Positions 1 through 64,000 of a stretch of DNA of 64,000 nucleotides are shown one piece after another; position 1 is the first letter of the stretch, and every line of letters begins with the position of its first letter. Source of the DNA: Novipirellula herctigrandis (GTDB lineage Bacteria; Planctomycetota; Planctomycetia; Pirellulales; Pirellulaceae); assembly GCA_007859835.1 (NCBI GenBank), contig SJPJ01000001.1:7209400-7273399 (forward strand), in the 5' to 3' direction. A model generated the notes under the pieces. The model did not search any database. It was not told the DNA's origin and was given only the letters and a program-made list of their open reading frames with translations. A program made the position numbers and the translations under genes.

Positions 1-1
1 A

Positions 2-1210
2 AAGGCAGCCGCTCATGCGTTGACTGGTGGGAAACCATGTATTTGGATTCACGCGGTAAGCGTTGGCGAAGTCAACTTGGTTCGCGTGCTCGCCGATCGA
101 CTTCAAAAGCGACACCCCAATAGTCGGGTTATCGTCAGTTCTTCGACTGACACGGGATACGACTTGGCGGTCAAACTGTTTGGTGCCAAGCGTGTTTTCT
201 TTTGTCCCCTCGACTTCTCGTGGGCTGTGCGACGGGCAATCGAGAATTTGAACCCGTCGATCTTGCTGCTGGCCGAGTTGGAACTTTGGCCCAACCTGAT
301 TCGCATCGCTACCGAACGGGAATGTCCTGTGATGGTGTTCAATGCACGGCTAAGCGAAAAGAGCGCCAAACAATACGACCGATTCGGTTTGTTTACTCGC
401 CGTACGTTCGCGCGGATCGCATGGGCCGGTTGCCAGAACGAACAGAATGCTCAGCGGTTTCTACGTTGTGGAACTTTGTCGGAACGGATCGATGTGACGG
501 GGTCTATCAAGTTTGACGACGCGCCGTCAACGCGTGAAACGATCGAAGTCCAATCACGAATGCATTGGGCGGGCGTCGATCCTTGGCATCGAGTTTGGAT
601 GGTGGGCAGTACTCAACCGGGCGAAGAAGAAATGGCGATCGAAATTTACAAGAGGCTTCGAAGGTCTCACAAAGAGCTTCGGTTGATTTTGGTTCCGCGA
701 CATGTGGAACGTTTCGATGCGGTTGCTGGGTTAGTGAATCGCGCAGGACTAAAAGTTCATCGGCGTAGTATCGATTCTTCACTCGACCAACAAACTTGGA
801 GCAGTGACACGGTGATCTTGGTCGATACGATCGGTGAGCTACGACATTGGTGGGGTGTCTGTCAGATCGCGACGGTCGGTGGTAGTTTTGGTGACCGAGG
901 TGGACAGAATATGCTCGAGCCAGCGGGTTACGGGTGTGCAGTTTCATTTGGGCCAGACACACGCAATTTCAAAGAGATCGCCGACCAATTGATTCTTGAA
1001 GGTGGCGCTTTGCGTGTGATGGATTCATCGGAACTGCAGGCGTTTGTGCTGCGATGCTTAGATGACATTCCAATTTCGGATGAGTTAGGCCGAATCGCGC
1101 GCCGCGTGATCCGACAACATCAAGGTGCGACTAATCGCACCATCGAAGCGATTGAGTCGAAGATGGTGTCGAGGGTCGCTGGAGTTCCTGCGAAGGCAAA
1201 ATGCGGCTGA
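2..1210 (+). CDS. waaA: 3-deoxy-D-manno-octulosonic acid (Kdo) transferase, 5' end cut by window
   Basis: The frame is open from base 2, so the true start lies outside the window; the TTG at 20 is only the first start-like codon inside it. The family transfers Kdo from CMP-Kdo to lipid A precursor at the inner face of the cytoplasmic membrane. Visible hallmarks are HAVSVGEV near the N-terminus, the acceptor-domain stretch AELELWPNLI, and the C-terminal GT-B signature GGSFGDRGGQNMLEPAGYG followed by GPDTRNF. About 400 of the usual ~425 residues are present, missing only the N-terminal membrane anchor region. It indicates a lipid A/Kdo-type outer membrane. The next gene is on the opposite strand. 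Confidence 0.93.
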   Translation, partial: KAAAHALTGGKPCIWIHAVSVGEVNLVRVLADRLQKRHPNSRVIVSSSTDTGYDLAVKLFGAKRVFFCPLDFSWAVRRAIENLNPSILLLAELELWPNLIRIATERECPVMVFNARLSEKSAKQYDRFGLFTRRTFARIAWAGCQNEQNAQRFLRCGTLSERIDVTGSIKFDDAPSTRETIEVQSRMHWAGVDPWHRVWMVGSTQPGEEEMAIEIYKRLRRSHKELRLILVPRHVERFDAVAGLVNRAGLKVHRRSIDSSLDQQTWSSDTVILVDTIGELRHWWGVCQIATVGGSFGDRGGQNMLEPAGYGCAVSFGPDTRNFKEIADQLILEGGALRVMDSSELQAFVLRCLDDIPISDELGRIARRVIRQHQGATNRTIEAIESKMVSRVAGVPAKAKCG

Positions 1211-1298
1211 CAACGCCGGCCCCGCTTGCGTTTGTGATGCTAAACTATTTTGTGAACCTGCGGCCTACGCTAAAAGCGGAACTGTAGCGTCAGCATGA

Positions 1299-1559
1299 CT
1301 AATGGTTGCAAATATTTTCAGGTAGCGTCGTGAATCCGTCTCCGGAATCAACAAACTTGCCTCGCTCCGCCAAAAACGAGATCAAATCTTCCGCTGTCAT
1401 TTCGGATGCGGAGCACGTATGAAAGCGAGCATCTTCGCCGTATTTTTCGACAATCTCTGTTCGTAATGAGTCGCGAGTGTACGGCTTGCCCGCTGCGACC
1501 ATCATGTGCATTATCTCGTGGCCGTGGACGGAGTTGGGGTTTTGAATCGAATCGCTCAT
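1299..1559 (-). CDS. YecH-like small putative metal-binding protein
   Basis: An 86-residue protein of the YecH/DUF2492 type, whose members are about 80 residues. Recognisable family blocks are HGHEIMHMM near residue 13, YGEDARFHTCSA in the middle and the C-terminal GFTTLPENICNH. The conserved His and Cys residues suggest metal binding; no reaction is known for the family. The start ATG at 1559 gives a protein of the expected length. It stands alone between the convergent Kdo transferase gene and a 680-bp region with no clear gene. Confidence 0.85.
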   Translation of the reverse strand: MSDSIQNPNSVHGHEIMHMMVAAGKPYTRDSLRTEIVEKYGEDARFHTCSASEMTAEDLISFLAERGKFVDSGDGFTTLPENICNH

Positions 1560-2237
1560 CGAGTGACGTTTCCTAAAGGGTGATTAGTGATAACCGTTAT
1601 CCAATATCGGCTGCTATGCTTCATCGCACCTGCGACCTAAGCGATAGCTGCGAAGGGCGTAAACGGCGACCATTCGGCGACCATTCGGCGAATCTTAAAT
1701 CGCCACATGAAGGTATGGATTAGTAGCATCATTCGCTTTCATCACTGTTTTGGCAACCCGTCGGCGTCTCGGTCGTTGAAAATTGGCAACGATATGCGTG
1801 TCAGCCGAATCCGTGAGCGTCAAAGACAGCCGATTCGTTGGGTGCACGCGGGATGCGAATGCCACCAAATGTTGATCGTAACGGTCCCGATATTTGCGGT
1901 GATGCTCAGGATGGTGCTCAAAACATGCCGCGGTACAGGTAAGCATCGCACCGGAATATATCAGTCAACAACGATTCTCTCGTAAATTCGTCCACTGCCT
2001 CCATTTACAAGTGAGGACGGAGTACTAAGCCTTGTTCGTAGACGGACCGGATGCTAAGGAGTTTGATTGCAGGGACGAATTGACTAATCGTGAGGCGATT
2101 TGAAGTGTTGGGTTCGCCCAAATCACATCGTCGATCCGCCTGCTATGGAACTCCCATCTATACAAATATGGTGAAACTATGCAAAGTAGAACTGCCGGGT
2201 TTTCCTATTTTATTCACGCAAGAATTGGTAAACGATA
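1560..2237. other. Intergenic region without a supported gene
   Basis: Short open frames of 83 and 92 codons exist here on opposite strands, but neither has recognisable domains, a convincing ribosome site or a conserved neighbour. The region holds a small tandem repeat (1664-1691) and presumably the promoters of the divergent yecH-like and acyl-CoA dehydrogenase genes. No RNA gene was recognised. Confidence 0.5.
1664..1691. repeat. Tandem repeat, 11-bp unit x 2.5
   Basis: The unit cggcgaccatt occurs at 1664-1674 and 1675-1685 and is followed by a partial third copy (cggcga). It lies in non-coding DNA. It is one of several short tandem duplications in this window. Confidence 0.8.
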
Positions 2238-3317
2238 ATGTCAACGATTCCTGAAGTCACTTCGCCAAACGACCACGCGATGGATCTGCTTTGCGAGCGT
2301 TTGTCAGGTTTATCAAACCAGTGGAAAAAGACAAGTGATTGGCCGGCTGAATCGTTGTCAGCATGCAGCCAAGCGGGCGTCTACAAATGGTTCTTGCCAA
2401 CGGAGTCAGGTGGTTTTGGTTGGAACGAAGTCGACCAGGTTCGCGGTTACCTTCGCCTGTCTCAATCCGATTTGACGACCACCTTCGTTGTTACGCAATT
2501 GATGGGGGCGGTTCGGCGGATCGCCGGAAGCGAGAACCCAGAACCTGCGTCGGCTTGGCTCGACAGCTTGATTGCTGGCGAAGCATTTGGAACCGTTGGC
2601 ATTAGCCACTTGACCACCAGTCGTCGGCATTTAGCAAATCCGGTTCTATTGGCAACCCAAACGGCCAACGGCTTTACGCTTGAAGGGATGTCGCCGTGGG
2701 TTACTGGCGTCCCACATGCCGATGTCTATGTGGTAGGAGCAACAATGGGTGACGGCCGAGAACTTTTAGCCGCAGTTCCCCGTGCGCTGGACGGAATCAC
2801 TCCGTTCCCAGGATTTGACTTGATGGCGTTGTCGGCAAGTTGTACCGACCGCTTGGAATTTGCGAACGTTCAGATTGACGAATCGATGTTGATCGCGGGT
2901 CCCATTGAAAACGTAATGCGAACGGGGACCGGTGGCAGGACAGGAGGATTGCAGACATCCACGTTGGCGATTGGTTTATCGCGTGCGGCCGTTGAGTTTC
3001 TAAAGCAAGAATCCAATCAACGGTCTGACTTGAAAGAAGCCGCTGAAGAATTAGATGCAATGATTTGTCAGTTGGAGGAAGAGCTGCTGCGAGCAGCCGG
3101 CGGTGATGCAGGGTGCGACGCCGCTGACATTCGTGGCCGCGCGAACCGGATTGTGTTGCGGTCCACGCAAGCGGCGTTGACAGCCGCGAAAGGGGCTGGT
3201 TATGTCGATGGTCATCCCGTCGGACGATGGTGCCGTGAAGCGATGTTCTTTTTGGTGTGGAGTTGTCCACAACCGGTCGCTCAAGCCTACCTTTGCGAGT
3301 TAGCAGGAATCACATGA
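2238..3317 (+). CDS. Acyl-CoA dehydrogenase family protein
   Basis: A 359-residue protein with the overall plan of the acyl-CoA dehydrogenase superfamily: an N-terminal helical domain (PTESGGFGWNEVDQVRGYLRL, about residues 53-75), a central beta domain (GISHLTTSRRH, then FTLEGMSPWVTGVPHADVYVV, about 120-170) and a C-terminal helical domain from about 230. Family members are FAD-dependent and oxidise acyl-CoA thioesters or related substrates. The sequence is diverged, shorter than the usual ~380-400 residues, and I do not see a clear catalytic Glu, so a hydroxylase-like or inactive member is possible. It appears monocistronic, and the next gene is convergent. Confidence 0.75.
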   Translation: MSTIPEVTSPNDHAMDLLCERLSGLSNQWKKTSDWPAESLSACSQAGVYKWFLPTESGGFGWNEVDQVRGYLRLSQSDLTTTFVVTQLMGAVRRIAGSENPEPASAWLDSLIAGEAFGTVGISHLTTSRRHLANPVLLATQTANGFTLEGMSPWVTGVPHADVYVVGATMGDGRELLAAVPRALDGITPFPGFDLMALSASCTDRLEFANVQIDESMLIAGPIENVMRTGTGGRTGGLQTSTLAIGLSRAAVEFLKQESNQRSDLKEAAEELDAMICQLEEELLRAAGGDAGCDAADIRGRANRIVLRSTQAALTAAKGAGYVDGHPVGRWCREAMFFLVWSCPQPVAQAYLCELAGIT

Positions 3318-3336
3318 CCAGCGACCTGCAACGACA

Positions 3337-3373
3337 ACGCTCGCGATGCAAGCAGGACGCTCGCGATGCAAGC
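3337..3373. repeat. Direct repeat, 17 bp, period 20
   Basis: The 17-mer acgctcgcgatgcaagc occurs at 3337-3353 and again at 3357-3373, just downstream of the acyl-CoA dehydrogenase stop codon. It lies in the convergent gap before the chemoreceptor gene. No terminator-like hairpin with a T-tract was seen here. Confidence 0.85.
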
Positions 3374-3463
3374 GGGTTAGTGTGGTGGAGTTTAACCATC
3401 GCACGCGTTCGCGACATGGTCGTTCCATTGGAGACGCCCCGTCATCGCGGTGGGTCGCAGTAC

Positions 3464-5665
3464 TTAGACGCGAAACATTTCAGTGAGGCCTTTAAGTACA
3501 TCCGACAACTGTGCTAATTCCGTACCTGCTTGACGCGTTTGTTCGGCTCCTGCAGCGGTGTCACGCGCGGACGAATCCACTTCGCTGATGTTTTTCGTGA
3601 TTTCACCGGTTGACATTGCCGTTCGATGGACGGATTTGCTGACCGTCGCGACAGCACACGACGTTTCTTGGACACTTCGAGATATGTCTTTTGTCGCAAC
3701 GTTCTGTTCCTCGACCGCCGAGGCGATCTTGTTCGATACACTGCTAACTTGTTCGATTACATCGCTAATTTCGCTGATCGAAATAACCGCTTTGCCGGTG
3801 GACTCCTGAATATACTCAATCCGGGTTCGGATGTCGTTTGTGGAATCCGTTGTCTGTTTTGCCAATGCTTTGACCTCGCTGGCGACGACAGCAAAGCCTT
3901 TGCCAGCTTCGCCCGCTCGGGCTGCTTCGATGGTCGCGTTGAGGGCCAGCAAATTGGTTTGCTCAGCAATGTCTTGAATGACTTCGATGACTCGCCCAAT
4001 CTCGTCCGCAGCGGTATGTAGTTGGCCAATGGTTTCTTGACTTGATGCCGCCAATGCGGTCGCGTTCCCAGTCACCGAAGAAGACTGTTCGGCATTTCGA
4101 GCGATATCGTCAATGCTTGAAGTCACCTGCTCCATTGTTGCGGCGACCGCACGTACATTCATCGACATTTGCTCGGCGGAAGTAGCGATTCCATTCATCT
4201 CCTGACTCATATCCGAAGCGGATGCGGAAACCATCGCCGATCGATTCGTTGTTGTCCTGGCACCATCGGATAGTTCCATTGACGTTGTTGTCAGCTGGTT
4301 CGATGCGGCGGCCACGAGATGTGAGTTTTCGGTGATCTTTCCAATGATGCCTTGTAAGTGTTCCATGAACAAGTTGAAACTCGAGGCCATTTCGCCGATT
4401 TCGTCGCAGGTTGCAACCGAAACTCGCCGCGTCAAGTCGCCACGACCGTCTGCGATCTCACGCAGGCTTCGCGTCATCGACTCAATGGGCTTGTTGATGG
4501 TTTTTGCAAAAAAGTGAGCTGATATGCCGAGTGCCAAGATCAGCATCACTGCCCCGACAATAGCCCAAACAATCATTGATTGGAGGCTGTTTTGAACGGA
4601 GTTGAATGTGTCGGCAAAGTCGTCTTCGTAAACGCTTGCGACGACAACCCAGTTCCAGGGTTCAAAGTAGCAGCACGCTGCTATTTTCTGGCGATGCGTT
4701 TCTTGCCCCTCGTCTTTCCACTCATATCGCTCAACTGCAAGCTCTGCTGTGTCTGTCGCCAACGTATTGTGAACGACGTTCTGAATGAAAAATTCTCCGT
4801 TCGCGTCTTTTGAATCCCAAATGTCATCGCCATCTCGCAAGCCATCTTTTGAGAGAATGTATTTGCCTCTCTCGTTGCCCGTTCCACCGACGACGAAAAT
4901 GTGCCCCGTCTTCCCAACAATGGACTCTTGCATTGCGGTTCGCACATTCGTCATCTCTTCCTGTTTTCGGCCTACATAAAGAACGCCAACCACTTTGTTG
5001 TTGTTGTCAAAAATTGGCTCGTACACAGTCGAGTACCAAGCGTCAACGACGTAGGCGCGTCCGCGGAACGTGTCGCCATTCAAGACGGTTTCAACTACCG
5101 AATTTGCGGTTCCATCGGGCCCTATCGCAGGGATGTAGGTTCCAATTGCTCTTTTGCCGTCCGTTTTTCGCACGTTTGTACAAACACGCAGCATATCCCC
5201 TTGGTCATTTATTCGCTGGAAAATGGTGCATGTCCCACCGACCAATGACTGTACATCATCAACCAGTGGTGACTCTGACTCCATCGATTGATTCTTTCCA
5301 ATCCATTGGTCACCCAATACCAGTTTTGCCAATTCACAAGATTTCTTTTCTTTTGTGAATTGATTGACCACTTCCCATTGGATGGTTTCGTCCAAAAAAC
5401 TGACGACCCCGTATTGAGAAAGCTTGTCTCGAGCGACGCTAAGGTCAGCGTCCAATTTTGATTGAACCGCTTGGTGTTGGATCTCCAACATGCGGTACAC
5501 ATCAGTCACTATTTTTTCGCATTCACGCTGTGCTTGATGTTGTGTGCTACGCGCTAGCATCGCTTCGCAGTCGCTTCTTTTGAGATACACCAAACTGACA
5601 ATCCCAATTGCCATGGCGACGGTTCCGGATACTGCAAATGCGACAATCTTTGTCTTAATTTTCAT
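3464..5665 (-). CDS. Methyl-accepting chemotaxis protein with a large periplasmic Cache sensor
   Basis: A 733-residue chemoreceptor. An N-terminal membrane segment (about residues 9-27) is followed by a roughly 340-residue periplasmic region with Cache features: [14 protein letters not shown], then [13 protein letters not shown] and [14 protein letters not shown]. This resembles the Cache_3-Cache_2 type that binds small ligands. A second membrane segment lies near 370-390, then a HAMP domain ([20 protein letters not shown]) and a long cytoplasmic signalling coiled coil. The hairpin tip contains [21 protein letters not shown]. The ligand cannot be told from sequence. No che genes are adjacent, so it would feed a signalling array encoded elsewhere. 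ATG at 5665. Confidence 0.92.
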
Positions 5666-6115
5666 GTTCTAAACTGGTTTGTGATGGATCGTTCTTGCCC
5701 CGTGAACAAAACTTCACTTGCGCCCCGATTCCTCCCTGAATAATTGCCGTGCAATCGGCGAGTGATGAGTTTCACTTGCCAAAATCTAGCCCGTTGATTG
5801 TGAGGGGCATTGCGAGAAATTGAATAAAATCTGAAAAACACGACACGAAATAGAGGGTCGGTCAAATTGTTTGACATATTGTCGGGCCACTGTCGGTTGC
5901 CGAGCTTCAACATGGCTGGATCGGTCGAATTTGAAAGTGTAAATGCAGGTTGATATTGAGGTCCGCATAGTAGAGAATCGGAGACGATAGAATCCCTCCC
6001 CGAGATGATCGGGCATACGGCGCGTCATGATGCACTTCGGTGCTTCGGCTTTTGCGTTTGTGTTGTTCCGACTGTTTCTGCCTCCCCCCCTTTCTCCAAT
6101 GCTGGAGTTCTCTGT
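5666..6115. other. Divergent intergenic region
   Basis: About 450 bp between the chemoreceptor gene (minus) and the Gfo/Idh/MocA gene (plus). It should contain both promoters. An open frame runs back from the oxidoreductase start to 6005, but that extension would precede a complete Tat signal with an unlikely Cys-rich leader, so I treat it as non-coding. Confidence 0.5.
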
Positions 6116-7468
6116 ATGCCACTGAAATCGAACACGCAATCGATATCCACGTCACCCGATGCAACCGCTCCGGCCAATACAACCGCACCGTCGCGTCGAC
6201 ATCCGCGTCGACAATTTCTAAAGAGCGCCGTGGTCGCTGGGTCAGCGATCGCCATCCCCCATATCGTTTCTTCAACCGCGTTGGGGCTGGGAAATTCGGT
6301 TGTCCCGAGTGATCGAATCGTGCTTGGTGGTATTGGTATTGGAAATCGTGGTTCTTATGACCTTGGCTGCTTTCTCGATCAAGAAGATGTTCAATTTGTG
6401 GCCGTCTGTGACATCAAAGAGAAACAACGCCAAGCGGTCAAGAATCGCGCGGACCTTAAGTACGGTAACTCGGATTGCGACACCTATCGCGATTTCCGTG
6501 AACTGTTGACTCGCGATGATATCGACGCCGTTCTAATTGCGACGGGCCCGAATTGGCATTGCACCGCTGCTAGCTATGCGGCTCGCGCGGGCAAGGACAT
6601 GTATTGTGAAAAGCCTTGTACAAAAAATATCTCTCAGAGTTTGTTGTTGGCCGAAACGATGCGCCGCACCGGACGTATTTTTCAAGCCGGTACACAGCGA
6701 CGAAACTTGCCACATTTCGCATTCGCATGTGAACTAGCACGCACCGGACGACTTGGCAAACTTCGCACGATTTACGCTCATCCCGCCGGAATGACCACAA
6801 AGATGAGTGGATGGGTTGCAGCGGAAGCCGAACCACCCAAGGAAGAAGTCGATTGGGACATGTACCTCGGCCCTGCTGCTTGGCGGCCGTATAACAAGCA
6901 ACTACTCGACGGTTTCAATTTCGAGAAAGGGGGCGGATTAACCGGCGGTGGCGTTCTCGAATGGGGGTCGCACTGCGTCGACCTTTGTCAATGGGCTGCC
7001 AATGCCGACAATACTGCTCCGATTCAATATGATGCACCGGATGAAAAAGGAGAGCTGGTTGCCACCTATGCTGATGGAGTGAAGTTGGTCATTCGCAATG
7101 ACGGATGGTTGAAACTTGGTTCGTGTCCTGTGCGATTCGAAGGGGATGATGGATGGATTGAAACTGGGGATAGCGGAAAATTCGTTTTGAGTTCTCCTGA
7201 ATTATTGGCTGGACGGGAGGTCCAAGAAATTGGCGGTTACCCCGCGACTTTCCACGTTCGAGATTTTCTTGATAGTGTGAAGACTCGTAGCCAACCCAAA
7301 GCAAATGCGGAAGCGGCTTGCTATTCACACATCACATGTCACGCCGCGAACATTGCCGCGTTCTTAAACCGAACGGTTAAGTTTGATCCAGTAGAAAACG
7401 TCTTCATCGACGATGCCGAGGCCAATCGGTTGCGCAGCGAAGCGCTTCGTGAACCGTGGCGAATTTAG
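6116..7468 (+). CDS. Tat-exported Gfo/Idh/MocA family oxidoreductase
   Basis: A 450-residue NAD(P)-dependent sugar or inositol dehydrogenase-like protein. I choose the ATG at 6116 because it places a Tat signal at the N-terminus (RRQFLK about residue 27, then a hydrophobic stretch ending near SSTALG). The Rossmann fold follows: VLGGIGIGNRGS, AVCDIKEKQRQ and VLIATGPNWHC. EKPCTKN is the family's catalytic-loop EKP motif. The C-terminal half matches the oxidoreductase C-terminal domain (GGGLTGGGVLEWGSHCVDL). In planctomycetes such proteins occur in sets of secreted sugar-processing enzymes. It is followed on the same strand by HEAT, FG-GAP and DUF1080 genes, suggesting one unit. Confidence 0.9.
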   Translation: MPLKSNTQSISTSPDATAPANTTAPSRRHPRRQFLKSAVVAGSAIAIPHIVSSTALGLGNSVVPSDRIVLGGIGIGNRGSYDLGCFLDQEDVQFVAVCDIKEKQRQAVKNRADLKYGNSDCDTYRDFRELLTRDDIDAVLIATGPNWHCTAASYAARAGKDMYCEKPCTKNISQSLLLAETMRRTGRIFQAGTQRRNLPHFAFACELARTGRLGKLRTIYAHPAGMTTKMSGWVAAEAEPPKEEVDWDMYLGPAAWRPYNKQLLDGFNFEKGGGLTGGGVLEWGSHCVDLCQWAANADNTAPIQYDAPDEKGELVATYADGVKLVIRNDGWLKLGSCPVRFEGDDGWIETGDSGKFVLSSPELLAGREVQEIGGYPATFHVRDFLDSVKTRSQPKANAEAACYSHITCHAANIAAFLNRTVKFDPVENVFIDDAEANRLRSEALREPWRI

Positions 7469-7530
7469 ACAATTTCAATCTTAACTTCCAAACGTATCCC
7501 GCCCTCTCTCTCCGCAAGGCCTATCTTCCA

Positions 7531-9660
7531 ATGCCCACGCCCTTTCATTTCCATCTCTCCGGTCGAATCCGGTTGACGTTCCTTCTAAGTTGCTTCGTAT
7601 TTTGGTTTACTGCCTCGAATCTTCAGTCGGCTGAATCGGAACAACCGCTAATCGAACTACTGGCCTCTGACGCTCCGAAAGCCGACAAGGCGATTACCTG
7701 TAAAAAACTTGCCGTATGGGGTTCGGAAAACGCAGTCCCCGAATTGGCAAAATTGCTACCCGATCCCGAATTGACGTCATGGGCACGGATCGCCTTGGAA
7801 GCGATTCCAGGCGATGCTGCTGACCAAGCGCTCCTCGAGGCGCTCGAAATCACCGAAGGGCGAATTTTGATTGGCGTGGTGAATTCCATTGCTTTTCGCA
7901 AATCAACGGGCGCAATCGAGAAACTAACGGATTTGCTAAGTAATCAGGATGTTGGCGTTGCGTCGTCCGCCGCCGTAGCGATTGGCAAAATTGGAGGCGA
8001 TGCGGCTGCTGAAACCTTACTCGCAACGATGGCCGATTCAAACAGTGAGCTGAAGTCGGCCGCTGCGGAAGGGGTTATCCTGATTGCCGAAACAACTCTC
8101 GCCGCTGGCGATAACGTCGAAGCGGTCAAATTGTACGATTCGGTTCGTCAGTCCGATGTTCCTAAGCAGCGGATCGTCGAAGCTACACGAGGTGCGATAT
8201 TGGCCCGTGGCGCCGACGGGGTCGAGTTGCTGGTTGATCAGCTCAAGTCGGACGACCGCGTCATGTTGAACATCGGGCTTGCAACGGCACGCGAATTGAC
8301 GAGCGATGGTACAACGGATGAACTTGTTAAATCGCTGGATCAATTGGACCCGTTTCGCAAAGGCTTGTTGATTCTCGCGATTGCCGATCGTGGTGATGAT
8401 TCGGTGATTCCGGCAATGAGTGAATTGTCAAAAAGTAGTGACGTGAGTGTGCGTGTTGCTGCGATTGCGGCGATCCAAAGCATCGGCGATGTGTCATGCG
8501 TTGATACGCTACTTGATTCAGTAAACGCAGAGAATGCCGAGGTTGCAGATGCAGCGAAAATGGCATTAGCGAACCTCTCCGGTGAAGATGTCGATGCGGC
8601 GATTGCCGACCGAGTTGAAGATTCCGATCTACGCGAGGCAGTAATTGAGTTGATCGGGAAACGACGGATCGCTGCAGTTCCCGCATTGCTCAAAGCAGCG
8701 AACGACGCTGATGCATCGGTTCGCTCGGCGGCCTTGTCAGCGCTTGGGCAAGTGGCAAGCATCAATGATCTTTCGGTTTTGATTGACCGTGTGAATGATC
8801 CAAAAAACAGTGCCGACGCGGAACCTGCACTCGATGCGTTGCGGGCCGCGTGTGTGCGTATGCCTGATCGTGATCTGTGTGCTGAAAAACTGACCACAGC
8901 AATGGACAATGCGTCGCAAACGACCAAGATTGCTTTCCTTGAAGTCTTAGCTGGCATGGGAGGCTCGAAGGCATTGGAAACGGTCGGCGACGCCGCGAAC
9001 AATGGGAACCCAAAGTTGCAGGATGCCGCTAGTCGGTTGTTAGGCGGTTGGATGACGATCGACGCTGCTCCCGTGTTGCTCGAATTGGCTAACAAAGCCG
9101 ATAACCCCTATCGTATCCGTGCGCTGCGTGGGCATCTGCGAATCGTGCGTCAATTCATCATGCCCGAAGAGCAACGTCCCGTCATGGCAGCTCAAGCCTT
9201 GGCGGCAGCCGATCGTGATGCCGAAAAACAATTGGTTCTCGACGCGGTGAAACGCTATCCAAGTATCGCGATGTTGAAGTTGGCAATCGAAGTCTCGAAA
9301 ACTCCAACGATGGAACAAGAAGCCACGCAAGTGGCGATGGTGGTTGCGAAACAACTCACGGCTTCCGAGGAAGCGATGACGCTGCTGAAAGAACTCCATT
9401 ACGAGCCCATTGACGTGAAGATTATCGAAGCCACCTATGGAGCGGGCGAACTACAGAAAGATGTGACCAAGGCAGTGCGGAACGCTGTCGGTGATATTCC
9501 GTATGTGGCATTGCCCAATTCGTCATTCAATCAGTCGTTTGGTGGTGACCCAGCCCCTGGTGAGAAAAAACTATTGAAGATCAAGTACCAGCTTGATGGA
9601 AAAGAAGGCGAAGCGGTTTTCCGTGAAAACACCTCCGTTGTTTTACCGATGATTCCGTAG
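7531..9660 (+). CDS. Secreted HEAT-repeat protein
   Basis: A 709-residue protein from the ATG at 7531, which gives a classic signal peptide (LTFLLSCFVFWFTASNLQSAES). A GTG at 7456 would overlap the upstream gene and put 25 extra residues before the signal. The body is a run of alpha-helical HEAT/armadillo-type repeats with recurring patterns such as ASSAAVAIGKIGGDAA and SVRSAALSALGQVAS. HEAT solenoids are protein-protein scaffolds; no catalytic motif is seen. The segment after about residue 670 (YQLDGKEGEAVF) looks like a small beta domain. It lies 62 bp behind the oxidoreductase gene. Confidence 0.85.
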   Translation: MPTPFHFHLSGRIRLTFLLSCFVFWFTASNLQSAESEQPLIELLASDAPKADKAITCKKLAVWGSENAVPELAKLLPDPELTSWARIALEAIPGDAADQALLEALEITEGRILIGVVNSIAFRKSTGAIEKLTDLLSNQDVGVASSAAVAIGKIGGDAAAETLLATMADSNSELKSAAAEGVILIAETTLAAGDNVEAVKLYDSVRQSDVPKQRIVEATRGAILARGADGVELLVDQLKSDDRVMLNIGLATARELTSDGTTDELVKSLDQLDPFRKGLLILAIADRGDDSVIPAMSELSKSSDVSVRVAAIAAIQSIGDVSCVDTLLDSVNAENAEVADAAKMALANLSGEDVDAAIADRVEDSDLREAVIELIGKRRIAAVPALLKAANDADASVRSAALSALGQVASINDLSVLIDRVNDPKNSADAEPALDALRAACVRMPDRDLCAEKLTTAMDNASQTTKIAFLEVLAGMGGSKALETVGDAANNGNPKLQDAASRLLGGWMTIDAAPVLLELANKADNPYRIRALRGHLRIVRQFIMPEEQRPVMAAQALAAADRDAEKQLVLDAVKRYPSIAMLKLAIEVSKTPTMEQEATQVAMVVAKQLTASEEAMTLLKELHYEPIDVKIIEATYGAGELQKDVTKAVRNAVGDIPYVALPNSSFNQSFGGDPAPGEKKLLKIKYQLDGKEGEAVFRENTSVVLPMIP

Positions 9661-9716
9661 TCCCATATTTTTCTGACGATCGATCCTATCCCGTTTCCGC
9701 TATTGGTAATAACACC

Positions 9717-10910
9717 ATGAAATTTCCATTTTTTTCGATTCTTGTTTGCATCGCGTTCTCTCCGACTTATGGAGTGGAGACGACTTACAAGAAGATGCAC
9801 CTAACGCCGCTGTTTCATTGCGAAGGTGCTTACCATGGGGATTTCAACCGGGACGGACACGTTGACGTCGTGTCGGGGCCCTATTGGTACGAAGGCCCAA
9901 GTTTTCAAACGCGTCATGAGATTCGCGAACCTCAGACGTACGAGCCGACTGCCTATTCGGACAATTTTCTCACCTACACCGGTGACTTCAATGGCGACCA
10001 ATGGATCGATGTTTTGTACGTTCCGTGGCCCGGCAAGGAAGCTTGGTGGTGCGAGAATCCGGCAGGAAAAGAAGGCCACTGGGAATCACACCCGTGTCTG
10101 CAGAACGTCGGCAATGAGTCTCAGGGGTGGGGCGATGTTACTGGTGATGGGCAACCGGAACTGGTTTACAACATCGATGGATTTTTGGGGTATGCAACGT
10201 ATGATCCCAAACAAGCTGACAAACCCTGGGTGTTTCATGCGATCAGCGATCATCGCGATTACCAGCGATATACCCATGGCGTCGGAATCGGTGACATCAA
10301 TGGTGACGGGCGAACCGATATGCTCGAAGCAGCCGGTTGGTGGGAACAACCCGAAGACATTCAGTCGACTCGCAAGTGGATTTGGCATCCCTTCAAATTC
10401 GCGGAGGCAGGCGCGCATATCCTGGTCAACGATGTCGATGGTGATGGGCTCGCAGACGTGATCACTTCATGGCACGCTCATCTTTACGGGTTGCTTTGGT
10501 ACAAACAAACTCGCGGTGAAGCGGGGGAGATTGGTTTTGAACGACAAACGATCTTGACACCCGATCCCGATGAATCTTCCGACGAATTGCGGATTAGCCA
10601 ACTACATGCACTCCAACTTGTGGATATGAATGGTGACGGACTCAAGGATGTATTGACCGGAAAACGGTTCTGGGCACATGGGCCCACCGGCGATGTTGAA
10701 GCAAACGCGCCCGCAGTGGTTTATTGGTTCGAACTCGTGCGAGATGCCGACGGGAACGCGAAATTTGTACCGCACATGATCGATGACGATTCAGGTGTTG
10801 GAACGCAAGTGGCCGCAACCGACTTGAACCAAGACACCGTTCCTGATGTGATTGTTGGTAACAAGAAAGGAACATTCGTGTTCTTGAGCGAAACCGAATC
10901 AAAAGATTAG
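9717..10910 (+). CDS. Secreted FG-GAP/VCBS repeat protein
   Basis: A 397-residue protein with a signal peptide (FFSILVCIAFSPTYG). It contains repeated calcium-binding FG-GAP motifs of the form D-x-N-x-D-G: DFNRDGHVDVV, DFNGDQWIDVL, DVTGDGQPELV, DINGDGRTDML, DVDGDGLADVI, DMNGDGLKDVL and DLNQDTVPDVI. These should form a seven-bladed beta-propeller. Trp-rich segments between blades (WWCENP, GWWEQP) may line a glycan-binding face. No catalytic residues were recognised. It lies 56 bp after the HEAT gene in the same orientation and probably belongs to the same operon. Confidence 0.88.
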   Translation: MKFPFFSILVCIAFSPTYGVETTYKKMHLTPLFHCEGAYHGDFNRDGHVDVVSGPYWYEGPSFQTRHEIREPQTYEPTAYSDNFLTYTGDFNGDQWIDVLYVPWPGKEAWWCENPAGKEGHWESHPCLQNVGNESQGWGDVTGDGQPELVYNIDGFLGYATYDPKQADKPWVFHAISDHRDYQRYTHGVGIGDINGDGRTDMLEAAGWWEQPEDIQSTRKWIWHPFKFAEAGAHILVNDVDGDGLADVITSWHAHLYGLLWYKQTRGEAGEIGFERQTILTPDPDESSDELRISQLHALQLVDMNGDGLKDVLTGKRFWAHGPTGDVEANAPAVVYWFELVRDADGNAKFVPHMIDDDSGVGTQVAATDLNQDTVPDVIVGNKKGTFVFLSETESKD

Positions 10911-11108
10911 CACACCAAGGATTGCTGCGCGTATTAGTGGTTTGATCGCGCTTTATGCGTTTGGTATTCGCGCCAATCGTATCTGCGACGATGAAAATAT
11001 CTTGCGGCCAAGCCAAGTTCGGAACAATTTGGGATCGAGTTCTGAATGATCTCGTCTAATATGAATTCACCCATTAGTTTTAACCCTAAAGAGATTAGAA
11101 AGTATTTG

Positions 11109-11810
11109 ATGAACTGTAGACTCATGAGCTCACTCCTTGCCTGTGGCTTGCTTCTTGTTTCCGCAATGACGGCATGTGCCGAAGCACCAGCGGTCAACTC
11201 GCTTACAGCTAAAGAAGCAGCGGATGGATGGATTTTGTTGTTCGATGGAAAAACGATGGACGCTTGGCGAAATTATCGCAAAGACGAAGTCAGTGACGGA
11301 TGGAAGGTAGTCGATGGTACGATTAAGCGAGTCGGCAGCGCTGGCGATATTGTCACTCGCGAACAATACGAAGCGTACGAGTTGACGCTTGACTACAAAA
11401 TTTCCAAAGGTGGAAACAGTGGTCTGATGTTCCACGTTACCGAACAAGGGAATACCCCTTGGATGACCGGTCCTGAAATTCAGATCCAAGACAACAAAGA
11501 TGGACATGACCCACAGAAAGCGGGTTGGTTGTACCAATTGTACAAAGCCGATGAGGATGCGACGAATCCTGTTGGGCAGTGGAACACGCTTCGTGTCGTG
11601 ATCTCACCTGAAAAGAGCGAGATATATATGAATGGCACGAAGTACTGCGAATTTGTCAAAGGAAGCGACGATTGGAACGAGCGAGTTGCGAACAGCAAAT
11701 TTGGCTCGATGCCATTGTTTGGCAAAGCAACCAAGGGACACGTCGCACTTCAGGATCATGGAAACGAAGTCGCGTTCCGAAGTCTCAAAATCCGACCCAT
11801 TGCGAAGTAA
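11109..11810 (+). CDS. DUF1080 (3-keto-disaccharide hydrolase-type) secreted protein
   Basis: A 233-residue protein with an N-terminal hydrophobic signal (LMSSLLACGLLLVSAMTACAEA); the Cys may be a lipobox Cys, since MTAC is a weak match. The body is a concanavalin-like DUF1080 domain: GWILLFDGKTMDAWRNY, then YELTLDYKISKGGNSGLMFH, TGPEIQIQDN and GHVALQDHGNEVAFRSLKI. Some family members hydrolyse 3-keto-glycosides. This fits the upstream Tat-exported oxidoreductase, which could make keto-sugars. I chose ATG 11109; an upstream start at 11046 would bury the signal. It ends just before a strong terminator. Confidence 0.9.
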   Translation: MNCRLMSSLLACGLLLVSAMTACAEAPAVNSLTAKEAADGWILLFDGKTMDAWRNYRKDEVSDGWKVVDGTIKRVGSAGDIVTREQYEAYELTLDYKISKGGNSGLMFHVTEQGNTPWMTGPEIQIQDNKDGHDPQKAGWLYQLYKADEDATNPVGQWNTLRVVISPEKSEIYMNGTKYCEFVKGSDDWNERVANSKFGSMPLFGKATKGHVALQDHGNEVAFRSLKIRPIAK

Positions 11811-11843
11811 AGGCAATCACAGCCAAGACGATCAAAAAACGTT

Positions 11844-11877
11844 AGGCAACCAGCCTTCTGGTTGCCTACTTTTTTGG
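11844..11877. terminator. Intrinsic bidirectional terminator
   Basis: A perfect 10-bp stem (aggcaaccag at 11844-11853 and ctggttgcct at 11858-11867) with a 4-nt loop. A T6 run follows on the plus strand and an A6 run precedes it (11834-11839), so it can stop transcription in both directions. It lies between the convergent DUF1080 and sulfatase genes. Confidence 0.93.
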
Positions 11878-11987
11878 GGCGTAGCGAATTTTTAATTTCT
11901 GCTGAGGAAACGTCGGAGCAATAACTGCGACACCCTCTTTGGCGTGAAGGCCAATTCCATGGTTACTCCGAAATGCCCCTTCGGCTT

Positions 11988-13457
11988 CTATTTGTTATCC
12001 TTGCCTTTGTTGTTTTTGTCGACGGCAGCGGTTTGATATTTTGGGTTAGGCTGGTGAGCAACCAATGCGTCGGCCGATCCAAACCAATTGAGTAGATCGT
12101 CGAGTAATTCGTCTCGCTTGGTCGGATTCACGTTGGCCAGATTGGTTCGCTCGCCGATGTCGTTCTTCAAATCGTAAAGTTCAACGGCATTGTTCCCGTC
12201 TATTTTTTTGCGACCGCCATCGAGTTGCCATTCTTCGTGATAGAGGTGCAGTTTCCAGTCACCTTTATGGATGACACTGACCGGACGCGTTCGGAAACCG
12301 GTGCGAACGTCTAATTCGCGACCTCGGATCACCGGTCTGTCGAGGTAACCTGGGAAATGCCAGAAAATCGACGAACGGTTCAGTGCACCTTCTCCCTTGA
12401 ACAGGGGCAACAGGCTTTCGCCATCGAGGACTTTTCCGTTTGGCGATGACGCCCCGGCAGCATCAAGGAATGTCGGATAGAGGTCGACATTGATCACGGG
12501 GACATCACAACGAGTGCCAGGTTGCGTAACGCCAGGCCAACGGACGATGAACGGTTCACGAATCCCACCTTCATAGTAACAACCCTTGTTGCCACGCAGT
12601 GGTTCCTGCGGTGACAGCGGTGTGGCCCCATTGTCGCTTGTAAATACTAAAAGCGTGTTCTCGGCCAAATCCAATTCATCGAGTTTTTGGATTAGCATTC
12701 CCACACTCGCATCGAAGTCATACGTACATGCAGCGTACATCACGTGTTTGTGCTGAGCCTCAGGTGTTTTAGCTTGGAACTTCGCAACGGTTTCCGGTCG
12801 GCCTTGTAGTGGTCCGTGAATCGCATGGTGAGCTAAATAACAGAAAAACGGGCGGTCCTTGTTGGATTCCATGAATTCGCACGCTTTCCGCGTCAATGTG
12901 AACACTCCTTTAGGATCGGTCGGAGGTCCAGTCTTATTGCTTTCGGAACCCTCCTTCAATTCACCGTCGCCGAATGAGTCGAATGAGACATCAAATCCCT
13001 GTTCCGTCGGTAGCGCGCCATCTTTGCCGGCGAGATGCCATTTGCCGAAGTGACCCGTGACATATCCGGCTGCCTTCAACGCATCGGCGAAGGTGACGTT
13101 GTCTTTGGCTAGCCCGCTACGATTGGGAATGGGAATCAATCGTTGACGCGATAACTTCCCTCGGCCTGTGCTGCCTACTGCGTAGATATGGTGTCGTGGC
13201 GTGTAAGTTCCCGACAATAGACACGCGCGGCTTGGCGCACAATTCCCTGCCGCAGCGTAGGCGGCACTGAATACCATGCCTTGCTTTGCCAAGTGATCGA
13301 GGTGAGGCGTTTCTATTACATCGCTGCCCTGATAGCCCACATCTTTCCAACCTAAGTCATCAGCAAAAACGAGAACGATGTTGGGACGTTGGTCCGCCTC
13401 CGCTAAAGCCGAACCGAGGCCAAAGGTCACACACAAAACAGCTAGAAAGATTTTCAT
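11988..13457 (-). CDS. Secreted type I sulfatase
   Basis: A 489-residue arylsulfatase-like protein with a signal peptide (IFLAVLCVTFGLGSALAEA). The metal-binding start NIVLVFADDLGWKDVGYQG and the formylglycine motif CAPSRACLLSG (C-x-P-x-R) are intact, as are GHFGKWHLAG, VFTSDNGATPLSP and GNKGCYYEGGIREPFIVRWPG. Such enzymes remove sulfate esters from glycans after the Cys is converted to formylglycine. Its start codon overlaps the stop of a 95-codon frame upstream (ATGA), suggesting translational coupling. It is the last gene of a run of three minus-strand sulfatases. Confidence 0.93.
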   Translation of the reverse strand: MKIFLAVLCVTFGLGSALAEADQRPNIVLVFADDLGWKDVGYQGSDVIETPHLDHLAKQGMVFSAAYAAAGNCAPSRACLLSGTYTPRHHIYAVGSTGRGKLSRQRLIPIPNRSGLAKDNVTFADALKAAGYVTGHFGKWHLAGKDGALPTEQGFDVSFDSFGDGELKEGSESNKTGPPTDPKGVFTLTRKACEFMESNKDRPFFCYLAHHAIHGPLQGRPETVAKFQAKTPEAQHKHVMYAACTYDFDASVGMLIQKLDELDLAENTLLVFTSDNGATPLSPQEPLRGNKGCYYEGGIREPFIVRWPGVTQPGTRCDVPVINVDLYPTFLDAAGASSPNGKVLDGESLLPLFKGEGALNRSSIFWHFPGYLDRPVIRGRELDVRTGFRTRPVSVIHKGDWKLHLYHEEWQLDGGRKKIDGNNAVELYDLKNDIGERTNLANVNPTKRDELLDDLLNWFGSADALVAHQPNPKYQTAAVDKNNKGKDNK

Positions 13458-13741
13458 TTGTTGTTAAACCGTTTCTTCAATGACATAGGGGGGCGATGGA
13501 CGCGTTTCAATATTCTATTTGCTTCATCGAGTCGAGGTCGCTCAGCAAACGATTTGCTGTTCGGATTTAACGCATTTGTTTCATCAACCTGCCAAGGGGG
13601 CTTCTCGAAGTCGACGTCAATCGCGTCCATTTGTTCCGTGAATCGCCCCAGTACTTCTGTTAGCGAACCGAATAGGTCAACTCGAATATCCAAATCATTT
13701 GCGTTTGATGACGTGCCGGTATGGATGGATGTATTTGCCAA
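13454..13741 (-). CDS. Hypothetical 95-residue protein, ATGA-coupled to sulfatase
   Basis: Not recognised. The frame encodes 95 residues without a signal peptide or membrane segment, acidic in the middle and basic at the end (KRVHRPPMSLKKRF). The support for it being real is positional: its TGA overlaps the ATG of the downstream sulfatase, and it fills most of the space between two sulfatase genes. The composition resembles sulfatase C-terminal tails, so it could also be the remnant of a lost sulfatase gene. A 201-codon frame on the opposite strand overlaps it but has no better support. Confidence 0.35.
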   Translation of the reverse strand: MANTSIHTGTSSNANDLDIRVDLFGSLTEVLGRFTEQMDAIDVDFEKPPWQVDETNALNPNSKSFAERPRLDEANRILKRVHRPPMSLKKRFNNK

Positions 13742-13858
13742 ATGCAGTTATGCATTAAGAGAACAACGAAGACCGAAGCGGCGCACGGACGATCGTTGCC
13801 TTATGCTCGTGAATCCTTTAGACAAAACGGGAAGTGTGCATTGTCGTTCATCACGCAC

Positions 13859-15253
13859 TCACTTTCGTGGTCTGCCATCGGTTCCTTCGATGATTCGGAT
13901 ATGGTTTTTGCTATGCGTCTTGAACCATTGGATTCCTTCACGCCATTCGGGTTGCGGCATTTCACGTTTCCAGCGATTTAGATCCTCGGTCATGTTGGCG
14001 AGACGTTCTGGTTCGGTTTTGGCTAGGTTGTGTAGTTCACTCGGGTCGCGATCTAAATTGTAGATTGCGTAGCCATAATCTTGAACGTAGATCAACTTCC
14101 ATGGGCCATCACGCATGGCGGAAAACCAGAGCTTGTGCCAATAGAGTTTTTGATGAGGGACGGTCTTCGTTTCACCGGTCAGGTAGGGAAGTAGATTGAC
14201 TCCATCGAGAGGGTGATCGTTGTCTGTATCGCTGGTTAGGTTGCTTGCGGCGGCTGCTACACAGGTGGGTAGAATGTCCAACGAACTGACCATCGACGAA
14301 AACTTTCCGCCTTCGGGAAACTTCTTTTTCCAATGCAACACAAACGGAACGCGAATGCCCCCTTCGAACTTGATTCCTTTGTGACCAGCTAGTGGAAAGT
14401 TACTCGACGCGTTTTGAGGGGGGCCACCGTTGTCACTTAAAAACCAGATCAACGTATTGTCGGTGAGCTCTTGCGCGTCCAATTCCGCCAGGACTTTACC
14501 GATGGCTCGGTCCATCGCCCAAACCATCGCGGCATAAGTGCGGCGTTTCTTGTTTTCGATATGACTGAACCGGTTGAGGTCCTCTTGTGTGGCCTGAAGC
14601 GGGCCGTGAGGTGCCGTAAACGAAAGATATAGAAAGAATGGCTTGTCCTGTTCATCGCGAATGAATTTAATCGCTTGGTCGCCAAGCACATCCGTCAGGT
14701 AACCGTCAAATCGAACTTGTTGACCGTTCTCTTCGATGCCGTGGTGGTTCCCTGGTTTATCGTCATTCTTCTCGTCGTAAAAATACTTGCGGCTTCCTTC
14801 TCGTAAACCGTAGAAATAGTCGAATCCACGGGCCGTTGGATAATGTGCATCGGAGCTGCCAAGGTGCCATTTGCCGATGATTCCCGTCCGGTATCCTGCC
14901 GACTGCAATTTCTGACCCAAAGTGACTTCATCGACATGCATGCCGTGTGGTTGAGGTGGCGAATTGGATTCATGCCCGAACCGTTGTTGGTAACGTCCAG
15001 TCATCAGCCCAGCCCGAGATGGACTACAAACCGACGCGGAAACATGCCCATCGGAAAATTGAATCCCTCCCTCAGCCAACCGGTCAACGTTGGGCGATTG
15101 AATGTCGGGCGATTTCTGGAATCCTAGGTCCTCGTATCCCAAATCGTCAGCCAGAATCAAAAGTATATTGGGTTTCTCGGCGAGGCAAGTTTGATAGGTA
15201 AGGCTAGTAAGCAGTAGATACGACGCTGTGATGGCGAATGAAAATTTAAACAT
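13859..15253 (-). CDS. Secreted type I sulfatase
   Basis: A 464-residue protein from the ATG at 15253, which places a signal peptide at the N-terminus (KFSFAITASYLLLTSLTYQ); the frame is open a further 26 codons upstream. Motifs are NILLILADDLGYEDLGF, the formylglycine site CSPSRAGLMTGRY, GIIGKWHLGSS, IWFLSDNGGPPQ and GHKGIKFEGGIRVPFVLHW. It is of the N-acetylgalactosamine/arylsulfatase A-like type, but the substrate cannot be assigned. It lies between two other sulfatases on the same strand. Confidence 0.93.
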   Translation of the reverse strand: MFKFSFAITASYLLLTSLTYQTCLAEKPNILLILADDLGYEDLGFQKSPDIQSPNVDRLAEGGIQFSDGHVSASVCSPSRAGLMTGRYQQRFGHESNSPPQPHGMHVDEVTLGQKLQSAGYRTGIIGKWHLGSSDAHYPTARGFDYFYGLREGSRKYFYDEKNDDKPGNHHGIEENGQQVRFDGYLTDVLGDQAIKFIRDEQDKPFFLYLSFTAPHGPLQATQEDLNRFSHIENKKRRTYAAMVWAMDRAIGKVLAELDAQELTDNTLIWFLSDNGGPPQNASSNFPLAGHKGIKFEGGIRVPFVLHWKKKFPEGGKFSSMVSSLDILPTCVAAAASNLTSDTDNDHPLDGVNLLPYLTGETKTVPHQKLYWHKLWFSAMRDGPWKLIYVQDYGYAIYNLDRDPSELHNLAKTEPERLANMTEDLNRWKREMPQPEWREGIQWFKTHSKNHIRIIEGTDGRPRK

Positions 15254-15641
15254 GAAATATTCACAGGTTTGATGGATCGTTGAACAAGGTGGGTTACACG
15301 ACGTGAACAAACACAGCACAATTCCGGCCACTAACGACTCACGCTTGGTGCCGCATTGTGGGAGGTGGAGTTTGTATTCCGCTGTAGCTCCCTTTTCGGT
15401 TAGCGAGACTCGTCAAGAGTCTCGGTCTGAACTGGAAAATGCCGAAAGCTTGACGACTTTCGCTACCACTGCGAACCCGAAAAGTAAGGGGAGACGGAAT
15501 ACTAGTTGAAGTTTAATAGCGTTTGCTGCAGATGAACACGGTCATATTGAATGTTCCAATACATTTTGGGAGCGGACGACGTCATTATATCCACGCGATC
15601 CCGTGGCCTTATCGTCGCGGCGTATGCTTGATGCAATCCAA
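15254..15641. other. Intergenic region between two sulfatase genes
   Basis: About 390 bp without a supported gene. It contains a small inverted repeat with 7-bp arms (gagactc 15405-15411, gagtctc 15417-15423) and another with 6-bp arms (cgaaag 15443-15448, ctttcg 15457-15462). Neither has a T-tract in the minus-strand direction, so I do not call a terminator. The gap is long enough for the downstream sulfatase to have its own promoter. Confidence 0.45.
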
Positions 15642-17063
15642 TTAATTGGTCGCGTTGAGACGATCACGTGTGGCTTTCCACGCCGCTTGACCTTTTTGCT
15701 TACGGATTGCAGTCGGTCCTGTTAACGGCCAGTTTGCGTCGGGCGAGTGAGCCTCTGCCATAATCGAAGCTGCGCGTAAAACTTGGTCGTGATGCGTCGG
15801 AGCGAGATCGGTTGACTCAGCTGGGTCGCTTTCGAGGTCGTAGAGTTGGAGATCGGCTTGTGGGCCATTCTTAATGGCTTTCCATTTGCCGAATCGACAG
15901 GCCTGAATTGGCTTGCCCTCATGAAGTTCCCAGTAAAAATAGTCTCGTTTCGGGGCGTCACCACCTTTGAAGAATGTGACGAGCGACTTTCCATCCGTCG
16001 TAACGTCGTTGACGCTCTCGGCTCCTGCCAATTCCAAGACAGTTGGTAGGAAATCCCAGAACGCCCAGGGCTGCTCAGCAACTCGACCAGCCGGAACGGT
16101 GCCGGGCCACCACGCTATAGCTGCCTGCCGTAGTGCACCTTCATGCAGTCCCCGTTTGTAGCCTCGAAGTCCATTACTTGCTTGTTTGAAAAGCGAACCA
16201 ATTTCGCTCTTGGGGCTAAAGGAAGATCCGTTGTCACCACTGAAAATAATCAGCGTGTTTTCAGCGACGCCAAGTTCCTCTAGCGTCGCCATCAACTCGC
16301 CCATGTCATCGTCGAGACGAGTGATCTGTGCTGCATAGGCTTTCTGAGTCTTTGTCCAAGGCTTGTCAGCGTATTGCCCCAAATCGTCAATCTCGTGGCG
16401 GCCATGCGGGAGGGTCACGGCATAAAACAGAAAGAAGGGTTTCGAATGATGATCACGGACCCACTTGATCGTGTCATTTTGAATCCACTCTTGGGCATAG
16501 GTCTGACCAACCGTTTTGCCATCGTTACCTTCGAGCCAAGTTTTATCATGGTCGTTGTACAAGTAGCGTGGGAAATAGGAATGAGCCTCACGCTGGCAAT
16601 TGTATCCGAAAAAGTGGTCAAACCCGTTTTTTAATGGATCGCCCGTTGTGTCGAAAAACCCCATTCCCCACTTCCCCGTGCAGGCGGTAGCGTATCCTGC
16701 GGCCTTTAGTGCGTCAGCGACCGTGGATGCGTCTTCGGGAAGTGGGAGTTGACCTTCAGGGGCGATTTCAAAGTTACCGCGAATGGGACAGTGACCGCTG
16801 TGTAGTCCAGTCATCAGCGACGCTCGACTCGGGGCACATACGGTCGTGCCGCAGTAAGCGCTTAGGAACCGGGTTCCCTGCTCTGACATGCGGTCCAAAT
16901 TGGGTGTGGCGATCAGCTCTTGACCGTAACAGCCAAGATCACCCTGAGCCACATCATCACTGAGCACGAAAATAATGTTGGGTTTTCCAGCGCCGGCAGG
17001 TTTGATCGCCAAAATGGATAGGAAGGCGATGGCGCAAAGGGACCAAGCTTTCTTGCGTAACAT
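15642..17063 (-). CDS. Secreted type I sulfatase
   Basis: A 473-residue protein from the ATG at 17063; an in-frame ATG at 17087 adds eight residues before the signal peptide ([20 protein letters not shown]). Motifs are [19 protein letters not shown], the formylglycine site [32 protein letters not shown] and [21 protein letters not shown]. The KWGMG form in place of KWHLG and the adjacent [11 protein letters not shown] segment place it in an N-acetylglucosamine-6-sulfatase-like or choline-sulfatase-like subgroup rather than with its neighbours. The three sulfatases are therefore not recent duplicates. Confidence 0.92.
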
Positions 17064-17299
17064 GGGTGTCTTTTCAATGAAGAACACTATCGGACGAGCA
17101 ATTAAGTGTTCAGAGGTTGCTCAAATGTGTACCGCCGGTCAACGTGGCCGACAAAAAAATTTCCTTCTTCGGTGCGGACTTTGATTCGTCTTGCTCTTCC
17201 TTGATGGTTGAGTCTACCACGCACAGAGTGCCAATGCTTCCTTCAGTTACTTACACGCTTTGGCTGAGTCGCTCGTGTTTAGAGGATTTCTACATTTTT

Positions 17300-17325
17300 G
17301 TAGGCCAGAACAGGTACTGGCCTAC
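17300..17325. repeat. Perfect inverted repeat, 9-bp arms
   Basis: The arm gtaggccag (17300-17308) pairs with ctggcctac (17317-17325) across an 8-nt loop. It lies about 30 bp beyond the stop codon of the DoxX-fusion gene on the minus strand, where a transcript end is expected. The RNA would not be followed by U, so it may be an mRNA 3' stem-loop rather than a standard intrinsic terminator. Confidence 0.7.
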
Positions 17326-17353
17326 GATGTTCGAGCGTCCATTACGAAAATGC

Positions 17354-18883
17354 TTAGGCAAACCAAGCTCTCTTGCGGTCCTTCACTTTGTCCAATACGT
17401 CGAGCGTGATGTTGACATCGTTGACAATTTGGAAATCAAACATGCCCACGCAGATGAAGTCAGCCCCGTGTTTGAAGGCCCAATGGAAGCCATCTTCGGG
17501 TGAGATCGCGCCGGCAGCTAGTACCTTGAATCCCATCACCGGCACCTTGGCCTGTTCAACGAATTGGATGGTCTTTTCTTGGAAAGGGCAAAAGCAGTTG
17601 TCGTGGAATTGGTTGTGATCCGAACTGCGAGCACCGTCGACCTCAAACGGTTTGCGATTTTCCCGAGGATGGGCGGACCAGTAGTTATCGTGGTGCATCG
17701 TCTTCATGTAATAATCCGGAATGATGCCCTGGTCTCGGCATTCGATCAAGGCATCGACGGTGTGTGCACCTAGTCCGGCTACGTACCCTTGCTCACGAAT
17801 GGTATCTAACATCAACGCAATCTTGTCAATCTCCTTGTCACGCACAAGCCAGTCGCACCAATTCCCTTGTACTTGAATGATGTCGACGCCGTAGTCGATG
17901 GCCTTATGGATATTCACAAGGTAGTCGTTCTTTTTTTTGTCAGGAGCAACTTGGCTAATCACCTTGATTTTCCCGCCGGTGACCTTTTTGTACTTCTCCA
18001 TTAAGGCATTGGATGCAAAGCCAATATTGATCGCGTTGACGCCGGCCTGCTCAGCCAACATTAGGGTTTCGAAGATTTTTGCTTCTGTGTTGTAGGCGCG
18101 GAAGAGCGATGGCACATATCGCAAGTCCCGCGAGTGGGCCCAGCCACCGATCAAATTGCCACCCAAGACCAAACGACTGATGCAATGGTCACCGAGTTTG
18201 CCTTGGTCTAGCTCGCCTTTGAGTTCACTCAGATCCGCTGCGCCTATTTTGATGGTCGCGCCTGACATGGCATCAACATTACCATCGTTGTCTTTACGTT
18301 CTCGGTAGGCACAGAGGCCCACAAGACCCAACGCCGGTAGCGTCACCAAGTTTTTCAGTGAATCTCGTCGTGACGAAACAGTCGTTGATTCGTTGGATGC
18401 CGTTTCGCTTGATTTGGCTTGGTTGAATAAGGCAAGCCTGAGTCCATGCAACCCGTATCCTTCTTCTTTTGTCAGCGCCAACATTAATAGCGCTAGTGCT
18501 TCTACGAAAACCTTATTGACAATGAATAGGTTGCCGTCGGTCGTCCCTCCAATCGAGCCACCAAAGGGTGGATAGGCGAAGTAATAGAGCGTCAATAGTA
18601 GGACGCCCAAAACCGATGCGAACCGTGTTGCAAATCCAAGGGACAGAGCCAGCCCGATCGCCATTAGGCCATAGACATTGGCTGGATCTACAATCGCCAT
18701 CATTGTCTCGGAGTCTGCAAGCCAATGATAGAATCCCGCGAAAGGGCCCTGTGCATGAGACAAATACCCGACTGAGGTCCAATCGCCAGCAGCCCATTTG
18801 GAAAAACCTTCATACAAAAAATGCCACCCGATGGCCATTCTCAACAGGGTGATGGCCAGTGGTTTCCATTTTGTTGTGTCCAT
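17354..18883 (-). CDS. DoxX-family membrane domain fused to an aldo/keto reductase-like TIM-barrel domain
   Basis: A 509-residue two-part protein. Residues 1-160 are a DoxX-like four-helix membrane domain (LLRMAIGWHFLYEGFSKWAAG, then ASVLGVLLLTLYYFAYPPFGG). A linker near 170-195 holds SSRRDSLKNLVTLPALGLVGL, a Tat-like twin-arginine plus hydrophobic segment inside the chain. Residues 215-509 look like a TIM barrel of the aldo/keto reductase-like kind (ISRLVLGGNLIGGWAHSRDL, GVNAINIGFASN, GVDIIQVQGNW, GADFICVGMFDFQ). I infer a quinone- or redox-linked membrane protein with its barrel on the periplasmic side. Substrate unknown. It is divergent from the hydrogenase small-subunit gene. Confidence 0.8.
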   Translation of the reverse strand: MDTTKWKPLAITLLRMAIGWHFLYEGFSKWAAGDWTSVGYLSHAQGPFAGFYHWLADSETMMAIVDPANVYGLMAIGLALSLGFATRFASVLGVLLLTLYYFAYPPFGGSIGGTTDGNLFIVNKVFVEALALLMLALTKEEGYGLHGLRLALFNQAKSSETASNESTTVSSRRDSLKNLVTLPALGLVGLCAYRERKDNDGNVDAMSGATIKIGAADLSELKGELDQGKLGDHCISRLVLGGNLIGGWAHSRDLRYVPSLFRAYNTEAKIFETLMLAEQAGVNAINIGFASNALMEKYKKVTGGKIKVISQVAPDKKKNDYLVNIHKAIDYGVDIIQVQGNWCDWLVRDKEIDKIALMLDTIREQGYVAGLGAHTVDALIECRDQGIIPDYYMKTMHHDNYWSAHPRENRKPFEVDGARSSDHNQFHDNCFCPFQEKTIQFVEQAKVPVMGFKVLAAGAISPEDGFHWAFKHGADFICVGMFDFQIVNDVNITLDVLDKVKDRKRAWFA

Positions 18884-19477
18884 GGTTACTCTCTCTTCGT
18901 TAGCATCACCTATGCGAGAACTACAACGCCCAAATTTGCGTCTCCCAAAGCTCTCGCATTTGTCTGCTAAGTGTAACTGATAGAGCTAAAAGTTGCGTGA
19001 TTGATTTCGAACTCAGCGTGCCTGTTAGCAAGCGTTGATCGGCTATGGAATAAGGGTGATTCCTGCCCTTAGTGACCTAATCACGACGCCAATGCCGTTG
19101 CGGTACTGACCGTGCCGACTTGTTTGGATGCCACTGCATGTCCGGTTGCTGTTCTGAAATACCACACGCGATGCGACGATTTGCCGCAGCGTGGTTTAGC
19201 GTTTAGGAATGGTCCGAAAAACGCTCCACTCACTTTGTGCAAATTGTCGCAGAGACGATTAGGGGCGTGACCAAATATCGCAATTCGCTTTTCTTGCTCG
19301 GATTGTTGGCCTGAGATGCATAAAAAGTGCGTTTGGCGAGAAATCGCCAAAAAAACGAGTTCGACACGATTTTGTGTCCTAGTTTTGATTGGCACTCATT
19401 TTGAAGTGCTGTTTAACAACTCGATTTGGGGCCGATCGAGTTCGCAAAGAAGCTCAATATTCACGAAAGGCCATCTT
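18884..19477. other. Divergent intergenic region upstream of the hydrogenase small subunit
   Basis: About 590 bp separating the DoxX-fusion gene (minus) from the hydrogenase small subunit (plus). A 54-codon in-frame extension upstream of the small-subunit start lies here, but it would precede a complete Tat signal and is unlikely to be translated. The start is set by gaaagg at 19465-19470, about 7 bases before the GTG at 19478. No convincing sigma-54 or operator site was found. Confidence 0.5.
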
Positions 19478-20419
19478 GTGTTGCAAAAAAACATTAGTCG
19501 GCGGGACTTTACGAAACTAGCGACCGCGCTTGCTGGATCCCTCGGACTCGGAGCTGCTGCCGCTCCACGAACCGCTACCGCGCTGGAGAAGCTGGCGGCC
19601 GGGAAACCGAATGTCTTATGGCTTCAAGCACTTAGTTGCTCGGGCTGTACTGTCTCGGCACTCAACTCGTACCAACCTGATGCGATCGACTTGATTACCG
19701 AGTACATGTCGCTGCTGTTTCACTCGACCATCTCGAGTGCGACCGGCAGTCTTGCATCAAGTGTGATCAGCGAGACGATCGACCAAGGCGACTTTCTATT
19801 GGTTGTTGAAGGCAGTATTCCGTTGGGAATGCCGGAGGCGTGTATGTCCGGTGGCCGGCCTATATCTGAATTAATCGCTAAAGCCGCTGGTCGTGCGAAA
19901 GCGGTGGTCGCAGTGGGCACGTGTTCGTCCTTCGGTGGCATTCCGGCTGCGGAGAACAACCCAACGGGCGCAGTATCTGTTCGTGATTTTCTTGATAGTG
20001 AATCGATTGGAAAGCCGCTAATCAATTTGCCTGGTTGTCCATGTCATCCTGACTGGTTAGTTGGCACGTTGGTTCACGTCACCGAGTTTGGAATGCCGAG
20101 CCTTGATGATGATCTTCGGCCGACGATGTTCTACAGCAAAGTCGTTCACGACCAATGTCCCCGGTTCGCCGATTACGAACGTGGCAATTTTGCTGAGTCG
20201 TTCTCCGATTCAGGTTGCCTATTCAAACTTGGTTGCGTTGGGGCGAGAACCTTTTCGGATTGCATCCACCGACGTTGGAACGGTGGCGTGAATAGTTGCA
20301 TCGATTCGGGGGCGCCGTGTATTGGGTGCGCCGGGAAAGATTTCGCGAAGAAAGCCGATTTTCCATTGTATCGAATTGGACAAGAAGACGCCCTCGTTAC
20401 GGAGTTGGCACAGCGATGA
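19478..20419 (+). CDS. Tat-exported [NiFe]-hydrogenase small subunit
   Basis: About 313 residues from the GTG at 19478. A Tat signal opens the protein (SRRDFTK, then [16 protein letters not shown]). The proximal-cluster ligands are present: [21 protein letters not shown] and [10 protein letters not shown]. The C-terminal half has the distal and medial cluster ligands ([38 protein letters not shown]). This matches group 1 type respiratory uptake hydrogenases, which oxidise H2 in the periplasm. Unlike membrane-bound HyaA/HupS it ends without a C-terminal membrane helix, and no cytochrome b gene follows. Its TGA overlaps the ATG of a c-heme chemoreceptor gene. The large subunit is encoded convergently downstream. 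Confidence 0.93.
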
Positions 20420-22104
20420 AAAAGCAAACTGTAAAACTTACGATTGTTCTGCTCGTGGTGCTGATTGGAATTTGGTCAATTGCCCTTGTGGTCCAAAACC
20501 ACCGGACGCTCGCCTCGCTTCAGTCGCTTTCGGATCAAGATCTCAAGCAATTGCATGATAACGAGCAGCGGACGGCTCATACGATATTCGAGGCCATGGA
20601 ACGCGCTGTGGCGGAGAGCTTGCAACGCGGTGAAATGGAAAAGTTCAGTCGCCAACTCGCAGACCAGCGGTGCATCGACAATGTGATGGAATTTTCGTTA
20701 TTTGACCGAGACGGCAATGTGTCGCACTCGTCTAACGAAACGGAAATCGGTCGCAAAATCGAGCCTGATGTGGCTCGCCAGATTGAGAACAGCGAAGGAC
20801 TGACGGCGATTGAAAAGGAAGGAACCATCGAACTTTATCGGCCGCACATGGTTGTTGCCGACTGCGTCCGATGTCACAACACTTGGAAAACGGGTGAATC
20901 AGGTGGGGTGGGGTATCTAAAGTACTCAACTGCCTCGACCGAAGCGGCAAAACGGCAAGCAGCGTCGACCATCGCAGAAACTCGCCAAGACGTGGTCTAT
21001 GGATCGGCAATAACGTTGGTTGTCTCGTTACTTGTCGCCACCGTTGCGATTGTTTGGTTGATACGCCGGATGATTTTCATTCCCGTCGTCCAGCCACTCG
21101 CTGCAGTCGCCTCGGGTTTTGAGATCTTATCCAAAGGCGACTTGACCGTCCGCGTCGAAAATGACGGGCACAACGAAATGGCAGATGCCTTCAACCATTT
21201 CGTCGATCGGCTTCACAACGACATTGGCCGTATCGCCAAAGGTGTCCGGCGTATGTCCAGTTCAGGTGAAATGCTTGGCGGATCATCGGAACGATTGGCC
21301 GGGACGGCTGCTGAGGCACAGCAGGCGTCAAGTAACACCGCATCCGCTGTCGAGGAGATGTCCGTTACGATGGATAGTGTTTCCGGATCAACGGGTGACA
21401 TGGCCACTAGTTTTCGTACGATTGCGGACGCGGTCGGGAAGCTCGCCTCATCAGCGACCGACATGGCGGAAAGCGCCGATTCGGCGTCGGCACAGTCAAG
21501 CCAAGCGGCGACATTGGTTAGTCAAAGCAATGAAACTGTCACGCGTCTAGCCGGAGCAGCGGAGGAAATTGGTCGCGTCGTTGAAGTGATCCACGGCATT
21601 GCGGAACAGACCAATCTGTTAGCTTTGAACGCGACGATTGAAGCTGCTCGAGCTGGTGACGCAGGTCGCGGTTTCGCAGTGGTGGCATCCGAAGTGAAAC
21701 AGCTAGCCAATCAAACAGCCAAGGCGACTGACGATATCAAAAAACGCGTCGCGGCGATTCAAGACGGCAGTAGCGAAGCGATCACCTCAATCGGTGAAAT
21801 CAATTCCGTGATTGAACAGGTGGACGAACTTTCAAGATTGATAGCAGAATCGACGGAAACTCAGAGCAGTGAAAGCCGACTGATCGCAGAACGCTGCGGC
21901 GAGTGTTTGTCGTCAGCCGATTCCGTATCCCAATGTGTGAATGAATCCGCGTCGGCAACCCGCGAGATCGCGGAAAGCGTGACGCGATTGGATCAATCGT
22001 CACGTGTTACCGCCGAAGAGGCACAGCGGACTCAAGTCGCTGGAACTGAAATCAATGATCTGGCTCATGACATTGAAGCACTCGTGACGGTCTTCAAGTT
22101 GTAG
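20416..22104 (+). CDS. Chemoreceptor with periplasmic c-type heme site, translationally coupled to hydrogenase small subunit
   Basis: 562 residues from the ATG at 20416, which overlaps the stop of the small-subunit gene (ATGA). Domain order: membrane helix 8-28; periplasmic domain to about 194 with a covalent-heme motif CVRCH (Cys150, Cys153, His154) inside a DUF3365/Tll0287-like segment ([13 protein letters not shown]... GVGYLKYS); second membrane helix 195-217; HAMP; then a methyl-accepting signalling domain with [21 protein letters not shown] at the hairpin tip. c-Heme sensors of this kind respond to redox state or gases. Being encoded in the same unit as a periplasmic hydrogenase subunit suggests that H2 oxidation or periplasmic redox state is read out as taxis or another Che-type output. 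That link is inference. Confidence 0.92.
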
Positions 22105-22125
22105 CGTCCTTCAAGTTGTAGCGTC
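22093..22125. repeat. Tandem duplication across a stop codon, 16 bp, period 17
   Basis: ttcaagttgtagcgtc at 22093-22108 is repeated exactly at 22110-22125. The first copy contains the last codons and TAG stop of the chemoreceptor gene, so the last residues and stop codon are duplicated. Confidence 0.9.
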
Positions 22126-22180
22126 GAGCCGTGTCTGATTGCCACGCAGAACATGTGTGTGTGGTGGACACGACGGTATG

Positions 22181-23695
22181 CTAATGAACGGCACACGCCA
22201 AGCACGGGTCAAAGGACCGTACCACGCGTGCTGCTTCGAGTGGATTCTCTACATTATTCACAGGTGTTCCCATTAACGCCTGTTCGGTGGCACCGGGATT
22301 TCCTTCATCATCGCGTGGTGAACAATTCCAGGTTGTAGGGACGACGCACTGGTAATTCGAAATTTTTCCGTTGCGGATCTGTAGCCAATGTCCGAGTGCT
22401 CCGCGTGCTGCTTCGGTTAGTCCTGCTCCCGTTCCCGTTTGGGGGATTGTGAACGGCGTGTTCGTTGGCTCCTCGGGAGCAAGCATCTCGACCCACTCGA
22501 GCATCTTGGTAGCTACAATTTTCGCTTCGAGTGCACGGCTCAAATGACGTCCTAAAACGGATGGCAATGCGGTCGCATCAACGGCGAGCGCTTCTAAGTA
22601 TTTGTCAACCAGATTAACCAGATTCGGATCTGTACCGCGTTTGTACGCGGTCAACACTCGTGCCAATGGACCGACTTCCATCACCTGACCAGCGTAGCGT
22701 GGTGCCTTGATCCAAGAGTAAGCCTTATCCTTATGTGGGTCAGGGGCCGATGCACCCGAGGAAGGATGTATGCCCGATGGTGAAGAGAACCGAGAGTAGC
22801 AAGTGTCCTCGGTGATTTGATCTTGGTGAAACGTTTGCAGCTTTCCGTCCATCAGCACGCCGGGAGAGAAGGTTGGCTCTTCCGATCCCGTGGGTTGGCC
22901 AAACATTCCATAGGTTAGGAAATTTCCACAACCGCGTCCCACTTCAAAATAGTCAGGAAAAGCGGTGGCCACTCGTTGCACGTCGGGTAGATAAGCATCA
23001 TCGATGAATGTTGCCACTCGCTTGAGGGCCGAGCGAAAGCGAGCTACTTTTCTAGCGGTGACCGATTCCGTGACTCCCCCTGGAATCAGACCGGGAGCGT
23101 GCGGCAGTTTACCGCACCAAATCGCTCCCATTTGGTGAGCCAACGCACGCATTTCTAAAGCGATGACGTAATTCTTCAGGCCCATTTCATTTGTGAGGGC
23201 ATCATCCGCGTAGTTTCCCTCGTAACGTGGGAACAGAGGCGCAAGTGGGAAAAGTTGCTGAGTTTCGATTTGAGTTTGCACCCAAGTTTGCAGATTGCGA
23301 AGCGTCGGGTCGGAGCCTTCGTATTTCTGAATCGCAGCCAAGTCGATCCAGTCGACTGCCGAGAGATGATAGAAATGAAGTATATGGCTTTGCAGAAAAT
23401 TCGAGCCTTGGATTAAGTTTCGTAATAATTGCCCGTTTTGCGGTGGTGCAACGCCGTAGGCCTCTTCCTGAGCCATGCAAGAGGCGATGCCGTGAGCCAC
23501 AGGGCAGACACCACAAATCCGCTGCATGATTTGCTGAGCGTCCATCGGATCACGTCCCTGCAGAATCGCTTCAAAACCGCGAAACATTTCTCCAGAGCAT
23601 TCAGCAGTGATGACTTTTCCCTCTTCGACGTCGACGCGTATCGACAAATGGCCTTCGATTCGTGTTAACGGGTCAATCGTGATTTTGCGATTCAT
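22181..23695 (-). CDS. [NiFe]-hydrogenase large subunit lacking a C-terminal propeptide
   Basis: 504 residues from the ATG at 23695, preceded by ggagacaacagc; an upstream in-frame start at 23752 is less likely. The L1 nickel site RICGVCPVAHG (Cys61, Cys64, His68) and the L2 site DPCLACAVH (Cys498, Cys501, His504) are complete. PLTRIEGHL is the usual N-terminal block. The reading frame stops directly after the L2 histidine, so the cleavable tail normally removed by a maturation protease is absent. It presumably pairs with the exported small subunit encoded convergently at 19478-20419; that split, with a chemoreceptor gene between, is unusual because these subunits are normally adjacent in one operon. 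Divergent from hypF. Confidence 0.93.
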   Translation of the reverse strand: MNRKITIDPLTRIEGHLSIRVDVEEGKVITAECSGEMFRGFEAILQGRDPMDAQQIMQRICGVCPVAHGIASCMAQEEAYGVAPPQNGQLLRNLIQGSNFLQSHILHFYHLSAVDWIDLAAIQKYEGSDPTLRNLQTWVQTQIETQQLFPLAPLFPRYEGNYADDALTNEMGLKNYVIALEMRALAHQMGAIWCGKLPHAPGLIPGGVTESVTARKVARFRSALKRVATFIDDAYLPDVQRVATAFPDYFEVGRGCGNFLTYGMFGQPTGSEEPTFSPGVLMDGKLQTFHQDQITEDTCYSRFSSPSGIHPSSGASAPDPHKDKAYSWIKAPRYAGQVMEVGPLARVLTAYKRGTDPNLVNLVDKYLEALAVDATALPSVLGRHLSRALEAKIVATKMLEWVEMLAPEEPTNTPFTIPQTGTGAGLTEAARGALGHWLQIRNGKISNYQCVVPTTWNCSPRDDEGNPGATEQALMGTPVNNVENPLEAARVVRSFDPCLACAVH

Positions 23696-23856
23696 GCTGT
23701 TGTCTCCGTTGGTGCTGACGCAATTGGCAATTGGTCGGTAACATAACAACAAGGTGGCTGTTAAGTCACGAGTGATCGTGCAAACAATTTTTCCAAAATC
23801 GGAATCCTCACTCTCGTGGGTGTGTGGCGGCCGTCAGTGAGGCGTAGGCGAAACTT

Positions 23857-23873
23857 ATCGCGTGGCACGCGAT
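23857..23873. promoter_or_regulatory. Perfect palindrome upstream of hypF, candidate operator
   Basis: atcgcgtg, a single central g, and cacgcgat form a 17-bp palindrome with 8-bp perfect arms. It sits about 45 bp before hypF in the short divergent gap between the hydrogenase large-subunit gene and the hyp operon, a place where one regulator could control both. No matching copy was seen near hoxF or the small-subunit gene. Confidence 0.45.
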
Positions 23874-23917
23874 GAAGGGAAAACCACTACAATGGCACCA
23901 GGGCAACAGACAAAAAA

Positions 23918-26263
23918 GTGAGGCTAACGGTGCGACCCGAACGGTGGCGAGTCCGAGTGAAAGGCGTGGTGCAGGGCGTTGGCTTTCGGCCGTTCGTTTG
24001 GCGTTTGGCACAAACCGAAGGACTAACCGGATGGGTCCGCAATGATTCGATAGGAGTTCTGGTCGAGGTTCAGGGTGGAAGCGATAGACTGAGTCAATTT
24101 TGTGATCAAATCCGAAACGAGGCGCCACCGCTTTCCATCGTTAGCGATGTTCTGGTTGAAGTGATTGAACGAAAACACGATGAACTTTCGTTTCAAATCG
24201 ACATTTGCCAAACCGATGCGGATCCTCATGCCCTTGTCTCTCCGGATGTGGGCATTTGTGCGGAGTGCTTATCTGAAATCAATGATCCGGCGAATCGGCG
24301 ATACCGATACCCATTTACGAATTGCACGGCGTGTGGTCCCCGCTACACCATCATTACGGATCTTCCCTATGATCGGCCAAGTACGACGATGGTCGACTTT
24401 GCCATGTGCCCGACCTGCGACCGCGAATACAACGATCCCACGGACCGTCGTTTTCACGCTCAGCCCAATGCGTGTCCAGATTGTGGACCATCGGTATGGT
24501 TTGTCAAAATCGGTGATGTCAAAAGCGGTGATGTTGAAAGCAAGAAGCCGGCCTGGAATGGGGATGCGATCGAATCGGTGAAGCAAACGATTGCGGAGGG
24601 CGGAATCGTTGCGATTAAGGGAGTTGGCGGTTTTCATCTCGCTTGTGATGCAAGGAATTGTGACGCAGTCACAGCACTGCGAGCGAGGAAACAGCGAGTT
24701 GAAAAGCCGTTGGCAGTGATGGTTGCTGATGTGGTGACCTGTGAAACGTTCGCGATTCTCAGCGATTCAGAACGAGCACTGATTGAAAGTCAGCAACGTC
24801 CAATCGTGCTTTTGCGCCGGCGCGGTGGCGTTAATCTTTGGTGTGATGCGGTTGCTCCTGGAAACGACTTCATTGGCGTGATGTTGGCGTATTCGCCTCT
24901 GCACGCATTGCTGGTGGAGCCCGGTCAAGTGTGGGTGATGACATCGGGAAACTTATCAGACGAACCAATTGCGTATGAAAACGAGGACGCGATGGAGCGG
25001 TTGGCGACAATCGCCGATGCCTTGCTGTTTCATGACCGGCGAATCGAGACGGTTTGCGATGATTCGGTCCTTCGAGTTTTGGATGAAACGGTGCTTCCGA
25101 TTCGGCGATCGCGCGGCTATGCGCCGCTTCCCATTACCGTACCGACCGACGGGCCTCCGCTGCTTGCCGTTGGCGGTGAAATCAAGGCGACTGTCTGTTT
25201 GAACAAAGGAAACCAGTGTTTTCTTAGCCAGCACATTGGCGACATGGGAAATCAAGAGACCTTGTTGGCGATGGAGCGAGCCGTGGATCATCTTGTGCGG
25301 TTGTATTGCGTCGAACCCGAGTTGGTCGTTGCCGATCTTCATCCCGGATACTTGTCGACGGCGTGGGCAGAACGTTTTTCGATCAACCGCGGAATTCCCT
25401 TGCAAAGAGTTCAGCATCACCATGCGCATGTCGCATCGCTGCTTGCCGAGCATTCTATCTCGCCCGAGGTAAAGATCATCGGTGTGTGTTTTGATGGAAC
25501 TGGTTACGGAACCGATGGAGCAATTTGGGGTGGAGAGTGGTTGATTGCGAACGCGTGTGACTTTCAGCGGTACGCACATCTTTCCTATGTGCCACTGCCG
25601 GGTGGTGATGCCTGTATCCGCCATCCTGCAAGATCTGCATTGGCCGGTTTATACCAAGCTGGGATTTCGTGGTCCGAGTCGTTCGCGTGTGTCGAAGCGA
25701 CTGCGTCTACGGATCAACGGTTGTTAGAGCAACAACTTCAGCGGAATTTTCGCTGCATACCGAGCAGTAGTATGGGGCGACTGTTTGATGCTGTTGCTTC
25801 GCTTTGCGGTGTGCGTCATCAGGTCAGCTACGAAGGGCAAGCCGCGATGGAGTCCGAGGCCATCGCCGCCCGAACGATGGAGACGACCGACTTACCGCCC
25901 TATGAAATTGTGGTCAGTGACCACGAGGTGCGTCGATTCGACGCGGAGCATTTAATTCACCAAGTCGTTTCCGACCTTCGTCGTCACCGATCGGTTGCTG
26001 AAATTTTGGCCCGATTTCATTTGACGATCGCAGAAGCGATCGTGCGGATCAGCAACGATGCCCGTGCAGAACACTCCATCGAACATGTGGGACTAACCGG
26101 CGGTGTGTTCCAAAACGCATTGCTGACGCAATATGCACGAAAACGGTTAACCGAGGAGGGGTTCGAGGTGTTGACGCATACGACTGTCCCACCAAATGAT
26201 GGTGGACTTGCACTGGGCCAAGCGTGGATTGCACGGCATTCGAATCAACACAAGCAAGCATAG
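23918..26263 (+). CDS. hypF: Hydrogenase maturation carbamoyltransferase HypF
   Basis: 781 residues. HypF makes the cyanide ligands of the NiFe site by converting carbamoyl phosphate and passing the carbamoyl group to HypE. Domains in order: acylphosphatase (GVVQGVGFRPFVWRLA, about 15-30), two zinc-finger units (CAECLSEINDP, NCTACGPRYTII, CPTCDREYNDP, CPDCGP, about 110-190), a YrdC-like nucleotide domain (GGIVAIKGVGGFHLACDA) and the Kae1-like C-terminal domain (HHHAHVASLLAEH, GVCFDGTGYGTDGAIWGGEW, GLTGGVFQNALL). Start is GTG 23918 or, with a good aggctaacg spacing, GTG 23930. First gene of hypF-C-D-E-A-B. Confidence 0.97.
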   Translation: MRLTVRPERWRVRVKGVVQGVGFRPFVWRLAQTEGLTGWVRNDSIGVLVEVQGGSDRLSQFCDQIRNEAPPLSIVSDVLVEVIERKHDELSFQIDICQTDADPHALVSPDVGICAECLSEINDPANRRYRYPFTNCTACGPRYTIITDLPYDRPSTTMVDFAMCPTCDREYNDPTDRRFHAQPNACPDCGPSVWFVKIGDVKSGDVESKKPAWNGDAIESVKQTIAEGGIVAIKGVGGFHLACDARNCDAVTALRARKQRVEKPLAVMVADVVTCETFAILSDSERALIESQQRPIVLLRRRGGVNLWCDAVAPGNDFIGVMLAYSPLHALLVEPGQVWVMTSGNLSDEPIAYENEDAMERLATIADALLFHDRRIETVCDDSVLRVLDETVLPIRRSRGYAPLPITVPTDGPPLLAVGGEIKATVCLNKGNQCFLSQHIGDMGNQETLLAMERAVDHLVRLYCVEPELVVADLHPGYLSTAWAERFSINRGIPLQRVQHHHAHVASLLAEHSISPEVKIIGVCFDGTGYGTDGAIWGGEWLIANACDFQRYAHLSYVPLPGGDACIRHPARSALAGLYQAGISWSESFACVEATASTDQRLLEQQLQRNFRCIPSSSMGRLFDAVASLCGVRHQVSYEGQAAMESEAIAARTMETTDLPPYEIVVSDHEVRRFDAEHLIHQVVSDLRRHRSVAEILARFHLTIAEAIVRISNDARAEHSIEHVGLTGGVFQNALLTQYARKRLTEEGFEVLTHTTVPPNDGGLALGQAWIARHSNQHKQA

Positions 26264-26336
26264 AATGATACTCGCCGTTGTCCTAGAATAGAGTGACACT
26301 TCAAACCACTTCCCTTTTACCTTTATCGCCAAAATT

Positions 26337-26606
26337 ATGTGCTTAGCTGTTCCGGGACAAGTCGAATCGCTGTTTGTCGAAAATGATACTCCCATGGGTA
26401 GGGTCAACTTTGGGGGAGTTATCAAGGAAGTGTGCATGATTTACCTGCCGGAGATCACCGTTGGCGATTACGTCATCGTCCATGTTGGGTTTGCGATTAA
26501 TCAAATTGATGAAGAATCGGCACAAGCAACATTAGAGTCGTTTGCCGAACTCGGTTTACTTGACGAGGAAATCGAGGAATTGCGAGCAAGCGGAGACGAA
26601 GCGTGA
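26337..26606 (+). CDS. hypC: Hydrogenase maturation chaperone HypC
   Basis: 89 residues with the invariant N-terminus MCLAVPGQV; Cys2 is the residue that binds the Fe(CN)2CO precursor together with HypD and delivers it to the large subunit. The rest is a small OB-like fold ([18 protein letters not shown]), of normal family length. The stop codon overlaps the start of hypD by 4 bases. It follows hypF by 73 bp. With two large subunits in this window and only one HypC, it probably serves both. Confidence 0.97.
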
Positions 26607-27697
26607 AGCACTTATCGGAGTATCGTGATGGCGAAAAATCGTTGAAACTTGCTGCTGAGATTTCTCGGATCGCCACTAGGCCCTGGGCCATCATGGAAGT
26701 TTGTGGCGGCCAAACGCATTCGATCATTCGCAATGGAATCGATCAGATATTGCCAGAGCAGATCGAGATGATTCATGGGCCTGGGTGCCCGGTTTGCGTG
26801 ACGCCGATCTCTGTGATTGACAAGGCATTGGAAATTGCCGCTCGTCCGGAGGTCATTTTTTGTTCCTTCGGCGATATGCTTCGGGTCCCGGGAACCGGTT
26901 CCGATTTGTTTCGTGTCAAAGGCGGCGGCGGTGACGTGCGAATCGTTTATTCGCCGTTAGATGCGGTGAAGCTTGCTCGAGCGAATCCGGGAAGTGAGGT
27001 CGTGTTTTTAGCGATCGGTTTTGAAACCACGGCGCCGGCGAACGCCATGGCGGTCAAGATTGCGAAAGATCAATCGATCAAGAATTTTTCTGTCCTCGTG
27101 TCGCATGTGCTTGTACCACCAGCGATCGAAGCAATTATGAATTCAGCTAACAACCGAGTGCAGGCGTTTTTGGCCGCAGGTCACGTTTGCAGTGTGATGG
27201 GGTTCCATCAATATCCTGCAATCGCCAGCAAATACGGGGTGCCAATCGTTGTCACTGGTTTTGAGCCACTCGATTTGCTCGACGGCATTCGGCGCACGGT
27301 CCTTCAACTCGAGTCAGGCAAAGCGTACGTTGAAAACGCTTTTCCGCGAGTCGTTAGCGAAGCGGGTAACGAGGTTGCTCAAGAAACGATTGCCGAAGTT
27401 TTTGAGATAACCGATCGTGCTTGGCGAGGAATCGGAGTGATCCCTGAAAGCGGCTGGAAACTGAGGCCTGAATACGCTGATTTTGATGCTGAGTTGAAGT
27501 TCAATGTGCCGCAGGTTGCACAGGAACATGTCACGATTTGCCGTGCCGGCGAAGTGTTGCGTGGTGCGATCAAGCCGCACCAATGTGAAGCCTTCGGTAA
27601 ACAATGTACGCCAAGAAATCCGCTCGGTGCGACGATGGTTTCGAGTGAAGGAGCGTGCGCTGCGTATTACAACTATGGAAGATTCGTGAAACCATGA
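26603..27697 (+). CDS. hypD: Hydrogenase maturation protein HypD
   Basis: 364 residues, the family's normal length. HypD is the [4Fe-4S] scaffold on which, with HypC, the Fe atom receives its CN and CO ligands. Visible motifs are [38 protein letters not shown] and the C-terminal cluster region ([29 protein letters not shown]). Start and stop both overlap the neighbouring genes (hypC and hypE) by ATGA junctions, indicating tight translational coupling. Confidence 0.97.
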
Positions 27698-28758
27698 CGA
27701 AATTGGACCCGATCGAAATTCAATCGCCACAATGTCCGGTACCACTACGTGACTATCCCGAAGTGATCCTCGCGCATGGCGGAGGAGGTAAGCTCTCTTC
27801 GGAGTTGATCGAGCATGTTTTCGCACCTGCATTCGCTAACGAACATGTGACTCTGCTAAGTGACTCGACGCCGCTAAACTTGCCAAACCAACAAATTGCC
27901 GTTTCGACCGATTCGTTCGTCGTCCAGCCGTTGTTTTTTCCGGGCGGCAGCATTGGTGAATTGGCGGTCAATGGAACGGTCAATGATTTGGCGATGAGCG
28001 GCTCACGGCCACTGTTTTTGACAGCAGGGTTTATCATCGAAGAAGGTCTGCAAATGGAACAATTGCTCCGCATTGCAAATGACATGGGGCGAGCAGCAAA
28101 AACAGCAGGCGTTTCGATCATCGCGGGTGACACAAAAGTCGTCGAGCGAGGATGCGGTGACGGTTGCTACATCAACACGTCGGGGATTGGGGTGCTACTA
28201 CCGGAGCGAGCGATTGCCATTGACCAAGCCCGCCCAGGTGATGTGGTGATTGTCAGTGGGACCGTCGGTGATCATGGCGTCGCAGTGATGAGTGTGCGTG
28301 AGGGCCTTGAATTTGAAACTCAAATCCAAAGTGACTGTGCACCATTAACTGCATTGGTACAAGCGATGCTCGACGCTGTCCCCAACATCCATGCGATGCG
28401 GGATCCAACGCGTGGTGGCGTTGCGATGAGTCTGAACGAGATCGCCGATGCGTCGGGGTGTGGAATCGAGCTTGACGACGAAAGTATACCGGTGAGAGGC
28501 CCCGTGCGTGCGGCATGTGAGTTTTTGGGGCTCGATCCGTTGCTGGTCGCGAACGAGGGGAAGCTGATTGCGATTGTTGCGTCTAGCGACGCCGATCGGT
28601 TGCTCGCTGCCATGAAAGCTCATCCGCTTGGTCGCGATGCGGCAATCATTGGCCGCGTGATCGAAGACAAGAATCGATTGGTGGTTGCTCGCACGCCCGT
28701 GGGAACCAAGCGGATCGTTTCCGTGCCGATCGGCGAGCAATTACCGAGGATTTGCTGA
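27694..28758 (+). CDS. hypE: Hydrogenase maturation protein HypE
   Basis: 354 residues from the ATG at 27694, which overlaps the hypD stop. HypE is an AIR-synthase-like ATPase that dehydrates the carbamoyl group on its C-terminal cysteine to thiocyanate, the cyanide donor. Motifs are [18 protein letters not shown] near the N-terminus, [26 protein letters not shown] and DPTRGGVA. The protein ends in PRIC, the invariant C-terminal tetrapeptide with the reactive cysteine, so it is intact. hypA begins one base after the stop codon. Confidence 0.97.
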
Positions 28759-28759
28759 A

Positions 28760-29110
28760 ATGCATGAACTGTCGATCGCGCTCAATCTTCTCGAAGTGGC
28801 ACAGCAGACGATGAGCGAACATGCGGAGTCCGAACTTGTCGCAATTCATATTCGACTTGGGCCAATGTCCGGTGTCGTCCGGGAGGCACTTGAATCGGCC
28901 TACTTAATTGCTCGCGAAGAATCCTTTTGCCCAAATGCCGCGTTGGTGATTGAAGAAACCGAGTTGATGGTCGATTGTCCAAAGTGTGGCGATCACCAAG
29001 TCGCGGTCTCTTTGAATGATCTTCGCTGTCGAAAATGTGGTACGGTATCGGGCCGGATCGTTGGTGGACGCGAAATGGAAATCTCAGCACTCGAAGTGAA
29101 GGACGAATAG
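28760..29110 (+). CDS. hypA: Hydrogenase nickel-insertion protein HypA
   Basis: 116 residues from the ATG at 28760, giving the invariant MHELSIA start with the nickel-binding His2. The C-terminal zinc site is formed by CPKCGDHQ and CRKCGTVSG. HypA works with HypB to insert nickel into the large subunit after iron-centre assembly. The start is separated by one base from the hypE stop. Confidence 0.97.
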   Translation: MHELSIALNLLEVAQQTMSEHAESELVAIHIRLGPMSGVVREALESAYLIAREESFCPNAALVIEETELMVDCPKCGDHQVAVSLNDLRCRKCGTVSGRIVGGREMEISALEVKDE

Positions 29111-29115
29111 CTCTG

Positions 29116-29778
29116 ATGACACGACTAGTAGAAGTTCGGACACAGATTCTAAAACAGAACGACGTGGTTGCGCGAGAGCTACGCAAACAGTTCGCCGAGC
29201 AGCGACGTTTTGTCGTTAGCATGGTGTCGAGTCCAGGATCGGGCAAGACACAATTGTTGCAGCAAACGCTTCAACTTCTTGGGGAACGATACCGCGTCGC
29301 GGCGGTCGTTGGCGATTTGGCAACCGAGAATGATGCTGCGAGATTGGCTAGTTCAGGAGCGATGGTCAAACAGATAACCACCGGCACGCTCTGTCATTTG
29401 GAAGCAGAGATGGTCCGCGAGGCGATAAAGCCATGGGATGACATCCCTCTTGATTTTCTGTTCATCGAAAATGTTGGCAACTTGGTTTGTCCGGCTAGTT
29501 ATGATCTCGGAGAAAATTGCCGCCTCGTCCTGTTCTCCGTTACCGAGGGTGAGGACAAACCGAGGAAGTATCCGACGATATTCAACACTGCGGATGCCAC
29601 CGTGATTACCAAGATGGATCTAGCCGAGGCGGTGGAATTTGACGATCCCGCAGCAAGAGCGAGTATCGAGCGGGTGCGTCCAGGGATGGAAGTGCTTCAC
29701 GTATCGGCAAAAACGAACGAAGGCATGCCAGCGTGGATCCATTGGCTTGAGTCACACCTTCCCGCATCGATTCCATGA
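29116..29778 (+). CDS. hypB: Hydrogenase nickel-insertion GTPase HypB
   Basis: 220 residues from the ATG at 29116. GTPase motifs are SSPGSGKTQLLQQTL (P-loop), GDLATENDA, IENVGNLVCPASYDLGE and ITKMDLAEAV. It lacks the N-terminal His-rich stretch and the CxxCGC nickel site found in some HypB proteins, so it is likely a pure GTPase that depends on HypA for metal delivery. Last gene of the hyp operon. Its 3' end overlaps the convergent hoxW gene by 27 bp, leaving no room for a conventional terminator between the two operons. Confidence 0.96.
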   Translation: MTRLVEVRTQILKQNDVVARELRKQFAEQRRFVVSMVSSPGSGKTQLLQQTLQLLGERYRVAAVVGDLATENDAARLASSGAMVKQITTGTLCHLEAEMVREAIKPWDDIPLDFLFIENVGNLVCPASYDLGENCRLVLFSVTEGEDKPRKYPTIFNTADATVITKMDLAEAVEFDDPAARASIERVRPGMEVLHVSAKTNEGMPAWIHWLESHLPASIP

Positions 29779-30243
29779 ATCCAGTAGTTCGATCACGCGG
29801 GCAAAGGCGGCATCGAGGTTTACCCGTGCGTCCGACGAAAGCCCTTGGCCGAGATCGAATTGGTAGCCACGAATTCCCAATACCCACGCCTCGGGCACGT
29901 GATGAAAATGGTCATGACAGATCGCCAATACCGCGCCAGGTGAAACGCTGTGGCTGGTGAAAGCGATTTCGGTGGTCGGGGCGAGTGACTCGAGATTGAA
30001 CGGCGGCGGTGCAGAGATACTGGCGTCAATAAACAGGACTCGCTCATAGTTGGCCAAGCTTGCCGCGTCCTCGATATTGAGTTGATAGTCGGCATCGGTT
30101 TCGAAATCCGACCGGTTGAGATTGGCAAGTCGTTCGATCAAGGCTGGACCGAGACCGTCGTCACCTCGCTCGGGGTTACCGCAGGCCATGACGAGATTGC
30201 ATGGCCGCTTTTTAGGTAGACCGTTTATCGGTAGCCCACTCAT
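29752..30243 (-). CDS. hoxW: Hydrogenase maturation endopeptidase (HoxW/HyaD family)
   Basis: 163 residues from the ATG at 30243, which overlaps the hoxH stop codon. The family removes the C-terminal propeptide of the large subunit once nickel is in place. Visible motifs are ACGNPERGDDGLGPALIERL (the GNxxxxDDG nickel-recognition block), FIDASISAPPPF and SHSVSPGAVLA. Its position directly after hoxH and the presence of a propeptide only in HoxH indicate that HoxH is its substrate. It is the only maturation protease in the window. Confidence 0.92.
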   Translation of the reverse strand: MSGLPINGLPKKRPCNLVMACGNPERGDDGLGPALIERLANLNRSDFETDADYQLNIEDAASLANYERVLFIDASISAPPPFNLESLAPTTEIAFTSHSVSPGAVLAICHDHFHHVPEAWVLGIRGYQFDLGQGLSSDARVNLDAAFARVIELLDSWNRCGKV

Positions 30244-31691
30244 CCGCGAGTTCGCTCGTCCAAAATCGTTCCATCGGGGCCGATCAGTTGCACGAGTAAC
30301 CGCATCTGGCCCAACGCATGTGTCGCGCAACTGAGGCAAGGGTCATAAGCGCGGATGCCCACTTCGATGGAGTTTAGCATTCCTTCGCTGATCTCGGCTT
30401 GTCCTTCGAGATATTGATCGGCGACCACGCGAACGGCTTGGTTCATCGCTTCGTTGTTGTGGGTCGTCGAAACGATCAGATTGCCTCTTCGAATTTGGTC
30501 ATTGTCATCAACCTCGTAATCATGGATCAACGTTCCGCGTGGAGCCTCGATGATCGCAACACCACGGTCGCGACGCTCGCCGGTTGTGGTCAGTTCGCCG
30601 CGAAGCACGTCAGGATCAGCCAGCAATTCACGCATCTTCTCTGCGCTGTGTACTAGTTCGATCAAACGAGCCCAGTGATACGCCATCGTGGCATGAATCG
30701 GTCGACCTTTTCCGAGTGCCATGAATTCTTGGCGTTCCTCTTCCGCGATCGGTGTGTCAATGAAGTCACAGTTGTTGATGCGGGCAAGCGGTCCGACTCG
30801 ATACCATCCCTTCTCTTGCCCCCTATCATGAATGAATGGGAATTTCATGTAGCTCCAATTGCGGACGCCTTCTCGGATCACATCGAGATAGTCTTCTGGT
30901 TTGACTTGATCAAAGATGATCTTTCCATCGGCATCTTTGGCGCGTAGATTTCCGTCGTACAAATCCAAGCAACCGTCTTCTCGCACGATGCTGAGGAAGT
31001 TGGACTCGAATGTGCCGAACGGGAGCAACTTTTCGGCGCTTGCGAGTGTGACATCTTTGCAGAGCTTTAGTCCTTCAACGCCCCACTCGAGCATCGTGTC
31101 CACTTCCGCAGCCAAACGATCACGATCCTCCTGTGACAAGTGCTTGTTGACACCACCGGGAATCGAACCGGTGCCGTGGATCTTTTTGCCAGCGGTCGCC
31201 TTAATGACCTCCTGGCCAAATTTCCGCATCAGTACCGCCTTTTTAGCGACTTCGGGGTACGCCTGGATCACGCCAATTACATTCCGCTGCGCAACGGGAG
31301 CGTCGAATCCAAATAGCAGATCCGGCGAAGAGAGATGGTAGAAATGCAATGCGTGAGATTGGAAAGTTTGGCCGTAGTGCATCAACCGACGGATTTTTTC
31401 CGCTGTCGGTGAGAGCGAATCGGCACCAACGATCATGTCACACGCTTTTGAGGCGGCCAAGTGATGGCTGACCGGACAGATACCGCAAAGCCGCTGCACT
31501 AACACAGGAACTTCCCAGTAGAAGTGTCCCTGCACAAAACGCTCGAATCCTCGGAACTCGATAATATGCAGCCGAGCCTGCGTCACATGATTATCTTCAT
31601 CCATCTGGATGGTGACTTTGCCATGTCCTTCGACCCGCGTGACAGGATTGATCACGATCTTGCGAGTGCCGTTTTGTGTTGCAGTCGTCAT
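30240..31691 (-). CDS. hoxH: NAD-linked bidirectional [NiFe]-hydrogenase large subunit HoxH
   Basis: 483 residues from the ATG at 31691. L1 site RLCGICPVSHH and L2 site DPCLSCATH carry the four nickel cysteines. After the L2 histidine comes a 25-residue tail (ALGQMRLLVQLIGPDG, ending DERTRG), the propeptide removed by HoxW. The N-terminal block NPVTRVEGHGKVTIQMDE and GFERFVQGHFYWEVPVLVQR are typical of group 3d enzymes rather than exported group 1 enzymes. With HoxY it forms the H2-activating module of a cytoplasmic NAD(P)+-reducing enzyme. Confidence 0.96.
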   Translation of the reverse strand: MTTATQNGTRKIVINPVTRVEGHGKVTIQMDEDNHVTQARLHIIEFRGFERFVQGHFYWEVPVLVQRLCGICPVSHHLAASKACDMIVGADSLSPTAEKIRRLMHYGQTFQSHALHFYHLSSPDLLFGFDAPVAQRNVIGVIQAYPEVAKKAVLMRKFGQEVIKATAGKKIHGTGSIPGGVNKHLSQEDRDRLAAEVDTMLEWGVEGLKLCKDVTLASAEKLLPFGTFESNFLSIVREDGCLDLYDGNLRAKDADGKIIFDQVKPEDYLDVIREGVRNWSYMKFPFIHDRGQEKGWYRVGPLARINNCDFIDTPIAEEERQEFMALGKGRPIHATMAYHWARLIELVHSAEKMRELLADPDVLRGELTTTGERRDRGVAIIEAPRGTLIHDYEVDDNDQIRRGNLIVSTTHNNEAMNQAVRVVADQYLEGQAEISEGMLNSIEVGIRAYDPCLSCATHALGQMRLLVQLIGPDGTILDERTRG

Positions 31692-31708
31692 TATCTCTGC
31701 CTTTCGGA

Positions 31709-32248
31709 TCAATCGTATTTTAATAGTTCGTAATCGAGTACCGGTTCGCGTCCTTCAAGCAAGGCCACGATGGCAGCCCAAAGAGCATCGGCCGACGGCG
31801 GGCACCCAGGGATGAAGTAATCGATCTTGACCACTTCATGCGCGGGGTAAACACGGTCCAGCATGATCGGGATGTCGGGATCGTTGGGAATCACGCCATC
31901 GATGACCGACGGTCCGCGAAGAAACGCTTCTTCGAGGCATTCACGTAGCGGAACAGTGTTGCGCATCGCAGGCACACCACCGGTCAACGCGCACGCACCA
32001 ATCGCAACAAGAGTTTTGCAGTTCTTGCGGAACATTCGCAAGAATTCGACATTTTCGTCGTTGCTACATCCTCCTTCGATGATTCCGATATCGACGACAC
32101 GATCGAATCGCTTTTTGTCGTTAATCGGAGACTTATCGAACTCGACCAGTTCCGTCAGTTGCAAGATCCGCTCGTCAATATCGAGCAACGACATGTGGCA
32201 ACCGAAACAGCCGGTAAAATGCCCGGTGGCGATAGTAGGCTTGGACAT
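31709..32248 (-). CDS. hoxY: NAD-linked bidirectional [NiFe]-hydrogenase small subunit HoxY
   Basis: 179 residues, the short form typical of group 3 hydrogenases with a single proximal [4Fe-4S] cluster. Ligands: TGCFGCHMSLLDID (two Cys), GACALTGGVPA and IPGCPPSADALW. No Tat signal, so cytoplasmic. It passes electrons from HoxH to HoxU/HoxF. It lies 17 bp before hoxH and 30 bp after hoxU in one operon. Confidence 0.96.
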   Translation of the reverse strand: MSKPTIATGHFTGCFGCHMSLLDIDERILQLTELVEFDKSPINDKKRFDRVVDIGIIEGGCSNDENVEFLRMFRKNCKTLVAIGACALTGGVPAMRNTVPLRECLEEAFLRGPSVIDGVIPNDPDIPIMLDRVYPAHEVVKIDYFIPGCPPSADALWAAIVALLEGREPVLDYELLKYD

Positions 32249-32278
32249 TGGAATGAAATCCTTCCGATACTTTAGTGA

Positions 32279-32992
32279 TCAGTGAGACGCAGCCTGCTCG
32301 ATCTCCGAACCAATTGGGTTATGGTCGTACTTGCGCTCCCCGACGGGGACTGAGTAGCCGACGCGTTTGGTGCGCAAACAACCGGTTGGGCAAACGTGGG
32401 CTGCCGCGTCTGCGACATCCATCAGTGTTTCGCCTAATCCATGCTCGGCGTTGACGGTGATCACTTTTTCGATGCCACGCCCCTCAAAGGCGAACACTGT
32501 CTTACCATCCTGCAAAGCCGAAGCCCGCACACAACGACCGCAAAGAATGCACAAATCACGGTTAATAAAGATGTCGGGATGCGTCGCATCGACCTCGCGG
32601 TGCGTTTCGATGTAAGGCAGTTTCGGGACGACCATTCCCAACCGATATCCCTCGGCTTGCAGTTCGCAATTACCACTGGTTTCACACGAAGGACAAAAGT
32701 GGTTGCCTTCGACAAACATCATCTCTAGCACAGTACGCCGATGAGCGTTCAATTCCTCGGTGTCGTTTTCAATCGTCATCCCCTCTTCTACTGGGATGGT
32801 ACACGAACTCCGAGGCCGTCCATCGACCTTCACAACGCATAGTCGACAGTGACCTCGTGGCGGAAGATCCTTGTGGTGACAAAGCCGTGGAATGTAAATT
32901 CCCGCATCGTCAGCCGCTTCGATGATCTTTTGGCCCGCTTTGGCCTCCACTTGCTTTCCGTCGATGGTAATGGTGACGGTCTTGTCTCTCAT
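32279..32992 (-). CDS. hoxU: Hydrogenase diaphorase iron-sulfur subunit HoxU
   Basis: 237 residues, the size of HoxU rather than full-length NuoG. An N-terminal [2Fe-2S] ferredoxin domain (CHHKDLPPRGHCRLCVVK and a later SSCTIP) is followed by the His/Cys cluster (NHFCPSCETSGNCELQ) and a two-cluster ferredoxin segment (LCILCGRCVRAS, HVCPTGCL). It wires HoxF to HoxY. The gene order hoxF-U-Y-H-W matches the standard bidirectional-hydrogenase operon. Confidence 0.95.
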   Translation of the reverse strand: MRDKTVTITIDGKQVEAKAGQKIIEAADDAGIYIPRLCHHKDLPPRGHCRLCVVKVDGRPRSSCTIPVEEGMTIENDTEELNAHRRTVLEMMFVEGNHFCPSCETSGNCELQAEGYRLGMVVPKLPYIETHREVDATHPDIFINRDLCILCGRCVRASALQDGKTVFAFEGRGIEKVITVNAEHGLGETLMDVADAAAHVCPTGCLRTKRVGYSVPVGERKYDHNPIGSEIEQAASH

Positions 32993-33050
32993 CGTTGGGT
33001 TCCCTCTCTGTTCAATGAATTATCGGGATCGATGCACTGGCCGTTTCAGT

Positions 33051-34847
33051 TTAAGAGTTTGTCACGGCAGGTTCTCCTGTTTCGATCTGAAACAATTCGC
33101 GACCAGAGGCAGTACAGCCAGCCTTCAAGGCTTTGTTCAGATCCAGACGCGGATAGTAGTCGCCCTCTTGTAATCGTGCTTCGTACAATTCGGGGAACTG
33201 TTCGATCGTACTCAGAATCGGATTGGGCGCGGTTAGCCCTAATCCGCATTGACTCATCGTTTTGATCGTGCCGCACAACTGTTTTAGTTCGTCAAGTTCC
33301 CTATGGGTTGCATGCCCGTCGAGGACTTCACGAAGATCTTTCAGTAACAGCGTCGTGCCGACACGGCATGGTACGCACCATCCACACGATTCCTCGGCGA
33401 AGAATTCACCGAACTGGTACATGTATTCCAATATATCGCGATCAGGCCCAAAGATAATGATCGAACCGCCCGTCGGAAGATCTTCGAACGCGATGCTACG
33501 CAGGTAGTCTTTCGGTCCAATGCAGAAACCCGATGGACCGCCGATTTGAACCGCTTGGGCGTCCTCGGCATCCACTTGTTGTAGAAGCTTTTCGACAGTG
33601 ATGCCGTACTCGACTTCGTAAACACCCGGCAGGCGGCAGTCACCTGAGATGCTGAGCAGTTTCGTTCCCTTGCTCTGCTCTGTTCCCAGCCGCGAGAACC
33701 ATTGGCCGCCATGTTCGAGAACACGCGAAACACCGCAAAACGTCTCGACGTTATTCACCAGCGTCGGCTGTTCCTTGTAGCCGCGTTCGACAGGGAACGG
33801 CGGTCGATCTCGTGGCGCGCCCCGTTTGCCTTCGAGCGATTCAATCAGAGCTGACTCTTCGCCGCAGATGTAAGCGCCTGCAGCGGCTTGGATACGGATA
33901 TCGAAGTTGAAACCCTCGATGCCGCAAATGTTGTTTCCAAGTAGACCTAGTTGACGATGATTCGCCAGTGCACGTTCAAGGCTTCCGCGAAGGTAATCAT
34001 ATTCGCCGCGTAGGTAAATCATTCCTTCTTCGGCGCCGATCGTGAATGCGGCGATTGTCATGCCGTCGAAGACAAGCTCTGGATTCTCCATTAGGATCAC
34101 ACGATCCTTGAATGTTCCGGGTTCGCCCTCGTCCGCATTGCAAATCACGTAATGCGATTCGCCTTTTGAGGTTCGGCATTTTTCCCATTTACTGGCGGTG
34201 GGGAATCCTGCGCCGCCACAACCACGCAAATGAGATGCATAGAGCTCGATAATGACTTCCGCGGGCGTTTTGCGAATGGCCTTGCGCACCGCATCGCCAC
34301 TTTCGTAGGGCCCCAACAGAATTGGCCCACTTTGGCGTAGGTTCTTTCGCACTCGCGCCTGCGGCAATGTGTCAATCTCGTCACCCGAGCAAATCGCAGC
34401 AACGATTCCGGGAACATCCTCGGGCTTCAGTTGGGTCAGCGCGATTCCGTTAACCAACACGCTGGGGGCCTGGTCGCTGAGGCCAATACAGGAAGCTTTT
34501 TCAAGAGTCACCTTGCCATCTTCGGTCGTCTCACCGAGAAAGATACCGAGCTCTTTCTCAAAGGCTTCGACCAATTCATCGGCGCCATTCATGCGCTCAA
34601 CGACAGCCGTGCAAATGCGGATGACGTTTTTCCCTTGAGGCGAGCGGGAGAAGAACGCATAAAAACTGACCATGTCTCGAACTTGAGCACGATGGATGCC
34701 CAAATTCTTAGCAATCAGTCCGATGCTGAGTTCAGAGAGATGCCCCAGCCGCCCGTGCACGGCCCGGGCCACATCCATCAGTCGCGTAGGATCATTGTTA
34801 AACTGATGTGCGATCTGTTCGATGATCGCAGTCGTTTCCTTTGGCAT
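33051..34847 (-). CDS. hoxF: NAD(H)-binding diaphorase subunit HoxF with fused NuoE-like domain
   Basis: 598 residues. The first ~165 residues are NuoE-like, then a NuoF-like body: FMN/NAD-binding GCGGAGFPTASKWEKC and NADEGEPGTFKDR, GAYICGEESALIESLEGKRG, and the C-terminal [4Fe-4S] site ESCGWCVPCRVGTTLL with a later CGLGLTAPNPIL. HoxF oxidises or reduces NAD(H) and feeds the hydrogenase module. In the NuoE-like part only two of the four usual [2Fe-2S] cysteines remain (RICTAVVERM, ASCIGLSDQA), so that cluster is probably absent or altered. The fusion explains why no separate hoxE is present. First gene of the operon. Confidence 0.95.
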   Translation of the reverse strand: MPKETTAIIEQIAHQFNNDPTRLMDVARAVHGRLGHLSELSIGLIAKNLGIHRAQVRDMVSFYAFFSRSPQGKNVIRICTAVVERMNGADELVEAFEKELGIFLGETTEDGKVTLEKASCIGLSDQAPSVLVNGIALTQLKPEDVPGIVAAICSGDEIDTLPQARVRKNLRQSGPILLGPYESGDAVRKAIRKTPAEVIIELYASHLRGCGGAGFPTASKWEKCRTSKGESHYVICNADEGEPGTFKDRVILMENPELVFDGMTIAAFTIGAEEGMIYLRGEYDYLRGSLERALANHRQLGLLGNNICGIEGFNFDIRIQAAAGAYICGEESALIESLEGKRGAPRDRPPFPVERGYKEQPTLVNNVETFCGVSRVLEHGGQWFSRLGTEQSKGTKLLSISGDCRLPGVYEVEYGITVEKLLQQVDAEDAQAVQIGGPSGFCIGPKDYLRSIAFEDLPTGGSIIIFGPDRDILEYMYQFGEFFAEESCGWCVPCRVGTTLLLKDLREVLDGHATHRELDELKQLCGTIKTMSQCGLGLTAPNPILSTIEQFPELYEARLQEGDYYPRLDLNKALKAGCTASGRELFQIETGEPAVTNS

Positions 34848-35256
34848 GGTACAAGCCCCCTGCCTGGTAGGAGAATGAACGGTTCAGAATGCAAATCAAT
34901 TCGTTCCAGAACTTTCTATTTCTGGAACATAACAACTAATGAATTGAATTGAAAGGAAAATCAGCGCGCAAACATGAAGTTTTTGTGATCTTTTTTGTGC
35001 CCGAAAGTAGAGGGAAGTGAGTCGGGAATGCAGACTCAAATGAACCTTCTAAAATGGATGCAATCGATTGCACCGGCTTTGCGCCAGTGCAAGTCCATTC
35101 GCGCCAGTGAGAGTCCCTTCATGGGGCGACGCGCGATGCAGCTGAGTAGGGATTGGCGTGCCGAAAGAACGGTGTGGCCTTGGCATGCGAATTATCAACG
35201 GTGCAACTACAATCGTCGCACCGTTGAATTTGATAGACAAAGAAGGCACGGCGGTA
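34848..35256. other. Intergenic region upstream of hoxF
   Basis: About 410 bp between the hoxF start and the end of a sulfatase gene, both on the minus strand; the hox promoter should be here. It contains a 20-bp tandem repeat with 17/20 identity (35081-35100 and 35101-35120, gcgccagtg core) and an inverted repeat with 9-bp perfect arms (caacggtgc 35196-35204, gcaccgttg 35218-35226, 13-nt loop) about 30 bp beyond the sulfatase stop. No T-tract follows the hairpin on the minus strand. Confidence 0.55.
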
Positions 35257-36699
35257 TTACTCGTTGGCTTGCATTCGCCATACGGGTCTCGCATTCGCTG
35301 AGATTTCTTGATCGATCTCGTTCATGCGTGCCTGCATCTTTTCGACTCTTTCGGGATGAGCTTCAAAGCTGTTGAGTTCTTCACCGATATCGTTAGCGAG
35401 ATTGAAAAGGAAGGTTTGTTTCGCATCGGTAGTCTTCGGATTTGCTTTTCGTTTTGCCCGATTCGACTTTTCAAGGTACTTCCAGTCACCGATGCGAATC
35501 CCTTCGAGGTTTCCTTGAGCGGAGTAGAAAACAAACTCATTGCGCGGCGACGAATCGCTTGAAAAAGTTTCTGAAATATCGATGCCGTCAATCTTGTTTC
35601 CCTTGGAAAGCGGTTTGCCAGCGAGTGCAGCAATCGTCGGTAGCAAGTCGATCGTTGATACCAATGCATTGGTTTCGGTTCCCGCAGGGATGCGGCCTGG
35701 TCCCCACATCACACAGGGCACCCGTTGGCCACCTTCAAATGTGGTTCCCTTTCCGTCTCGAAGCGGAAATGCGTGCCCACCATGGTTTTTAAACTGTAAC
35801 CACGGTCCATTGTCGCTGGTATAGATCATGTATGTATCTTGATCCAATCCGAGTGCGCGAATCGTGTTCGTTAAACGTCCCACTTCTGCGTCAATATGTT
35901 CGATCACGCATTTGTACGCATTTGCGGGGTTCGCATCATAGGCATCCTCCGGAACGTAGAGCGGAATGTGTGGCATGGAATGCGGCAGATAAAGAAAAAA
36001 TGGTTTTTCCTTGTTCGCCGTGATGAATTCGATCGCCTTGTCGGTGTATCGCCGGGTGATCGTTCGTTGGTCTACGGGTAACTCGACAATCTTTTCGTTT
36101 TGGATCAGCGGTGTATTCCAATGGGTGATACACGATTCCTGGTCCTTCCAAAGCTCATCCGATGGGAGCTTGGGCTTTCCCTTGTTGTCGGGATGGTTCA
36201 TGTCGTTGGAGTAGGGGATTCCGAAGTAGGAATCGAAACCATTCGAGCGTGGCAACGTTTCGGGATGATGTCCGAGATGCCATTTACCGACGCAAGCGGT
36301 TGCATAGCCTATTGTTTTAAGGTGATCCGCGATCGTGTATTCGGTTGAGTTAAGCCCATAGTCGCTCTTGGGGAACAAGACATGGCGATGCATTCCCACT
36401 CGTTTCGGGTAGCAACCTGTCAACAGTGCGGCACGAGATGGCGAACATACCGAACACGCTGAATAGAAACTTGTGAACTTGCGTCCTTCGGCGGCCAGGC
36501 GATCGATGTTGGGCGTTTGGATTGTTTTCGAGCCGAAGCATCCAAGATCGTTGTAACCTTGGTCATCGGTGAAAATGATGATGAAGTTGGGCTGATCCGA
36601 TGCACTGCAATTCAAAGTCACGGCATTGGTTATCAGCACAGACAAGAGCAAACCGAGTCGTACGCTCAGCAATGGAAAAAGTCGAGTTTTTTGAGTCAT
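35257..36699 (-). CDS. Secreted type I sulfatase
   Basis: 480 residues with a signal peptide (LLSVRLGLLLSVLITNAVTL). Motifs are NFIIIFTDDQGYNDLGCFG, formylglycine site CSPSRAALLTGCYPKRVG, CVGKWHLGHH, YTSDNGPWLQF and GTTFEGGQRVPCVMWGPG. The TDDQGYNDLGCFG and HGGHAFPLRDGKGTTFEGG pattern is that of arylsulfatase A/GALNS-like enzymes. Substrate cannot be assigned. It stands alone between the hox operon and a gene of unknown function. Confidence 0.93.
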   Translation of the reverse strand: MTQKTRLFPLLSVRLGLLLSVLITNAVTLNCSASDQPNFIIIFTDDQGYNDLGCFGSKTIQTPNIDRLAAEGRKFTSFYSACSVCSPSRAALLTGCYPKRVGMHRHVLFPKSDYGLNSTEYTIADHLKTIGYATACVGKWHLGHHPETLPRSNGFDSYFGIPYSNDMNHPDNKGKPKLPSDELWKDQESCITHWNTPLIQNEKIVELPVDQRTITRRYTDKAIEFITANKEKPFFLYLPHSMPHIPLYVPEDAYDANPANAYKCVIEHIDAEVGRLTNTIRALGLDQDTYMIYTSDNGPWLQFKNHGGHAFPLRDGKGTTFEGGQRVPCVMWGPGRIPAGTETNALVSTIDLLPTIAALAGKPLSKGNKIDGIDISETFSSDSSPRNEFVFYSAQGNLEGIRIGDWKYLEKSNRAKRKANPKTTDAKQTFLFNLANDIGEELNSFEAHPERVEKMQARMNEIDQEISANARPVWRMQANE

Positions 36700-37093
36700 G
36701 AGTCACCGACGCAAAGGAGTGTTAAGGCGGGATGGAAACGCAGCCAAGACAAATATAGCCGATTTGAGCCAGCCGTTTCGTTAATGCAGGACAATCCGGC
36801 ATATCGCGTCATCGAAGTCTAGCAACGTCCTGCCGTAATCTCATTCCTCCGTAATCTCGGATTGTGTTCAGGTGCGAGTCGCATGCGAAACGTGGCCAGC
36901 GAAACATCACAAATCCGATGGTGATTTCAACCTCCGTCCGACCCGACACACGTTTCGCAGGCCACTGATAATACGATTCACAAGCCGCATCGCTCATCGA
37001 GCCGATGGTGTATGCTTGGGGGCAAGGTGCCCCTTTGTGGAGGTCCTGGTCATTCCTTTTCACAAATCCTTTTCACGAAACCACGGGTCCGCA
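36700..37093. other. Intergenic region without a supported gene
   Basis: About 390 bp between divergent genes. An open frame extends from 36872 into the next gene, but its leader lacks features of a protein and precedes a clear membrane-anchor start at 37094. A 10-bp direct repeat (tccttttcac at 37054-37063 and 37067-37076, period 13) lies close to that start. Confidence 0.45.
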
Positions 37094-37876
37094 ATGAAGA
37101 AGGTTCTATTGATATTGGGTGGTGTCGTTGCATTGGGGATTCTCAGTTGTGGTGGGTTCCTCTTTTTTGCCGCGTCCAAGAACGCGGACATCATTGGCGA
37201 CTTTTCCAAGCTGATCGCAACTGGCAATCCGGATCAGTTTCTCGGCGAGTGCACTCCTACGCTTGCCAAGCAACTTGAACGTCCACTGGTGGGGAAATGG
37301 ATGAGTGCGATAAACACAAATCTGGGAACGTTCAAAGATACGGACTTAAACGGGTTCGATTACAACACGTCGTGGAACAATGGTGTGCAGCGGACAGAAT
37401 CATCGGGAGTCGCCAACTATGAAAAGGGGACAGCCAGGATGGATGTTGTTTATGTCGATGGGAAAATTGATGGATTCGAGTTCGACAGCCAACAGATGCC
37501 AACCGATTGGTTTCTAAGACTCGATGACACCAGCTTTTACCAAGAGCAAGCGAAAGCGTTTCTACAGCGAATGGTTGACGGGGAAGCCGATGCCTTGTAC
37601 GCGGAAATGCATCCGGCACTGAAAGAAGTCAAGTCACTCGAAGCGTTCGAGTCTGACATCGCTGCGATGCAGCAGTGGGGTGGTGCGGTAAAAGAGATTC
37701 ATATCGTTGGCGACGCGTTTGATGACGTTGAGAAAGGGCAAGTCCTGAGGGTGGAAGCCGAAATTCGCGGAGAAAAAGCAACGTTGCCTGCATCAGTGAA
37801 GTTTGAGTTTACAGGATTGGCCGCGCCGATTCTGGGATACGGAATCAACAATCCCTCTGCCAACGAGGCACCGTGA
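37094..37876 (+). CDS. Hypothetical membrane-anchored or lipoprotein, two NTF2-like halves
   Basis: Not recognised at the family level. 260 residues from the ATG at 37094. The N-terminus is a hydrophobic anchor (KKVLLILGGVVALGILSCGGFLFF); the Cys in ILSC could be a lipobox, otherwise it is a single membrane helix. Two similar halves follow (about 35-140 and 145-255), each opening with a helix and a residual 'gets out of the way' pattern (KLIATGNPDQFLGECTPTLAKQL versus AFLQRMVDGEADALYAEMHPALKEV), resembling tandem NTF2-like/DUF3887 folds that bind small ligands. No catalytic residues seen. Monocistronic. Confidence 0.7.
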   Translation: MKKVLLILGGVVALGILSCGGFLFFAASKNADIIGDFSKLIATGNPDQFLGECTPTLAKQLERPLVGKWMSAINTNLGTFKDTDLNGFDYNTSWNNGVQRTESSGVANYEKGTARMDVVYVDGKIDGFEFDSQQMPTDWFLRLDDTSFYQEQAKAFLQRMVDGEADALYAEMHPALKEVKSLEAFESDIAAMQQWGGAVKEIHIVGDAFDDVEKGQVLRVEAEIRGEKATLPASVKFEFTGLAAPILGYGINNPSANEAP

Positions 37877-38115
37877 TCGATTGAATTCGATTCGCGACGT
37901 TTCTTCGGTTTGTCAATCAATATGACGGGACGCATGGGGGTTGCATTGGGACTTATCGAGTGTGTCTGGCAAACAGGTGATTTCTAGCAAACAGGGAATT
38001 GACGACGCGGCAATTCAGCACCGCGGTGGATGCAGGAGCGCCACGTCCGAATGACGGAGAATCGATACGGTTCCGCGTTCCATGAGGAACGCCACCTTCC
38101 AAAGTCGGACGCGTT

Positions 38116-38205
38116 GGTCATGGTTACACCGGTCATGGTTACACCGGTCATGGTTACACCGGTCATGGTTACACCGGTCATGGTTACACCGGTCATGGCT
38201 ACACC
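38116..38205. repeat. Minisatellite, six tandem copies of a 15-bp unit
   Basis: Unit ggtcatggttacacc, five exact copies and a sixth with one change (ggtcatggctacacc). The unit contains GGT...ACC half-sites and is partly palindromic. There are no unique spacers, so it is not a CRISPR array. Perfect copies suggest recent expansion or length variation between strains. Confidence 0.95.
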
Positions 38206-38511
38206 TCCGACGGCCTTGCTTACTATTAGACGTTGAGTGTGCCCTGCAAACTTCGCGTTGCAACCGATTCCTGGCCCGGATGATTCACGTCGACCAAAAA
38301 TCCGGCACCCATGCACTTGCTTGGTCCGAGTTCAACGCTTTGCAGGATCCAGGCTAGCCTTGTCGCCTATCGGGTTCGCCTATCGGGCAAAACAAAACTG
38401 CAGTAGGGGACGCAAAAACAACACGATGCGACTGGAAATGTCGATGGCTGCCGTAGAGAGTTGTCCTGGAATCACCCATTAGAGTGATAGAAAGAAGGGA
38501 AAAACGGCGTC

Positions 38512-38564
38512 CGAGGCGTTGGGGCGAACACCTCGAACGCAGGGGTGACAGAAACTGTCACCCC
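38512..38564. other. Two adjacent stem-loops in non-coding DNA
   Basis: Stem 1: cgaggcgtt (38512-38520) with aacacctcg (38527-38535), one mismatch, 6-nt loop. Stem 2: ggggtgacag (38542-38551) with ctgtcacccc (38555-38564), perfect 10 bp and a 3-nt aaa loop. They are 6 nt apart. No T-tract follows on either strand. This could be a structured RNA element, a protein-binding site or a mobile palindromic element. Confidence 0.6.
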
Positions 38565-39085
38565 ATGAGCAGTACTTTAATACAATCGACTTCAAATGTG
38601 TAGACGATTAGCTGAAATTTATTGCGAGTTTGAATAGGCTGTAACATCTGACTGAATAACCCTTGTTTTTTACTCAACGCGTCTAACCAGAAGTGGGAAA
38701 GGAAATTGCGGAAATCCTAATTGGATTGTTTATGTCCATCTTTAACGATGGAGTTTATTCCGCTACGTTCTTGATCGTGTGGGGGGGCAGAAGAATGCCG
38801 ATAGATCGTTCGTCACAGATCAGAAATGTTGAGTGCAGGTTATCGGAATGGTATGAGGTTTGGTTGGTTCCAACTTCATTGACGCGAATGATTCGGTGCG
38901 GTTGTTGATGCATTGCGTTGTTCCATCACACGAGTTGTATTTCTTTGACACAATTTGACTTTGTTGCGGCGGAGGGGGACAAATGGGGCGATTGCCCCTT
39001 CCGTCGCAATTTTTGCTTCTATCCCTATCATTTTGGATAAGCTCCCCACTTGTTCGAAATAACGAATTGATGATGCAGCACGAAT

Positions 39086-39973
39086 ATGGCATCAAGATCA
39101 AGGCTTGAACGCGGACTGCAAATGTTGCTGCTGCTTCGCAATGGCGGTGATTATGATGCGATGAAACTTGCCTCTGAGCTTGGGGTTGCGAGGCGGACCG
39201 TGTTTCGTGACCTTGCGTCGTTCCGAGATATTGGGATCCCGATTGAATTCGACATCAAGTCGGGGCGATTTTGGATTCCTTCGCTACACGATCAAGAGAA
39301 TTTCGAAAGGCCACTAGGGATCGTGAATGTCTCTTCCGGCCAAGATGGCGCGCCGGATTCTTCAGGCGGATCAGATTCTGATTCAATCAACTCCTTGATT
39401 CGGTCGGCGATTACGCATACCGCTGCGTTTCCAGACGATGATTCGATCTTACGCCAAATTGCTTTGCTGTTGGCTTCTCATCCATCGAAAATGCCTAGTG
39501 ATACCGATGGTAGTAAACAATTGACATTAGATGAAAACGCGAGGGCAACAACGGAGCTTGAAGAGAGTGATGCGAGAGTCTCCGATGAAGAGCCAGACTG
39601 CGCCCGTGGTCGTTTGAGGAGGCGTTTTGATGATGACCATACCATTGCGGTGACTGGCTCTCATTCAGGCGATACCTCGTCGATTCGTTCGTTTTCATTT
39701 GGATTGCCGGAGGGGTTCGAGTGTTTGTGCCAGGCAATTTCTTCGCAAAATTGCATACGGGTGATTGACGAATCGAGTCGTTTTTTTGCTAATGATACCA
39801 CGATCGAGCCGTTAAGCTTGACCTTTGATCGTGAAGGCTGGATGTTGGTTGCCGCGATCGAAGGGGCAAATTCACCGCGAATTCCAATTCAGGGGCTTCG
39901 GTTTTTCTTGGTGGACGAGACTCCCGTTGCCCGGTCGACTGATCCTGCCCGTTCCGACCTCAACGAGAAATAG
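39086..39973 (+). CDS. WYL-domain transcriptional regulator
   Basis: 295 residues. An N-terminal winged helix-turn-helix of the HTH_11/DeoR type (GDYDAMKLASELGVARRTVFRDLASFRDIGIPIEFD, about 20-55) is followed by a long polar, low-complexity linker (about 80-205) and a C-terminal WYL-like domain (ISSQNCIRVIDESSRFF, TIEPLSLTFDREGWMLVAAI, then PIQGLRFFLV). WYL domains bind ligands such as nucleotides or nucleic acids. It lies 52 bp upstream of the methyltransferase-kinase-response regulator set on the same strand, so it is a plausible local regulator of that cluster; this is inference from position. Confidence 0.82.
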   Translation: MASRSRLERGLQMLLLLRNGGDYDAMKLASELGVARRTVFRDLASFRDIGIPIEFDIKSGRFWIPSLHDQENFERPLGIVNVSSGQDGAPDSSGGSDSDSINSLIRSAITHTAAFPDDDSILRQIALLLASHPSKMPSDTDGSKQLTLDENARATTELEESDARVSDEEPDCARGRLRRRFDDDHTIAVTGSHSGDTSSIRSFSFGLPEGFECLCQAISSQNCIRVIDESSRFFANDTTIEPLSLTFDREGWMLVAAIEGANSPRIPIQGLRFFLVDETPVARSTDPARSDLNEK

Positions 39974-40025
39974 CCATTGATCCACGGTGGCTGTGTGAAC
40001 TCCAAAACCCACGATAAGTGATCCT

Positions 40026-41492
40026 GTGGCCAAAAAGACGATGTCAGCAACGAATTCGCATGTGAGTTTTTCCAACTCACAGGGGCAAGAGGCTCGTGGA
40101 TCCCTGGTCAAGTTGACAAGGCAAATGGTCATTTTTGAGGTGTACAATCCTTATTCGATCGTTCAGCTCTCTGAGGTCCTCAATGAATTACGGATTTTGC
40201 AAGGAGCACGTGAAACGTACAAAGGTCGGGCAGTTGTCACGGGTTTAATCAACACAGGGTTGATGTTGATCGTTTCGGCATCCCTCGTGGATCCATGGTC
40301 CGATTTAAAGGGACTTGGACCTGGGCCTGTGCTTCGCCGTTTCGTGCGTGGATTTGTGGGCGATTGGGAAGACGCAACGGCAAGTTTAGAAAAACCGTTT
40401 CAAATTGCGGTGACAAATCTGCGGAATTTTCTGCAGGAACTATCTCGTTGGTTGGAGCACTGGGAAACAGAAGCTGGGATTGGCGACCATAGTGAAGCCG
40501 ATCGGTCGTTGAATTTTGTGACCGATGTGGACCAAGGAATTGAACCGCGACTTACAACGCTATATGGCGAATTCGAAGATTCGACGAAGGAAATTGATCG
40601 CAAACGACTCCCCTATCATCGAGCGTTTGCGCAACGAGAACTGCATCCGTTGATGATGTGCTCTCCATTCATGCACCGTGCATTCAACAAGCCACTGGGT
40701 TACGCGGGTGACTATGAGATGGTACGCATGATGATTGGAGTTCCCTGGGAGGGAAACAATACATTTGCGAAGTTGCTAAATGCGTCGGCGCTTCGACATG
40801 AGGCGCCAGCCGCACATCGCAATCGAATCGATTTGTTACAGAAGGCTTTACAGCGTGAAACGCATCGAGTCGTGTCATCCCACAATGAAGGCGTGAAACA
40901 GCCGGCAGATGAATCAAACGACCAAGTGATTCCGAAGGCGCAAGACGGTCGATTTGAAGTGTTGAATATCGGTTGCGGTCCGGCGGAGGAGATAAAGTCA
41001 TTTGCCGATGCGGATCCTGTTTCGGGTGCAGCCGACTTTACCTTGGTCGATTTCAATCTTGAGACACTTCAACACGTTCGCGAAAACCTAATTCCGAGCG
41101 TCCAGAAAGCGCGGCCTGATCTTATCATTTCAACCGAGCAGCGAAGCGTGCACGAGATTCTTCAATTGTCCATCGAAGGGGGGCCAAAAGAGTCGAAGCA
41201 GTATGACATGGTCTATTGCGCAGGCCTTTTCGACTATTTCCGTGACACGACCTGTGGATACTTGATCAAGCTTTTCTATTCTTGGGTTAAGGAAGGCGGA
41301 CTCGTCTTGGTTACGAATGTTTCTCCATCGCATTCGTCCGTTGCGATTATGGGCCTAGTTCTTGATTGGAATCTTGAATTGCGGGATGAGAAAGTGATGC
41401 GTTCGCTTGCGCCAGGGCTTGGGCTACAACAAACCTATGTTGACCGCACCGGCGTGAACGTGTTTCTCGAAATTCGCAAGCCTGTCACATGA
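40026..41492 (+). CDS. SAM-dependent methyltransferase, PhcB-like
   Basis: 488 residues from the GTG at 40026 (ATG at 40041 also possible). The N-terminal ~100 residues form a PilZ-like or beta-rich domain (SLVKLTRQMVIFEVYNPYSI, QLSEVLNEL). The middle is helical and contains RELHPLMMCSPFMHRAFNKP and LGYAGDYEMVRMM. The C-terminal third is a class I methyltransferase (FEVLNIGCGPAEEI motif I, then FTLVDFNLETLQHV, MVYCAGLFDYFRD). This plan matches PhcB-type proteins that methylate 3-hydroxy fatty acids to make 3-OH PAME/MAME signals in Ralstonia. The stop overlaps the kinase start (ATGA). Product identity is inferred. Confidence 0.78.
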   Translation: MAKKTMSATNSHVSFSNSQGQEARGSLVKLTRQMVIFEVYNPYSIVQLSEVLNELRILQGARETYKGRAVVTGLINTGLMLIVSASLVDPWSDLKGLGPGPVLRRFVRGFVGDWEDATASLEKPFQIAVTNLRNFLQELSRWLEHWETEAGIGDHSEADRSLNFVTDVDQGIEPRLTTLYGEFEDSTKEIDRKRLPYHRAFAQRELHPLMMCSPFMHRAFNKPLGYAGDYEMVRMMIGVPWEGNNTFAKLLNASALRHEAPAAHRNRIDLLQKALQRETHRVVSSHNEGVKQPADESNDQVIPKAQDGRFEVLNIGCGPAEEIKSFADADPVSGAADFTLVDFNLETLQHVRENLIPSVQKARPDLIISTEQRSVHEILQLSIEGGPKESKQYDMVYCAGLFDYFRDTTCGYLIKLFYSWVKEGGLVLVTNVSPSHSSVAIMGLVLDWNLELRDEKVMRSLAPGLGLQQTYVDRTGVNVFLEIRKPVT

Positions 41493-42880
41493 TTTTCCGT
41501 TCTCGGCCATCTTCATCCCCGCAAGCGTTCCTTGAATCGGAAATCCCTTTGCGGCACTATCGCACTCGCATTGCACTTGCGCTTGGTGTTGTGCTTATGC
41601 CCGCTGGCACTGCTCTCGATTTTGCGATTTACCCAAATGATGTTTGGCAGTTGTCGATCATTCGCTTTGCTACGTCTGTGATGCTTTTCTTGGGATTGCT
41701 TCTTGTTCTGAAGCTTTCCTGTGAAGGGTGTGTCGAGGCTATCAGCGTACTCTTTCTTGTAATTCCGTCATTAGCTATCGCGCTAATGATTCGGCAGACC
41801 AATGGAGTGCAGAGTCCCTATTATCTTGGCTTGATATTGTTGATGATTGTCGTTCACCTTCTCGGTTTCCGTACTACCGAAGCGATTCTCTATTGTGTGG
41901 TGACGATTGGTGCGTACTTTGCCGCCATTATTTCACATCCGGACCCAACAACCTTTGAGTTGTCTCATTTTGTGCAAGGAACTTTCTTTCTGGTTACGAG
42001 TGCAATCGTTTGTGTTTTTGTTAGCAATGTGAATTTCCGTAATCGTTTAACGGCGTTCAATCTGCAGACGGCACTGAAGGAAGAGCAAACGCGGTTAGAA
42101 AAGTCACTCAGACAATTGCAGGAAACCGAAGCGCAGTTGTTTCAGAGTGAGAAGACGCGAGCAATCGCTGGGCTCGCTGCGGGTCTACTGCACGAGATCA
42201 ACAACCCTGTCAACTTCTCTCTGATGGCGTTGAAGGTCATGAAGAAACGCACGGCGTCCGACTCTCCGAACGTCGAGACCCTGAACGATATTGAGGAAGG
42301 GGTGCAGCGAATTGGTCAGATTGTTTCCGACCTCCGCTCCTTTGCTCATCCAGAGCACGAGCACACCAAGAGTCCTTTTCGTATTTCCGATGCAGTCGTT
42401 ATGGCGGAGCGTTTTTCGAGGAGTAGCTTGACCTCGTCCGAGCTTCAAATTCTTGACAGCGAGGCGATGCGGTCATTTGTTGTAGGTTCGGAAAGTCAGA
42501 TCGTTCAGGTATTGCTAAATTTGATTCTTAATGCGAATTCTGCGAATGAGCGTGTGCGAGATCGGCAGGCCTCCGTGATCAATGTTTCGGCGGAACTGAA
42601 AGAGGACCGGCTTGCGGTTACCGTCGAAGACCATGGCATTGGAATGACCGAAGAACAGGTTCAGCACGCAGTAGAACCGTTTTACTCCGATAGTGGTGGG
42701 CAGGGGCTCGGGCTTGGTTTGAGCATTTGTGGGACCATTGTCGCGGCTCATGATGGTCAGCTATTAATCCAAAGCGAGCCCAACGTTGGCACACGAGTTG
42801 TTTTTGATTTGCCCGTCCATCCGTGTGACTCGGCACCGCCTGATAACCGAGTAGGTCAATCCCCAGCATTCCTAAACTAG
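41489..42880 (+). CDS. Membrane sensor histidine kinase, PhcS-like
   Basis: 463 residues, start coupled to the methyltransferase stop. The N-terminal ~180 residues hold about six membrane helices (IALALGVVLMPAGTALDF, LIVSA-like segments, IVVHLLGFRTTEAILYCVV, GTFFLVTSAIVCVFV). A coiled segment leads to the dimerisation H-box GLLHEINNPVNFSL, then the ATPase domain with N box NLILNANSA, VEDHGIGMT and GLGLGLSICGTIV. The 6-helix membrane sensor followed by a kinase is the arrangement of PhcS, which perceives the methyl-ester signal. The ligand is not established for this protein. Confidence 0.9.
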   Translation: MIFRSRPSSSPQAFLESEIPLRHYRTRIALALGVVLMPAGTALDFAIYPNDVWQLSIIRFATSVMLFLGLLLVLKLSCEGCVEAISVLFLVIPSLAIALMIRQTNGVQSPYYLGLILLMIVVHLLGFRTTEAILYCVVTIGAYFAAIISHPDPTTFELSHFVQGTFFLVTSAIVCVFVSNVNFRNRLTAFNLQTALKEEQTRLEKSLRQLQETEAQLFQSEKTRAIAGLAAGLLHEINNPVNFSLMALKVMKKRTASDSPNVETLNDIEEGVQRIGQIVSDLRSFAHPEHEHTKSPFRISDAVVMAERFSRSSLTSSELQILDSEAMRSFVVGSESQIVQVLLNLILNANSANERVRDRQASVINVSAELKEDRLAVTVEDHGIGMTEEQVQHAVEPFYSDSGGQGLGLGLSICGTIVAAHDGQLLIQSEPNVGTRVVFDLPVHPCDSAPPDNRVGQSPAFLN

Positions 42881-42904
42881 TACTCGTTTCCTTTATCTCT
42901 CTCC

Positions 42905-44137
42905 ATGGACCACACTATGAATTTTCATGCCGGAAAGCAGGTTCTTTATGTTGATGATGAGCCCCATGCGTTGAAGTACTTTTCGCAGCTTTTCGGCGAT
43001 GAGTTCGAGATCGTAACTGCGGAATCGGCAGAACAAGGAATGGCTTATATTGAAGCGAATCCAAGTCTCGTGGCAGTTTTGGTAACCGACCAAATAATGC
43101 CGGAGAAGACGGGGGTTGAATTGATGGAACAAGTTCGCACGCAATACCCTAAGATTGTTCGCGTGCTGACGACTGCACATTCAAACCTTGAATCTGCGAT
43201 CAAGGCGGTCAACGAAGGCGGCGCATTTCGATACTTAACCAAACCGTGGAACGATACGGAAATGGTTGGAACCCTGCTACGGGCTATCGAGTATCACCAA
43301 GCGATGGATGATCGTGATCGGCTGTTGAATGAGAAATTGAGTGTTCTGCACCGATTGATCGTGATGGATCGGGTCCGAGGACTCGCGCTTGCGGCCACGG
43401 CGCTTGAGGGGCAATTGCGAGGATCATGGGAGGCATTGACGGAGTATATGCGTCAATCGCCTGTCAAAAAACGCATCGAAATTCAAATGGAGGAAATCGC
43501 GAACATGAACATGGTCGCGATTGCTCGTCATTCGACTCGAGAAATGGTCGAAACCATCGAAGTGCTTTTGAAGGATACGATCCGATGCTCAACGGGTGAA
43601 GACACGAATGTAGACGTAACTGCGATTCTGGAATCCTACGTTGATCGGTCTCGTGCCGCGTTCGCAAACGATGACCTTCAGATTGTCGTCCACGTTACCG
43701 ATACGCTAGAAAAAATTGATACGGACAGCGGAATGCTCCGCCGCCTATTGGAGATTATTGTTCGGCGACTTGCCGATGTGCAAGACAAACCTGGGCGTAT
43801 TGAGATTTCGATTAGTCAGTCGGGCGAAGAGACCCTTATTGATGCAAAAAGCAATTTTGAGGAATTGGACGATGACCAGATCGCGTCCTTTTTCTCTGCA
43901 GCGATCCCGCTCAACAAGTGGCCGATCGGTTTGGATATGGATTTGTTGAGTGCGTTCATGATCACTAGGCACTTAGGCGGCCGGATGACGATTGCCCCGT
44001 CGCCGCCAAGTGGACCCTCCTTGAGCGTCACCCTGCCGATTCATCCACCGAAGACCGTCGAATCCGAGGTCACGGCGGAGCAGCTCGACACGGTCTATGA
44101 ATCGTTGAAGGAGTGGGAACGCGAATTGTTGCCGTAG
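42905..44137 (+). CDS. Response regulator with degenerate kinase-like output domain, PhcR/PhcQ-like
   Basis: 410 residues. The receiver domain is complete (VLYVDDEPHALKYF; phospho-acceptor Asp in VLVTDQIMPEKTG; LTTAHSN; YLTKPWND). From about residue 150 comes a helical region and a C-terminal part with the shape of a histidine-kinase ATPase domain but without an H-box or intact G boxes, so it probably lacks kinase activity (SGMLRRLLEIIVRRLAD, LDMDLLSAFMITRHLGGRMTI). This combination is seen in the PhcR/PhcQ family. It has no DNA-binding domain, so it must act through protein contacts. Follows the kinase by 24 bp. Confidence 0.88.
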   Translation: MDHTMNFHAGKQVLYVDDEPHALKYFSQLFGDEFEIVTAESAEQGMAYIEANPSLVAVLVTDQIMPEKTGVELMEQVRTQYPKIVRVLTTAHSNLESAIKAVNEGGAFRYLTKPWNDTEMVGTLLRAIEYHQAMDDRDRLLNEKLSVLHRLIVMDRVRGLALAATALEGQLRGSWEALTEYMRQSPVKKRIEIQMEEIANMNMVAIARHSTREMVETIEVLLKDTIRCSTGEDTNVDVTAILESYVDRSRAAFANDDLQIVVHVTDTLEKIDTDSGMLRRLLEIIVRRLADVQDKPGRIEISISQSGEETLIDAKSNFEELDDDQIASFFSAAIPLNKWPIGLDMDLLSAFMITRHLGGRMTIAPSPPSGPSLSVTLPIHPPKTVESEVTAEQLDTVYESLKEWERELLP

Positions 44138-44200
44138 AACTATCAAACCGATTAACCGAATCGAATGTCCTGCTCACAATTTACTCTCAGCGTTTGCTAC

Positions 44201-48981
<4,781 letters not shown>

Positions 48982-49230
48982 GCAAGTCTCTCTCATCTAA
49001 GAACCGGATGCTCAGGTTTCGTCCAATCCGATCATTATGAAGGCCAGTGTGCGTCCCGACTAGCCATCGAGGTCACATCGGCGCGGAAGTCGAAGAATTG
49101 TGTAGGTCAACCATTATGGTAGACTCTTAGCTCCGTCTCGCTCACGTTTCAGCAATAACGGTTAGAATGTTTTGGCGGGTATCACGCTCATCCAATTGCG
49201 CCGTTCATTCATTAAGACAAGGGATGAAAG

Positions 49231-52212
49231 ATGAGAGATCGAGTTGCAGTGTCGGTGGTTTGCTTTGCATTTGTGGCTTCTTTTGCGAATGCCGTTGTCG
49301 CTGGCCGAGCGGACGACGATCTCAAACGGTTCAACCTGCAACGTGGCATTGTCGCGGTCATTGAGTTGCCTGACGGGGATATTGGCTATGTTGTTGACCT
49401 TTGCAACTCCAGTGAAATGACCGTCTATTTCCAGACTGCTGATGTGGAGTTGGCCGGCAAAGTACGTAAAGTTGCCGACGCCGCTGGCTTGCTGAGTCGA
49501 CGTCTTTTTGTAGAGACCGGATCATCGGACTCCATTCATCTCGGCGACAACCTTGCCGATCGTATGATCGTTTCAGCTCCAAACGATTCAGCTCCAAACA
49601 ACGTGCAACCGTCACACGACGAAGTGCTCCGCGTGTTACGACCGCAAGGCTTTGCGATCATCGGCGAGATGACTTTGGTCAAGCCGGTTCCCGAGGGCAC
49701 GGATGATTGGTCTCATCCCTATCACGGTCCAGACAACAACCCGAATTCAAATGACAAGCTTTTCCGAGGGGCTCTTGGTACGCAGTTCATCGGTTACCCA
49801 AAGTTTTGTCCCATGCCGGAACAGACCGTGATTGCGGGGGGACGCATCTACAAAGCAATGGGGCATCTGGCGCACAAAGCAAATCAAAATGAAATGCTCA
49901 ATACGCTCTTGTGCGTCAATGCCTACAACGGAACTATCCTCTGGAGACGATCGCTTTCGCCGGGATTCATGCTGCACCGAAACACGATGATTGCGACCGG
50001 CGACGCACTTTATATGGGTGACCACGAATCTTGTAAGATCATTGATGGCGAGACTGGCCAAGTTCGTGACGAGATCAAAGTCGATGCCGATATTAGTGAT
50101 GGTCCGGTTTGGAAATGGATGGCTATGCGTGATGGCGTCATGTATGCATTGGTTGGCAACGCCGAAGTGAAGATTGAAACACAGCGGGCCGTTCGACGTG
50201 GTCTGGGGCATTGGCCGTGGGGCATGTGGGACGGTCACGACTACCGCGACCCACGAACTTCGTTCGGATTCGGCAGAACATTGGTCGCGATCGACATCAA
50301 GACCAAGAAACGCCTTTGGAACTATCGAAGCGAAGAGTTTTTGGATGCGCGCGCTGTCTGTATGAACGAGACTCAGATCTTCACCTGTTGCCCAGGGAAG
50401 TATCTCGCTTCGATCGACCGTTCTACTGGGGAATTGCTATGGAAGAACACGGATCGTGAACTTCTCGACGCGATCGCAGTAAACGAAAAGGCTCAGTTTT
50501 ACATCACTGGCTATGCAACAACTTGTTACATGAAGTGTGACGAAAATTTCTTGTTTTTTGCAGGTCCGCAACGCGAGCAAATGGTCGTTGCATCGGCCCA
50601 GGACGGAAAACTTGCTTGGACGCATCCGAACGGGAATCTGCAGCTCGTACTCCGCAGTGATGGCGTATGGGCTGCGGGACCCGAGAATTCTGATTGTGGG
50701 ATGAAGTTCGACTATGAAACCGGGAAAGTGCTGGCAACTTTCCCGGCTCGACGTGCCTGCACGCGGGCAACCGGTTGCGCCGACAGCGTCTTCTATCGTG
50801 CAAACGGTGGCACCATTCGCGTGCTGACCGAGTCCAACACGGCACAGCATTACGACCCCGTGCGACCACCTTGCCAAGATGGTGTCCTCGTTGCAGGGGG
50901 GCATGGTTATTGGGGCCCATGGATGTGTGGTTGCCAGTTGTCACTGTACGGGAATATTGCTGTTCGGCCAGTCGAGTCGACACTTGAAAATGAGGACACT
51001 CAGCAAAGACTCATCACGGCGAACCCGAATGGCGAAGTTGTCCCTTTCCATGTTCAAGACGGCGATTGGGCGACTTATCGAGGCAACAATGCTCGCACCG
51101 ATGTATCGAGCGTGGCGGTCCCAAGTGGTGTCAGACTTGAGTGGACAACGGATGTTTGTCGCGATGCCTTGCCTACGGCGCCGGTCACGGCCGGTGGCCG
51201 AGTTTTCATTGCTGATCGCACCGGTGCAGTCCGCTCAATCGATGCTGATGGCAAGCTCGTTTGGATGGCGTACACTGGCGGCCCGATCTACTATCCTCCT
51301 GTTGTTGCTAACGATCGGGTCTATGTTGGCTCCGCCGATGGTCGTGTCTATTCGTATGCCGCCCATGACGGAAAACTGCTTTGGTCGTACCGCGTGGGGC
51401 CAAACGACTATTGGATTTCGGTCTATGAACGCCTTATTTCGACTTGGCCCGTCGCAGGTGGCGTCGTCGTGGATGGGGACACTGTCTACGCAGCAGCGGG
51501 AATCACTCACTACGACGGAACTCACGTTGTTGGCCTTGATGCAATCACTGGCAAACTAAAACTGTCTAATCGCACATCGGGGACGCTTGAGCCGGAAGTG
51601 AATAACGGGATTAGTTTGCAAGGGAACCTTACGATCGTCGATGGCGAGTTGCGGTTTCTGGCGGGTGGCGTTTATGAAACGGCTCGGTTCGAACTGAAAA
51701 CGCTTGAGTGCCTTAACAAGCCACAGTCCCAAGTGCACTCTCAGTTTCGTACTGCGTTCTATCCTTTCTACCCCGAATACGGAAAGTATTTATCGCTCGA
51801 TTATCAGTGCGCCGACGGATGTCAGCTAACACATGATGCCAGTTATGAAGGCAGCCAATTTGTGAATCTTTCACGCCAAACGCCGCTGCCGCCGGGAACA
51901 CCCAAACAGATCAAAGAAGCCGCTCGTTGGATTCGACGTGGCGGGGAGACATCGAAGCCCGTTTGGCAAGACAATCGGAACCGCCGTTTTACAAGTTTTG
52001 TGGTCACCGACAGCACTCTTTTGGCAACGGGGCATTCGGAAGGCCACGACGACGATTGCTTCTTGGTGTCGATCAACACCACGGATGGTAGCGATAATTG
52101 GATCGAAAAAATCCCCGCTGATGCCGTCAAAGGTGGCACTGCGATCGATCATCATGGACGCATTTATGTTTCACTCGAAAATGGCCAGCTCTGCTGTTTC
52201 GAACCCCAGTAG
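49231..52212 (+). CDS. Large secreted PQQ-like beta-propeller protein
   Basis: 993 residues with a signal peptide (AVSVVCFAFVASFANAVVA). Two propeller regions are visible: repeats such as YNGTILWRRSLSPG, IKTKKRLWNYRSEE, STGELLWKNTDREL, then DADGKLVWMAYTGGPIYYP, AHDGKLLWSYRVGPND and TDGSDNWIEKIP. Each repeat has the G-x-x-x-W PQQ-type pattern. A methyltransferase-like insertion may lie near 30-135 (AAGLLSRRLFVETGSSDSI, LRVLRPQGFAIIGEM), reminiscent of a SAM-fold remnant. No PQQ ligand set was identified, so a binding or scaffold role is as likely as a dehydrogenase. Starts with ATG 49231. Confidence 0.85.
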   Translation: MRDRVAVSVVCFAFVASFANAVVAGRADDDLKRFNLQRGIVAVIELPDGDIGYVVDLCNSSEMTVYFQTADVELAGKVRKVADAAGLLSRRLFVETGSSDSIHLGDNLADRMIVSAPNDSAPNNVQPSHDEVLRVLRPQGFAIIGEMTLVKPVPEGTDDWSHPYHGPDNNPNSNDKLFRGALGTQFIGYPKFCPMPEQTVIAGGRIYKAMGHLAHKANQNEMLNTLLCVNAYNGTILWRRSLSPGFMLHRNTMIATGDALYMGDHESCKIIDGETGQVRDEIKVDADISDGPVWKWMAMRDGVMYALVGNAEVKIETQRAVRRGLGHWPWGMWDGHDYRDPRTSFGFGRTLVAIDIKTKKRLWNYRSEEFLDARAVCMNETQIFTCCPGKYLASIDRSTGELLWKNTDRELLDAIAVNEKAQFYITGYATTCYMKCDENFLFFAGPQREQMVVASAQDGKLAWTHPNGNLQLVLRSDGVWAAGPENSDCGMKFDYETGKVLATFPARRACTRATGCADSVFYRANGGTIRVLTESNTAQHYDPVRPPCQDGVLVAGGHGYWGPWMCGCQLSLYGNIAVRPVESTLENEDTQQRLITANPNGEVVPFHVQDGDWATYRGNNARTDVSSVAVPSGVRLEWTTDVCRDALPTAPVTAGGRVFIADRTGAVRSIDADGKLVWMAYTGGPIYYPPVVANDRVYVGSADGRVYSYAAHDGKLLWSYRVGPNDYWISVYERLISTWPVAGGVVVDGDTVYAAAGITHYDGTHVVGLDAITGKLKLSNRTSGTLEPEVNNGISLQGNLTIVDGELRFLAGGVYETARFELKTLECLNKPQSQVHSQFRTAFYPFYPEYGKYLSLDYQCADGCQLTHDASYEGSQFVNLSRQTPLPPGTPKQIKEAARWIRRGGETSKPVWQDNRNRRFTSFVVTDSTLLATGHSEGHDDDCFLVSINTTDGSDNWIEKIPADAVKGGTAIDHHGRIYVSLENGQLCCFEPQ

Positions 52213-52395
52213 CAACGTCGTGGGTTCGCTGATCAATGATGTTAATCCGTCATGGCGATTGGGAGCGAGAGTGGCGTCATAGTTTCTTACGGGACCTATC
52301 GCCACAGACCAAGAAAACTTCGCTAATGGAAGTGCCGCTAATCGTCTGCATGCATCCCATTTTTCTAGTTTGTCCATGGCAGCGCTTTTACTTCC

Positions 52396-53196
52396 TTAGG
52401 TATCCTCGATCTCGCATCGCAGCTGGCTGGGAGGTTTGTTCCAGTGGCTCAGATCACGCTGGATCAGTCGCTCCAACGCCACGTTGCTTTCCCGGAAATG
52501 CGCAACGAGGTCAGCAAGCAGTGACTCGCTCATTCGCAATGAATCGTCCGGCGTCTGGTTAAATGCCATCTTTGCCGCTCGAGGCTCGAACCCAGGGGCA
52601 ACTTGAAGAAAACGGAATAGTCCGTCGAGCGTTCGTTGGTGTCTTTGCTGGAGATCATCCAACAGCAGAATCGCCATTTTGTCCTCGCCAAAGACATCAA
52701 AGAAGGGTTGAAGGTATCGCACGTAATGACCTCGCGCGAGATAAGCGAACGGATTGACCGAAACATCGCTCAGTGTCGGTTTGCACCGGGAAGTTTCTTT
52801 TGCCAACGCGGTTTCGAGCGTCTCGGTTTCAAGCCCATTGAGTTTCGAAAAACGATAATTCGACAACGCTCGCTCAACTGGATGCCTAAGAACGAAAACG
52901 AACTTCGCGTCGGGAAAAAACTTTTCTATCCGCTTTGCGACCGCACCGGACTCAAGATAGCTCGTCGACTTCTCTCCCACCGCGATTTCGTTCTCCGCGT
53001 TGCGGAACCAGCGATCGAGGTAGCATTGACGATCGTCAATGGAGAGGTTCTCACGAAGAAAGAATTTCGGTTCTGGTCGCACCGGCTTCGCGAGGAACAC
53101 CTGCGGGTGCTCGTCGAGCATCTGGTACACCCAGGTTGTGCAGCAACGTTGCGCACCGGCGATAAAAAAATTCGGTTCTTTCACCGGTGATCTCAC
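52396..53196 (-). CDS. Sulfotransferase family protein
   Basis: 266 residues. PAPS-dependent sulfotransferase fold: the 5'-phosphosulfate loop is at the N-terminus (FFIAGAQRCCTTWVYQML, about residues 10-27) and the 3'-phosphate segment is VFVLRHPVERALSNYRF (about 100-117), with KPKFFL-like PEPKFFLRENLS between. The loop has CCTT in place of the common GTT/GTS pattern. It probably sulfates a surface glycan. The start codon overlaps the stop of the upstream GT2 gene (ATGA), and a GtrII-like protein is encoded divergently nearby, so these genes likely form a surface-glycan modification locus. It is unusual next to genes that remove sulfate. Confidence 0.85.
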   Translation of the reverse strand: MRSPVKEPNFFIAGAQRCCTTWVYQMLDEHPQVFLAKPVRPEPKFFLRENLSIDDRQCYLDRWFRNAENEIAVGEKSTSYLESGAVAKRIEKFFPDAKFVFVLRHPVERALSNYRFSKLNGLETETLETALAKETSRCKPTLSDVSVNPFAYLARGHYVRYLQPFFDVFGEDKMAILLLDDLQQRHQRTLDGLFRFLQVAPGFEPRAAKMAFNQTPDDSLRMSESLLADLVAHFRESNVALERLIQRDLSHWNKPPSQLRCEIEDT

Positions 53197-54125
53197 AAAA
53201 CTTGACGAATCAGGTAAGCGCGCGGCCCGGAGACATCGTTGAGGATGCGGACCAAGTATTCACCCATTGCGGACAAAACGACGAGGGTGACGCCTTGAAA
53301 AAACGAAATCAATACGACTAGCGTCGTCCAACCGGGTTGTTCAATTCCGAATGTAAAATGTTTGATAATTACATAGCATCCGAACAGAAACGCGAAGAGC
53401 GAAATCAGCAGTCCGAAACCACAAAGCAGGCGAAGCGGAAAGGCGGAATAGTTAAATACCAAACGCCAAATTAGTTTGGCAATCACTAGCACCGTGTAGT
53501 TCGATTCCCCTTCGAACCGTGGATGATGAACGACATCCACATTGGCAAACGACTTGCCAGTCATCAGTAGCAGCCCAGGCAAATAGGGAGCATTGGTGCG
53601 GAACTTACAGACCGCATCGACAATGTCTCGCCGGATAATGCGAAAGTTGGTCAGCGTCAGATCCCTTGGTTTGTTGAACAGTTTGCGGTTCAGCCACCCC
53701 ACGATTTTGCTACCTACCCGGCGGATAAGGCCGTGTTGTTTTTGCTGGAAACGGCCGAAAACAACGTCATGGCCTTCATTGATCTTGTCAATCAAGTGAA
53801 TGATTTCACTGGGCGGGTTTTGGAGATCGTCGTCCATGGTCACAACGAATTTGCCTCGCGAGAGTTTCAACCCGCACATCATCGCGCTATGCTGGCCAAA
53901 GTTTCGGATGAGGTCGACGATAATGATTTCATCCCGCCCTTGTTTCAATTGCTTCAGCACTTCCCACGAGTCATCGGGGCTGCCGTCGTTGACCAAGACG
54001 ATTTCGAATTTCATCGGGTGCGCGTGAAAGAAAGCGTCCAGCTGGGCGAGTGTTTCTGGCAGGATTGATGCGGATCGGTAGACCGGGATGACAATCGATA
54101 TTTCCGGGGGCGGTGATTCTTTCAC
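53193..54125 (-). CDS. Family 2 glycosyltransferase with C-terminal membrane anchor
   Basis: 310 residues. GT-A fold with ISIVIPVYRSAS at the start, VNDGSPDDSWEVL, the DXD metal site VTMDDDLQNPPSE and GRFQQKQHG. Two membrane helices near the C-terminus (LLCGFGLLISLFAFLFGCYVI and LVVLISFFQGVTLVVLSAM) resemble dolichyl-phosphate mannosyltransferase or ArnC/GtrB-type enzymes that load a sugar onto undecaprenyl phosphate. It is coupled by ATGA to the sulfotransferase and sits opposite the GtrII-like gene, matching a GtrB-GtrII pair in which the flipped sugar is used to decorate a surface polymer. Confidence 0.9.
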   Translation of the reverse strand: MKESPPPEISIVIPVYRSASILPETLAQLDAFFHAHPMKFEIVLVNDGSPDDSWEVLKQLKQGRDEIIIVDLIRNFGQHSAMMCGLKLSRGKFVVTMDDDLQNPPSEIIHLIDKINEGHDVVFGRFQQKQHGLIRRVGSKIVGWLNRKLFNKPRDLTLTNFRIIRRDIVDAVCKFRTNAPYLPGLLLMTGKSFANVDVVHHPRFEGESNYTVLVIAKLIWRLVFNYSAFPLRLLCGFGLLISLFAFLFGCYVIIKHFTFGIEQPGWTTLVVLISFFQGVTLVVLSAMGEYLVRILNDVSGPRAYLIRQVL

Positions 54126-54230
54126 ATTGTCTTCCTTCGCTGCATTGCTTCGCAGATCAAGTCAAGTTCTAATGGCCGACTTCCTATTTCTTCTTCGGCA
54201 ATTTTCGCGAATCCATCCAAGAGAACTCCC

Positions 54231-55757
54231 ATGAGCGAGGCCGCCGATCGACGCTATTGCGGTTTGATCGTTTTGTTCGTTGCGTTAGTCTACTCGCCTT
54301 GCGTGGCTGCAGTTTACGGATTCTCCGATGATTTTACCGTTTTTTTTGGCAACAGCCAGTCGTTCGTGCGATGGACGTATGCCAATGGACGGCCGTTATT
54401 GGGGTTGATTCGAGAGTTGACGCTCCACGAGGTCGCGGACGTCAGGACGTTGAGCTTGTTCCGAGCAATCTCGCTTGTCGGCATCATCGCATTGTCGCTG
54501 ACCTTTTATCGTCGTTTACGAACGATCGCTGAACCGGGGGAGAGTGCGGCGTTCGCCATTGGCATCGCGACTTTGCCGAGCATCCAAGTCTTCGCTGCCT
54601 GGGCTCTCTGTATGCACATGCCCTATTCTGCCGTCACCGCGGCGTGGGCCGCAATTGGTGCGGAGCGGGCCTTCAGTGCCTGGGCTGAGTCGCGAAAAGC
54701 CTTCCTGGCGTGGTGGTTCTTCGCGCTCGGTCTCATGCTGGTCACCAGTTCGATTTATCAGCCCAGCCTGGCCTGGTATTGGACTGCGGCGATCGTACCG
54801 GTGTTGGATCGTCGGTTTCGGCGAGACGCCGTCTTCAGACGCAACGTGTTGTTGACGGTTGGTTCGGGACTCGTTTTCTTAGCGGCTTGCTTTGTATTCC
54901 AAAAAGCCTTTTTTGCGTTGACTCAGGTGACGCCGGCCGGACGCGTGACGTTGACAAATGATCCGCTGTCGAAATTGTATTGGTTCATGCGTATTCAGTT
55001 GCCATTGTCGTTGAACCTTTGGAATCTGATGAATCCGTTGAGCCGAATTCAATCGCTCGCTCCGGCGTGCTTGGCAATGCTTGTCGTCGTGGCCGGAATA
55101 TGTTTCGGCGGAAAACGGCGCTATCGAATTAGCTGTGACTCAAACCAACAGGCCGAGGGATCGAAGTGGCGAATCATCTCGATTCAAGTTACCGTGTTAG
55201 TCCTGTTAATCCTTCTCACTCACGCTCATTGGTTGCTGGTCGAGGCGTCCCCGCAAAACTATCGTGTGATCGCAGCGTTAGCCGCGAGTTGTTGTATCTT
55301 GGTGCTCTGGTCGATCAAGGAAATCTTGGCGGTCATGGGGATGTCGGCTCGTGCAGCCCGGCTTGTTCTGATGACAATCGCAATCCTAACGTTGTTTCAC
55401 TGCCAGTGGAGTCTGCAGCGATACTGGATCACACCCTACCAGCTCGGTTATCGATATGTCGTCGCGACCCTACGAGAAGGCTTGACGGAACAGACGCAGC
55501 ATATTCATGTCATTCGGCAAGGACGCGAGGACGGGATCGTCAGCCAGCAGCGGATCGATAACTTTAGTATCCCGATGAGCTATCATCCGTGGATGATCGA
55601 AGGCTTGCTGCGAGCGGCTATGAAAGACGTCCGTGGGCAATCGGGCCAAATTCGCGTTACCCATTCCGCGACAAGTGAACCGTCGGAAATTGGTGACGAT
55701 GGTCTTCTGCTCGATATGCGGAAACTGAAGTGGTTCCGTGTGAACGCCCAGCCGTGA
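54231..55757 (+). CDS. GtrII-like polytopic glucosyltransferase
   Basis: 508 residues, mostly hydrophobic, with about ten or more membrane helices. The N-terminal loop YGFSDDFTVFFGNSQS and GRPLLGLIRELTL match the GtrII/glucosyl-transferase membrane-protein family, in which acidic residues of the first periplasmic loop are catalytic. Such enzymes transfer a sugar from undecaprenyl phosphate to a surface polysaccharide on the periplasmic side. A soluble C-terminal domain follows residue ~410 (REGLTEQTQHIHVIRQGRED). The divergent GT2 gene likely makes its donor. Intergenic space to it is about 100 bp, so promoters are shared. Confidence 0.85.
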   Translation: MSEAADRRYCGLIVLFVALVYSPCVAAVYGFSDDFTVFFGNSQSFVRWTYANGRPLLGLIRELTLHEVADVRTLSLFRAISLVGIIALSLTFYRRLRTIAEPGESAAFAIGIATLPSIQVFAAWALCMHMPYSAVTAAWAAIGAERAFSAWAESRKAFLAWWFFALGLMLVTSSIYQPSLAWYWTAAIVPVLDRRFRRDAVFRRNVLLTVGSGLVFLAACFVFQKAFFALTQVTPAGRVTLTNDPLSKLYWFMRIQLPLSLNLWNLMNPLSRIQSLAPACLAMLVVVAGICFGGKRRYRISCDSNQQAEGSKWRIISIQVTVLVLLILLTHAHWLLVEASPQNYRVIAALAASCCILVLWSIKEILAVMGMSARAARLVLMTIAILTLFHCQWSLQRYWITPYQLGYRYVVATLREGLTEQTQHIHVIRQGREDGIVSQQRIDNFSIPMSYHPWMIEGLLRAAMKDVRGQSGQIRVTHSATSEPSEIGDDGLLLDMRKLKWFRVNAQP

Positions 55758-55775
55758 AAAGCCCAGCCGTGAAAA
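55746..55775. repeat. Tandem duplication across a stop codon, 15 bp
   Basis: gcccagccgtgaaaa occurs at 55746-55760 and again at 55761-55775. The first copy contains the TGA stop of the GtrII-like gene. Confidence 0.9.
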
Positions 55776-56206
55776 AAACGCCCGCGTGTATTCAAGCGGT
55801 ATTACGGGGCACATGCGTCCGGAACTGAACGTCCGGGGGGAATCGTCCGAGTTCGCCCTTCTCGGGTGGGCCCCGTGTCAATGATGTTTATCGGGTTCGA
55901 GTGTTGTAGCATCCGGATTTGCGGTGGGACATCTTCGGTTCAGTTTTAGTATCCGAGCTTGCGCGGCTTTTGGAGGAAGCCGGTGGGAATCGGCTACCTG
56001 TGCAACCGACAACTTTTTTTCGCTCTATACTTAATGACTTTCGCAAGTTGCTTTGAACTTAGCTTTCGGTGAGATTAGCATTCGTTGATTTGATGAGGTG
56101 GCGTCTTAACGGTACTATCCTCGCTGTGAAATTGGTTTGGAGCTGATCGACTATTGTCGCCAGAAACGCTAGCGGTTGGAAACGAGAAACCCCAGTAGTG
56201 ATTGAC
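55776..56206. other. Intergenic region without a supported gene
   Basis: About 430 bp between two plus-strand genes. It should carry the promoter of the sulfatase at 56207. A minus-strand frame of 119 codons overlapping the sulfatase 5' end is a mirror of the sulfatase signal region and is not supported. Confidence 0.45.
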
Positions 56207-57820
56207 ATGAACACAATAAGATTTGGTTTGGCTGTTGGATGTGCATGGCTCGCAGCAACGTCGCCGCATTTATGTTTTGCCGATTCAAAATTGCCTGATC
56301 GTCCAAATATTGTTCTGATCCTCGCTGATGATATGGGCCCCGGTGAACCGAGCCACGCGGGTGGGATTATTCCAACGCCCACGCTCGATCGGATGGCGGC
56401 CGAAGGAATGCGGTTCACCGACGCTCATACGAGTTCGTCTGTCTGCACGCCAACTCGCTATGGCATTTTGACTGGACGTTACAACTGGCGTAGCAGACTA
56501 AAGAAAGGAGTGCTTCTTAACCCGACCGACCGAGCACTGATGGATCCAGGACGTTTGAGCCTGGCTGCCTTTCTACAAAACGCTGGCTACCACACTGCGT
56601 GTATCGGTAAGTGGCACCTCGGCGCAGACTTCGAAAGGCTCCCGGCAAATGTGAACGCTGACGAGAGCAAGCGGAGTCGTTCCTGGCAAGTTGATTATTC
56701 CAAGCCGTTTAAGAACGGGCCGGTGGATGTCGGATTTGACGAAGCGTTCTTTATCCTCTCGTCTTTAGATATGGCGCCCTACGTATATCTGCGCAACGAC
56801 CGTGCGGTGGAAGTGCCGACGGTAAACAAGGGGTTTCCTCACAACGAATACAACGATTACCAGCGAGTCGGTGCTGCTGCAGCAAATTTTGAAGCAAGTG
56901 AATGTCTTGCGGATTGGGCCGCTGAATCACGCCGCTATATCCAGCAGCGAGCAGAAGACGAATCCAAAAAACCGTTCTTTCTTTACCTTCCGTTGACTTC
57001 GCCTCATACGCCAATCACGCCGGGTGCGAAATTCAAAGGCAAGTATGGGCAGTATAGCTGGTACGCCGATTTCATTGCCGAGACCGATTGGGTGGTTGGG
57101 CAAGTGCTTGAACAATTGGCGGAATCCGGATTGGATGACAACACTATGGTCATCTTCACTTCGGATAACGGTTTTGCTCCCTATGTAAAAATTCCCAAAA
57201 TGATCGAAGCCGGTTATCGTCCATCGGGATCGTTCCGCGGTGCCAAGGCAACCGTGTACGAAGGCGGGCATCGCGTTCCGTTCATCGTGCGATGGCCAGG
57301 TCAGGTGGAGGCAGCCAGTATTTGCGATACCACTATTTGTACCACCGACTTCTTTGCAACGTTCGCGGATCTGCTCGGCAAGAAGCAAGAAATCCCAGAT
57401 GATGCGGCAGAGGATTCATTCTCGTTTGCGGTTTCGATGAAGGGATCGAAAGAACCGACACGCCCGTTCGTCATTCATCATTCGATTTCCGGCCAGTTTG
57501 CTATCCGCAAAGGTGATTGGAAACTGATTATGACCAAAGGCCCAGGTGGCGGTTGGGAATTGCCTTGGGAAAAGATCGAAACCACGGCCAAGTTAGTCCA
57601 ACTGTACAATCTTAAGAGCGACCCGAGTGAAACAGAAAATCTTGAAGGAATGCATCCGGAATTGACGGAGGGGTTGGTCGACGAACTTGCCAACGCTCTG
57701 CACAACGGACGCACCACACCGGGTAAAAAACAATCGAATGATGGTTGGCCGTACCATGATAAGCGAACGAAAACTGCGTTTCCCAAGTTGGCTGAGAACC
57801 CCGATCGATCTGAGAAGTGA
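56207..57820 (+). CDS. Secreted type I sulfatase
   Basis: 537 residues from the ATG at 56207; a GTG three codons upstream is also possible. Signal peptide: IRFGLAVGCAWLAATSPHLCFA. Motifs are NIVLILADDMGPGEPSHAGG, formylglycine site CTPTRYGILTGRYNWRSR, CIGKWHLGADF, FTSDNGFAPYVKI and GAKATVYEGGHRVPFIVRWPG. The CTPTRYGILTGRYNWRSR block is that of an arylsulfatase A/GALNS-like group common in planctomycetes. It is convergent with a secreted ADP-ribosylglycohydrolase homologue. Confidence 0.93.
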   Translation: MNTIRFGLAVGCAWLAATSPHLCFADSKLPDRPNIVLILADDMGPGEPSHAGGIIPTPTLDRMAAEGMRFTDAHTSSSVCTPTRYGILTGRYNWRSRLKKGVLLNPTDRALMDPGRLSLAAFLQNAGYHTACIGKWHLGADFERLPANVNADESKRSRSWQVDYSKPFKNGPVDVGFDEAFFILSSLDMAPYVYLRNDRAVEVPTVNKGFPHNEYNDYQRVGAAAANFEASECLADWAAESRRYIQQRAEDESKKPFFLYLPLTSPHTPITPGAKFKGKYGQYSWYADFIAETDWVVGQVLEQLAESGLDDNTMVIFTSDNGFAPYVKIPKMIEAGYRPSGSFRGAKATVYEGGHRVPFIVRWPGQVEAASICDTTICTTDFFATFADLLGKKQEIPDDAAEDSFSFAVSMKGSKEPTRPFVIHHSISGQFAIRKGDWKLIMTKGPGGGWELPWEKIETTAKLVQLYNLKSDPSETENLEGMHPELTEGLVDELANALHNGRTTPGKKQSNDGWPYHDKRTKTAFPKLAENPDRSEK

Positions 57821-57844
57821 TTTACGAATACTGGAATGGATTCG

Positions 57845-59536
57845 CTACTCGCTTTTGATCGCGATTTCAGCCCAATAGCCCGCTTCGAAACGCCAGTCGG
57901 TCGCACGGTTAAGCAGTTCAAGCTTCACCGTTTGGCCAGCCCAGTCGCTCAGATCGAATTGGGCGGTGCACCAGCCATCCGGACAGGATTCATCATTGAT
58001 TTGCATCCTATCATGCGTTTGTTCTGCATTAACTTTTAGCATCAGAAGCCAGTCACCTTGGGCATGATGAGAGACGACGGTCGAGAGGATCGTTTTCTTG
58101 CCGGTCGGAACCTCGATCGTGTTGGTCAGCGTGCAGGGAACATCGCGATCTTGGGGATGCGTTACAAAGACCTGCGGCTTGCCCCGAAAAGTCTCACGCA
58201 AACCAGGGGCCATGTCCTCGCCACAATTCGTGATGCTCCAGCCCGGAAATACCGAACCCAATTCAATGTTCAATTGCTTCTTGAAGACATTGCCTTCGAT
58301 TTTTTGAAGCTCGGCTTCAGTGTATCGGCTTTCGATCGTAGGTCCCGGTTCCCAACAATTTTCTAGTGCAGACGGTCGCGCTGTAGCGATTGGAATTACG
58401 AAGACCTCATCACCGGATGGCTGCTTTTCGATCCGGCCACCTTGCCGAACAATTGCTTGTCGAGCCAACTTCTCACAGACGTTCAGCAAGGCGTCAAAGT
58501 TATATTCGGTATGGCTGAATTTGGGTGTGCGATCCAACGCCGACGTGTATTGCTTCGGCAAGTGATTCTCGCCGATCATTGTGCAGAGCACGCCGGCCGC
58601 GTTCGATGGGTTGCAGTCGGAATCTTGTCCGCAACGCATCGAAATGACCGTTGTCTTTTCGATATCCTTTTCGCCGTACAACAGGCCCATAACGATATAG
58701 GCAGCATTGATTTTGGCATCGATATTGAAATCGCCATGGCTGCACGAGAACCGCCGATAGGCGGGGTTGTCCTGATATTTTGCTTCGATCAATTCCCAAA
58801 CGCGTTTCCAATCGTCAGGCTCAGCCGCGTGCCACTTCAACACGTCGCGGATTGCCTCCGCGAATTGGCTTTCTGCGGGGATGCAGGCGAGGCCTGCTTT
58901 GACGACCTTTTTCGGGTCATCTTGGAAGAACGCTTCGCTATACATACCAGCGACGAATTGTCCGCCATAGAGCCCGTCACCGTAGTTCATCAGCCGACCG
59001 AACTTCTCGCCAAGTTCGATCCCCACGTTGGGCATTCCAGGGGCAATAAGTCCCGAGTAATCCGCCTCGATTTGATAGTCAATATCATCGGCATGGGCGT
59101 TGTATTTTGGATGGCCGGAGTCGGGCGGAGCGATCCCGTTTCGGAGATTTTCGCGGCCGTAGCGGTTGGCATGCCAAAGCCTGTAGCCGCTGTTTGCAAA
59201 GTCGATCCCTGCCTGCCGTATCGACACATCGTAGCCGTATTGTTCCATTGAGCGCAGGAAGGTCATCTCGACGTAGATGTCATCCTGGTTGTATTGGTTG
59301 ATGCGTTCCGGTATCCACTTTGGCACATCTTTTTCCGGGATGATCTGTCCGTTGAACTTGAACTCCGTGGGAGCGCCCCATCCGACTCCGATCATCTGAC
59401 CTAACCAACCCGCTGCCATCTTGTCCCGATATTCGGCAACGGGAAGTCGGCGAAACCGAGTCACCGGTTCCTCCGCCAAGCCGAATGCCGGGACGACCAA
59501 TGTTGCTATAAGCAGTGTGAGTTGAAAACGTTTCAC
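57845..59536 (-). CDS. Secreted ADP-ribosylglycohydrolase family protein
   Basis: 563 residues from the GTG at 59536, preceded by agagga nine bases upstream; that gives a signal peptide (RFQLTLLIATLVVPAFGLA). A frame extends back to 59566. The ADP-ribosylglycohydrolase core is visible: GWLGQMIGVGWGAPTEF, YNQDDIYVEMTFLRSM, the metal-site HADDIDYQIEADYSGL and CGQDSDCNPSNAAGVL (Asp pair that binds Mg2+ in the family). The C-terminal part (VTHPQDRDVPCTLTNTIEVP, WLLMLKVNAEQTHD) is a beta-sandwich. Export makes cytosolic ADP-ribose turnover unlikely; a glycan or nucleoside substrate is more plausible. Reaction unknown. Confidence 0.85.
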   Translation of the reverse strand: MKRFQLTLLIATLVVPAFGLAEEPVTRFRRLPVAEYRDKMAAGWLGQMIGVGWGAPTEFKFNGQIIPEKDVPKWIPERINQYNQDDIYVEMTFLRSMEQYGYDVSIRQAGIDFANSGYRLWHANRYGRENLRNGIAPPDSGHPKYNAHADDIDYQIEADYSGLIAPGMPNVGIELGEKFGRLMNYGDGLYGGQFVAGMYSEAFFQDDPKKVVKAGLACIPAESQFAEAIRDVLKWHAAEPDDWKRVWELIEAKYQDNPAYRRFSCSHGDFNIDAKINAAYIVMGLLYGEKDIEKTTVISMRCGQDSDCNPSNAAGVLCTMIGENHLPKQYTSALDRTPKFSHTEYNFDALLNVCEKLARQAIVRQGGRIEKQPSGDEVFVIPIATARPSALENCWEPGPTIESRYTEAELQKIEGNVFKKQLNIELGSVFPGWSITNCGEDMAPGLRETFRGKPQVFVTHPQDRDVPCTLTNTIEVPTGKKTILSTVVSHHAQGDWLLMLKVNAEQTHDRMQINDESCPDGWCTAQFDLSDWAGQTVKLELLNRATDWRFEAGYWAEIAIKSE

Positions 59537-59632
59537 GGAAGTAAATCCTCTTTTCAAATAGAACAAACTCGAAACGAGAAATGTTTGGCCAGCGAAAATT
59601 TCTCATTCTTCTTGATGCGTATCACGTCGTGT

Positions 59633-61774
59633 CTATTCGGCGACTGTGACGATGACTCGATGATATCTTGTGAGCGCCGGGTTGCCATCATCGGTTAGTT
59701 CCAGGATCAGATGGACGGTGCTTCCTGGTTCGTTAGGGACGACGAATTCAGCGGTCTGGCCATGATGAAGGGTTGAAATATCAACGGTGGTCTTACATGA
59801 ATCGACGTCAATGTATTGCCACCACTTGAATGTTAGCGCATCGCCGTCCGGATCCGACGATCCCTTCGCGCTGACCGATACGCGTTCTCCGGGGGGCGCG
59901 GTTCTATCAAGCGAACCGACGACTCGTGGCTGGGGCGGATGATTTGCTTTGTCAGGATCCCGAACGCACCAATCCGCACGGGCGGCCCAATCGTTTTGGA
60001 AGGCTTCGGAAAAACGCCAAATGGGTTTAGATAGATCACCACCGTCACGGGCGTCTCGCCAAGTGGCACTCCCTGGCTTCTCGCGGATAAAACGCCCACC
60101 CCAGCCTCCATAGCCGGGATGCTCAAGGCTCCGTAACCCGACGGGAATCTGATGCATAAACGAGGGTGAATCGCCTTCCGAGCGAAAGCCTTTCTGAGGA
60201 TGTGCCTCATACGAAGCACACAATGGGCCGTGACCATGCAAAATATTCTCTTCCATCCAGCTACGGTCGTAGAACGCGTGCAATTCCTCCGGAATCAATC
60301 GGTCCCAAGAATAGGCAATGGCTGCAAATTGTCCAAAGCTTCCGAGCGTTTGAAGCTCAGGCCAGTTCGGCTCAATGTACTCTCGAAATGTCTTGTCTTG
60401 ATCCAGGATGAGATAGAGAATTGCTTTTTGGGATACGCGATCCATCGCCTCGGGGTGATCTTGTTGAATCGTTTTCAAAGCCCTCGCGATCGTATTGGTT
60501 CCACCCCATGCTTGCAGATACACAGGTGCGGGATCATCCTGGAGCAAGATCTCAACAATTTGTGTCGAACCGGGTGTCACCTTTTCCATTTCACCAACAT
60601 TCTCAATGTTTCCGGTGTAGATCAGCTTGCGAAGTTCATCGGGTGTGTAAAAGCCATTATCGTGTTTGGCGAGTTGGGGATAGATTGTCTCGTAGGCATC
60701 AAGTTGTTTGTCGAGCCAGACTTCATCGGCCCAGTTGTGTCGTGCTATTTTGTCGCCGTCGCCCTTCCAATGGAATTTTGAGCTGCTGTGGATAATGCCT
60801 TGGATGTCCCACTGGTTGTTGTATAGCAAGAATCGAATCATCGAGCATCGGTCGTCGATCTCGCCATCGGTCGTTGCGATGATCTTTGGTCGATCATCAC
60901 GTTTGGGCATCGGTGTTCCAGCACCATCTTGTGCAGCATCGGTTTGTTGGTTTGAGTGTAACGGTGGTGTGGATCGCATCTTCGGGATTGTTTGCGAAAA
61001 GTCCGGTTGGGATGCGATGTCAGCTTGAATTTGTCGCAAGGTGGGTACATCAAGTGCACCATCCGCCCCCGTTTTGCTGCCGTAAATTCGGATGCCATGC
61101 AATCGCCCGCGGAACTGGCGATCCATACCAGAACGATGCAGCGTGGTGTTGTAATTGCCTACGGTTAACGGGCCGCTATTGTTGCCTGTTGGACCGACTG
61201 AATAGGTCGTCGCTCGGTCACGTGTCACCGGCGAATCGGGTTTGCCGAAATACCAATGCACGTTATTTTTCTGTTTGGTTTCGTCATAGGTAACGGCAAA
61301 GAAGGTCCACTGACCGGGCTGGAGTTTCTCAGTCGAGGAATCATTTTTTACTTGATCTGGCCACTGGTTGACGGCCAAACGCATTCGCCCATCGTTAAGG
61401 TGTACCAAATCGAAACCCGATTGATTGTAATTCAAGTTGAAGGCGATACGATTACCTCCGGATCCGGTTTGAAGCGATCCAGGTCCGGCCCAACCGCAGA
61501 TCGTAAACGACCGCAATCCTTCGAGTGTTGGCAGCGGCTTATCTTCGGTTCCCACCGCGACCCAGCCCCACTCTCCGTCGCCGGGTAGATTCAGTGTGCC
61601 GCTATCGGATTGCGTGATCGGACCGTGAAGCTCAATTGGGGTTTGGCCGTTCTTTTGTCCCACTTGCACGAGTGGTGCGTCCGGACCAGTCGCATGTATA
61701 TGCGGTGCTGAGACAATGCTAGAGATAACGCTAGCTAGAATGACGATAGCCGTGCGTTGCCAATGCTTGTTCAT
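59633..61774 (-). CDS. Secreted LamG-DUF1593 protein (nucleoside-hydrolase-like)
   Basis: 713 residues with a signal peptide (AIVILASVISSIVSAPHIHA). About 30-250: concanavalin/LamG-like domain (FTICGWAGPGSLQTGSGGN, FFAVTYDETKQKNN, RGRLHGIRIYGS). About 290-610: DUF1593, a nucleoside-hydrolase-like fold (KIIATTDGEIDDRCSMIRFL with the Asp-rich metal site, YLQAWGGTNTIARALKTI). About 640-713: Ig-like domain (VSAKGSSDPDGDALTFKWW). DUF1593 proteins are linked to plant-polymer or glycan utilisation. Substrate unknown. It lies between the ADP-ribosylglycohydrolase homologue and an esterase on the same strand. Confidence 0.85.
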   Translation of the reverse strand: MNKHWQRTAIVILASVISSIVSAPHIHATGPDAPLVQVGQKNGQTPIELHGPITQSDSGTLNLPGDGEWGWVAVGTEDKPLPTLEGLRSFTICGWAGPGSLQTGSGGNRIAFNLNYNQSGFDLVHLNDGRMRLAVNQWPDQVKNDSSTEKLQPGQWTFFAVTYDETKQKNNVHWYFGKPDSPVTRDRATTYSVGPTGNNSGPLTVGNYNTTLHRSGMDRQFRGRLHGIRIYGSKTGADGALDVPTLRQIQADIASQPDFSQTIPKMRSTPPLHSNQQTDAAQDGAGTPMPKRDDRPKIIATTDGEIDDRCSMIRFLLYNNQWDIQGIIHSSSKFHWKGDGDKIARHNWADEVWLDKQLDAYETIYPQLAKHDNGFYTPDELRKLIYTGNIENVGEMEKVTPGSTQIVEILLQDDPAPVYLQAWGGTNTIARALKTIQQDHPEAMDRVSQKAILYLILDQDKTFREYIEPNWPELQTLGSFGQFAAIAYSWDRLIPEELHAFYDRSWMEENILHGHGPLCASYEAHPQKGFRSEGDSPSFMHQIPVGLRSLEHPGYGGWGGRFIREKPGSATWRDARDGGDLSKPIWRFSEAFQNDWAARADWCVRDPDKANHPPQPRVVGSLDRTAPPGERVSVSAKGSSDPDGDALTFKWWQYIDVDSCKTTVDISTLHHGQTAEFVVPNEPGSTVHLILELTDDGNPALTRYHRVIVTVAE

Positions 61775-61827
61775 GGAGTGATCCTTTATCGGTCGGTTTC
61801 TTAATCATCCTGAGTTGCATGGACAGG

Positions 61828-62751
61828 CTACCGTTTGACGAATTTCTCAATGGTTGGTTCGCCTTTTAGAAAGCCAAGGCTTTTGAGGAAGATGTCTGAT
61901 TCACGAACCGTTTCAACGAAGTAATTTGTATCACTCTTTTTGGCTGTGAAGTTGAAGAAGCCGTGCCCTTGGCCTTCGTACAAATGGTTCTCGTAGCGAA
62001 CACCTACCTTTTCCATTTCCCTTTGGAAATTTTCTGTGGTGGCAACTGGAATGAGTTTGTCCTTGGTGCCGAAAAATGCAATCGTGGGCGGCATCTTTTC
62101 GTGCAGATTGTGCGCCGGTGAAAAGATTTGCCAGTAATCCTTTACTCGGTCGTGTCCGTATCCATCGGGGCCATTGTCATAAACTGGGTTGAACAGGACC
62201 AACGCGTTAGGAACACAGTTGCTTGCTACCTTGTCGGATTCCTCAAGTTTTTGGCAGGCAGCGACCGCTGCGGCAACATGGCCACCCGCAGAACCGCCAC
62301 CAACCGCAACACGGTCCGGATCAATGCCTAGGTCTGCCGCATTTTCACGAACCCAGCGAATGGCCGACTTGCCGTCAAACACGCATGTTTTTGGGGTCAC
62401 GTTGTGTGACTTCTTGGTGCGATACTCAGCCGAGATTGCAACCATACCGCGACTCGCCAAGTACTCGCAATGCGGATAGAACTGCGATGGGGTACCACCA
62501 TTCCATCCGCCGCCGAAGAAAAACACTATGCATGGGATTTTGCCGGTCGCTTGATAACCAGGTGGGTGAAACACATTCAGATCCAACTCATCGGAACTTC
62601 CATCGGCTTGTTCGACCGTCTTGTAGGCGATGATTGCGTCAGGCGCAGGCTTGATATTGTCATCCGCTCGAGCGATGCAAGTAGCGACTGACAAAACGAT
62701 GGTTGCGGATAGCACGACTCTTCGTGGGGAAAACATGTTTGGATGGTTCAT
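61828..62751 (-). CDS. Secreted alpha/beta hydrolase (esterase, BD-FAE/acetyl-xylan-esterase-like)
   Basis: 307 residues with a signal peptide (RRVVLSATIVLSVATCIARA). Oxyanion-hole block CIVFFFGGGWNGGTPSQF corresponds to the HGGGW motif; nucleophile Ser in AVGGGSAGGHVAAAV; the catalytic Asp and His are probably in FFGTKDKLIP and GQGHGFFNF. Such enzymes deacetylate or de-esterify polysaccharides. ATG at 62751, with a second in-frame ATG at 62736. It lies 50 bp upstream of the DUF1593 gene and may be co-transcribed with it. Confidence 0.9.
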   Translation of the reverse strand: MNHPNMFSPRRVVLSATIVLSVATCIARADDNIKPAPDAIIAYKTVEQADGSSDELDLNVFHPPGYQATGKIPCIVFFFGGGWNGGTPSQFYPHCEYLASRGMVAISAEYRTKKSHNVTPKTCVFDGKSAIRWVRENAADLGIDPDRVAVGGGSAGGHVAAAVAACQKLEESDKVASNCVPNALVLFNPVYDNGPDGYGHDRVKDYWQIFSPAHNLHEKMPPTIAFFGTKDKLIPVATTENFQREMEKVGVRYENHLYEGQGHGFFNFTAKKSDTNYFVETVRESDIFLKSLGFLKGEPTIEKFVKR

Positions 62752-63008
62752 GATTGGAATAGGATGGGGAAAGAATATGATAACAGAATCGGAGTTGCTT
62801 GATTCCTAAAAGCATCATAACAATGTTTCCAAGGCGATGGTCCCCGAAGCGAATCTTGATAACCATGATTTGCGACTCGGGTTATCCGATCACTTGCTTG
62901 CGTCGACGGGAATCAAGCAACGAAACACGAATGGCTTCACGGTAGTAGGCAATTTCACGACAGAAGACAAGTTCGCGACAGAAGGCAATCTTCAGGAAAG
63001 AGAATCAA

Positions 63009-64000
63009 ATGAGACGAATATCAACCGTTTATGGAATCAATCCTTTGTTAGCTCGAAGAGTCCGCTCTCGACATTTTGTTGTAGGTGTTCTAAGCGTTCT
63101 GGTATGTCTATTTGCCTGCGGAGCGGTGGATGCGGCGAGACCAAATATTATTGTTATCCTTGTCGACGATATGGGCTACGGTGATCCGGGTTGTTTCAAT
63201 CCCGATTCAAAGATAGCGACACCGAATATTGATTCGCTTGCTCGTGATGGTATGCGATTTACTGACGCGCATTCCCCGGGTCCGCTCTGCCATATGTCGC
63301 GTTACGGGCTAATGACCGGACGCTATCCATTTCGTACTGATGTGACGCGTTGGCCAACCGAGCCATTAATCGATGCCGATCAATGGACGATCGCAAGTCT
63401 GGCCAAACGGGCGGGGTATCATACGGCGATGGTTGGAAAATGGCATGTTGGCTTTAAAGAAGAGGGTTATGACAAGCCGCTAAAAGGGGGGCCGGTTGAC
63501 CGAGGTTTTGACCGTTTCTTTGGGTTACGAGCATCCACGGACATTCCCCCCTACTTCTATATTCGCGACGATCGGGCCGTTGCGGAACCGACCGAGCGGA
63601 TCGAGGCGAATCGTAGTGAAGGCTGGTCGCCGATTCAGGGCGCATTTTGGCGTGCCGGTGGAATTGCACCGAACCTCCAACTCGATGACGTGCTGCAGCG
63701 GTTCACCGACGAAGCGATTGAAGTGATCCAGAATCATCAAAAGAACGTGACGGAGGAGTCGCTGATGTTATATCTCGCCTACCCGGCACCACACACACCA
63801 TGGCTTCCCACGCCGGAGTTTGTTGGTCGTAGCGGAGCGGGCATGTATGGCGATTTCCTAATGATGGTCGACTCCCAAATCGGGCGGGTCCTCGCTGCCA
63901 TGGATAAAGCAAATATGAAGGAGGATACGTTGCTGGTGTTTACTTCGGACAACGGTCCTTGCTGGTACGACAAGGATGTCGAGCGATTCGGGCATGATTC
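63009..64000 (+). CDS. Secreted sulfatase-family protein, 3' end cut by window; atypical CHMSR motif
   Basis: About 330 residues are present; the gene runs off the window. ATG at 63009 with a good ribosome site (aggaaagag). Signal or anchor near residues 24-42 (VVGVLSVLVCLFACGAVDA). Sulfatase signatures: NIIVILVDDMGYGDPGCFN, MVGKWHVGFKEEG, YPAPHTPWLPT and VFTSDNGPCWYDK. The formylglycine site reads CHMSRYGLMTG, with Met where the generating enzyme's C-x-(P/A)-x-R rule expects Pro or Ala. The Cys and Arg are present, so activity is possible but conversion to formylglycine is uncertain. Resembles the CTPTR-type sulfatase at 56207. Confidence 0.9.
   Translation, partial: MRRISTVYGINPLLARRVRSRHFVVGVLSVLVCLFACGAVDAARPNIIVILVDDMGYGDPGCFNPDSKIATPNIDSLARDGMRFTDAHSPGPLCHMSRYGLMTGRYPFRTDVTRWPTEPLIDADQWTIASLAKRAGYHTAMVGKWHVGFKEEGYDKPLKGGPVDRGFDRFFGLRASTDIPPYFYIRDDRAVAEPTERIEANRSEGWSPIQGAFWRAGGIAPNLQLDDVLQRFTDEAIEVIQNHQKNVTEESLMLYLAYPAPHTPWLPTPEFVGRSGAGMYGDFLMMVDSQIGRVLAAMDKANMKEDTLLVFTSDNGPCWYDKDVERFGHD

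What the first reader, a model, noticed from the sequence alone, without database searches (positions are those of the whole stretch)
19478..22104. Hydrogenase small subunit translationally coupled to a c-heme chemoreceptor: candidate H2- or redox-sensing taxis unit
Seen: a Tat-exported [NiFe]-hydrogenase small subunit has its TGA overlapping the ATG of a methyl-accepting chemotaxis protein (ATGA). The chemoreceptor's periplasmic domain carries a covalent-heme motif CVRCH inside a Tll0287/DUF3365-like segment. Known: chemoreceptors normally pair with che genes, and group 1 hydrogenase small subunits normally pair with a large subunit and cytochrome b. Here there is no cytochrome b gene, no C-terminal membrane helix on the small subunit, and the chemoreceptor fills the position where an electron acceptor usually sits. 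Inference: the periplasmic hydrogenase may deliver electrons to, or be monitored through, the chemoreceptor heme, giving H2-taxis or a hydrogen/redox readout. I am not aware of this combination being described.
Basis: partly seen in the sequence, partly recalled or inferred. Interest (0 to 1): 0.88.

Follow-up and report, generated by a model that had tools for sequence, protein, structure and literature searches.

The report
Chemoreceptor wired to a hydrogen-splitting enzyme
A bacterial steering receptor is encoded next to an exported hydrogen-splitting enzyme in several distant groups of bacteria, which suggests that the enzyme serves as the receptor's hydrogen sensor, so that cells could steer by, or otherwise respond to, hydrogen gas.

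Summary
A Tat-type [NiFe]-hydrogenase small subunit (19478-20419, +) overlaps by ATGA a chemoreceptor (20416-22104, +) whose periplasmic domain carries CVRCH. The large subunit (22181-23695) lies convergently on the minus strand.

The pair is conserved. Starting from the small subunit, 6 of the 9 nearest loci have the receptor directly downstream (Omnitrophota, Sumerlaeota, Phycisphaerae, a "Proteobacteria" MAG, Verrucomicrobiales, Riflebacteria). Starting from the sensor domain, 23 of 36 hits outside the model's own rows sit beside that small subunit. All 32 large subunits seen in these loci end exactly at DPCxxCxxH; 67 of 67 comparable relatives carry a further 5-16 residues. The known H2-sensing regulatory hydrogenase also lacks that tail. 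The sensor domain diverges with the hydrogenase (rank correlation 0.71); the signalling half of the same receptor hardly does (0.14).

Best reading: an exported group-1-like [NiFe] hydrogenase is the H2-detecting subunit of a chemoreceptor. Electron transfer to the heme is plausible where CxRCH exists, but eight linked receptors lack it. Nothing was tested at the bench. HydDB's putative chemotactic [FeFe] group C2 is the nearest precedent; its 2016 table lists no chemotactic [NiFe] class.

The parts
19478..20419 (+). Hydrogenase small subunit, Tat-type signal, no C-terminal anchor, full set of Fe-S ligand Cys/His
   Evidence: Pfam and NCBIfam TIGR00391 over cut-off; nearest solved relatives are [NiFeSe] hydrogenase small subunits; ligand columns compared; hydropathy
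20416..22104 (+). Methyl-accepting chemotaxis protein, coupled to the small subunit by ATGA
   Evidence: HAMP and MCPsignal over Pfam cut-off; overlap read
20491..20994 (+). Periplasmic sCache-like sensor domain of the receptor
   Evidence: Alignment A4; AlphaFold2 model mean pLDDT 86.1, pTM 0.77; Foldseek matches to WalK, DctB, GSU0935, GSU0582, Tll0287
20863..20877 (+). CVRCH, candidate covalent heme c site; its Arg is kept also where the heme residues are lost
   Evidence: Invariant C, R, C, H in 7 of 7 rows of A4; Arg column
22181..23695 (-). Hydrogenase large subunit, ends exactly at DPCLACAVH (no C-terminal extension), convergent with the pair
   Evidence: (NF033181 over cut-off)
23918..29778 (+). 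Maturation genes hypF, hypC, hypD, hypE, hypA, hypB
   Evidence: NCBIfam: hypF, C, D, E, B over cut-off; hypA 72.3 bits, below its cut-off of 88.1
29752..30339 (-). Hydrogenase maturation protease, next to the second hydrogenase; not expected to act on the tail-less large subunit (inference)
   Evidence: TIGR00072 over cut-off
30240..34847 (-). Second, cytoplasmic hydrogenase: VhuA-like large subunit, small subunit, HoxU-like and NuoE/NuoF-like subunits (shows H2 metabolism in the same cluster)

Best explanation
The three proteins form an H2-sensing chemoreceptor. The large and small subunits make a soluble [NiFe] hydrogenase that is carried into the periplasm by the small subunit's Tat signal (large subunit as hitch-hiker: inferred). 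It does not feed a respiratory chain; it docks on the sCache-like periplasmic domain of the receptor and reports H2. In the heme type, to which the window belongs, electrons from H2 most likely pass along the three Fe-S clusters to the c-type heme at CxRCH, and the heme's redox state (or the docking itself) is passed by HAMP to the cytoplasmic signalling tip and CheW/CheA. In members without the heme, conformational contact alone must carry the signal. Shown here by sequence: the genes, their conserved coupling, the tail-less large subunit, the shared divergence of sensor and hydrogenase. Inferred: docking, electron transfer, H2 as the stimulus, taxis as the output.
For: Gene pair conserved from both sides: small subunit first, 6 of 9 nearest loci; sensor first, 23 of 36 loci outside the seven model rows lie beside that small subunit, while 0 of 71 more distant hydrogenase loci (L032-L102) hold the sensor domain within the stretch fetched. 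Tight coupling: 23 of 30 pairs are 36 bases apart or less, eight of them with the 4-base overlap (window start corrected to the ATG). Large-subunit extension 0 in 32 of 32 (33 loci, one without a large subunit) against 5-16 residues in 67 of 67 others with the motif in view; the regulatory hydrogenase large subunit beside the RH small subunit on pHG1 also has 0, and PMC8229454 states that the RH lacks the extension (passages). Sensor and small subunit co-diverge (rank correlation 0.71; 0.14 for the signalling domain; partials 0.71 and 0.03; 0 of 2000 permutations as high; 0.64-0.77 against 0.10-0.21 in three subsets). In three Omnitrophota-group genomes the same CxRCH domain also drives hybrid histidine kinases, and each of these genomes holds the hydrogenase. 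CheA and CheW genes lie near 5 of 24 linked loci. No ORF with two or more CxxCH in 28 loci. The own genome has 10 MCP matches, CheW-domain proteins, flagellin and cytochrome c assembly proteins.
Against: No experiment. Eight linked receptors lack CxxCH (L134-L140, L151), so electron transfer to heme is not general. Five of 33 small subunits have Asp or Glu in place of one proximal-cluster Cys, and L139 and L187 depart at further clade-conserved positions. Three of the 9 nearest loci (Omnitrophota L023, L024, L026) have the hydrogenase without an adjacent receptor; one of these genomes has the receptor elsewhere beside CheA and CheW, in the other two no sensor match was found. Most of the 33 loci were found through the sensor, so 30 of 33 is not an unbiased rate. 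Signal-linked sCache_heme domains were described as NO sensors (PMC12889525). Che genes are not near in 19 of 24 linked loci. The pair is rare: 7 of 392 genomes of the own phylum.
Confidence: 0.72

Rival explanations
1. Energy taxis on a working respiratory hydrogenase: the enzyme oxidises H2 for energy, giving its electrons to an unlinked periplasmic cytochrome, and the receptor only monitors that turnover.
For: Nearest solved relatives are periplasmic respiratory [NiFeSe]/[NiFe] enzymes; most members keep the Fe-S ligands.
Against: No cytochrome b family among 33 window proteins, no multiheme ORF in 28 loci, operons mostly of three genes; the missing large-subunit tail is the feature of a sensory enzyme. 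A single-heme or unlinked acceptor is not excluded.
Confidence: 0.15
2. A heme-ligand (NO or other gas) receptor for which the hydrogenase is the reductase that keeps the heme ferrous; H2 is fuel, not signal.
For: PMC12889525 (passages) reports that sCache_heme domains fused to signalling parts bind NO; CxRCH is invariant in the heme type.
Against: The hydrogenase link persists where the heme motif is lost (8 of 30 linked); other heme sensors of this fold in the same hits have no hydrogenase beside them (e.g. L153, L154, L169); that paper's main text does not contain the word hydrogenase, so it does not bear on this subgroup.
Confidence: 0.07
3. H2 sensing is right but the output is not swimming: the receptor feeds a Che-type pathway controlling something else (gene expression, c-di-GMP, surface life).
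For: The same sensor domain drives hybrid histidine kinases in L148, L149, L155; Che genes are near only 5 of 24 linked loci.
Against: The own genome has flagellin and CheW-domain matches; the output module of all 30 linked proteins is an MCP.
Confidence: 0.2
4. Chance or operon-level adjacency without functional link.
For: The large subunit is on the other strand in the window; the window's own close relatives lack the hydrogenase.
Against: Recurrence across phyla from both search directions, co-divergence of sensor but not of signalling domain.
Confidence: 0.03

Closest known systems
Regulatory hydrogenase HoxBC/HupUV with kinase HoxJ ([NiFe] group 2b)
   Same: A [NiFe] hydrogenase used as H2 sensor for a signalling protein; large subunit without C-terminal extension
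   Different: HoxBC is cytoplasmic (PMC6978683, passages) and drives a histidine kinase; this enzyme has a Tat signal, groups with group-1-like enzymes, is 31.5% identical to the pHG1 RH large subunit and is coupled to a chemoreceptor
[FeFe] hydrogenase group C2, 'Chemotactic (putative)' (HydDB, PMC5037454 Table 1)
   Same: Hydrogenase proposed to sense H2 for methyl-accepting chemotaxis proteins
   Different: Unrelated enzyme class; here [NiFe], exported, two subunits, with a periplasmic sensor domain
Periplasmic [NiFeSe]/[NiFe] hydrogenase, HydDB group 1a
   Same: Nearest solved structures for both subunits; Tat signal, no membrane anchor
   Different: No large-subunit extension, no linked electron acceptor, receptor in the operon; HydDB describes 1a as electron input for respiration
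sCache_heme / Tll0287 (DUF3365) sensors, incl. Geobacter GSU0935 and GSU0582
   Same: CxxCH in a periplasmic Cache fold of MCPs and kinases
   Different: Below Pfam cut-off; hydrogenase-linked; a related linked subgroup has no heme motif
Chemoreceptors that read a periplasmic binding protein (recalled, e.g. Tar with maltose-binding protein)
   Same: A separate periplasmic protein brings the stimulus to the receptor (proposed)
   Different: Here the helper would be a redox enzyme

Membership tests
Methyl-accepting chemotaxis proteins | MCPsignal and HAMP domains, membrane segments around a periplasmic domain | tested here: met
[NiFe] group 1a periplasmic hydrogenase | Tat signal and nearest relatives among periplasmic enzymes | tested here: met
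   NF033181 and TIGR00391 over cut-off; HydDB's own classifier was not run
[NiFe] group 1a periplasmic hydrogenase | Cleavable C-terminal extension on the large subunit | tested here: not met
   0 residues after DPCLACAVH
[NiFe] group 1a periplasmic hydrogenase | Respiratory electron acceptor | tested here: inconclusive
   None found in the window proteins scanned or as multiheme ORF near 28 loci; an unlinked one is possible
[NiFe] group 2b regulatory hydrogenase | Large subunit without extension | tested here: met
[NiFe] group 2b regulatory hydrogenase | Sequence kinship with HoxC | tested here: not met
   31.5% identity; HoxC on a separate long branch
[NiFe] group 2b regulatory hydrogenase | Cytoplasmic, no export signal, coupled to a histidine kinase | tested here: not met
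   Tat-type start; MCP partner. Kinases with the same sensor domain do exist in three relatives' genomes
sCache_heme / Tll0287-like (PF11845) | CxxCH motif | tested here: met
   absent in 8 of 30 linked relatives
sCache_heme / Tll0287-like (PF11845) | Profile match over curated cut-off | tested here: not met
   13.9 bits against 24.1
sCache_heme / Tll0287-like (PF11845) | Cache fold like 5b82, 3b42, 3b47 | tested here: met
   Foldseek E 4.7e-3, 8.5e-4, 2.4e-3 with TM about 0.4; WalK 8.7e-6; model without heme
sCache_heme / Tll0287-like (PF11845) | Heme actually bound | not testable with these tools
   Needs spectra
[FeFe] group C2 chemotactic hydrogenase | [FeFe] catalytic domain | tested here: not met
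   Large subunit is PF00374 NiFeSe_Hases

The most novel reading that the evidence does not exclude
A previously undescribed functional class of [NiFe] hydrogenase: exported, tail-less, sensory group-1-like enzymes that plug into chemoreceptors (and, in some genomes, kinases) through a dedicated Cache domain, in the heme type passing electrons from H2 straight to a receptor heme, so that a redox enzyme takes the place of a ligand and gives true H2 taxis.
Probability: 0.45. Interest if true: 0.9.

Novelty: new variant of a known kind. Interest (0 to 1): 0.82.

Why it matters
H2 is a main energy currency of oxygen-free habitats, yet how bacteria steer by it is hardly known; this gives named genes to test. 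It would add an exported, chemoreceptor-coupled branch to the sensory [NiFe] hydrogenases, so far tied to kinases or cyclic-di-GMP enzymes in HydDB's 2016 table, and it suggests that losing the large subunit's cleaved tail is a mark of sensory use that arose at least twice. Databases that sort by sequence would be liable to book these enzymes as respiratory (inference).

Tried and rejected
Chance adjacency was tested from both gene directions and is disfavoured. A plain Tll0287/DUF3365 label was rejected as a profile membership, kept as a fold likeness. The idea that heme reduction is universal was dropped after the heme-less linked receptors. GE of the GExxKF motif as a mark of hydrogenase linkage failed (25 of 30 linked, 10 of 13 unlinked; p 0.68), whereas Arg at the third place of CxRCH separates (29 of 30 linked, 5 of 13 unlinked; p 7e-5; without the seven model rows 22 of 23 against 5 of 13, p 3e-4). 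One clade for the tail-less enzymes: supported at 86/93 and 96/92 (L187 left out and extensions cut), but not in a tree with the distant HoxC added, where the tailed L032 falls inside at 81/61 and only 24% of bootstrap trees keep one clade. One more distant locus, L076 of a Clostridium, has an MCP ending 158 bases upstream of its small subunit, without this sensor domain. A sequence search of the sensor profile in the PDB gave nothing below E 0.5. One Pfam library match of a sensor segment to a toxin family at E 0.059, below cut-off, was ignored as noise. Structure of a complex could not be predicted with the tools; a second monomer job was not used.

Full report
What is there. The window (G000, a 9.5 Mb genome in 23 contigs) holds a hydrogenase small subunit at 19478-20419 (+) and a chemoreceptor at 20416-22104 (+) that share ATGA. 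Pfam and NCBIfam confirm both. The large subunit is at 22181-23695 on the minus strand, its end 76 bases beyond the receptor's end, and starts opposite hypF; hypFCDEAB follow at 23918-29778 (hypA below its cut-off), then a maturation protease and a second, cytoplasmic, Vhu/Hox-like hydrogenase. Among 33 window proteins scanned by Pfam none is a cytochrome b.

Conservation, from the enzyme. A scan of 84,980 species' genomes with the small subunit kept the best 80 of 158 loci. Nine stand apart at 52-59% identity (L023-L031); the next is at 40%. In six of the nine an MCP follows the small subunit directly (L025, L027-L031), in the order large subunit, small subunit, receptor wherever the large subunit is on the contig (L027's contig lacks it); three Omnitrophota (L023, L024, L026) have no receptor there. 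CxRCH is invariant in the six and the window. Of the 71 other loci, six hold an MCP somewhere in the stretch, one of them (L076) ending 158 bases upstream of the small subunit; none holds this sensor domain.

Conservation, from the receptor. With a profile of the seven sensor domains (A4) I searched 392 genomes of the own phylum (7 with a match), 15 chosen genomes (13), and 240, 14, 39 and 247 genomes of the phyla of L030, L025, L031 and L029 (2, 5, 2 and 14 with a match; some genomes occur in two searches). This gave 43 loci, L133-L175. In 30 the hydrogenase small subunit lies directly upstream on the same strand; without the seven model rows, 23 of 36. The 13 others were judged on flanks of about 1.5 kb: nine lie in genomes that hold a hydrogenase of this type elsewhere (L147-L150, L155, L170, L172, L173, L175), four in genomes where none was seen through this search (L153, L154, L168, L169). 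Three of the 13 are hybrid histidine kinases (L148, L149, L155; domains of L148 by Pfam). Adding all loci up, 33 hydrogenase loci of this type were in hand, 30 with the receptor, but 23 of them were found through the sensor, so this is not a rate. Of the 30 pairs, 23 are 36 bases apart or less and eight overlap by four bases; five are 82-216 apart and two could not be measured because of uncertain starts.

A tail-less large subunit. In 32 of 32 large subunits of these loci the protein ends exactly at the last metal-ligand motif DPCxxCxxH; among 72 comparison loci (L002, L032-L102) 67 had the motif in view and all carry a further 5-16 residues (66 of them 13-16). L003-L012 were not used because their large subunits run off the short loci. 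The large subunit next to the annotated regulatory small subunit on Cupriavidus plasmid pHG1 also has none, and that of the membrane-bound enzyme has 15. PMC8229454 states that the regulatory hydrogenase lacks the extension cleaved in most others (passages). Trees place the tail-less set on one branch at 86/93 (57 rows) and 96/92 (56 rows); with HoxC added the set is split by L032 at weak support.

Sensor and enzyme change together. Over 30 linked pairs the distance between small subunits tracks that between sensor domains (rank correlation 0.71) but barely that between signalling domains of the same receptors (0.14); partial values 0.71 and 0.03, no permutation of 2000 as high. Subsets without the model rows, without close small subunits, or with heme types only give 0.64-0.77 against 0.10-0.21. 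Permutation does not remove shared ancestry; the signalling domain is the inner control. This is what one expects if sensor and hydrogenase touch while signalling halves are exchanged to suit the local Che system (inference).

Heme and no heme. The model of the domain (7 rows, mean pLDDT 86.1, no heme) is Cache-like: WalK, DctB, the Geobacter heme sensors GSU0935 and GSU0582 and Tll0287 are among the Foldseek matches, the last three with TM about 0.4. Eight linked receptors (L134-L140, L151) have lost Cys, Cys and mostly His but keep the Arg of CxRCH; Arg is present in 29 of 30 linked and 5 of 13 unlinked sensors, and four of those five are in genomes that hold the hydrogenase. In five small subunits (L137, L138, L187, L192, L193) Asp or Glu replaces a proximal-cluster Cys (the assignment of ligands rests on recalled structures).

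Partners. CheA and CheW genes lie near five of 24 linked loci examined (L025, L030, L176, L188, L191) and beside the unlinked receptor of G482 (L195) (two CheA proteins confirmed by Pfam). No ORF with two or more CxxCH lies in any of the 28 stretches. The own genome has 10 MCP matches, five CheW-domain matches, two flagellin matches and two cytochrome c assembly matches.

Literature. Nine searches of the paper library showed no report of a [NiFe] hydrogenase-chemoreceptor pair in the listings seen; several lists were capped at 15-20 of up to 133 papers. HydDB (PMC5037454, figures-and-tables section read) lists [NiFe] 2b kinase-linked, 2c diguanylate-cyclase-linked (putative) and [FeFe] C2 chemotactic (putative), and describes 1a as respiratory. 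PMC4704652 (passages) cites the idea that sensory hydrogenases orient termite-gut bacteria in H2 gradients. PMC12889525 (preprint, passages) makes sCache_heme domains in signalling proteins NO sensors. PMC6978683 (passages) describes HoxBC as a cytoplasmic H2 sensor of HoxJ.

Verdict. New variant of a known kind: a sensory hydrogenase, but of another branch, in another compartment and with another partner.

Noticed in passing
L148, L149, L155: The same CxRCH sensor domain is fused to hybrid histidine kinases in three genomes (G484, G482, G734) that also hold the hydrogenase, suggesting one H2 sensor with two outputs.
   Followed up: partly
L134-L140, L151: Hydrogenase-linked receptors without the heme motif but with the conserved Arg.
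   Followed up: partly
L137, L138, L187, L192, L193: Small subunits with Asp or Glu in place of one proximal-cluster Cys (C56 of the window protein).
   Followed up: no
window 22181-23695: Only in the window is the large subunit on the opposite strand; the 28 linked relatives whose large subunit is in view or reported have it upstream on the same strand, pointing to an inversion here.
   Followed up: partly
window 30240-34847: Second hydrogenase with VhuA-like large subunit joined to HoxU- and NuoEF-like subunits, a mixed type.
   Followed up: no
window 17354-18883: A 509 aa protein with an N-terminal DoxX match and a long C-terminal part without Pfam match at E 0.01.
   Followed up: no
window 3464-5665: A second chemoreceptor with Cache_3-Cache_2 sensor domain 14 kb away.
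   Followed up: no
window 11988-13457, 35257-36699, 47392-48996, 56198-57820: Several sulfatases, usual for planctomycetes (recalled).
   Followed up: no
L190, L191 (G749) and L176, L186 (G1021): Two complete hydrogenase-receptor operons in one genome.
   Followed up: no
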